Part shown: in pieces, positions 1 to 32,712 of the stretch
How the letters are laid out: every line of letters begins with the position of its first letter
How positions within the stretch are numbered: the first letter of the stretch is position 1
IMG/VR virus record: IMGVR_UViG_3300035698_016814
Location: 1 to 32,712 of that record
DNA length: 32,712 nt
Origin: a virus
Reading direction: 5' to 3' (one strand)
Notes under the pieces: generated by a model
What the model was told of the DNA's origin: nothing
The model's database searches: none
What the model saw: only the letters and a program-made list of their open reading frames with translations
Position numbers and translations under genes: made by a program

Positions 1-267
1 ACTGAGGTCAAGCCATCCTCCTACCTGTTTAGGTAAAACCAAGCCTTTCCCTGCGGTCAAGCTACTGAGGACAAGTACACCTCCCACCTCTTTAGGCAAG
101 ACTAAACCCTTTGCCGAGGTCAAGCCATTGAGGTCAAGCCAACCTCCCACCTTTTTAGGTAAAACCAAACCTTTTGCTGAGGTCAAGCTCCTGAGGTCAA
201 GTACACCTCCCACCTCTTTAGGCAAGACTAAACCCTTTGCCGAGGTCAAGCTCCTGAGGTCAAGCCA
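1..267 (-). repeat. 63-nt tandem repeats encoding 21-aa LRR-like units
   Basis: The repeat part of the LRR-like gene is also repetitive at DNA level with a 63-nt period. The 54 nt at 72-125 recur identically at 198-251, two periods away. Neighbouring units differ by a few bases. There are no unique spacers, so this is not a CRISPR array. The near-identity suggests recent expansion by slippage or recombination. Confidence 0.8.
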
Positions 268-549
268 ACCTCTATATACGCTATCCCTACCTCTCTCTGT
301 CATTGCCCAGTTAAAAAAACTAACAAAGGTTGGAAACTTACGCAAAAAACTTTCCTTATATTCTTTTTTATTAACCCTATCATTATTATCAAACCTCAAC
401 TCCACCTCTCCCGATGGCAGATAATGCCCTTCTCTCCACACTTTCAAGTTGAGTTTTAACTCCTCTTCCGTCTCTCCGTGAGAACTTAAATCAAAAATAG
501 ATATATCCATATTAAGTGGATTATGAAAAAAACTTGCAAATCTACACAT
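1..549 (-). CDS. Leucine-rich-repeat-like solenoid protein, C-terminus beyond window edge
   Basis: An open frame of 183 codons runs leftward from an ATG at 549 to the window edge with no stop, so the gene is partial. Residues 1-94 are a non-repetitive N-terminal part rich in charged and aromatic residues. From about residue 95 it becomes a 21-residue repeat of the type LTSAKGLVLPKxVGGxLDLxS, seen four times before the edge. This pattern resembles the LRR-like repeats of many phage and bacterial proteins (family knowledge) and should form a solenoid for protein binding. The start codon overlaps the stop of the upstream 51-aa gene (TAATG), which suggests translational coupling. It is the last visible gene of the leftward operon. 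Its molecular role is unknown; a host-interaction or anti-host function is only a guess. Confidence 0.75.
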   Translation of the reverse strand, partial: MCRFASFFHNPLNMDISIFDLSSHGETEEELKLNLKVWREGHYLPSGEVELRFDNNDRVNKKEYKESFLRKFPTFVSFFNWAMTERGRDSVYRGWLDLRSLTSAKGLVLPKEVGGVLDLRSLTSAKGLVLPKKVGGWLDLNGLTSAKGLVLPKEVGGVLVLSSLTAGKGLVLPKQVGGWLDLS

Positions 550-704
550 TATCTAACCTCCTCCATTAACTTGCACAATTCTTTCATAATCTCATTTTTA
601 GTATGACCGCCAGCAGATACCCACTCCACAAAGTCCATCATTAACTGGGTTCTACTGTTAACCTTTGCTACATCTTCCATTGTTAGATTTTTTACGTCTA
701 CCAT
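549..704 (-). CDS. Small hypothetical protein (51 aa)
   Basis: The frame could open at 731, but the ATG at 704 is preferred because a strong GGGGGTGGAG ribosome binding site lies just upstream of it. The product starts MVDVKNLTMEDVAKVNSRTQ and is helical and acidic, with no recognised domain. Its stop overlaps the start of the LRR-like gene by one base (TAATG). The leader upstream repeats, over 19 nt, the leader of the hexapeptide-repeat gene. The function is unknown. Confidence 0.6.
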   Translation of the reverse strand: MVDVKNLTMEDVAKVNSRTQLMMDFVEWVSAGGHTKNEIMKELCKLMEEVR

Positions 705-730
705 TATCTCCACCCCCTTGTTTTTATACA

Positions 731-1501
731 TTATTTAAACTCCACAAGTTGAACATTATTAAAAGCGTTGACTCTAACTTTATTATAAACAGATAATATA
801 TCTTCCTGTCTTATCGTGACTGAAATTATTTTGTGGGGGTCTCCACCTGCAAACGCAATGGCTCTCTCGTAGGAAGTCCAATGCCAACCCTCACCACATT
901 CTATTGCCTGACTTCTTTTAAGTTTTGATTTATCCCCCTTGCCAATTTTATATTGATATTTACCAGAAAAAATGTCTGTTAAATTTGGTCTAACTGATTT
1001 ATAGAATGTTCCTGTGCCATTTTGCATTAACACTCCTGTCATTATAAAGATATTAAGTTCTGAAAATGTATCCTTGGAATTTTTATTGAAATTTTTTACT
1101 ATCTCGGCATGGTAGCCTATCTTGGCATCGTCGCCTATCTCGGCATAGTCGCCTATCTTGGCATAGTCATCTATCTCGGCATAGTTGCCTATCTTGGCAT
1201 CGTCGCCTATCTTGGCACGGTAGCCTATCTTGGCATAGTCATCTATCTTGGCATCGTCGCCTATCTCGGCATTGTCGCCTATCTCGGCATCGTTGCCTAT
1301 CTCGGCAGAGTCGCCTATCTCGGCACGGTAGCCTATCTTGGCATCGTCGCCTATCTCGGCACGGTCGCCTATCTCGGCATAGTCGCCTATCTTGGCAGAG
1401 GTAGAGATAACAATGTTGCGGTCTCTCAAAAAATCTTCAAATTCTTTATTTTCACTATTTACTAATTTCCAATTATCATTAAACCAAAGATATATTTTCA
1501 T
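731..1501 (-). CDS. Hexapeptide-repeat (left-handed beta-helix) phage protein
   Basis: The product is 256 aa, starting at the ATG at 1501 rather than the longer frame from 1564. That ATG follows GGGGGTGGAG and overlaps the stop of the upstream small gene (ATGA). Residues 35-134 are about 17 hexapeptides of the form A-(E/K)-I-G-D-x, the pattern of left-handed parallel beta-helices such as LpxA-type acyltransferases (family knowledge). There is no sign of acyltransferase active-site features, so the helix is probably structural. Residues about 153-256 form a separate domain containing CGEGWHWTS, an Ala-rich helix and a terminal KVRVNAF segment. It resembles the small C-terminal domain found after repeats in many phage proteins (possibly DUF7666; tentative). 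A cytoplasmic location is likely. The function is unknown; binding or mimicry of a host component is an inference. Confidence 0.75.
   Translation of the reverse strand: MKIYLWFNDNWKLVNSENKEFEDFLRDRNIVISTSAKIGDYAEIGDRAEIGDDAKIGYRAEIGDSAEIGNDAEIGDNAEIGDDAKIDDYAKIGYRAKIGDDAKIGNYAEIDDYAKIGDYAEIGDDAKIGYHAEIVKNFNKNSKDTFSELNIFIMTGVLMQNGTGTFYKSVRPNLTDIFSGKYQYKIGKGDKSKLKRSQAIECGEGWHWTSYERAIAFAGGDPHKIISVTIRQEDILSVYNKVRVNAFNNVQLVEFK
1100..1399 (-). repeat. 18-nt tandem repeats encoding hexapeptides
   Basis: About 17 tandem copies of an 18-nt unit (plus-strand form near cgcctatctcggcatcgt) encode the hexapeptide beta-helix. Variation falls mostly in the first two residues of each hexad (GD, GY, GN, DD) and in third codon positions. 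The array is expected to change length by slippage. The opposite strand is also open, but only as a repeat artefact. Confidence 0.85.
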
Positions 1502-1617
1502 CTCCACCCCCTTGTTTTCTGTCCGACCCCATCTTCCCAATTCATCTTGTCTTCTTCTGACCACTCGCTTAAATCTAACGGATAGGTGTAATTGTCCTCG
1601 TCATAAAAGTTAGGCAT
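1498..1617 (-). CDS. Small hypothetical acidic protein (39 aa)
   Basis: An ATG at 1617 follows a good ribosome binding site (AGGGGAGG, nine bases upstream) and opens a 39-codon frame starting MPNFYDEDNYTYPLDLSEWS. It ends in a TGA that overlaps the ATG of the hexapeptide-repeat gene (ATGA). Strong initiation signal, tight packing and end overlap support a real gene. It is acidic and rich in aromatic residues; no domain is recognised. Confidence 0.55.
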   Translation of the reverse strand: MPNFYDEDNYTYPLDLSEWSEEDKMNWEDGVGQKTRGWR

Positions 1618-1618
1618 T

Positions 1619-1990
1619 TTATTTTTCCTCCCCTAAAAAGTAATTTACATTCTTCACCCAATTACTATTAAGTGGGTGTGCTTTGGGTGGACAATAACGT
1701 AAAGAAATAAACACTATCAAATCATAAGGTTTGCCAGCGTCAACCCACCTCTTGCGACCATTCCTTATACTATTAAAGCATATCCTTCTGGCTTCATCAG
1801 GCGTATCGTATTTAACAGAACGTATGCCGTATAAATAGTCTGCTTTCTCCGCACCCTCTGCCTTATAGACAGCATTGACTATCTGCTCATCTGTCCACGC
1901 ATAGGCTTGCATAACCTGCAAGATTAAAAGCAGAAGTGTAAGTATTAAGGCGATGAATAGTATTGAAAGAATTGTTTTGATTATTTGCAT
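1619..1990 (-). CDS. Signal-anchored conserved phage protein
   Basis: The ATG at 1990 is preferred over the upstream TTG at 2041 because AAGGAG lies seven to eight bases before it. The product is 123 aa. Residues 1-31 form a long hydrophobic stretch ending in QAYA, either a Sec signal peptide or an N-terminal membrane anchor. The rest (about 33-120) contains DEQIVNAVYKAEG, EARRICFNSIRN, RYCPP and NWVKNVNYF, which I recognise as a recurrent phage-associated hypothetical domain, without being able to name a characterised function. It should act in the periplasm or at the outer face of the inner membrane. The gene begins two bases beyond the stop of the pentapeptide-repeat gene. Confidence 0.65.
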   Translation of the reverse strand: MQIIKTILSILFIALILTLLLLILQVMQAYAWTDEQIVNAVYKAEGAEKADYLYGIRSVKYDTPDEARRICFNSIRNGRKRWVDAGKPYDLIVFISLRYCPPKAHPLNSNWVKNVNYFLGEEK

Positions 1991-1991
1991 A

Positions 1992-2385
1992 TTAGTTCTC
2001 CTTAAATTGCTTATAATATTTTTCCCACTCACTAAACCCAACCTTTGAAAGTTTTTTAAATATCGGTATAACCTTTTTATTGTATCGTTTTTTTATGCTT
2101 TCCCAGCAGAGTTTGTGAATTATTATTTGTCCTATAATGTCCCACTCAGTTGCGGTAAAATATTTAATACATTGCTGTCTAATTATTTCTTGAAAGAATA
2201 AGTGAGAATTAAGATATTTTTTAGTACCCCCAAGGTTGGCACCCCTAAGGTTAACATTACTAAGGTCAGCACCCCTAAGGTTGGCACCCCCTATTCTTTT
2301 CTAAGCAATCTTTAATGCTTTCATATTTACCACACAACAAAACCTTATCATTACCCCACCTTGATAATATTTTAATCTCTCTCAC
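1992..2385 (-). pseudogene. Pentapeptide-repeat protein with single-base frameshift
   Basis: Read from a GTG at 2385 (GGGGG five bases upstream), the first frame encodes VREIKILSRWGNDKVLLCGK and onward into LEKNRG, then stops after a few codons. One base of slippage at the five-G run (2287-2291 on the plus strand) joins it to a second frame, which encodes GANLRGADLSNVNLRGANLG (classic A-D/N-L-x-x pentapeptides) and an approximately 65-residue C-terminal helical, aromatic-rich tail ending at 1992. The second frame has an in-frame TAG just upstream and no start of its own, so it cannot be a separate gene. With four Gs, as in the sibling repeats of the same gene, the frame would be intact at about 130 aa. 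It could be a true mutation, a phase-variable tract, or a sequencing error. Confidence 0.65.
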
Positions 2386-2397
2386 ATTAACCCCCTT

Positions 2398-2607
2398 TTA
2401 GTTGATTAACCATTCAGCTATTTTCCAAGCACCAATGCCATAAGTAATAATAAACATTAAAAGCATAGCAAGCATAATTATCCCATTCCAGTTAATATTA
2501 CTTTTCCCTAATTCCATCCAGTTTTCAGTAGTAACTACATTTAATACCCAGAAGACAAACAACTCAATGGCTATGATTGATATGGTTATTAAGATTTTTA
2601 TTAACAT
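2398..2607 (-). CDS. Small two-TM membrane protein (69 aa)
   Basis: The ATG at 2607 lies behind AAAGGAG with five-base spacing. The product has two hydrophobic segments, residues about 2-24 and 42-60, joined by a polar loop with Trp and Asn residues. This predicts two membrane helices in the inner membrane. It begins one base after the stop of the glycosyltransferase gene and ends just before the leader of the broken pentapeptide gene, so it belongs to the leftward operon. No homology is recognised. Membrane-modifying or superinfection-related roles are possible but unsupported. Confidence 0.6.
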   Translation of the reverse strand: MLIKILITISIIAIELFVFWVLNVVTTENWMELGKSNINWNGIIMLAMLLMFIITYGIGAWKIAEWLIN

Positions 2608-2608
2608 A

Positions 2609-3715
2609 TTACTCCTTTTGTGATGTAATTCTATTTATAATCTTCAAACTTTCTTTAACGGTTGTATTCCAACTGTATTTCTTTGAGCTCTCAAGAGCTT
2701 TTTGGCAATCTTTTAATTTTTCTCCGTTGCTCTTTGAAAGATACGTAACGATACTTTCGGCAAGGGCTTCTATTGTATTTTCTTTTGTGAAAAAACCGTT
2801 TACCCCTTCACTTACTGAATTTTTTAGACCCTGCACGCTGTATGTTAAGGCTGGTGTTCCCATAGCGTTAGCTTCGGTAACAATCAATCCCCAACCCTCC
2901 CTGACCGAAGCTACTACAATTAGATGCGCCAAAGACATAAGCCTTAATTTGTCTTTATTATTTAAAGTATGAAAGAACTTAATGCCTGTATCATCTTTAG
3001 CTAAATTATATAATTGTCCTTTATATGATTTGTCACCATTGCCTACAATCCACAACTTTAAATCAGGTTGTTTCGCTTTAGCTAATTTATAAGCCTCAAT
3101 AATGTGATGAACTCTTTTAGATTTCTTTAATCTGCCTACATAAATCAGCGTCGGTAACTCTTCTTTATCAGGCAAACCATTAAGAGGCTTAAACTCTATG
3201 CCCATTGGTATAATGCTTATTCTGTTTTCCTTAAAACCTAAATTGATTAAATCATCTTTGGTGCTGTCAGAAACGGTTATCACATCATTATTGTTATAAC
3301 TCTTTATAAAAAAGGGTTCCATTAAATACCCAAATAAAGATACAGGAAAGACAAACTCATAAAACCAGATTTCTTTAGCCAACTGATTAACAAAGCAGAT
3401 AACTTTTTCCTTTGCGTATAGATTAGAAAAGAATGGTATTGTATTGATTTCATCAACAATTAAATCAAACCCACCCTTAAATTCTTTTTTATAGTAAACA
3501 TAAGCCTGCCAATAAACACTTATGACATTACCTGCTCTAATAATTTCAACTCCGTCAACATCTTCTCTTTCTTTAGACCCCTTAAAGAGGCTTGAGAACA
3601 ATGTAACCTTATGACCCGTAGCCACCCAACCCTTAGCCAACTCGTGAGTGAGAACTTCGGCTCCGCCAGCTCTGGGGTTTTTTATATCTTTCCAATTTAA
3701 TATAAGAATTTTCAT
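2609..3715 (-). CDS. GT4-family glycosyltransferase
   Basis: The product is 368 aa with the usual length and layout of a GT-B fold retaining glycosyltransferase of family GT4 (GT1 in Pfam terms). The ATG at 3715 is chosen because it overlaps the upstream stop (ATGA) and starts directly with the typical MKILILNWKD strand. The N-terminal Rossmann domain has the acceptor-side loop PRAGGAEV (residues 15-21). The C-terminal domain has YVGRLKKSKR (about 192-201), and the nucleotide-sugar motif E-x7-E is present (EGWGLIVTE, E273 and E281). Donor and acceptor cannot be told from sequence; enzymes of this kind build surface polysaccharide in bacteria. In a phage operon it may modify host surface glycans or phage components. 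It looks like a gene taken from a bacterial host. Confidence 0.9.
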   Translation of the reverse strand: MKILILNWKDIKNPRAGGAEVLTHELAKGWVATGHKVTLFSSLFKGSKEREDVDGVEIIRAGNVISVYWQAYVYYKKEFKGGFDLIVDEINTIPFFSNLYAKEKVICFVNQLAKEIWFYEFVFPVSLFGYLMEPFFIKSYNNNDVITVSDSTKDDLINLGFKENRISIIPMGIEFKPLNGLPDKEELPTLIYVGRLKKSKRVHHIIEAYKLAKAKQPDLKLWIVGNGDKSYKGQLYNLAKDDTGIKFFHTLNNKDKLRLMSLAHLIVVASVREGWGLIVTEANAMGTPALTYSVQGLKNSVSEGVNGFFTKENTIEALAESIVTYLSKSNGEKLKDCQKALESSKKYSWNTTVKESLKIINRITSQKE

Positions 3716-4014
3716 TTTGTAATTGCCTTCCATTCCTTGCCTGTCCAAACCTTGTTATACTTCTCTTTCATTACAAAAGCAAGCCAGAGTTGTTCCATAG
3801 AGTCAAATTCATAATAATATGGGGTTTCATTTATTTGTAATTTAGTAACAATATCCACCATAAATCTTAAAGCCCCAAAGTTAGTTAAATCATAATCAAT
3901 CATATCCTGCAGTTGGTCTTGCACATTTTTGGTTCCATTAAAGTTATTAAAATCATTAGGTTGTTGTTCAATAGCCTTATCTAACATCAACCAGAACTCT
4001 TTGGAATTATCCAT
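3712..4014 (-). CDS. Hypothetical protein (100 aa)
   Basis: The ATG at 4014 is favoured over the GTG at 4026 because AGGTGG lies eight bases before it; those bases are the end of the histone-like gene, so the two are closely coupled. The product begins MDNSKEFWLMLDKAIEQQPN and is acidic and aromatic-rich, with a C-terminal segment YNKVWTGKEWKAITK. Repeated W and Y residues suggest a compact globular fold; no domain is recognised. The stop overlaps the glycosyltransferase start (ATGA). Confidence 0.6.
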   Translation of the reverse strand: MDNSKEFWLMLDKAIEQQPNDFNNFNGTKNVQDQLQDMIDYDLTNFGALRFMVDIVTKLQINETPYYYEFDSMEQLWLAFVMKEKYNKVWTGKEWKAITK

Positions 4015-4018
4015 TATA

Positions 4019-4213
4019 TCAACCACCTAAATTAGTTTTAATCGAAAAGTTTGCTACATCACGACGGAGAATTGTCTTATGCCCGTTGCTTGAATCTATA
4101 CACTTATAAACAAGTATAGTTATTTCGGCATTCATCTCTTGAAGTGCGCCCTTGCTAATATTCTTGCCCTTTGCGTGGCAGAGCTTTTTAATTGCGGCTT
4201 GATTTATATTCAT
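4019..4213 (-). CDS. Histone-fold DNA-binding protein, phage-encoded
   Basis: The 64-aa product fits a single histone fold: helix 1 at residues about 5-14 (AAIKKLCHAK), loop with NIS at 18-20, a long helix 2 at 21-42, then the loop GHKTI (44-48) followed by LRRDV at the start of helix 3. The G-(R/H)-K-T-(I/L) loop plus R-D-V is the hallmark of archaeal and bacterial histones (family knowledge; HMfB has GRKTI followed by EDI). It would form dimers that bind DNA, perhaps compacting phage DNA or altering the host nucleoid. It starts at an ATG behind a GGAGG (AAAGGAGGCAACCC), and its stop lies within the leader of the next gene. HU and IHF signatures are absent. The call rests on pattern reading, not on a search. 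Confidence 0.65.
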   Translation of the reverse strand: MNINQAAIKKLCHAKGKNISKGALQEMNAEITILVYKCIDSSNGHKTILRRDVANFSIKTNLGG

Positions 4214-4229
4214 TGGGTTGCCTCCTTTG

Positions 4230-4493
4230 TTAAAAATTATACCAAGTTTTATCTGCTAAAAATTTATACTCTCTAACAGATACATCGTCTGCATATAAAT
4301 TATCTAATATAATTTCTTCTATTGAATTATCGTTGAATTTAACAGTTAAAATTCTATACCTACCATTCATATCTTTTATGACCTTGCCTATTTTTTTACC
4401 TTTTCTTATTTTTTTACCAAGCCAACTATTGTCCCCTGTTTCTTCAATGCTACCACCAAAATTTACTATATCAAGTTTTTCTTTCATTTCCAT
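4230..4493 (-). CDS. Hypothetical beta-rich protein (87 aa)
   Basis: The ATG at 4493 follows AAGGAGGCGGGAAG, a strong ribosome binding site. The product is MEMKEKLDIVNFGG onward, with a lysine/glycine-rich stretch (about 25-37) and then alternating hydrophobic residues (GRYRILTVKFNDNSIEEIIL) that suggest a small beta-barrel. No family is recognised. The first codons overlap the end of the upstream 51-aa gene by 10 bases, indicating coupled translation. Confidence 0.6.
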   Translation of the reverse strand: MEMKEKLDIVNFGGSIEETGDNSWLGKKIRKGKKIGKVIKDMNGRYRILTVKFNDNSIEEIILDNLYADDVSVREYKFLADKTWYNF

Positions 4494-4639
4494 CTTCCCG
4501 CCTCCTTATAAATAAAAAGAACCCCCATTGAGAAACCTCTACAAAGTAGAAGCTCAGCCAGACTGTCAGAAACAGTTCTCTCTGGGGGCATAGAAAACCC
4601 TTGAATATCTGCTATCTGGCTATTAAATTCAAGGTTCAT
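4484..4639 (-). CDS. Small protein, first gene of the leftward operon (51 aa)
   Basis: An ATG at 4639 sits behind AGGAGG and just downstream of a consensus promoter, opening a 51-codon frame beginning MNLEFNSQIADIQGFSMPPE. It ends in a TGA inside the next gene, overlapping it by 10 bases. Strong promoter, strong ribosome binding site and overlap favour a real gene. However, much of its sequence (4521-4589) can also fold into a compact three-way-junction RNA, so the frame might be partly or wholly a regulatory leader. No domain is recognised. Confidence 0.55.
   Translation of the reverse strand: MNLEFNSQIADIQGFSMPPERTVSDSLAELLLCRGFSMGVLFIYKEAGRWK
4521..4589 (-). other. Potential three-way-junction RNA structure
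   Basis: On the leftward transcript, CCCCCA near the 5' end pairs with TGGGGG near the 3' end. It encloses two hairpins: ACTGT/ACAGT (outer AGA/TCT) with a five-base loop, and TGAG/CTCA plus TCTAC/GTAGA with a three-base loop. The element lies inside the 51-aa frame and ends 28 bases before the start of the next gene. It matches no ribozyme or riboswitch consensus that I could recall. The folding was judged by eye only. Confidence 0.4.
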
Positions 4640-4669
4640 ATTTTAACCTCCTATTTTTATCTTGAATGA

Positions 4670-4698
4670 ATTATAGCATATTATTTTATCTTTGTCAA
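4670..4698 (-). promoter_or_regulatory. Consensus sigma-70 promoter for the leftward operon
   Basis: On the minus strand TTGACA (4693-4698) is separated by exactly 17 bp from TATAAT (4670-4675). Both hexamers match the sigma-70 consensus perfectly. The first downstream gene starts at 4639 with AGGAGG in between, giving a short leader. A promoter this strong implies early transcription of the left arm by host RNA polymerase (inference). Confidence 0.9.
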
Positions 4699-4826
4699 GG
4701 GCAAATGAAAAAAAGTTTTATACCCCTCACAGCGACGACGAATTAACACTCCGCTAAAATTATTTTTATTTTATTTACACATTTATCAAAATTAGGACAC
4801 AAGTATATATAGAAGGAGGTGATAAA

Positions 4827-5150
4827 ATGCGGAAGGAAAAGAGAGTAGACTTTCAAGCGATAGAAGCGAAGGCAGGTGCGAGTGGAAAGATGTTGTCAAA
4901 GTCTGAAAAAGAAATCTACAATGCCATTAGCTATGATCCGTGGCAGGGCGCAATAGACCTTTTCTCAATCTTGCAAAGGCTCAAGGAGATTTTATCAAAG
5001 AGAGAGTTGCAGGCGTTTAGATTATATGCGAGGTATGACGACCATAAGATATCGGCTGACAGGCTTAAAATAAGCTATGAGGCGGAAAGACAGTTATACT
5101 CAAGAGTTAAAAGAAAGTTAAAGAAGATAAGAAAAGATAAACTTTTTTAA
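4827..5150 (+). CDS. Sigma-region-4-like helix-turn-helix regulator
   Basis: The start is clear: AAGGAGGTGATAAA before ATG. The 107-aa basic product has a C-terminal half (about 55-105) that reads like a sigma-70 region 4 or ArpU/RinA-type phage regulator: LSKRELQAFRLYARYDD, then a putative turn (KISADRLKISYEAERQ), then a basic helix SRVKRKLKKIRK. In this fold two helices contact DNA. It is the first gene of the rightward arm and faces the strong leftward promoter across about 190 bp, a natural place for a regulator of late transcription (inference). No recognisable sigma region 2 is present, so it is not a full sigma factor. A small terminase-like DNA-binding role is an alternative. Confidence 0.55.
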   Translation: MRKEKRVDFQAIEAKAGASGKMLSKSEKEIYNAISYDPWQGAIDLFSILQRLKEILSKRELQAFRLYARYDDHKISADRLKISYEAERQLYSRVKRKLKKIRKDKLF

Positions 5151-5340
5151 AAAAATGTGTCACATTTACCTTTTAATTTAAAGGTAAACCCCCCTATATA
5201 AGGGGAAGGGTATAAAATTTCTGCTCTCCTCATTTGTAAACCTGCTGACAACACATAAGAGTTAATGGGGCAGAAAGCATTGGGGAGGGCTTATAATCTC
5301 AGCTGTCCGATTTTATCGGACACTAACTAAAGGAGAAAGT
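5151..5340 (+). promoter_or_regulatory. Structured leader with several inverted repeats
   Basis: This 190-bp gap holds a palindrome ATGTG-T-CACAT (5155-5165), a 9-bp hairpin TTTACCTTT/AAAGGTAAA (5165-5188), a 5-bp hairpin CCCCT/AGGGG (5191-5205), a longer pairing TTTCTGC (5218-5224) with GCAGAAA (5270-5276), and a perfect 8-bp hairpin TGTCCGAT/ATCGGACA (5304-5322) just before the ribosome binding site AAAGGAG. None is followed by a T-run, so a classic terminator is not supported. It may be a structured 5' leader or operator region for the next gene. No clear sigma-70 promoter was found. Confidence 0.45.
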
Positions 5341-5745
5341 ATGAAGAAGTTACTATTATTTGCGACAATAATCTTTGTAATGCTGACCGCCTCTAACAGC
5401 TATGCGGAGTATAAATTCTATGAGAAAGGCGACTTGAAAATATCAATACAAGAGATGTCAGCCTGTATGTTATATGATATTAAAAACAAAGAGACTTTAG
5501 GCGGGCTTATCACCTCTCCTATTCAATATAAATCCCTCAACCTTGATATTGGTTGCATTGGTGTATATGATAATTTAGATGAGTTTGACGAGCTTGATAT
5601 ATTTGTGGGTATTTCGGCTGATGTAAATTCATTAAAGATAAACGATAACTTGTATGGAAGCGTAGGCTTGTTTGCCTCTCCCGGTTGGATTGATAATGGC
5701 AAGGTGCGATACGGCGGCTATGGCAAGATAGGCGTGAAATTCTAA
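5341..5745 (+). CDS. Exported beta-rich protein (134 aa)
   Basis: A typical Sec signal peptide covers residues 1-22 (KK, hydrophobic core, cleavage after NSYA). The mature part is about 112 aa, beta-rich, with two Cys residues (in SACMLYD and DIGCIG) and a C-terminus ending GKIGVKF. The alternating strands and final Phe are reminiscent of outer-membrane beta-barrel ends, but the length is short for a barrel. The start follows AAAGGAGAAAGT. It stands between the regulator and the glutaredoxin-like gene, after the structured leader. A role at the host envelope, such as superinfection exclusion, is a guess; no family is recognised. Confidence 0.6.
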   Translation: MKKLLLFATIIFVMLTASNSYAEYKFYEKGDLKISIQEMSACMLYDIKNKETLGGLITSPIQYKSLNLDIGCIGVYDNLDEFDELDIFVGISADVNSLKINDNLYGSVGLFASPGWIDNGKVRYGGYGKIGVKF

Positions 5746-5792
5746 AAATATGTATGATAGTTTAGCTATAACTAAACAAAAGGACACATATA

Positions 5793-6020
5793 ATGCTATT
5801 TTTATTCACCTCTAAAACCTGCCCCAACTGTGCAAGGCTCAAGCAAGGGCTTAAAAAGAAAGGCGTGGAGTATAAAGAGAAGGACACGGAAACACCGGAA
5901 GGCTTAGGAGATTATTATTATTACAATTCAAAGGATATGAGCCTGCCTAAGCTGATAGAGGTGGATAAGAGAGAGTGTTTTGTGGCGGATAGAACGGGTG
6001 AGTATGATGAGAGAGGTTAA
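5793..6020 (+). CDS. Glutaredoxin-like thiol redox protein
   Basis: The 75-aa product begins MLFLFTSKTCPNC, a first beta strand followed by a CxxC active site (C10, C13). A conserved cis-proline lies in SLPKLIEVD (P52), as in glutaredoxin, NrdH and thioredoxin folds. The length matches mini-glutaredoxins. It should be a cytoplasmic disulfide reductase or electron donor, for example for ribonucleotide reductase, though none is visible here. AAAGGA lies upstream of the start. It overlaps the next gene by about 14 bases. Confidence 0.75.
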   Translation: MLFLFTSKTCPNCARLKQGLKKKGVEYKEKDTETPEGLGDYYYYNSKDMSLPKLIEVDKRECFVADRTGEYDERG

Positions 6021-6540
6021 GTTTGAAGAGAGAGTTTATGAAGTATTAGATAGAACGCCCAATATGTTATTGCTTAGAATTGACTCTTTGGATATGCCTT
6101 TACTTGAAGAAATAGAGTTTGATAATGTAAGAAAGAAGGTTGGCTCAAGTCACACCTTTAGATTATATGAAAAGTTTGTAAGAAAGATTCGTAAAAATAT
6201 AATTAAAGGTAATGATTATGACGGTGAAGCAATGGCTTGGATTGGGTTAAAGACAATAGAGCAAAAAAGCCCCGTCCTTGTAAGGAAGTTAAAGAAATAT
6301 AAAAAGCCGAGTGGTTTGTTAGTTTATGAACAATGCTACGGAAACAAAGTGGGTTGGTTTATATATATACTTGACAAAGCGTCTTATTTAGATTTTAGCT
6401 ATTTTAGTTTTAATAGGACAATTTCAAGGCATTTAAAGCGTAAAGTTAATCCTATTGGAAACACTATACACAAGGTTATATTCTGGTTTTATGTCTTAAT
6501 GTTAGGCGCATTTAAGGAGAACGAAGGCAAGGTAAGCTAA
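6007..6540 (+). CDS. Hypothetical basic protein (177 aa)
   Basis: Translation probably starts at one of the adjacent ATGs at 6004 or 6007 (MREVKFEERVYEVLDRTPNM) rather than at 5980; GGTGA lies upstream of 6007. The frame overlaps the glutaredoxin-like gene. The product is lysine-rich with alternating strands, and has a hydrophobic C-terminal stretch (VIFWFYVLMLGAF, about 156-168) that may be a membrane or buried helix. I recognise no domain. It sits just before the terminase genes. Confidence 0.5.
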   Translation: MREVKFEERVYEVLDRTPNMLLLRIDSLDMPLLEEIEFDNVRKKVGSSHTFRLYEKFVRKIRKNIIKGNDYDGEAMAWIGLKTIEQKSPVLVRKLKKYKKPSGLLVYEQCYGNKVGWFIYILDKASYLDFSYFSFNRTISRHLKRKVNPIGNTIHKVIFWFYVLMLGAFKENEGKVS

Positions 6541-6595
6541 AATAAAAAGATATTATCTGCAAACTGTTGAAGGTAAAAGTATTGAGGTGATATAA

Positions 6596-6838
6596 ATGGC
6601 AAAGCGCGGAAGGAAGGGGTATGAAGAGGAGCTAAAGAGGCAGAGTTTAATAGACCTTTCTTATACTATCTTAGGTCAGGCGTTAAAGAGTAGCAAGGTT
6701 AGTCCTGGAGATAAACGCAGGATAGCCTTAGAGATTGTTAAGCGAAGGATACCGGCTCGATCTGAACACGATGTAAATGTTAATCTAAAAGAAATATCTA
6801 ATGAGTTCAAGGCGTTGTTTAACATTAAAGAGCTTTAA
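6596..6838 (+). CDS. Putative terminase small subunit
   Basis: The 80-aa product is very basic at the N-terminus (MAKRGRKGYEEELKRQSL) and helical, a size and composition seen in short small-terminase or DNA-binding proteins. It lies six bases before the large terminase gene, the usual place of the small subunit, which recognises the packaging site and stimulates the large subunit (family knowledge). Translation starts behind GAGGTGATATAA. No diagnostic motif is present, so position carries most of the weight. Confidence 0.6.
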   Translation: MAKRGRKGYEEELKRQSLIDLSYTILGQALKSSKVSPGDKRRIALEIVKRRIPARSEHDVNVNLKEISNEFKALFNIKEL

Positions 6839-6844
6839 GTATAT

Positions 6845-8353
6845 ATGAGAATGGTTGAAGATAGTAAAAAGCTCATTGAGACAATGCAGTTGTTTGATAA
6901 GAACACGGGTGAGTATATACCTTTTAAGCTCTGGCAGAGACAAAGTGAACTGCTTGAGTTAATACATAGCGAGAAGAAGATAATACTCTTAAAGAAGCGT
7001 CAGGTTGCAGGCTCACAGCTTACAGGGGCAGACAGCCTGGCACAATGTATGCTCTTAGATAACTTTCTCGTATTGGTTCTTTCTAAAACAGGTGATGATG
7101 CAAAGGAATACTTACGCAGGGTATCGGGTATGTATTACGCCTTGCCTAAAAGTGTCCGCCTTGCAAGCCCTCTTATCGCAGAAGAACACCCGATGGAGAA
7201 GATGGAGTTTAAGAACGGTTCTCGTATACTATCTCTTTCAGCCAGAAAGGGCGCAGGTTATACGGCTGATAGGGTGATTATAGATGAGGCGGCTAAAATC
7301 AATACAAAGACCTCTCATATTACATTAGACGAAGTGTTAAAGAATGTTGAACCGGCTCTTGAAAAAGCGGGGGGGCAGCTTATATTGGTCTCTACTGCCG
7401 AAGGATATGGACAGTTTCAGCAATTATACGCTAAGGGTAAGACGGGAGAGACATCTTGGCGCTCTTTCTTCTTCTCTTGTTGGGACGACCCCACCTTTAT
7501 TAAAGAGAAGAGAGACCAGTTGGTTATTGACCACGGTGAAGACCACGTCAATGAAAACTATCCCAGAACCGATATAGAGGCGTTTTTAGTATCAGGGAAT
7601 TGCAGGTTTAATATAACTTGCCTCAAGTCTATGCAGGAAATCTCTATGAAAGAGGGCGAGAGGTGTTATTTAAGCAAGGTTAAGAAGTCAATTATCTGCC
7701 AGAGAGACCCTAAAGGCATTGTTAGAATATTTAAACACCCTCAAAGGGGAGAGATTTTTACATCGGGGTTTGATATTGCAGAAGGGCTTGAAACGGGAGA
7801 TTATTCTACCGGACAGATATTAAATGCTAAGACATTAGAACAGGTGGCTGAATTACGTTGTCACTACGAACCTAACGTCTTTGCGGAAGAAATATCAAGG
7901 TTATGCACTTATTACCATAGCTGTATGGCAGGAATAGAACGCAATAATCACGGCATAGCGGTCTTGCAGGAGTTAAAGAAGATATATTTTAACCTCTATT
8001 ATATGGAGAGTTTTGCCGAGAATACACAGGTTAGAAAGAGAAAGCTCGGCTGGATTACAAGCTCAAAGACCAAACCTTTAATGGTGGCAGAGGGCGATAA
8101 GATGATTAGAGAGGCGGAGGCATTGGTTCATTCTCCCGATTTAATCTCCGAACTAATGACATTTATCAGGTTTGCAGATGGCACAACGGGAGCTCAAGAC
8201 GGCTCTCACGATGATTTAGTGATAGCATGGTTAATAGCTTTACAGGTGCGTAAGTATGTCCACGCCGAAGAACCTACCAGAGAAGAGATGCATAAAGAGT
8301 TAAAAGCCGATAGGGAATTTGAGAAACAGATTGAAGGTGTAAGGGGGTATTGA
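6845..8353 (+). CDS. terL: Terminase large subunit (packaging ATPase/nuclease)
   Basis: The 502-aa protein has the full two-domain layout. In the ATPase domain, residues 31-59 contain an adenine/Walker A region (WQRQ, then KKRQVAGSQLT), residues 144-150 the Walker B strand VIIDEAA with catalytic Glu, and 179-186 the coupling motif LILVSTAEG. The RNase H-like nuclease domain has GFDIAEG (first metal-binding Asp at 310) and a final HDD at about 455-457 in GSHDDLVIAW. It translocates DNA into the procapsid through the portal and cuts concatemers. No intein is present here, unlike in the portal gene. Its stop overlaps the portal ATG by one base (TGATG). Confidence 0.95.
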   Translation: MRMVEDSKKLIETMQLFDKNTGEYIPFKLWQRQSELLELIHSEKKIILLKKRQVAGSQLTGADSLAQCMLLDNFLVLVLSKTGDDAKEYLRRVSGMYYALPKSVRLASPLIAEEHPMEKMEFKNGSRILSLSARKGAGYTADRVIIDEAAKINTKTSHITLDEVLKNVEPALEKAGGQLILVSTAEGYGQFQQLYAKGKTGETSWRSFFFSCWDDPTFIKEKRDQLVIDHGEDHVNENYPRTDIEAFLVSGNCRFNITCLKSMQEISMKEGERCYLSKVKKSIICQRDPKGIVRIFKHPQRGEIFTSGFDIAEGLETGDYSTGQILNAKTLEQVAELRCHYEPNVFAEEISRLCTYYHSCMAGIERNNHGIAVLQELKKIYFNLYYMESFAENTQVRKRKLGWITSSKTKPLMVAEGDKMIREAEALVHSPDLISELMTFIRFADGTTGAQDGSHDDLVIAWLIALQVRKYVHAEEPTREEMHKELKADREFEKQIEGVRGY

Positions 8354-11334
8354 TGGCTGAATTACTTAATCAGGAAGAACACGCTTTTAAAGAAGAGGAT
8401 TTCACAGCTTTTATTTGTCAAACCATTAAAGAGGCGATAAGTGAGCGCAAGGCATTTGACGCTTTAGTTGATACGTGGTGGAATGACTGGCGCGATATGA
8501 AGAATGAAAAGACTTTCCCTTTTAAAGGGTGTTATTCACCAGATACAGAAGCTTTAACCGATAAGGGCTGGGTTGGAATTGCTGATATTAAATTAACAGA
8601 TAAAGTTTATTCTCGTGCTTTAAATGGGCAAGCGGAGTATATGCCTGTTACTGACACCGTAAAAAACTATTATAAAGAAATGATAGAATTTACAAGCAGA
8701 CCCGCCAATTTATTGGTATCACCAGACCACAATGTGTATCTTGATGATGTTGGTGTGGATAAGATAAAATTTACTAAAGCTAATAAGTTATTAAAAATTA
8801 ACGGAAAGCATTTAAGAATTCCACTAACCTCAACTTGGCAAGGTGAGAAAATTGATAAAATATATGGATTTGATACTCACGATTGGATGAGTTTTCTTGG
8901 TTGGTATATTTCAGAAGGATATTCGAGAATTACTCCAAAGGGAAGGAAAGAAGGAAAGCGTATAGTTAAAAACGAAAGACAGACTTATATTGGTATCAGT
9001 CAATCCCAAAAAACAAATCCTGAAAAATGCAAACAACTTGAGAATTTATTTAATAGGATGAATTTAGAATATAAATATTATACGCAAGAATATCTCGTGA
9101 GAACAAAAGGTTTTCCTAAAGAAGCAATAAAAGAATTGAGAGAACTGGGAAAATGTTCTGATAAGTTTATTCCTCAAAAATATCTTAATTTAGATAAAAA
9201 GTATTTGGTTTGCTTGTTGAATAGTTTAATAGATGGCGATGGTTGTATTTCCCATGGCGGAACAACTTATTATACTACGTCAAAACGATTAGCGGACAAT
9301 ATTCAGGAGTTAGTTCAAAAAGTAGGATTAAGAGCTGTTATTAGGAAGCGCGATAGAAGGGGCAAGGGTGGAACAATCAGAGGGAAGCCCTGCATAACTA
9401 AAAAAATAAGTTATGTGTTGGGAATATTATCTACACGAAATGCAAGGGTTGGAAGATTAAAAAGAAAAATCGTAAAATATAATAACTATGCTTATTGTGT
9501 AACTACTCCATATCATACTTTATATGTCCGCAGGAATGGAATTGCTTGTTGGTGTGGAAATTGCAGTAATTTCTCTGTGCCTATCTCGTCTACTAAAGCC
9601 GATGCTGTTATCCCCCGCATAAGTGAGAGTATATTCGGCATTAACCCGCCTATAGAAGTTAAGGCTATGAATAAAACCGCGGCTCAACACAGAGATACAA
9701 TTAAAGCATTTCTTAACTGGGATTTAGATACCCACCCTGAAATAGCCAAAGAGATATGGTTCTTTATTCAAAACGCTGTTTGGAGTGGCACGGGATTTAC
9801 AAAGAGCTTTATGAATATAGAACGAGAGATGGAACAGAAAGATATTGTGGCTTACATTGTCAATGGAGAGATAGCCAGAGACCCGAATACAGGCAAGAGG
9901 ATAGACGTTACACAGCATAATACAGACTTATTTACACAAGCAAGAGTGCCTTTTGAGATAAGAGAGGACATTGTAGAGAAAAAGCCAGCATGGAAGAAGT
10001 ATAACCCTGATATTCTAACCCTTGATATTAAAGATGTATTATTCCCCTCAAGCTCGGAGTCTATTGAAGACGCTTGGGATAATTCCTTAATTGCGGTGCG
10101 TGTCTGGAGGACAAAGGATTACTTACGCAGACAGCTCAAGGACGATAAGAAAGAGCTTTATAAACGCCTTGATAAGATAAAGATAAAGGGATTAGATGAA
10201 GAACAGGCTAAAGAGGGAGACGATAAGCGGAAAGAACAATTAGCTAAATTTGCCTCAAAGACAAAGAAAGTAGAATGTTTTGAAGTCTATGTTAATTATG
10301 ATGTTGACGGTGATGGGCTTGAAGAAAAGGTGGTTGCTATCGTTAATGTTCAGCAGGATTTATTGTTTGGCTGGGAGAAATATCCATACAAGCACGGCAG
10401 ATGCCCGATTATTCCAGGATATATTAAACCTTTACATAATCACCCTTTCGGTGTAGGCATACCTGAAATGCTTTATGATACAAAGGGAGAGATAGACGCT
10501 GTTCATAATCAGCGTGTAGACAGAGGCTCATACTACAACGAACCTATCTTAATGCACACTAAAGCAAGCGGTTATAATCCGGCTATTCATAAAAGAGGTG
10601 TAGGCAGGCATTGGAGGTTAAAAGATATAAGCGAAGGTTCTATTAGATTTACCCAGCCTCCTAAATATGAAGGCGAGTCAAAAGAAGAAGAGATTATCTT
10701 ACAAAACTATGCCCAGCAGAGAAGCAATGTCAGTGATTACAACGTCGGCTCAGAGTCGGAGACGAATAAAAAGCCTACTGCGACAGGCATTATGGCATTG
10801 ATTAAAGAGAGCAATATCGGCTTTAGGAACTTTACCAAGTGGATTTCACTAAGCGTGGCGGAGATATTCAGACAGAGATTTGCATTATATCAGCAGTATT
10901 GGGGTCAGGCTTCCGATGAGGAAGTAAAGTCTTGGGTTGAGCAAATTCTTGATATACCGGATAACCCTTTAAGTGTAGATAACTTTGACGCTATAAATCA
11001 GCAGTTTAACATTGTGATGACGGCTACAAAAGATGATATTAACGTTGAGCTTACAAAGGCACAGCTTATCTACGATGTCTCTATGAACCACCCTCTTTTT
11101 CAGCAAGTGCCGACAAAGACAAGAGACGCTATTATAGAGCTGTTTAGAAAGGCTGGTATACAAAACCCCGAGAGCCTTGTGCCGACAGTTGAGGAGATAA
11201 AGAATTGGCAGGCAGAGGTGCAGGCGGAAGCCTTACGTATGGTTGAGCAGGAGAAGGCTCAGGCTAATGTAGAAGAAGCGGAGAAAAAGGGATTTGATAC
11301 TGAAATGTTAAGACAGGAGGCAAGCAAAGAATGA
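8353..11334 (+). CDS. Portal protein interrupted by an intein
   Basis: The frame encodes 993 aa from the ATG at 8353. After removal of a 344-aa intein (residues 60-403) the extein is about 649 aa, a normal portal length. The extein junction reads FPFKG followed by CSNFSVPISSTKADAVIPRI, the familiar conserved N-terminal stretch of portal proteins (FPW-x-G-x-SN-x-x-VP...). Later parts match the portal family, including the segment around NQRVDRGSYYNEP and a helical C-terminus with a Glu/Ala-rich tail. The portal forms the dodecameric ring at one capsid vertex for DNA entry and exit. It sits between the terminase and scaffold genes. Correct splicing is needed for function because the insertion is in a conserved core region. 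Confidence 0.9.
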   Translation: MAELLNQEEHAFKEEDFTAFICQTIKEAISERKAFDALVDTWWNDWRDMKNEKTFPFKGCYSPDTEALTDKGWVGIADIKLTDKVYSRALNGQAEYMPVTDTVKNYYKEMIEFTSRPANLLVSPDHNVYLDDVGVDKIKFTKANKLLKINGKHLRIPLTSTWQGEKIDKIYGFDTHDWMSFLGWYISEGYSRITPKGRKEGKRIVKNERQTYIGISQSQKTNPEKCKQLENLFNRMNLEYKYYTQEYLVRTKGFPKEAIKELRELGKCSDKFIPQKYLNLDKKYLVCLLNSLIDGDGCISHGGTTYYTTSKRLADNIQELVQKVGLRAVIRKRDRRGKGGTIRGKPCITKKISYVLGILSTRNARVGRLKRKIVKYNNYAYCVTTPYHTLYVRRNGIACWCGNCSNFSVPISSTKADAVIPRISESIFGINPPIEVKAMNKTAAQHRDTIKAFLNWDLDTHPEIAKEIWFFIQNAVWSGTGFTKSFMNIEREMEQKDIVAYIVNGEIARDPNTGKRIDVTQHNTDLFTQARVPFEIREDIVEKKPAWKKYNPDILTLDIKDVLFPSSSESIEDAWDNSLIAVRVWRTKDYLRRQLKDDKKELYKRLDKIKIKGLDEEQAKEGDDKRKEQLAKFASKTKKVECFEVYVNYDVDGDGLEEKVVAIVNVQQDLLFGWEKYPYKHGRCPIIPGYIKPLHNHPFGVGIPEMLYDTKGEIDAVHNQRVDRGSYYNEPILMHTKASGYNPAIHKRGVGRHWRLKDISEGSIRFTQPPKYEGESKEEEIILQNYAQQRSNVSDYNVGSESETNKKPTATGIMALIKESNIGFRNFTKWISLSVAEIFRQRFALYQQYWGQASDEEVKSWVEQILDIPDNPLSVDNFDAINQQFNIVMTATKDDINVELTKAQLIYDVSMNHPLFQQVPTKTRDAIIELFRKAGIQNPESLVPTVEEIKNWQAEVQAEALRMVEQEKAQANVEEAEKKGFDTEMLRQEASKE
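8530..9561 (+). mobile_element. Intein with LAGLIDADG homing endonuclease in portal
   Basis: The intein is 344 codons in frame. It starts with Cys (CYSPDTEALTDKGWVGI, block A) and has a block B histidine in SPDHNVY (intein residue 67). It carries two LAGLIDADG motifs, FLGWYISEG (122-130) and LNSLIDGDG (230-238), with acidic residues at E129 and D237. Near the end is block F (VTTPYHTLYV) and block G ending WCGN, followed by extein Cys. The terminal Asn and the +1 Cys are intact. The penultimate residue is Gly, not the usual His. All splicing and nuclease motifs look preserved, so it is probably active. Confidence 0.92.
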
Positions 11335-11657
11335 AAGATAAAAAGTTGTCTCAAGAAAATAAAGATTTTCGTATAGAAAGAGCAGTAGGCATAAGCAAAC
11401 TCTTGAAAGAGAGAGGTTATAAGATTTTACAGGAAGAGTGGGAGAGAATTAAAGAGGAAGCGTTTAAGGCTTTAATCAACGAGAGCCTTGCGAAAGATGA
11501 GTTAAGGGCGGCACAAATGATTTATAACCAGATATGCGAGTGGATAGATTTACCAAGTAATATCATCAAAGAGGGTAAAGAGGTCTCACACGAGGAAGAA
11601 AGAACTACTTTTAGGTCTATAAAAGAGAATATGGCATTTTTAGGGAGGAGATATTAG
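11331..11657 (+). CDS. Hypothetical helical protein (108 aa)
   Basis: The ATG overlaps the portal stop (ATGA) and AGGAGG lies about ten bases upstream. The product is charged and almost entirely helical, beginning MKDKKLSQENKDFRIERAVG, with no signal peptide or cysteine cluster. Its place between portal and scaffold suggests a head-assembly accessory or packaging-related role, but no family is recognised. Confidence 0.6.
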   Translation: MKDKKLSQENKDFRIERAVGISKLLKERGYKILQEEWERIKEEAFKALINESLAKDELRAAQMIYNQICEWIDLPSNIIKEGKEVSHEEERTTFRSIKENMAFLGRRY

Positions 11658-11658
11658 C

Positions 11659-11829
11659 TTGAATGGAAAGCAGTCGAAGAAGTTAAGAAAAGTCTTTTAT
11701 GGTGAGCAGTATCCTAAAGACTTTAGGCAGTATAAGAGATTTGATGACGGCGAGATAAGAGCAGACAGTATTAGACAGATGTATCAGAAGGCTAAACAGA
11801 AGATTATCAAAGGAGGTGTTGTCGGATAA
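11659..11829 (+). CDS. Small basic protein with TTG start (56 aa)
   Basis: A TTG at 11659 lies downstream of AGGGAGGAG, which is in the end of the previous gene, and opens a 56-codon frame starting MNGKQSKKLRKVFYGEQYPK. It is highly basic and rich in aromatic and glutamine residues. Reading-frame integrity, ribosome binding site and context between head genes favour a real gene, but the TTG start lowers certainty. No domain is recognised. Confidence 0.55.
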   Translation: MNGKQSKKLRKVFYGEQYPKDFRQYKRFDDGEIRADSIRQMYQKAKQKIIKGGVVG

Positions 11830-11946
11830 TAGATTTTATTTTAAATAATACTTGAACAAAAACTATAGCAGTTACCCTTTATTTGTATTAAAGGAATTGC
11901 AAATTTGGGTACTCCCGCAAGGGAACTCAAGGAGGAGAGAGGTAAG

Positions 11947-12819
11947 ATGGACGAAGAAAAACAGCAGTTGGGAATTGATGATACCGGCGATGAGCCAGTT
12001 ATTGATTTAAGAGCTACACCACTTGTGGAAGAAGAGCCACAAAAAGAAACAGAAGGAACAGAAGAAGTAGAAGGAAAAGAAGAAGTAGAAGGAAAAGAGG
12101 GAGAAGAAGGAAAAGAAGAAGGCGATAAGGAAAATTGGGAAGAAAGATATAAGAACCTACAATCTTTTAGCGACAAGAAAATCTCTGACTTACAGAGATA
12201 TGAAAGGTTGGTCAGCCCGTTTGGTAAGCATATTAAAGAGGCTGGCGGAGGCGAGCTTACGTTTGAATTTCCAGAGACTTCCAAAAAGCCAGAAGATGCC
12301 CCTCAACCGCCCACAGATGAAGATTGGGATACTAATCCGAAGGAAGCGGCTGAAAAACTCGTAAACTATAAAGAACACTTGAGAGACCAGAAGTTAAACG
12401 AGAACAGGGTTAAAGAGCATAATGCCGAAGTGGCAACGAAAGCGGAAGAAGACTATAAATCAAAAAGAGAGGATACTTGGAAAAAAACACAGGAGATGTT
12501 TCCTGATGTTACCAATCAAGACAGTGCTTTGTTTAAGAGAGCAACCGCTATCTTGAACGAAGACCCGAAGTTGGCACTAAGCCCTTTTTGTGATTTAAGA
12601 GCCGTTAAAGAAGCCGCTTACGATTTAGGCATTAAGTCGGTTAATCCTGATAAGCCAGTTAAGCCTAAAAGTAAGGATAATGCCAGTTACATCATCGGAG
12701 GTAAGGGTGGAAGCGCTGGTTCAAAGGGTAAAGCTGACATGAGTGATGATGATTTCTATAAATTGCCTGATGAACAGCAAAGAGAGATTATGCGAAAGCA
12801 GGTCTTGGATAAAACTTAA
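11947..12819 (+). CDS. Putative scaffolding protein
   Basis: The ATG at 11947 is preferred to the upstream TTG at 11905 because GGAGGAGAGAGG precedes it. The 290-aa product has an extremely acidic N-terminal third (Glu/Gly-rich, residues about 20-60), then predicted coiled coil (NWEERYKNLQSFSDKKISDL), a Pro-rich stretch and a lysine-rich C-terminal region ending REIMRKQVLDKT. This acidic, helical composition and the position immediately before the major capsid gene are typical of phage scaffolding proteins, which direct capsid assembly and then leave. A basic C-terminal helix is the usual capsid-binding part. There is no protease motif. The 117-bp stretch before it (11830-11946) is noncoding and shows only a weak TCCC-GCAA-GGGA hairpin. 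Confidence 0.7.
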   Translation: MDEEKQQLGIDDTGDEPVIDLRATPLVEEEPQKETEGTEEVEGKEEVEGKEGEEGKEEGDKENWEERYKNLQSFSDKKISDLQRYERLVSPFGKHIKEAGGGELTFEFPETSKKPEDAPQPPTDEDWDTNPKEAAEKLVNYKEHLRDQKLNENRVKEHNAEVATKAEEDYKSKREDTWKKTQEMFPDVTNQDSALFKRATAILNEDPKLALSPFCDLRAVKEAAYDLGIKSVNPDKPVKPKSKDNASYIIGGKGGSAGSKGKADMSDDDFYKLPDEQQREIMRKQVLDKT

Positions 12820-12843
12820 CATAGTAATAAGGAGTAAATAAGA

Positions 12844-14118
12844 ATGGCTACTTATTTAAATGCAATGGAAAAAGCTGATGTAGTTAATCTTATACCAGAA
12901 CTATGGGCTAAAAAAATCAGGCAAGATGCCGAATATAAAGCTTTCTGGGATAGATTTGAAGGTGCTGAAGGTTCAAGAAAACCTCTGATTAAAAGAAATG
13001 ATTTTATGAAAGAGGCTGGAGACACCGTTCATATCAATGTCCAGAGTAGGCTTAGAAATGCTGGCGTTACTGGCGAAACTACCTTAAAGGGAAGTGAAGG
13101 TAAACTAACCTTTGGGCAGTTTGATGTGACCGTTGACTGGATAAGAAATGCTGTCAGTTTTAATAAGAAAGCAAAGAAAGAGTCGCTACTTGATTTAATT
13201 ATAGCTTCAAACGGAGCTCTTTCAGATTGGTTGGCACAGGAAAAAGACTCTGATACGTTTAAAGAGGTTCTTTCTACGGCCTCGCCTGATACATTGTTTG
13301 CTGGCGATGCAATAGGAAGGACAACTTTGGATGCGGGTTGCGGATTCGGCACAACTGAAATAGATAGGATGAGACTTGCTCTTATTCGTAAAAGAGCACT
13401 TCCTATTAGTATTATGCGTGATGGGAAAAATCAAATTCCTATTTACGGTATAGCTATTTCAGAGATAGACGAATACAATCTTAAAGCAGATGCGGTTTGG
13501 GTAAAGCGTAATTGCGAAGCCCTCGTTAGAGGAGACAGTAATCCTCTAATAAGTGGTGCTTTAGGTATGTTTAATGGTTGCCTTATATATCCTCATTATG
13601 GAATGGCAGGAAACCAAGGCACACCGTTGCGTCCGGAAGCAAGTGTGTATGGAGTTCACACGGCTATTGTAACGACAATTACCGTAGGTGATAGCACAGA
13701 TGGTGTTGATTACACGAGATACTTTGATGATGATGGCACGATTGCTATAATCGACTCATCTGGACAGAAAGAGTTTGTGACCTATACCGGCAAGGAGCTT
13801 TATTCCTTTACGGGTTGCACAAGGGGAGCAATTTACGGTTCTGACGGTGCGGCAGACGGTGCGATTAATTACACAGGCACGGAGATAATCACACAGGTGA
13901 ACCACCTTACCAAGCAGATAGGTTTTGGTGCTGAAATATGTGCCAGAAGCTGGGCATTGTATCCTACTCCGACTACGGAAGTTGAGGATTATGGATTCGA
14001 GCTTGGTATCGGTGTAGAAGCAGTTTGGGGAAACAAGGCGATTGAAGACTCTGCTGGCGCAAATCCTAACTACTTGATTATGGAGTCTTATGCCGCTAAC
14101 CCAAATAGGGGGTATTAA
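12844..14118 (+). CDS. Major capsid protein, N4-gp56 family type
   Basis: The 424-aa product starts MATYLNAMEKADVVNLIPEL and continues with ELWAKKIRQDAEY and GDTVHINVQSRLR, a signature that I recognise as the N4-gp56 (DUF4043-like) major capsid family, which has the HK97 fold. Residues about 267-349 look like an inserted beta-domain (TVGDST, KEFVTYTG, FTGCTRGAIYG) rather than part of the core fold. It would form the capsid shell. A ribosome binding site AAGGAG precedes the start. It directly follows the scaffold-like gene and precedes a signal-peptide-bearing gene. Confidence 0.85.
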   Translation: MATYLNAMEKADVVNLIPELWAKKIRQDAEYKAFWDRFEGAEGSRKPLIKRNDFMKEAGDTVHINVQSRLRNAGVTGETTLKGSEGKLTFGQFDVTVDWIRNAVSFNKKAKKESLLDLIIASNGALSDWLAQEKDSDTFKEVLSTASPDTLFAGDAIGRTTLDAGCGFGTTEIDRMRLALIRKRALPISIMRDGKNQIPIYGIAISEIDEYNLKADAVWVKRNCEALVRGDSNPLISGALGMFNGCLIYPHYGMAGNQGTPLRPEASVYGVHTAIVTTITVGDSTDGVDYTRYFDDDGTIAIIDSSGQKEFVTYTGKELYSFTGCTRGAIYGSDGAADGAINYTGTEIITQVNHLTKQIGFGAEICARSWALYPTPTTEVEDYGFELGIGVEAVWGNKAIEDSAGANPNYLIMESYAANPNRGY

Positions 14119-14119
14119 A

Positions 14120-14608
14120 ATGAATAAATTTAAAATTAGACCAATTTTTATCGGTCTGTTCGTTTTGACCCTCTGCACCTATGCTTGGGCTGATAATGCA
14201 AGTAGATTGGATTATCACAACAATGTTCCAACGGCGGTTGCTATTGGTGACGGCTCAAGTGGCGACCTTGTTGAGGTTGACTCTTGTGGAGCAATGAAAG
14301 TTTACTTGAATCAAATTCACGGAGCAAACGGAACAAGTATAATCAACGCTGATACACAACTTAAAGCTTCTCAAGGAACTGTTTATGCCATCATGGTAAC
14401 AACTGATGGCGTAACAAGTGGCGATACCTTGCATATTGAAAATGATGCCGATGGTGGCGATGGCTGTCCGCTTATAAGTTTTACCTTTGGTGAAACTGAC
14501 CAAGTGTATATGTTTATGCCGTCAATGGGTGTTAATTTTAGTGAAGGTATTTACTTTGAGTTTGATATAAGTGGTGGAACTTGTGATACAACTACCGTTT
14601 GGAGATAA
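14120..14608 (+). CDS. Signal-peptide-bearing protein next to capsid gene
   Basis: The ATG at 14120 follows GGGGGTATTAAA; the longer frame from 14090 is not used. Residues 1-24 are a classic signal peptide (basic MNKFKIR, hydrophobic core, cleavage after YAWA). The remaining 138 aa are beta-rich with Gly, Asp and Thr repeats and four Cys residues (including DSCGAM and SGGTCDTTTV). By position it would be a capsid decoration or head-fibre protein, but the signal peptide would send it out of the cytoplasm where heads assemble. Either it is an exported accessory protein or the N-terminus does something else. No family is recognised. Confidence 0.6.
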   Translation: MNKFKIRPIFIGLFVLTLCTYAWADNASRLDYHNNVPTAVAIGDGSSGDLVEVDSCGAMKVYLNQIHGANGTSIINADTQLKASQGTVYAIMVTTDGVTSGDTLHIENDADGGDGCPLISFTFGETDQVYMFMPSMGVNFSEGIYFEFDISGGTCDTTTVWR

Positions 14609-14618
14609 ATAAAAACAT

Positions 14619-14650
14619 AAGAGGAGGTATGGTTAGCCCTGCCTCCTCTT
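14619..14650 (+). terminator. Strong hairpin between structural genes
   Basis: AAGAGGAGG (14619-14627) pairs perfectly with CCTCCTCTT (14642-14650), extended by one T-G and one A-T pair, around a short loop. No T-run follows, so it is not a textbook intrinsic terminator. It could be a partial terminator, an mRNA stability element, or a structure that hides a Shine-Dalgarno-like AGGAGG. The next gene has its own GGGGG ribosome binding site. Confidence 0.4.
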
Positions 14651-14662
14651 GGGGGATAAAAT

Positions 14663-15016
14663 ATGTTATTGCACTATACAGGAAGTAGACCTTTTACTTG
14701 TCACGACTTTAGGCATAAAAGATTTATCTTTGATAAGAAGAATTATTTTGTCTGTGATGTAATTGATAAAGAAGGTGCGGGAATGCTTATTGAAACAGGA
14801 GAGTATATGCCTGTAACCGAAGATGATGTCAGGGAAATTAAAGAGAAGGCTAAGAAGAGAGATGATTTTCTTTCAGGTAACAAAGAAGAAAAGATAGAAA
14901 AGCCTAAAGAGATTAAAGTTATTGAAGAGCCGAAAGAAGAAGAAACGGAAGAAATAAAATCAGTAGAAGAACCTAAAAAGAAAAAGAAATCTAAATCTAA
15001 AAAGTCAGCAAAGTAG
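14663..15016 (+). CDS. Hypothetical protein with acidic/lysine tail (117 aa)
   Basis: The start follows GGGGGATAAAAT. Residues 1-60 form a compact domain (HYTGSRPFTCHDFRHKRFIF onward) that resembles short proteins between capsid and adaptor genes of other phages, without a name. Residues 65-117 are a low-complexity tail of Glu, Lys and Pro ending in KKKKKSKSKKSAK, probably disordered and possibly DNA- or capsid-binding. It is followed ten bases later by the homing endonuclease gene. Confidence 0.6.
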   Translation: MLLHYTGSRPFTCHDFRHKRFIFDKKNYFVCDVIDKEGAGMLIETGEYMPVTEDDVREIKEKAKKRDDFLSGNKEEKIEKPKEIKVIEEPKEEETEEIKSVEEPKKKKKSKSKKSAK

Positions 15017-15026
15017 GTGATAAGAT

Positions 15027-15785
15027 ATGCCAATAGGTGTTTATGAGCGAACCCAGCAATGCAGGGAAAGTTTACGAAAAGCCAAAATAGGAAGACATTT
15101 ATCTAAAAAACACAGAGAAAATATAGGCAAAGCTGGTAAGGGTAAGCATAGCAACTTCGTTCCTAAAAATAAAGGGGTAGTTACAGGTGAATTTCTGCCT
15201 TGTGATAATTGTGGTAATATCCATTACGTCTATCCCTATCTCCTAAAGGCGTGTACATATCACTTCTGTAATCCTCAATGCCAGTGGCACTTTATGGTTG
15301 GCGACAAGAGTTCTATGTATGGAAATTCTCAATATAGCGGTGAAAATAGTCATTCTTACAAAGACGGGAGAACAAAAAAACAATATTATTGCAAGGATTG
15401 CGGTACACTGTTGCGTTCTTATATAGCCACTTATTGCCAAAAATGTCATAGAGGAGAAAGAAGTCATCTCTGGAAAGGTGGAATTACACCTTTAAATAAG
15501 CAAATTAGAAGTTCATTTAAAAATAGACAATGGCGTTCTGATGTATTTACAAGAGATGATTTTACTTGTCAAAATTGTAACCAACAAGGTGGTAAATTAA
15601 ATGCTCATCACATAAAACCCTTTGCTCAAATTATAAGTGAGAATCATATAAAAACATTTATACAAGCAATGGAATGTGAAGAACTTTGGAATATAAATAA
15701 TGGAATTACTTTATGTAAAGACTGCCACAAAACAGAAAAAATACTAAAGGGGATAGCTAATGAATTTTGCACAAATGGCGAATAG
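15027..15785 (+). CDS. HNH homing endonuclease with NUMOD3-like N-terminus
   Basis: The 252-aa product begins with a NUMOD3-like DNA-binding segment (RKAKIGRHLSKKHRENIGKA, residues 17-36). It continues with several zinc-binding CxxC pairs (C59/C62, C122/C125, C137/C140) and ends with an HNH nuclease domain: a CQNC knuckle at 181-184, AHHIKPF with H194/H195, N225 and CKDCH with H234. All HNH residues look intact. Such free-standing enzymes cut allele-free genomes and copy themselves by repair. It is wedged between two virion genes, overlaps the next start by 26 bases, and has the ribosome binding site AGGTGA. It need not take part in virion assembly. Confidence 0.85.
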   Translation: MPIGVYERTQQCRESLRKAKIGRHLSKKHRENIGKAGKGKHSNFVPKNKGVVTGEFLPCDNCGNIHYVYPYLLKACTYHFCNPQCQWHFMVGDKSSMYGNSQYSGENSHSYKDGRTKKQYYCKDCGTLLRSYIATYCQKCHRGERSHLWKGGITPLNKQIRSSFKNRQWRSDVFTRDDFTCQNCNQQGGKLNAHHIKPFAQIISENHIKTFIQAMECEELWNINNGITLCKDCHKTEKILKGIANEFCTNGE

Positions 15786-16686
15786 ATTTTATCAAGATTT
15801 GAAAATGCCGGATTTAAACAGAATCCCTTTGTCTCTTTTGATGGAGTTCTTGAACGAAGCAGAGCGTATTGTAAATAAGCGTTCTAAAACTATCAGGTCT
15901 ACTTCTACCACCGATTCTATTGCTAACCAGAGGCTTTATGATATGCCTTCTGATATATTAGACTGGCAGATAATAAATGTCTATTATTCTTTAACCAACT
16001 CTACCGAAAGAAGAAGGCTTGTGCCTGCTTCCATATCTGAGCTTGATGCTCTTAGAAGGGGATGGAAAGAGATAACAGGTTCTCCGAAGTTTTGGTATAT
16101 TGATAAAGAGCAAGGCAAGTGGGGAGTCTATCCCTATGAAAAGACCTTGCGGACAGGAACAGACTGTATTGAAATAATCTACCGAAGCAAGCACACTAAA
16201 ATGACCAACTACTATACTGCGGGAACAATAGCCGTAATCAATGCCTCAACCGCCATTACAGGCACGACTACCGCCTTTATCGGCAACATTGTAGCCAATG
16301 ACGAGCTTGGCGTGGGTAAACTATTAGACAGGTCAACCGATTTCCCTACCACATTTTATAGTGTATCTGCCACTCCTACCGCAGATGATACATTGGTTTT
16401 ATCTTCCGCTTACGCAGGCGCAAACAATGCAACCGCCAGTTATATCATTTCAAGCCCCTCCTCAATAACTAATGAAGAATTAAATATGTGCAGTATCTTA
16501 TGGGCTATGTCTTTGGCTAAAAAGAAAGATGGCGATTATGACGGTGCGGCAAGCTTGCAAAATGAGGCATTAGCAAGAGTGGAAGATGAGATGGCTCAAC
16601 TTGAAGATGACGCTTTAATGAATGAGGCAATAACACTTGAAGGAACCATGAGATACCCAGGTGGATTTGAAAGCGATTATGATTAA
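15760..16686 (+). CDS. Head-tail adaptor protein
   Basis: The 308-aa product starts with a helical domain (MNFAQMANRFYQDLKMPDLN) and contains LYDMPSDILDWQIINVYY, the pattern of phage head-tail adaptors of the P22 gp4/T7 gp11 sort, which form a ring below the portal. Residues about 155-231 are an inserted beta-domain (TAITGTTTAFIG ... YAGANNATASYII) that also occurs in the tail hub gene downstream. The C-terminus returns to helices (MCSILWAMSLAKKKDGD). The start lies inside the HNH gene behind AAGGGGATAG. Its end overlaps the NHL gene by eight bases. Confidence 0.7.
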   Translation: MNFAQMANRFYQDLKMPDLNRIPLSLLMEFLNEAERIVNKRSKTIRSTSTTDSIANQRLYDMPSDILDWQIINVYYSLTNSTERRRLVPASISELDALRRGWKEITGSPKFWYIDKEQGKWGVYPYEKTLRTGTDCIEIIYRSKHTKMTNYYTAGTIAVINASTAITGTTTAFIGNIVANDELGVGKLLDRSTDFPTTFYSVSATPTADDTLVLSSAYAGANNATASYIISSPSSITNEELNMCSILWAMSLAKKKDGDYDGAASLQNEALARVEDEMAQLEDDALMNEAITLEGTMRYPGGFESDYD

Positions 16687-17764
16687 AGGCGGACAAAAGG
16701 TATTCAGCGGACTTTATGTTAAAGATAATCCTTTGGTTATCCCTGACAAAAATACGCCGGATTGTGAAAACATTTTAACTAATAACCCTATCGGAGCCTT
16801 AGTAAATATAGAGGGTATGGAAAAGCAAAGAACAACCGCTTATAATAATGACATTGTAGGCATACACCAGTTAAATGAAAGAGGCAGGTTCGGAGATGGT
16901 AGTATTTATTCAAACGATGGAGATATTGATATTCCGTTAAATAATCCCGGAGATGTTGTAATTGCTGAAAGTTTTGTTTGGATTTGTAATAATTTTATTC
17001 TCATTCCTCCACCTAGAAAAAGGCGTATTGAGGTTGTTAATTTAACAGCGTCTTCTTATTGGAACTTTGGCAGTTATGGAAGTGGAGACGGTCAATTTGA
17101 ATGGACAAGCAGTTTAGAGGTTTATGGTTCTGAAATATATGTTACTGATGGGTCATTAAATAGAGTTCAGGTATTTAATTTAGAAGGCACTTATCAAAGA
17201 AAATGGGGCAGTAGTGGAAGTGGAGATGGAGAGTTTAATTCGTGTAATGGAATATCCATATACAATGACGAAGTATATGTAGTTGATAGTGGCAATAGCA
17301 GAATACAAGTATTTGATTTAAATGGTAATTATGTTAGAAAATGGGGTTCTCTCGGTGGAGGAAACGGAGCATTTAGAATCCCTCTTGGATTATTTGTATA
17401 CAATAACGAAGTATATGTAGCAGACCAGAGTAATATCAGAATACAAGTATTTGATTTAAATGGTAATTTTGATAGAAAGTGGGGTTCTTTCGGTGCTGGA
17501 GATGGTGATTTTGGTCTTTTTATCAGAGATGTTTATGTATATAATGACGAAGTATATGTAACTGATAGTGGCAATAGCAGAATACAAGTATTTGATACTG
17601 CTGGTAATTATGTTAGAAAATGGGGTAGTGGTGGTGCTGGAGATGGCGAACTTAACGGTGCAGAAGGAATTTTTGTATATAACGGCGAAGTATATGTAGC
17701 CGACGCTGGTAATAATAGAATACAAGTTTTTGATTTAAATGGAGTTTATTACAGGCAATTTTAA
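16679..17764 (+). CDS. Hub N-terminal domain fused to NHL-repeat propeller
   Basis: The 361-aa product from the ATG at 16679 has two parts. Residues about 5-65 (PDCENILTNNPIGALVNIEG, EKQ, IHQL) are a copy of the domain encoded by the next gene, 17765-18001. Residues about 120-361 are five NHL repeats of about 46 aa, each with KWGSxGxGDGxF, xxVYVxDxGNxRIQVFD and an NGNY linker, forming a beta-propeller blade each. NHL propellers bind proteins or glycans in many settings (family knowledge). In this place it is probably a tail or receptor-related protein. The start codon could also be the GTG at 16661. No signal peptide is present. Confidence 0.75.
   Translation: MIKGGQKVFSGLYVKDNPLVIPDKNTPDCENILTNNPIGALVNIEGMEKQRTTAYNNDIVGIHQLNERGRFGDGSIYSNDGDIDIPLNNPGDVVIAESFVWICNNFILIPPPRKRRIEVVNLTASSYWNFGSYGSGDGQFEWTSSLEVYGSEIYVTDGSLNRVQVFNLEGTYQRKWGSSGSGDGEFNSCNGISIYNDEVYVVDSGNSRIQVFDLNGNYVRKWGSLGGGNGAFRIPLGLFVYNNEVYVADQSNIRIQVFDLNGNFDRKWGSFGAGDGDFGLFIRDVYVYNDEVYVTDSGNSRIQVFDTAGNYVRKWGSGGAGDGELNGAEGIFVYNGEVYVADAGNNRIQVFDLNGVYYRQF
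17050..17755 (+). repeat. About 138-nt tandem repeats of NHL blades
   Basis: The five NHL blades are also similar at DNA level; for example aatagcagaatacaagtatt recurs near 17291 and 17573 and in variant form in the other blades. The repeats are adjacent and in frame. This leaves the blade number open to change by recombination. Confidence 0.7.
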
Positions 17765-18001
17765 ATGAATAAATTAAAGTATAGACAAAAAGAATTTAAA
17801 GGTTTAATGGTAAAGATTGCAACGGAGGATTTACCGCCTGAATATTCTCCCGACTGCGAGAACGTGGTGGTCTCTGTGGGTGGCGAGGTAACGAATATAA
17901 GCGGTATGGAAAAGCAAGCAACGAGCGGATATACAAATGACGTGGTTGCAATTCATCAGTTGGATAGCGACGATGCCACGCTTGCAGAGGTTACAGCTTA
18001 A
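17765..18001 (+). CDS. Split-off N-terminal domain of tail hub protein
   Basis: The 78-aa product contains SPDCENVVVSVGGEVTNISG followed by MEKQATSGYTNDVVAIHQLD. This is the N-terminal domain normally fused to podovirus-like tail hub proteins, to my recollection. It is homologous to the N-terminus of the NHL fusion gene just upstream. The frame ends in TAA 17 bases before the TTG start of the large hub gene, which is in another frame. The hub frame has its own TAA just upstream of its start, so the two are not joined by simple frameshifting. The ribosome binding site is weak and the start abuts the previous stop. Confidence 0.65.
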   Translation: MNKLKYRQKEFKGLMVKIATEDLPPEYSPDCENVVVSVGGEVTNISGMEKQATSGYTNDVVAIHQLDSDDATLAEVTA

Positions 18002-18018
18002 ACAATAGGAGAAGTTAA

Positions 18019-20022
18019 TTGTCAGTATTAGTTTTCACGGATGCAGACCCAAATTTATTACCGTCTTTAGTTAATTTTAAAGGCTTCTGTTTCTTTTTAA
18101 ACGGACAGGATGTGCCGAAGTATGCTGATGTATTAGGCAATGAGTATGAGTGGATGCACATTGACCCCACCACCGCAATAATAACCGACGAGACTCTAGG
18201 CGGAACAATGAATGGTATCTATAAGTATTTTTATACAGAAGTTTATAGAGACTCTGGAAATAGTATGCACACCTGCCACGAAACTAACCCCTCCGCTATT
18301 TATACCACAGGTGCATTGGTAAATAAAAAGGTTGTTTTAACCTTGCCTGCGACGGGAGACAACGCTTGGATGACACACCTCAAGGTGTATTCTACCGACG
18401 CTGCCGGAAGTATATATTATTATATAGGCAATGTAGTTAAAGGCACAACTTCTTTTGATGACGATAATATCACAAGAGACGCTACTGTTCCCTTTGGTAA
18501 ACTTGATACGGATGCAGACGGCGTTGTGAGCCAAACATATCTTAATTATCCAGTTAAAAATCATCAATATCATATAGCCACTAAATCAAGAATAATAGCT
18601 TGCGGTGTCAGGAATAAAACAGACGGCACGGTAGATGTAATTAACGGTAATGCTACCGTAGATGGCACGACTACGGACTGGACAAGAGCTATCGTGGGCG
18701 ACCAATTCAAGGTTGACGGAGAGAATAGGACTTATACCATATCCGCCTTTGTGAGTTCCGTAGAGATTACTTTAGATGAAACATATAAAGGTGTGACTAA
18801 TACCGGTTTAGATTACAGCATACAAGGTGTTAGTGATATTTTTAGATGGACGGCTAAAAACCCAAGCACGGCTTATCCTATGTGGTGGGCGTTTCCCGTG
18901 AGTTTTTATAAGAGAATTATATCAAAAGACGATTCCTCTATAAGCGGTATAAATAAAATAGGTAATAATCCTATTATATTTAAAGAGCAGAGCCATTATC
19001 TTTTAACTGAAAACGGTGATGATTATATTGTTCAGGAATCAAGAACCCACGTTGGAACTTGCAGTCATCATTCTATTGTTGAAACAGGCGAGATTGGAAC
19101 GCTTATATTTATGACGAAAGAAGGCTTGATTTATGAGTCAACGGGTTTAGGTGCTGTTGATTTAGATATAGATTTAAGCAGAACTATTGACGGTATAAAT
19201 AAGACAAGGCTTAAATATGTTCAGGGTAGGTGGATACAACATAAGAAGTGGTATATGCTTTTGTATTCAAGCGAAGGCTCAACCGAACACGACAGGATAT
19301 TAGTTTATGACTATGATTTAAAACAATGGGTTATCTGGGCTATATATGGAAATTGTCTTGGGTATATTGAGTCGTCAGAGGGAGCGCAGACTGTTTATAA
19401 GCCTTGGCTTGGCACAAGAGGGGCTTTTGTCTATAAAATGCTGACAGGATATAATCTCGGGGCTGGCACAGGTGGAGACGTTGAAGGAACTATTACAGGG
19501 GCAGGTGCGACAACTTTAACCGATACAGGGGCTACATTTTACACAACTGGAGACGGTTTAAAAGATATCTATGTTTCCGTCTTTGACAGTAACGGCGACT
19601 TTGTAGAAGAAAAACAGATAAGCTCTAACACGGCTAATATATTAACGGTTGCGGCTTGGGTTACAACTCCTACTGTGGGTTATACATACGAGGTAGGTTC
19701 TATAAGGTGGTATTATAAATCAAAGGTTTTTGATTTTGAACAGGACGAGTCAAAGAGCATAGACAATGTTCTGATAAATTTTAAGAAGGTTGCTACTGCA
19801 CGTAACGTTGATGTTAAATTTTATTTTAGCAACGACGCTGATATGATAGGAGACACGGCAGACCAGACCATTGCCTTTGATTTGACAACTGAGTATTACG
19901 AGCCACAGGGGCTTTTTGACAACCGCTTTAGGTTCTGCCAGTATGAGATTTCAGGACACGGTTCGGCAGACCCAGTAGTCGTTAATAATCTTGTTTTAGA
20001 GTTACAACAGCACTTGAGGTAA
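18019..20022 (+). CDS. Tail hub/tubular protein (beta-propeller type), TTG start
   Basis: The 667-aa product starts at TTG 18019, seven bases after AGGAG; an in-frame TAA directly upstream rules out a longer form. It begins MSVLVFTDADPNLLPSLVNF followed by KGFCFFLNGQDVPKYADVLG, as in phage tail hub or nozzle proteins (P22 gp10/T7 gp12-like; tentative). It then carries an inserted beta-domain (about 203-268, VINGNATVDGTTTDWTRAIV) and a second one (about 487-568). The part with QGRWIQHKKWYMLLYSSEG and ILVYDYDLKQWVIW is typical of propeller strands in these hubs. It probably forms the lower tail tube or nozzle. The N-terminal domain is encoded separately just upstream. Confidence 0.7.
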   Translation: MSVLVFTDADPNLLPSLVNFKGFCFFLNGQDVPKYADVLGNEYEWMHIDPTTAIITDETLGGTMNGIYKYFYTEVYRDSGNSMHTCHETNPSAIYTTGALVNKKVVLTLPATGDNAWMTHLKVYSTDAAGSIYYYIGNVVKGTTSFDDDNITRDATVPFGKLDTDADGVVSQTYLNYPVKNHQYHIATKSRIIACGVRNKTDGTVDVINGNATVDGTTTDWTRAIVGDQFKVDGENRTYTISAFVSSVEITLDETYKGVTNTGLDYSIQGVSDIFRWTAKNPSTAYPMWWAFPVSFYKRIISKDDSSISGINKIGNNPIIFKEQSHYLLTENGDDYIVQESRTHVGTCSHHSIVETGEIGTLIFMTKEGLIYESTGLGAVDLDIDLSRTIDGINKTRLKYVQGRWIQHKKWYMLLYSSEGSTEHDRILVYDYDLKQWVIWAIYGNCLGYIESSEGAQTVYKPWLGTRGAFVYKMLTGYNLGAGTGGDVEGTITGAGATTLTDTGATFYTTGDGLKDIYVSVFDSNGDFVEEKQISSNTANILTVAAWVTTPTVGYTYEVGSIRWYYKSKVFDFEQDESKSIDNVLINFKKVATARNVDVKFYFSNDADMIGDTADQTIAFDLTTEYYEPQGLFDNRFRFCQYEISGHGSADPVVVNNLVLELQQHLR

Positions 20023-20025
20023 TAG

Positions 20026-20289
20026 ATGAGCATAGAAATTAGAGAACCGCCTATAATAGCAGATAATCCTGATTTAAATTTATGGCTTTTTGAATTGAGA
20101 CAATTATTAGTAAGCGAGATAAGCACATTTAGTTCTTTATTAGTAAGCATTAAGTCCAGCCCGACACAGATTATTTGGGGAACAGGCGGAGACGGTTCTT
20201 GGAGAATAATCAGGTCTGATGAAGTTTTAAGCGTAGAAAAAAAGGAGTCTGGTAGTTGGGTTTCAAAGGCGGAGTTTCAAGCGGATTAA
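20026..20289 (+). CDS. Small hypothetical tail protein (87 aa)
   Basis: The start follows TTGAGGTAATAG shortly after the hub stop. The product, MSIEIREPPIIADNPDLNLW onward, has a helical centre (LFELRQLLVSEISTFSSLL) and a Trp/Gly-rich C-terminal part (WGTGGDGSWRIIRSDEVLSV). Such small proteins often sit between hub and fibre genes as connectors, but no domain is recognised. It ends two bases before the ATG of the large fibre-like gene. Confidence 0.55.
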   Translation: MSIEIREPPIIADNPDLNLWLFELRQLLVSEISTFSSLLVSIKSSPTQIIWGTGGDGSWRIIRSDEVLSVEKKESGSWVSKAEFQAD

Positions 20290-20291
20290 AT

Positions 20292-23200
20292 ATGAAAAAA
20301 ACAATACTTTTATTTATGGCAGTTTTATCTTTGACTTTTTCTTCTCAAGCTCAAGGTGCTTTTAAGACAGACATTCTTCGTGTGTCCGACGAGATAAGAA
20401 ACTGCGGCAAGACATATCTTTCAGGCGATACATATGTTTATAATGCCACGCTTACAATTACAGACCAATTATTAGGCAATGCGATTACCTTAAATAACTG
20501 CACTGCAAGCATTACGGCGTTAGGCACAGGCACTTTTGGGGCGGATACAGACATTATCTTTACGGCAGGGCGTTGGCGTGCAGGATATGACGCTACCTTT
20601 GGAGTAGATGCCGCTATTCTTGCTCATTACGATATGTTTGATAATACTAACTTTGCTTTAGCGCAGGATAATTCAGGCGATACTTGGCTCAACTCAGGGC
20701 ATTTTACATATTTTATGGCTGACGGAGTTTATTTTGGAAGAATGTATACCTCTGGTGGAGAGGATATATTCCACTTAATTTCAGACGTAACGCTTGCTTT
20801 AGGCGGTAATTGGGGTTCAGAGAGGGTAATGATAACCCAGTCAGGCACAAACCCGACCTTGCTTGATATAGATACTGGCTATTCAAATTTAAGGCTTGAT
20901 TTTCACGGTAATATTGAGGCGGAACACGTGGGTGTAGACGGTTTATGCTCAAGGGGCGATATAAGCACAGTTGATGATTTGTATGTGGGGGATAATTTAT
21001 ATGCAAGTGATATTTATTCCACTACTGGTTCAATCACAGGCACTCTCGGAGCAGGAGAAACAACTTTAGATAGGCTTGGCGTGCATACATCTCCAAACGC
21101 TGTATCAACGATTTATACCAGAGAAATATTTACATTAACTTCTGGTGGCAGAAACGGCATATTTGCTGACCCTGAACTTCAACCAAGCGGTGCGTTGGTG
21201 GATATTACCACGATTCACGGGGCGCTTCTGCAAGGTCATTGGGATACAATTATAAACGGTAGCGTTTATGGGTACATATATGGTGCGCAGGGAACGGCTC
21301 ACTTAGATTATGTAACCGGAGGTGGTTCGGGCGACCTTTTATCCGCAATAGGATTATGGGGCAGGGTAAGACATCGTTCTGACGGTGATTTAACAACTGC
21401 AATAGGGGTCTTGAGTCATATCCAGCAAGACGATTCTTCAACTGAACTCGGTGGGATTACGTCCGCTTATAATTTCCTTGCGAGGGCTACTACTGATAAA
21501 ACCGCTCTCATTGTTAATAGATACGGTTTATACATAGAAGATACGACAGGCGGTGGTGGACTTACCAATCAATACGGAATATACTGCCCTGCTTTAACGG
21601 GTGGTGGAACGACAAATCTTTTTATTAAGAATGTGTCAGCGGATAGTGATTTTGGTTCGGGGGATATTGAAACCACAGGCGACTTAACTGTAACAGGAAG
21701 CACAGAACTTGCAAGTCTTGGTGTAGACGGTCTTTGCTCAAGGGGCAAAATATCTTTAGTAGATGATTTATTTGTGGGAGGTAATGCTTATTTAACAGGC
21801 GACCTCGCTGTTAATGGTGGCAATATAACCTCAACAGCTACAATAGCTATCAAGCCAAGTGGTGATAGCGACGATTATCTTGCTTTTTTAACTGTTGCTA
21901 ATATAGCTTATATGCTTCCTAATAATGACTCAACTCATAGAATAGGTGGAAGCACTTCGGTCTTTGCAGAGGGTTGGTTTGATGAGATAGCTTGTGATGG
22001 AGATTTAACCCTTGACCCGGGTAGTGGCAGTATTATCGTTGATGGTTCTTTAACTGCTACAAATCTAACCCTTTCTGGTGCCTCTATCCTCGCCAATGCC
22101 GCAGCTTCAGGTGTTCTCACTCTCGGCGGGACTGGCGGAACGAATGATGAGAATTTGACATTTGATTTTGAGACTACTGCTAATGAAATAGGGATAGATA
22201 GTGGAACATCTGCTATTTGTGTTTTTGATGATGAAATAAAATGTGGTGGTGCTTCAGCGGGAATGTCTGTTATTGCCTCTGGTCTCACAGTAAACGATGA
22301 TTCTGGCGGTGGAGCTAATGACGATTTTATAGCAGAAACAGATTCAAGTGCTACTGCTTTTCAAGTAGATGCAAGTGCTAATTTGATATATTTCAATGTC
22401 CCTATTGGCGATAAAATAGCATTTACCCAAACCGACGGTAATGAATATATAGACAGCTTAAATGACGGATATATAGATTATAGAGCTACGACAGGGCATA
22501 GGTTTAACTCGGCAGGTGGAGATGTAACCTTATTTGAAGATACTAATGTAGGTAATGATGATGATGGTAAGTCTTTATACATTCATAGAAAAGCTGAAGA
22601 GGGTGACGTTTATTTAAAATTACATGTTAACCAATGGGGAACAGCTGTCGCTTATTCTGATGCTGATTTTCAAATTGGTTGCAATGGTGATGTGTATTTC
22701 GTAACTAACCCTAGTATAGGATTATATCAAGAAAAGAATCTTACTTTTAAACACGTTGGATATATAACAGCAGTAACCGCAGACAAATATATTCAATGGC
22801 AAGTAAACGACACTACAGACTGTTTTGAACTCACTCGTGAAGACACTAACATACTAGCTTTTGATATACAGATGCCTACTCATATTGGTGATGGGACGAA
22901 TGAAACAATGTTTGCCACAGACGGCACACAAACTATGGCAGGAACGGCGAGGGTAATAAAAAGTAGATGGTTTCCCTTTAACGCACTTAAAGCACCTGGA
23001 ACTAAACCTGCAACCTTCAAGGAATGGGGTATTAGTGGAGTATGGGAATTTACCGACGGAACAGATGATACCATAGTTTTTAATTTGCAGATACCTAATG
23101 ACATGGATTTAACTGTAGCCCCAACTTTTAATATAGGCTGGTCAACTCATACTGCTGTTACTACCGAAACCTGCACTTGGCAGTTAGAATATCTTTATAC

Positions 23201-23453
23201 CGCAGCAGGAGAGGACACAACAGCGGCTGCACAGGACACTGAAACAGTTGACAGCAACGCTGTAGCCCAAGCAGACGGAATGATTGTTGCGGAGATTACG
23301 GGAATGGATTTACCCGGAGCAACAGACGTTTGTATGCATTGTAGACTGAAAAGATTAGGTGCTGGTGGGAATGATGATTTAACGGATACGGCAGAATTGC
23401 ACGGGATTTGTATTAAATACACAAGTAATTCGTTTGGTGAGGATATACCATAA
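20292..23453 (+). CDS. Large fibre-like protein with signal peptide (1053 aa)
   Basis: The ATG at 20292 is used; the TTG at 20256 would place a signal peptide inside. Residues 1-23 are a Sec signal peptide (MKKTILLFMAVLSLTFSSQA, then QGAF). The rest is Gly, Asp and Thr-rich beta structure. The segment LGVDGLCSRG(D/K)IS followed by VDDL(Y/F)VG occurs twice, about 790 nt apart. The C-terminal approximately 150 aa (ITGMDLPGATDVCMHCRLKR, HGICIKYTSNSF) resemble tail-fibre tip domains of other phages. By position it is a tail fibre or spike that binds the host. A cleavable signal peptide on a virion fibre is unexpected; it may be an exported adhesin or the segment may be retained. Confidence 0.7.
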   Translation: MKKTILLFMAVLSLTFSSQAQGAFKTDILRVSDEIRNCGKTYLSGDTYVYNATLTITDQLLGNAITLNNCTASITALGTGTFGADTDIIFTAGRWRAGYDATFGVDAAILAHYDMFDNTNFALAQDNSGDTWLNSGHFTYFMADGVYFGRMYTSGGEDIFHLISDVTLALGGNWGSERVMITQSGTNPTLLDIDTGYSNLRLDFHGNIEAEHVGVDGLCSRGDISTVDDLYVGDNLYASDIYSTTGSITGTLGAGETTLDRLGVHTSPNAVSTIYTREIFTLTSGGRNGIFADPELQPSGALVDITTIHGALLQGHWDTIINGSVYGYIYGAQGTAHLDYVTGGGSGDLLSAIGLWGRVRHRSDGDLTTAIGVLSHIQQDDSSTELGGITSAYNFLARATTDKTALIVNRYGLYIEDTTGGGGLTNQYGIYCPALTGGGTTNLFIKNVSADSDFGSGDIETTGDLTVTGSTELASLGVDGLCSRGKISLVDDLFVGGNAYLTGDLAVNGGNITSTATIAIKPSGDSDDYLAFLTVANIAYMLPNNDSTHRIGGSTSVFAEGWFDEIACDGDLTLDPGSGSIIVDGSLTATNLTLSGASILANAAASGVLTLGGTGGTNDENLTFDFETTANEIGIDSGTSAICVFDDEIKCGGASAGMSVIASGLTVNDDSGGGANDDFIAETDSSATAFQVDASANLIYFNVPIGDKIAFTQTDGNEYIDSLNDGYIDYRATTGHRFNSAGGDVTLFEDTNVGNDDDGKSLYIHRKAEEGDVYLKLHVNQWGTAVAYSDADFQIGCNGDVYFVTNPSIGLYQEKNLTFKHVGYITAVTADKYIQWQVNDTTDCFELTREDTNILAFDIQMPTHIGDGTNETMFATDGTQTMAGTARVIKSRWFPFNALKAPGTKPATFKEWGISGVWEFTDGTDDTIVFNLQIPNDMDLTVAPTFNIGWSTHTAVTTETCTWQLEYLYTAAGEDTTAAAQDTETVDSNAVAQADGMIVAEITGMDLPGATDVCMHCRLKRLGAGGNDDLTDTAELHGICIKYTSNSFGEDIP

Positions 23454-23462
23454 GGAGGAATT

Positions 23463-23795
23463 ATGAAAAAGATATTTATTGTAGTGGTAATAGGAATAGT
23501 TTTATTGTCAGGAGTTTCTTATGCAGAAATAAGCAATACTCTTGACACAACTTGGGCAGAGAAAAAACAAAGAGAATCTGCGTTTGAAGCAACAGCGATA
23601 TTAGAAAATACTACCAGAACGGTAAATGAAGCACTTGCCCGGCTTCAGACAATTAAAGACTCTGGGCAGTTTGACACTTTGCCTATCGACCTGAAACAAG
23701 CTCTCAATAAATGGTGGCAGATTTTCAAAGATATAAAAACAGATATTCAATCAGATATAGAAATAATGGAGATTTATCAATGGTCGCCAAAGTAA
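23463..23795 (+). CDS. Small exported helical protein (110 aa)
   Basis: The start follows AAGGAGGAATT. Residues 1-21 are a Sec signal peptide (MKKIFIVVVIGIVLLSGVSY, cleaved after YA). The mature 89 aa are helical with Glu, Thr and Trp residues and no Cys. It lies between two fibre-like genes and overlaps the next gene by 16 bases. The role is unknown; a periplasmic chaperone or adhesion accessory for the adjacent proteins is a guess. Confidence 0.6.
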   Translation: MKKIFIVVVIGIVLLSGVSYAEISNTLDTTWAEKKQRESAFEATAILENTTRTVNEALARLQTIKDSGQFDTLPIDLKQALNKWWQIFKDIKTDIQSDIEIMEIYQWSPK

Positions 23796-24970
23796 TAATA
23801 TTTTTTTTAATCTTACTATTTCCTTTTACTGCTTTTGGGGCGGTAACTTATAATGGTGGGACGGATACCATTACAGTTGACGCTTTTACAGAAGGAACTC
23901 CTTGCACTTTCGCAGATATATTGGCTGCTGATGGAGTTGGTGGATGGGGACAAATTACAAATCCAATACCTGGTGTATATGTATTAGTAGCTCATCTTGA
24001 TGTAGGAGATGGAACAGTAGCTTGGCTTTCAAGCCAAAGAGAACATATTTTTTTTGATGGATATTATATATTAGATATAAAAGCAAACGCTACCTTTGAA
24101 GTAGGTGTTGAATATGTTGCTGATGAAGTTGGATATTATGGAAGCACGATTGCTTGGACTCATTCAGATGCTACAGATTATTCTACAAATATGGATTGGG
24201 ATGGGGTTTTTATAGGATATAATTTTGTTATTACAGATTTAGGAAGTAATGCTGGGTATAAAAATGTCTATATAGTAGTAAGCAACGCAGATTCAAAATT
24301 CATTCAAGGCACAGTTCATAACTTAGATACTTTCTGGATTGATGGAGCAAGTACCTTTTATGAAGTTTACATTACAAATTGTTGGTCAGTTAGAATTTTA
24401 GCAGCAGTAACTGCGAGTAATGTTCAATCAAGGGGTAATAGAGAGAATTTCTATGTTAATGAAATTAACTTTGTAGATGTTACTGTGTCAAATGTAAATT
24501 TAGAAGATGCAACTTCACACGAAATAGTAGCAAACTGGAATTGGAAGTGGCTTATATTAAAAGATAGTAAGTTTTCAGATGTTAGTGGTGGTGCTGGTGG
24601 AGATGGTGGTATTAAAAAAGCATTTTCTTTCAATGTCCACGTTGTGGATAAAGATGGAAATGATATAGAGGACGTTGTCGTAGATTGTGTAGATAAGGAT
24701 GATGCAGCAGTTTGGATAGCAGGAACTGTAACTACTGATGCAAGTGGTGATATAACTGAACAGACTATCGGAACTGATGAATGGACTAACGATAGTGGTT
24801 CAGTCCATCTAACATACTATCCTCATGAGTTTACTATCTCAAAAGCAGGATATAGAACAGTTGAAATAAAAGGTGTAACCTTAAACCAGGCTACTTCTTG
24901 GGAAATAGAACTTGATGATGGAGATACAGTTATCTATGATAGCACAATTTATGATAGCACGATTTACTAA
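23780..24970 (+). CDS. Exported adhesin-like protein with C-terminal Ig-like domain
   Basis: The ATG at 23780 follows GGAG with eight-base spacing; the upstream start at 23711 would disrupt the signal peptide. Residues 1-20 form a signal peptide (KVIIFFLILLFPFTAFG). The main part is beta-rich with many Asp, Gly and Thr residues and fibre-like strands. Residues about 300-385 look like a carboxypeptidase-regulatory or Ig-like domain (FSFNVHVVDKDGNDIEDVVV, HEFTISKAGYRTVEIKG). The end has a duplicated YDSTI(Y) motif. It is likely a receptor-binding or surface protein. It has no recognised enzyme domain. Confidence 0.6.
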   Translation: MVAKVIIFFLILLFPFTAFGAVTYNGGTDTITVDAFTEGTPCTFADILAADGVGGWGQITNPIPGVYVLVAHLDVGDGTVAWLSSQREHIFFDGYYILDIKANATFEVGVEYVADEVGYYGSTIAWTHSDATDYSTNMDWDGVFIGYNFVITDLGSNAGYKNVYIVVSNADSKFIQGTVHNLDTFWIDGASTFYEVYITNCWSVRILAAVTASNVQSRGNRENFYVNEINFVDVTVSNVNLEDATSHEIVANWNWKWLILKDSKFSDVSGGAGGDGGIKKAFSFNVHVVDKDGNDIEDVVVDCVDKDDAAVWIAGTVTTDASGDITEQTIGTDEWTNDSGSVHLTYYPHEFTISKAGYRTVEIKGVTLNQATSWEIELDDGDTVIYDSTIYDSTIY

Positions 24971-24999
24971 AAGGTTAATTTAAACTAAGGAGAAATAAA

Positions 25000-25131
25000 A
25001 TGGCAGTAATAAAAAGTGGTAGGAAGGGCGAATGCGGTGGCAAGCCGAGAGTAGGCAAAGTTGGAGATGCAAAAGGCAGAGGTTTAGGTTCAAGAAGAAG
25101 TGTAAGCAGGAGCAGACGTAGAAGTAGATAA
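25000..25131 (+). CDS. Tiny Arg/Ser/Gly-rich basic protein (43 aa)
   Basis: An ATG at 25000 follows AAGGAGAAATAAA and opens a 43-codon frame that ends in SRRSVSRSRRRSR, with GRKGECGGKPRVGKVGDAKG earlier. It is extremely basic, in a protamine-like manner. The codon pattern is coding-like and the ribosome binding site is strong. A DNA- or RNA-binding or virion-internal role is an inference from composition alone. Confidence 0.6.
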   Translation: MAVIKSGRKGECGGKPRVGKVGDAKGRGLGSRRSVSRSRRRSR

Positions 25132-25144
25132 AGGAGATGAGCCA

Positions 25145-25492
25145 ATGGCTGAAAATGGTAACGGTGTAAAAGTAAAATTAAGTTTAAGAGTAATTATGTT
25201 TTCATTAACGCTACTTATAATGATTGTCTCTTTTTCGGGTAGCTATAAGCTTTTGCAAGACCAGTCGGTAAAAGCAGAGGAAAGAATTGAAGCCTCCGAA
25301 GTTAAAATTGAAACCGTTGAGATAAAAATTGACGACTATGTAAGAGATGTGCAGGCTGATATAGGCATAGTTAAAATTGACGTTGGCAAATTGCAGACAA
25401 GTGTAACGAGTATAGAGAAATCACAGATACGGCTTGAAGAAAAGTTTGACGCTTTAATGAAAGAGATTATTAAGAATAACAGGGGGAGTTAG
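25145..25492 (+). CDS. Membrane-anchored coiled-coil protein, possible lysis factor
   Basis: The start follows AAAGGAGATGAGCC. Residues about 14-36 are a single membrane helix (VIMFSLTLLIMIVSF), and residues 40-110 form a heptad-rich coiled coil (EERIEASEVKIETVEIKIDD). This layout is like phage hemolysin XhlA-type or i-spanin-type lysis accessory proteins (family knowledge; no clear motif match). The next gene is a small membrane protein, which strengthens but does not prove a lysis-cassette reading. Confidence 0.5.
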   Translation: MAENGNGVKVKLSLRVIMFSLTLLIMIVSFSGSYKLLQDQSVKAEERIEASEVKIETVEIKIDDYVRDVQADIGIVKIDVGKLQTSVTSIEKSQIRLEEKFDALMKEIIKNNRGS

Positions 25493-25503
25493 GGGGACAA
25501 AAA

Positions 25504-25635
25504 ATGCCTTTATGGGTTAGCGTAGTGTTTGATATAGTAAAAGTTTTATTTCTGTTAAGCCTCATTATTGGTGTCTTAGGTGCGATTTTAGTCTTAATTT
25601 TTACGGCAATAATAGCTTCAAAGACTAAACTATGA
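25504..25635 (+). CDS. Small holin-like membrane protein (43 aa)
   Basis: The ATG at 25504 follows AGGGGGACAAAA and encodes 43 residues dominated by one or two membrane helices (VFDIVKVLFLLSLIIGVLGA). The stop overlaps the next start (ATGA). Size, hydrophobicity and position next to a membrane coiled-coil protein suggest a holin or lysis accessory, but holins cannot be identified with certainty from sequence. Confidence 0.5.
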   Translation: MPLWVSVVFDIVKVLFLLSLIIGVLGAILVLIFTAIIASKTKL

Positions 25636-26258
25636 AAAAACTATCAAGGAACAGCAAAAGGATACTGAAAGAATATAGAATGGAAAAGCTCGGAATAATT
25701 AAAGATAAAAAAGATTATATGGTTCAGAATAGATGGCTGATTTTTATAGTTATAGCTCAATGCTTACTATGGGTTATGTTTATAACGGGTAATCTTTTTA
25801 TTGAGAAAGTCAATGCTAAATACTTTAATATCTATGGCGGAGAAGACCACGACACGACAAAGCCTTGTACGCTGGGAACTTATGAGAACACTATTGAGGC
25901 AGACCTTCTGGCTAATGACATAGCAAGCTCAGGTAGTATCTATGGCTGGTATATGGGTTGTGACGGAACTTTTTATATGAGAGGATTGATTAGGCAGATT
26001 AGACCCCTTACAAAAGAAGAAGAAAAAAGATTAAAAGATAAAAAATATGTCAGAGAATACGCTAAGTATGATAAAGGCACTATCTGGGGATATAGTTCTA
26101 ATGAGCAGAAGTATATTTTTATGAAAGAGAATAAATTATTAGCTTATATAGACGACGATGGATTACACGGATTGTCAGAGAAAGATATTGTAAAGATAAA
26201 AAAACAGATTAAGGAAGAGTTACTAAAAGAACTAAGTGGAAGCGAGGATAAAAAATGA
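25632..26258 (+). CDS. Membrane-anchored hypothetical protein (208 aa)
   Basis: The start overlaps the preceding stop (ATGA). A basic N-terminal stretch (residues 1-32) precedes a membrane helix at about 34-53 (WLIFIVIAQCLLWVMFITGN). The following domain of about 100 residues contains YFNIYGGEDHDTTKPCTLGT and is followed by a lysine-rich helical C-terminus. A type II topology with the main domain in the periplasm is possible. I recognise no family or active site. Its stop overlaps the next gene (ATGA). Confidence 0.55.
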   Translation: MKKLSRNSKRILKEYRMEKLGIIKDKKDYMVQNRWLIFIVIAQCLLWVMFITGNLFIEKVNAKYFNIYGGEDHDTTKPCTLGTYENTIEADLLANDIASSGSIYGWYMGCDGTFYMRGLIRQIRPLTKEEEKRLKDKKYVREYAKYDKGTIWGYSSNEQKYIFMKENKLLAYIDDDGLHGLSEKDIVKIKKQIKEELLKELSGSEDKK

Positions 26259-26869
26259 AAAAACTTTTAATTATATCACTTATTTTGTTTATGACGGGGT
26301 GTTCTATTGGAAAAAATCCGTTAGATGGAAAATATAGCACTCCAGAATTGTTAATTGCTTATTTTGATGAAATAACAAGAATAGCAGAAGTAGATACCTA
26401 TGTTGCAAATATTAGCGTGGAAATGATAGGTGCTTCCGGTTCACATTATTATGTTGAAATTGATGATAAGAATAAAAAATCAAAAGATAAACTTATTAGT
26501 CTGCCAAGTGGTATAGATATAAAAATCAAATCTCTTTATTATAGATATGAAGCTATAGACGTTCTCTTGGGTTTTTTGATATACAGTAATATTATTACAT
26601 CTAAAGATGAGTATTATTTTTCAAAGGGTGTTTTAGGTAAGATAGATAATGATATACTGGAAAATTATCTTTATGGATGGATTGGAATAACTTGCATAAT
26701 TTTATCAAAAGAAGATATGTTGTATCTATGTCAAAACGATAGTGGTGAAATGTTTTATGATTTTAAATTAGAATGGAATAAACAAACCTCAAAAAATAAA
26801 ACACCTCTTCATAAGAGAGAAATTGAGTATAAAATTAAAAAGGTGAATAACATAATGGATAATAATTGA
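26255..26869 (+). CDS. Putative lipoprotein (204 aa)
   Basis: The N-terminus MKKLLIISLILFMTGC is a lipoprotein signal with lipobox FMTGC; the Cys at residue 16 would be acylated. The mature part is mixed alpha/beta with aromatic residues (YYRYEAIDVLLGFLIYSNII) and has no recognised domain. It could be an o-spanin-like or superinfection-blocking lipoprotein, but spanins are much shorter, so neither is supported. The start is coupled to the preceding gene (ATGA). Confidence 0.6.
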   Translation: MKKLLIISLILFMTGCSIGKNPLDGKYSTPELLIAYFDEITRIAEVDTYVANISVEMIGASGSHYYVEIDDKNKKSKDKLISLPSGIDIKIKSLYYRYEAIDVLLGFLIYSNIITSKDEYYFSKGVLGKIDNDILENYLYGWIGITCIILSKEDMLYLCQNDSGEMFYDFKLEWNKQTSKNKTPLHKREIEYKIKKVNNIMDNN

Positions 26870-27645
26870 GCTATATATTAAGTTTTATATTTATGTTCTG
26901 GCTTGTTTATGAGTTGACTAAATGCGAGCTAGCTAAATACAAGCCAACTAAATGCAAGCTAAATAAATGTGAGTTGACTAAATGCAGGGTGTCTGCCTTG
27001 TTTAGCGGTGTGATTTATTCCCTGTCGGCGTATCATCTGGCTCATTATATGCACCCGACTTTATATAATATACAATGGATGCCGTTATATATAATATGCC
27101 TTCTTTGCCTTGCAAAAGAGGGAAGTGTGGCTTGGTTAATAATCTCGTCTTTAATGTTTGCAGTAGTCTTATATGCAGACGCTTACTATGGCTATTATGC
27201 AATGATAATCTTTGCATTGATGGCTATGTTTAAGAGATTTAATACATTTAAGATAGTATTGCCTTTTGTGGCTTTAACTACGCTGTTATCTCTGCCGTTT
27301 GTCTTATGGTCAAGGTGCTTATGGGGCGAGAGAATGACGAAGGATATGATTTATTATACAGCTCACCTGTCTGATTATATTTATCCTTACGGGCAGAATG
27401 CGATAGAGTATGTTTTATATATATCACCAGTGGTGTTACTGCTTGCGTTGTTTGGGCTGAGAAGGGCGGACAAGGTATTTGTGGCATTGTTTTTTATAGC
27501 TTTAGTTTTTTCTTTTTATCCGCCAATAATGCCTGTATTCAGGTCGTCTGCGAGGTTCGGCTTTCTGGTGATGTTATCAGCAAGCGTATTGGCAGGGTAT
27601 GGTGTTTTGCAATTAAATAGGAGGTATAGTTATGGCGAGTTATAA
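26866..27645 (+). CDS. Truncated polytopic membrane protein (GT-C-like), host-derived
   Basis: The 259-aa frame from TTG 26866 has several membrane helices and contains SGVIYSLSAYHLAHYMHPTL, followed by the motif-like QWMP and DAYYGYYAMI. These are characteristic of bacterial membrane proteins of the GT-C glycosyltransferase or YfhO-like kind (family knowledge). Those are usually at least 500 aa with an N-terminal catalytic Asp loop, which is missing here. Between helix 1 and helix 2 is an inserted stretch of five pentads (ELTKC type). The start is weak and without a good ribosome binding site, and the C-terminus overlaps the next gene's start. It looks like a fragment of a bacterial gene caught in the phage genome and may be non-functional. 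Confidence 0.5.
   Translation: MSYILSFIFMFWLVYELTKCELAKYKPTKCKLNKCELTKCRVSALFSGVIYSLSAYHLAHYMHPTLYNIQWMPLYIICLLCLAKEGSVAWLIISSLMFAVVLYADAYYGYYAMIIFALMAMFKRFNTFKIVLPFVALTTLLSLPFVLWSRCLWGERMTKDMIYYTAHLSDYIYPYGQNAIEYVLYISPVVLLLALFGLRRADKVFVALFFIALVFSFYPPIMPVFRSSARFGFLVMLSASVLAGYGVLQLNRRYSYGEL
26911..26985 (+). repeat. Five 15-nt tandem repeats (ELTKC pentads)
   Basis: Five units with consensus gagttgactaaatgc sit end to end, first and fifth identical, in frame with the membrane protein (ELTKC, ELAKY, KPTKC, KLNKC, ELTKC). They lie between two predicted membrane helices. The cysteine every fifth residue is striking. It looks like an insertion into the host-like gene. Confidence 0.8.
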
Positions 27646-28459
27646 TAGGTGGAGAACTAAAAACAATAGGGGTTCTCTTGGTTCAATGTATGACCAATCA
27701 GGCAGTAGAATTACAAATGCAGACATAATCTCAAGAGCAAGGCACGGTTCGCCTTATGGTGCAAATCAAACCCAAACCACTCAATCCCAACCTGATTATG
27801 CAGGACTACAGGCGGAAGCTCAAAGGTCGGTAGAAGAGGCAAGGTCGTTGCAGGAGGCTTCTAAAACTTCCGCATTGGGATATTATCAGCCTATTCAGGC
27901 GGCACTTGGTCAGATGTCGCCAGAGCTTATATCTTCCGAACAGCAGTCAAGGATGTTGGCTACCAGAAGGGCAGAGCTTGGGGCTTCAGGGCAGAATTTA
28001 GCGAGCTTATACTCTGACCCATATTCAGGCGTGCAGACAGCTCAAAGGGCTCAAATAGGTATGGGCGTTGCAGGCAGGCAGGCAAATCTACCAATAGAAT
28101 TAGAATTAGAAGTTGCGGGGGCTAATAGAGAGGCGGCTCTTGGGTTATATGGCGCACAGGCAGGCGTGGCAGGCGGTATGGCTGGAGTTCAAACTGCCTA
28201 TCAATATGACCCTGGATTAGAATATATACAGCAATTAGGTTATAATCAGGGCTATCAGCAGTCGCAATCTCTTGGCGGAGGAATGGCAGGTGCAGGCACA
28301 GGGGAAAAGCATACTTTGGTTCAACCAAGCGCCAGACAAAGAACAAGAAGCTTAGGAAGCACATCAACAAGTAGTTCGGGAGTTAGAACTACAAGAAGTA
28401 GCTCTTTGGGCTATGCAAAGCAGAGAGCATCCTCATTGAGAAAGTCGGTATTTGGTTAA
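27632..28459 (+). CDS. Putative internal virion protein (Gln/Ala/Ser-rich, 275 aa)
   Basis: The start follows AGGAGGTATAGTT and lies inside the end of the membrane-protein frame. The product is low-complexity: Gln-, Ala- and Ser-rich helix (AGLQAEAQRSVEEARSLQEA), Gly/Ala repeats, and a basic Ser/Arg C-terminus (TSSSGVRTTRSSSLGYAKQR). No signal peptide or membrane helix is present. Together with the following two genes it resembles the block of internal or ejection proteins that podovirus-like phages carry after their tail genes (context inference). No family is recognised. Confidence 0.55.
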   Translation: MASYNRWRTKNNRGSLGSMYDQSGSRITNADIISRARHGSPYGANQTQTTQSQPDYAGLQAEAQRSVEEARSLQEASKTSALGYYQPIQAALGQMSPELISSEQQSRMLATRRAELGASGQNLASLYSDPYSGVQTAQRAQIGMGVAGRQANLPIELELEVAGANREAALGLYGAQAGVAGGMAGVQTAYQYDPGLEYIQQLGYNQGYQQSQSLGGGMAGAGTGEKHTLVQPSARQRTRSLGSTSTSSSGVRTTRSSSLGYAKQRASSLRKSVFG

Positions 28460-28486
28460 TTTAAAATAATAATCGGAGGTTAAATT

Positions 28487-29527
28487 ATGTCACCAGTTAT
28501 ATCTACGTTAGGGGCTAATATACCCTACCAATCCGGCAAGGGTCTTGGGCAGATAAGCGCAGAGAAAGAGTCGTATACGAGGGGTGTTGAAAATGCTCGC
28601 CTTCAAATGCAACAGCAACAGATTGAGAACGCCAGAATTGAACGAGAGCTTATTAGACAAACTCAGGAAGAAAGTAAGATTAAAGAACAGCTTAGGTATG
28701 AAGAAAATAAGGTTACAGAACAGCTTAGATATGAAAAAGAACAAGCGGACACAGAAAGAACATATCAAACAGAGCAGATGTGGAAAACAAGAAAATATGA
28801 TGAAAATATAATAAAAGAAAATCTACAGAGAGTTAAAGAAGAAGAAGAATTAAAGAAAGAGAATATCTTAACCAATTTGGCTACGGCAAGCGGTATGCCT
28901 TCCGGCGTATTCCCAGTCAAAACTCTATACAAAGCACCCAAGACAGACGTTGAGGCAATGCAGGGTATTTTTGATGCTCAGAATATAACAGATGTAGATA
29001 TAAAAGATGAGATTTTACGCAAGAAGTCAGCAGGAGAGGCATTAACGGTAGGAGAACAGGCAATATATGACGAAATCATTAGAAAAAAACCTACTCTTGC
29101 ACCAGAGGAATTTGGCAAGAGAGAGATTGCTAAAAGAGAGGCAAGTAGAGAGCAAGATGTAGTTGATTTATTTGAAGGTTCTGAAAAACATATCGGATAT
29201 TTAGAAACTAATAAATTCTATGAGGAAGCTGTAATAAATAAAGAAGGAAAAATGGAAACTCCAAGCAAAAAAGCAGTTGAATACTCTTTAAGCCAGTATA
29301 ACGAGATGAGAAGGAGCCAAGAATTACCAGAGCTGGAGCTTATAGAAAAGAAAGAGCCTTTAAGGTGGGGTAGGGAGAGGAGTTATTGGGAGTTGCAGGA
29401 AAAGAAATCTGCCTTAAAGACAAAAGGTGGTTCTTCCTTGCCAGCAGGAATAACCGAAGAAGATATAAAATATACTATGGATAAATATAACTTATCAAGA
29501 GAGGAAGTTTTAAAAAGGATAAGATAA
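28487..29527 (+). CDS. Putative internal virion protein with long coiled coil (346 aa)
   Basis: The start follows CGGAGGTTAAATT. After a short N-terminus (MSPVISTLGANIPYQSGKGL) residues about 25-130 form a very charged Gln/Glu/Arg coiled coil. The rest is helical with mixed charge and ends in DKYNLSREEVLKRIR. Coiled-coil proteins of this kind near the end of late operons are often ejected with DNA or line the tail (inference). No enzyme motif is visible. Confidence 0.55.
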   Translation: MSPVISTLGANIPYQSGKGLGQISAEKESYTRGVENARLQMQQQQIENARIERELIRQTQEESKIKEQLRYEENKVTEQLRYEKEQADTERTYQTEQMWKTRKYDENIIKENLQRVKEEEELKKENILTNLATASGMPSGVFPVKTLYKAPKTDVEAMQGIFDAQNITDVDIKDEILRKKSAGEALTVGEQAIYDEIIRKKPTLAPEEFGKREIAKREASREQDVVDLFEGSEKHIGYLETNKFYEEAVINKEGKMETPSKKAVEYSLSQYNEMRRSQELPELELIEKKEPLRWGRERSYWELQEKKSALKTKGGSSLPAGITEEDIKYTMDKYNLSREEVLKRIR

Positions 29528-32500
29528 ATGCCAAGAGATTTATTGAATATGAAAGTTGAGGATAGGCAACCAAGAGATTTGCTTGCTACAAGAGAGCAAC
29601 CAAGAGATTTATTGGCAACTGAATTTAAACCTACTCCCAGTATAATGCCAGATGTAGATACCACTCCTATGCGAGGGGTTGATAGAGGCGTTGAAGACAT
29701 TGGTATTCAAAAAATTAAAACTCCTTCTATGCTAAAAGACTTTATAACGACATCGCCAACTCAAGGTGTAAAAGACGTGGAGAGATTTGAAGAGGATATT
29801 AAAGGGTTTATACCACGAGAAGCGGCGCAAGAAGATGTTGCAAGAATTTCAAGCATATATAAAAAATACACACAGCCCGCTTTAAACTGGACGTTCAGAA
29901 CTTGGCTACCATCTAAATTAGCAGGATATAATCTGTCAGACGAAGAAAAACTTGAAACCATTGAGACAACAGAAGGTTCTTGGGATAAAAATTTAGACGA
30001 AGCATTAACTCTTAGCCATAAGCAAAATAAAGGCTTTCAGGAAGTATTACATTTAGACAGAAAAAATAGGGAAATGAACAGGAGGGCATTAGAATTTGGA
30101 ATGACAGGATTTGATGCCTATGAAACCCCAACTCAGGCATTTAAAAGAGGTTTTGTATCGGGAACTGGCGGAGAGATATTAGAGAGAGGAACAGATGTAA
30201 AGACTTGGCTTACTTGGTATGTTTTACAGGAAGCCGTGCCTCCCTTACTAAAAAAAGCGGTTGATAAACTTCCTAAAAGCTGGCAGAAGTTTTTAACTAA
30301 AGATATTTTTAACAGAGCAAATAAAGAATTAAACAATGCCTATAAAACAATAGGTGGCTCTAAGGGTGAATCTCTTGAAATCCTATCATCTAAATATAAA
30401 AGGTTAGCTTCCAAAGCACACCCAGATAAACCAACTGGAAGTAGAGAGGCATTTGAAAGGGTTAAAAATGCGTGGGATTTAATAAAGAAATCAAGGTTAG
30501 TGTCTGTGCCTGATTTTGTAAAAGATTTTGAGACAAAAGCTAAATTGTTATACGCTGGCTATCCTATAAAATATAAAGAAATTATAAGAGAGATTATGAA
30601 GATAGACCCTACCAAAACCGCCGCGTCTTTAAGTGCTTTGCCTATTACTAAATTACAGGGTATGTTATCAGAGTTAAAAGTCCAACCCACTCCCATAGCA
30701 AGAGTTAAAGACATAGCGAAGGTAGAGCCATCTCTTGCGGTAGAAGCTAAGAAATATAAGAGTGCAGAGGAGTTTATTGAGAGCAAAGACTTACAAAAGG
30801 CACAGGCACTTACAGTAGCTAAAGAAAAACTCTTTATATCTGAAAAGGGTAAAATGAAACCCCAGTATAGAAGATTAGCTGAGGCGATGACAGGCAAAAA
30901 GTCTATTAGGGATATGACACAAGTTGAGGCTGATAATTTTATAAAAGCACTTCAGAAACTTCCTGAACCGACATATAAGTCTGGGAAATTAGTTCCACCT
31001 TCTATTCCAACAACCAAAGACATAGTCACAGAAGGTTTTTTTGAACACACATTTAAAAAGCCAACTCCTGCAAAACTGCTTACGTCTCAGTCAAGATATG
31101 CAGAATTATTAGGCGTGAAAGAACTTGCAAAGCCGTTTGAAGTGGGCAAGATGAACCTTGACCTTGAATATGGAAAAATATCGCACCAAATAGACATTGC
31201 CACCAGAAAACTCAAGCAATCTAATGTTAAGCCAGAACAGATGGCTCAACTTTTAAATACTAACGAAGAAGCACCTGCTGAATTAACAGGCAAAGAAAGA
31301 GATATATTTAATTATTTTAGGGAACTAACAAGAGAAATTATAAGTAGAGAAAATGCAGTAAGAAAGGCACTTAATTTAGAACCCATAAAGTATAGAAAAG
31401 CATACTTTAAGCACGTAGCAGATTTAATGTCTCAAGAAGTTGTTGAAGGCAAGCACCCCTTACCAGAAGGATTAAAATATTGGTCTGAACAGCTTGTAGG
31501 CAAAAAAGTCTTTAATCCTATGGAAATGAAAAGGAAACTTCAAGATGACCTTTTGGATTACTTTTCAAAAGATTTGTCTTATGTAATGAAGTCTATGGCT
31601 TGGACTGGATTAAAAGAAATATACTTAGCCCAACCAAAGCATTTCTTTAATAAAATTCTGGGAACATTATCTAAAGATAAATCCGTCTATTCAAACCTTA
31701 CCCCAAGAGAACAAAAAATATACGACGCACAGATGACAATGCCAGCCTCAACAAAGAAATGGCTTATTGATTATGTTAATATAGTCCTATCCGGCAGGCA
31801 GACTTCATTAGATGAAAGTGTTAATTTGTGGATAACAGATACCCCCATAAAAGACGTTGTTAATAAAATTTTAAAGCCATTCGGCAAGCACATGAGTCAA
31901 AGACCTGTAACAAATATGATTACAGGATTTAGCAGACTTCCTATTTATGGTGTTTTGGGTGGCATTAACCCCAGACAGTTATTAAGAAACAAAATGCAGA
32001 CTTTACAAAATATGGCTTTATATGGAGTTAAAAATACACTGCTTGGTTATATTCCAACCTCGTCTTATCCAACACTTAAAAAACTTAAAACAGATAGCTT
32101 ATTTAAAAAATCATATTCAGGATTTGAGGATATGCCTGCCAAATTAAGAAGCAAACTTGAGAGGGTTGGGCTTGCACCTTATCAATGGACAGCTTTAAGT
32201 AATGTATCTCAAGCTATGAATACATCGTATCATTGGACAGCTAATAAAATACAGAACCCAAAATTTAAAAAACATGGCTGGGCTGATTCAAAAAGAACAT
32301 ACAAAGAAGATAAGGATTTCTTCTACCCAAGCGAAGAAGAAAAATTACTAAAGGAAATGGAATACGGAGCGCACACAACGCAGTATGGATATATTGGAAT
32401 GAATATGCCGGAAGCATTTAGGTATAAATCATTGGCTGGGATAACAAGGTTACAGAGTTGGTGGATGAACCATTGGTTTGTTTTTCACAGGGAAGCGGCT

Positions 32501-32712
32501 ACAAGAGCATTCACGGGTCATGCCGGATATGACCCTAAATTAAAAATAACTCTTGGTGATAGAACAAACTATCTTAAATACCTCATTATAGGTGGTGTAA
32601 TTCTTAATACATTAGGTTATGGTAGAAGTTATTTAATAGGCACAGCACCTACAGGCTTACCTCCCACAGCTCAATTAGTATTAGGGGTATATACACTCTT
32701 AACAAATTTGGG
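29528..32712 (+). CDS. Giant late protein with J-domain, C-terminus beyond window edge
   Basis: An open frame of at least 1061 codons runs from ATG 29528 to the window edge without stop. The N-terminus repeats PRDLL three times within 30 residues. Residues about 268-325 read as a J-domain: a first helix (NKELNNAYKTIGG), a second helix (LSSKYKRLASKA), then H298-P299-D300 (AHPDKPTGSREAFERVKNAW). After this come helical segments rich in Lys and Glu, and near the visible end hydrophobic stretches (YLIIGGVILNTLGYG). Parts resemble the large polyvalent proteins of phages that are packaged in the virion (tentative). A J-domain stimulates DnaK-type chaperones, so this protein may recruit the host chaperone during assembly or after ejection (inference). 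Confidence 0.75.
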   Translation, partial: MPRDLLNMKVEDRQPRDLLATREQPRDLLATEFKPTPSIMPDVDTTPMRGVDRGVEDIGIQKIKTPSMLKDFITTSPTQGVKDVERFEEDIKGFIPREAAQEDVARISSIYKKYTQPALNWTFRTWLPSKLAGYNLSDEEKLETIETTEGSWDKNLDEALTLSHKQNKGFQEVLHLDRKNREMNRRALEFGMTGFDAYETPTQAFKRGFVSGTGGEILERGTDVKTWLTWYVLQEAVPPLLKKAVDKLPKSWQKFLTKDIFNRANKELNNAYKTIGGSKGESLEILSSKYKRLASKAHPDKPTGSREAFERVKNAWDLIKKSRLVSVPDFVKDFETKAKLLYAGYPIKYKEIIREIMKIDPTKTAASLSALPITKLQGMLSELKVQPTPIARVKDIAKVEPSLAVEAKKYKSAEEFIESKDLQKAQALTVAKEKLFISEKGKMKPQYRRLAEAMTGKKSIRDMTQVEADNFIKALQKLPEPTYKSGKLVPPSIPTTKDIVTEGFFEHTFKKPTPAKLLTSQSRYAELLGVKELAKPFEVGKMNLDLEYGKISHQIDIATRKLKQSNVKPEQMAQLLNTNEEAPAELTGKERDIFNYFRELTREIISRENAVRKALNLEPIKYRKAYFKHVADLMSQEVVEGKHPLPEGLKYWSEQLVGKKVFNPMEMKRKLQDDLLDYFSKDLSYVMKSMAWTGLKEIYLAQPKHFFNKILGTLSKDKSVYSNLTPREQKIYDAQMTMPASTKKWLIDYVNIVLSGRQTSLDESVNLWITDTPIKDVVNKILKPFGKHMSQRPVTNMITGFSRLPIYGVLGGINPRQLLRNKMQTLQNMALYGVKNTLLGYIPTSSYPTLKKLKTDSLFKKSYSGFEDMPAKLRSKLERVGLAPYQWTALSNVSQAMNTSYHWTANKIQNPKFKKHGWADSKRTYKEDKDFFYPSEEEKLLKEMEYGAHTTQYGYIGMNMPEAFRYKSLAGITRLQSWWMNHWFVFHREAATRAFTGHAGYDPKLKITLGDRTNYLKYLIIGGVILNTLGYGRSYLIGTAPTGLPPTAQLVLGVYTLLTNL

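What the first reader, a model, noticed from the sequence alone, without database searches (positions are those of the whole stretch)
29528..32712. J-domain (HPD intact) inside a giant phage late protein
Residues about 268-325 show the order of a DnaJ J-domain: helix 1, helix 2 ending KAHPD, then a helix with EAFERVKNAWDLI. The HPD triad is at 298-300. In a long protein of the ejection-protein position, this suggests that the phage carries its own co-chaperone activity, perhaps to recruit host DnaK for folding, membrane passage or virion maturation. I know of no well-studied example of this layout.
Basis: partly seen in the sequence, partly recalled or inferred. Interest (0 to 1): 0.7.

Follow-up and report, generated by a model that had tools for sequence, protein, structure and literature searches.

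The report
J-domain built into phage ejection-type protein
An uncultured short-tailed-type phage carries a genuine DnaJ-type J-domain, the module that switches on the bacterial Hsp70 chaperone DnaK, inside a very large protein probably carried in the virus particle; some related phages have it in the same place and others lack it, which suggests a swappable device for hijacking the host chaperone.

Summary
The open frame 29528-32710 (1061 aa, cut by the contig end) has a J-domain at residues 271-321 with HPD at 298-300. Pfam DnaJ matches at E 6e-6 for the whole protein (26.7 bits, cut-off 27.8) and 31.3 bits for the segment alone; PDB sequence matches are Sis1, Hsp40 and DnaJ.

The first search found one J-less relative, but a pattern scan and profile searches found nine homologues of this orphan protein in virus contigs and two bacterial MAGs. 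Two strong ones (L091, complete, 1393 aa; L100, 1484 aa, in an apparent prophage of a ~0.7-Mb bacterium that encodes DnaK) and one weaker, partial one (L092) keep an HPD-bearing J-domain in the N-terminal third. The other six lack it; one, L097, has a polyvalent-type ADP-ribosyltransferase in that part instead.

The gene ends a P22-like virion module, so an ejected protein is likely, though packaging is inferred. Best reading: the J-domain is an optional N-terminal effector that recruits host DnaK to the delivered (or assembling) protein. Phage J-proteins are known as separate genes (Rki of RB43); I found no report of one within a large virion-module protein.

The parts
29528..32712 (+). Large J-domain-bearing protein gene (1061+ aa, cut by contig end; complete homologue L091 has 1393 aa)
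   Evidence: ORF and translation; homologue 52% identical over residues 372-1060
30338..30490 (+). J-domain, residues 271-321
   Evidence: PF00226 match; PDB J-domain sequences; three-helix model
30419..30427 (+). HPD triad, residues 298-300, within KAHPDKPTG
   Evidence: Sequence; conserved in L091, L100 and L092
29531..29623 (+). N-terminal short repeated peptide (PRDLLN...QPRDLLATREQPRDLLATEF) before a variable linker
   Evidence: Self-match beats all 300 shuffles
30863..30961 (+). GemA-like motif (residues 446-478), start of the conserved core
   Evidence: PF06252 E 0.001, below its cut-off; the same weak match in L091, L097, L098, L099, L100 and L002
30818..32710 (+). Conserved core of the large protein (residues 431-1061+), 36-54% identical to the window in six homologues
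   Evidence: Alignment A5, tree and identities
28487..29527 (+). Helical-looking 346-aa protein just upstream; a gene of 267-609 aa precedes the large gene in every relative examined, mostly without detectable similarity
27632..28459 (+). 275-aa protein, candidate small ejection protein by position only
   Evidence: no family match
18019..20022 (+). P22 gp10-like (phage stabilization / tail) protein
   Evidence: tblastn to 'phage stabilization protein' of MW202497, E 6e-4; PHROG tail families; homologue in L100
15760..16686 (+). gp4/adaptor-like structural protein (phrog_399)
   Evidence: E 7.7e-11
12844..14118 (+). Major capsid protein (phrog_334)
   Evidence: E 7.5e-24
8350..11334 (+). Portal protein interrupted by an intein-like insertion
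   Evidence: phrog_1216 E 2.7e-14; insertion-type matches at residues about 60-355; homologue without the insertion in L018
6845..8353 (+). Terminase large subunit
   Evidence: phrog_2 E 7.5e-23

Best explanation
The gene encodes a large virion-module protein, most likely one packaged in the head and delivered with the DNA. A genuine J-domain sits in its variable N-terminal third. After delivery (or while the protein is made and packaged) the J-domain's HPD loop docks on host DnaK, triggers ATP hydrolysis and clamps DnaK onto the phage protein itself or something beside it. Being tethered to a long protein that must pass a narrow channel and refold, the most likely use is at entry: recruiting DnaK to the emerging protein to pull in and refold it, or to capture and divert DnaK early. 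Shown: a significant J-domain profile match, intact HPD, the same domain in the same region of homologous proteins in the same gene slot, its absence from others, and an ADP-ribosyltransferase domain in the corresponding N-terminal part of one homologue. Inferred: packaging, ejection, cytoplasmic exposure, DnaK binding and the stage of use.
For: J-domain. Homologue L091 (1393 aa): 52% identity over the core, PF00226 28.6 bits over cut-off at residues 232-272, HPD at 247. Homologue L100 (1484 aa): PF00226 48.8 bits, E 7.8e-13 at 296-345, HPD at 322; it lies in an apparent integrase-bearing prophage joined to murA/mreB-like genes of a ~0.7-Mb genome that encodes DnaK next to its own DnaJ. L092 N-terminal part: HPDKPTG in a degenerate J-domain, weak Pfam match (E 0.002 for the segment), followed by the same 'EARKYKSVEEF' block. 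Module use: L097 has ART-PolyVal (E 6.9e-7) N-terminal to the core, a family named for polyvalent proteins, which are thought to be injected (PMC5512222). Gene order: terminase, portal, capsid, adaptor, gp10-like, then smaller genes and the large one. Precedent that a phage J-domain engages DnaK: RB43 Rki (PMC3486835). T7 gp16 is a large helical protein that can refold from a partly unfolded state (PMC8954989).
Against: No evidence of packaging or ejection; the protein matches no known ejection-protein family. Six of nine homologues work without a J-domain. In T7 the N-terminal part of gp16 lies in the periplasm (PMC8954989), where DnaK is absent, so an N-terminal J-domain is useful only if this protein is oriented otherwise or its host lacks that geometry. 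The window's J-domain scores just below the Pfam cut-off for the whole protein, and that of L092 is degenerate.
Confidence: 0.5

Rival explanations
1. Assembly-phase co-chaperone: the J-domain recruits DnaK while the protein is made, to keep it foldable or soluble until it is packaged; it does nothing after infection.
For: It is a very long late-module protein; for jumbo-phage J-domain proteins, recruitment of host Hsp70 for folding and assembly is the published guess (PMC7824862).
Against: Homologues with the same core and size manage without it; one homologue has an enzyme domain of a host-modifying type in the corresponding part, which fits an effector better.
Confidence: 0.27
2. DnaK interference after delivery: the J-domain captures DnaK to change host physiology (heat-shock sigma factor stability, or DnaJ-dependent phage sensing), as a counter-host effector rather than a folding aid. 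This overlaps with the broad best explanation but excludes a role in entry.
For: RB43 Rki binds DnaK, is toxic through it and stabilises sigma32 (PMC3486835); DnaJ is needed for phage sensing by the NLR-like protein bNACHT25, as cited in PMC12619734; the domain's mosaic presence resembles an accessory effector.
Confidence: 0.2
3. Degenerate relic: a J-fold retained as a helical spacer, no longer active on DnaK.
For: The window's match is modest (26.7 bits) and L092 is poor (14.3 bits).
Against: HPD is intact in all four members that have the domain, and the window keeps YKR before it and F and W in helix III; L100 is a canonical J-domain (E 7.8e-13).
Confidence: 0.1
4. Chance or assembly artefact: a spurious match, or a host gene fused by misassembly.
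For: Initially few relatives; the gene is cut by the contig end.
Against: One continuous frame, with independent homologues of the same architecture from other samples.
Confidence: 0.01

Closest known systems
Rki, J-domain protein of phage RB43 (gene 057w; PMC3486835) and its T4-like relatives
   Same: Phage-encoded J-domain with intact HPD; Rki is shown to bind host DnaK
   Different: An early-expressed gene of its own or a short fusion, not part of a 1000+ aa virion-module protein; RB43-type relatives in Klebsiella and Enterobacter phages are only 25-32% identical in the J-domain
Ejection (internal virion) proteins of short-tailed phages: T7 gp16, P22 gp16
   Same: Large, predicted helical, last of the virion genes after smaller neighbours in a P22-like gene order
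   Different: No detectable sequence relation; no J-domain mentioned in the passages read of the review (PMC8954989); packaging not shown here
Polyvalent proteins of phages and plasmids (PMC5512222)
   Same: Long proteins in which domains of different activity are exchanged; a homologue (L097) carries the polyvalent-type ADP-ribosyltransferase
   Different: DnaJ is not mentioned in that survey
HMO-2011-type phage DNA polymerases with a partial DnaJ central domain (PMC6918029)
   Same: A DnaJ-derived piece inside a multidomain phage protein
   Different: That is the CXXCXGXG zinc region, not the J-domain, and it sits in a polymerase
DnaJ-domain co-chaperones of jumbo phages (PMC7824862)
   Same: Phage J-domains proposed to recruit host Hsp70
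   Different: Described as co-chaperones, with no fusion to a large virion protein in the passage read

Membership tests
J-domain (PF00226) | Significant profile match | tested here: met
   E 6e-6 whole protein, 31.3 bits for the segment against cut-off 27.8; L100 48.8 bits
J-domain (PF00226) | Invariant HPD between helices II and III | tested here: met
   HPD 298-300; also 247 in L091, 322 in L100, 230 in L092
J-domain (PF00226) | J-fold (antiparallel helices II and III with the HPD loop) | tested here: inconclusive
   Three helices in the right places, but pLDDT 64, best Foldseek E 0.17, VIA Z at most 6.2
J-domain (PF00226) | Stimulates the Hsp70/DnaK ATPase | not testable with these tools
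   Needs biochemistry
Full-length DnaJ (class A/B) | DnaJ zinc-finger and C-terminal substrate-binding domains | tested here: not met
   No PF00684 or PF01556 match at E <= 10 in P0001
Stand-alone phage J-protein (Rki type) | Small separate J-protein gene | tested here: not met
   The J-domain is internal to a 1061+ aa frame
Podovirus ejection protein (gp16-like) | Position at the end of the virion module after smaller internal-protein genes | tested here: met
   Gene order in window, L091, L092, L095, L100; one exception is L002, between portal and capsid-like genes
Podovirus ejection protein (gp16-like) | Sequence or fold relation to T7/P22 gp16 | tested here: inconclusive
   No PHROG or Pfam match to such a family; whole-protein model uninformative (pLDDT 37)
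Podovirus ejection protein (gp16-like) | Packaged in the virion and ejected | not testable with these tools
   No isolate or proteome
Polyvalent protein | Exchange of unrelated activity domains on a common long protein | tested here: met
   J-domain in window, L091, L100, L092; ART-PolyVal in L097 (E 6.9e-7, just under its curated cut-off); neither in L095, L101, L002
Polyvalent protein | Several catalytic domains in this very protein | tested here: not met
   P0001 shows only the J-domain and a weak GemA-like motif

The most novel reading that the evidence does not exclude
A family of large ejected phage proteins uses an exchangeable N-terminal J-domain to recruit host DnaK as a motor or ratchet that pulls the unfolded phage protein (and perhaps the DNA behind it) into the cell, the way J-proteins recruit Hsp70 at translocation pores in mitochondria and the ER.
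Probability: 0.15. Interest if true: 0.9.

Novelty: new variant of a known kind. Interest (0 to 1): 0.58.

Why it matters
How short-tailed phages drive the entry of their large internal proteins and the first DNA is still open in part, and a host Hsp70 motor would be a new answer. Even if the J-domain is instead an assembly aid or a DnaK trap, it would place a co-chaperone module among the exchangeable domains of likely injected phage proteins. One point mutation (HPD) makes the idea directly testable, and the prophage copy suggests a link to a small-genome host lineage in which phage biology is little known.

Tried and rejected
Close-relative scans with P0001 and with its N-terminal 221-aa stretch found one J-less relative or none; capsid and terminase scans found near-identical but short contigs that do not reach the gene. 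More distant relatives G005 and G008 have 1613- and 2513-aa proteins in the same slot, without a J-domain and without detectable sequence relation. Isolated phages: no relative of the core; only stand-alone J-proteins matched. Pseudomonas phage MIJ3 looked like a J-domain in a structural protein but is a separate dnaJ gene next to one. Searches of 247-384 genomes each from the phylum, order and class of the prophage's host found the J-bearing relative only in that genome, plus one distant partial core match in another. A tree of the core does not decide between one and two origins (or losses) of the J-domain. Transmembrane segments: no hydropathy window over the threshold in P0001. The full alignment does not align the J-domains because the N-terminal thirds are too variable. 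Whole-protein structure prediction failed. The host phylum of L100 could not be named; Patescibacteria-like is a guess from genome size.

Full report
What was checked. The frame at 29528-32710 runs open to the end of a 32.7-kb virus record and gives 1061 residues. The HPD is at residues 298-300. Pfam's DnaJ model matches residues 271-321 at E 6.1e-6 (26.7 bits, cut-off 27.8) in the whole protein and 31.3 bits in a 92-residue segment; the six-frame search of the record gives 30.9 bits and no other J-domain. By sequence the best solved relatives are Sis1, human Hsp40 and DnaJ J-domains. A single-sequence model shows three helices with HPD in the loop between the second and third, but confidence and fold-match scores are modest. 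The zinc-finger and substrate-binding domains of full DnaJ are absent.

Surroundings. Upstream lie terminase (6845), a portal gene with an intein-like insertion (8350), a scaffold-like gene (11905), capsid (12844), an adaptor-like gene (15760), a P22 gp10-like gene (18019), a fibre-like gene (20256), small genes, then a 275-aa and a 346-aa protein and the J-domain protein. This is the P22-type order in which ejection proteins come last. That the protein is packaged and ejected is inference from position, size and predicted helical content.

Relatives. The protein is an orphan among isolated phages. Scanning virus contigs for DNA encoding HPDKPTG and reading the frames uncovered L077/L091, whose complete 1393-aa protein is 52% identical over residues 372-1060 and carries an HPD-bearing J-domain at residues 232-272, 28.6 bits, over the Pfam cut-off. 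L043/L092 holds the first 363 residues of another member with HPDKPTG in a degenerate J-domain and the same following block, and shows the full order terminase, portal, capsid, adaptor, gp10-like position, fibre, 609-aa protein, J-protein. A profile of the core from the window and L091 then brought in L095, L097, L098 and L099 from virus contigs and L100 and L101 from bacterial MAG contigs. L100, 1484 aa, has a canonical J-domain (E 7.8e-13, residues 296-345). Its contig runs from phage structural genes through an amidase-like gene and an integrase-like gene to murA- and mreB-like and other bacterial genes, so it looks like a prophage; that ~0.7-Mb genome encodes DnaK with DnaJ beside it. L095, L097, L098, L099, L101 and L002 have no J-domain; L099 is cut at its 3' end and L098's frame is split, but neither record holds a J-domain anywhere. 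L097 has an ART-PolyVal domain (E 6.9e-7, just under its cut-off) N-terminal to the core, and L100 has a weak trace of the same domain after its J-domain (E 0.007 as a segment).

Reading. Core identities among window, L091, L100, L095, L098 and L101 are 47-84%, with L097 at 33-42% and L002 near 25%. On a fixed core, the N-terminal third is free to vary: J-domain, ADP-ribosyltransferase or neither. HPD is kept in all four J-bearing members. The tree does not resolve one gain from two. This mosaic pattern argues against a J-domain needed for the core's own folding in general and for an accessory, host-directed or host-dependent function.

Mechanism. J-domains act on Hsp70 through HPD (established knowledge), and RB43 Rki shows that a phage J-domain can engage host DnaK (PMC3486835). 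A J-domain tethered to a long protein would load DnaK onto that protein or its neighbourhood. If the protein is delivered like T7 gp16, which can refold from a partly unfolded state (PMC8954989), loading DnaK at the cytoplasmic exit would favour inward movement and refolding; alternatively it helps during assembly, or captures DnaK to alter the host. I favour action after delivery because an enzyme of a type found in likely injected proteins occupies the corresponding part of a homologue. In T7 the N-terminal part of gp16 is periplasmic, which is a point against unless topology or host envelope differ here.

Comparison. Known phage J-proteins are genes of their own or short fusions (Rki; jumbo-phage co-chaperones, PMC7824862; moraphage DnaJ, PMC12619734). 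A polyvalent-protein survey does not mention DnaJ (PMC5512222). A partial DnaJ central region within phage polymerases is a different piece of DnaJ (PMC6918029). So the domain is a known kind and its setting is new as far as the open-access library shows; subscription papers were not searched.

Limits. The window gene is incomplete; no homologue is from an isolate; no virion proteomics; single-sequence structure models; only four J-bearing members, one of them partial and weak.

Noticed in passing
window 8350-11334 (+), about residues 61-400: The portal gene carries an intein-like insertion with homing-endonuclease-like matches; the homologue in L018 lacks it.
   Followed up: partly
N-termini of the large proteins: window 29531-29623; L095:7997; L097:8507; L098:8115; L099:5406; L101:8363; L013:7745; L016:4972: Each begins with a short peptide repeated two or three times (for example QPRDLLATRE/QPRDLLATEF, SPNEYMGV/SPDEYMGI, GLFQD/GLFQD), different in sequence from phage to phage but alike in design, also in large proteins not detectably related to this one; significant against shuffles. 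A docking or packaging signal is a possible meaning.
   Followed up: partly
L097:8507-12049, residues 283-417; L100:8930-9346: Polyvalent-type ADP-ribosyltransferase domain in the N-terminal part of a J-less homologue, and a weak trace after the J-domain of L100.
   Followed up: partly
L116-L119 (contig of MAG bacterium CSMAG_1227): An apparent prophage of this lineage with an integrase-like gene, next to murA/mreB-like genes in a ~0.7-Mb bacterial genome; possibly a phage of a Patescibacteria-like host, not proven.
   Followed up: partly
L034:3710-5218 (-): J-domain in the middle of a 500-aa protein of a T4-like phage, with repeated GVAEG motifs and a glycine-rich hydrophobic stretch after it; perhaps another internal-head-type protein.
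   Followed up: no
L028, L029, L031, L052, L068: Virus proteins with a J-domain at the extreme C-terminus, ending about 30 residues after the HPD.
   Followed up: no
window 16661-17764 and 17765-18001 (+): Two neighbouring genes share an N-terminal segment; the first adds repeats that look like an NHL beta-propeller (GSGDGEF...VYVVDSGNSRIQVFD).
   Followed up: no
window 1-549 and 731-1564 (-): Genes built of short tandem repeats (LTSAKGLVLPKEVGG; AEIGDxAEIG hexapeptides); in a near-identical contig (L019) the first matches with extra repeat alignments and a longer frame.
   Followed up: no
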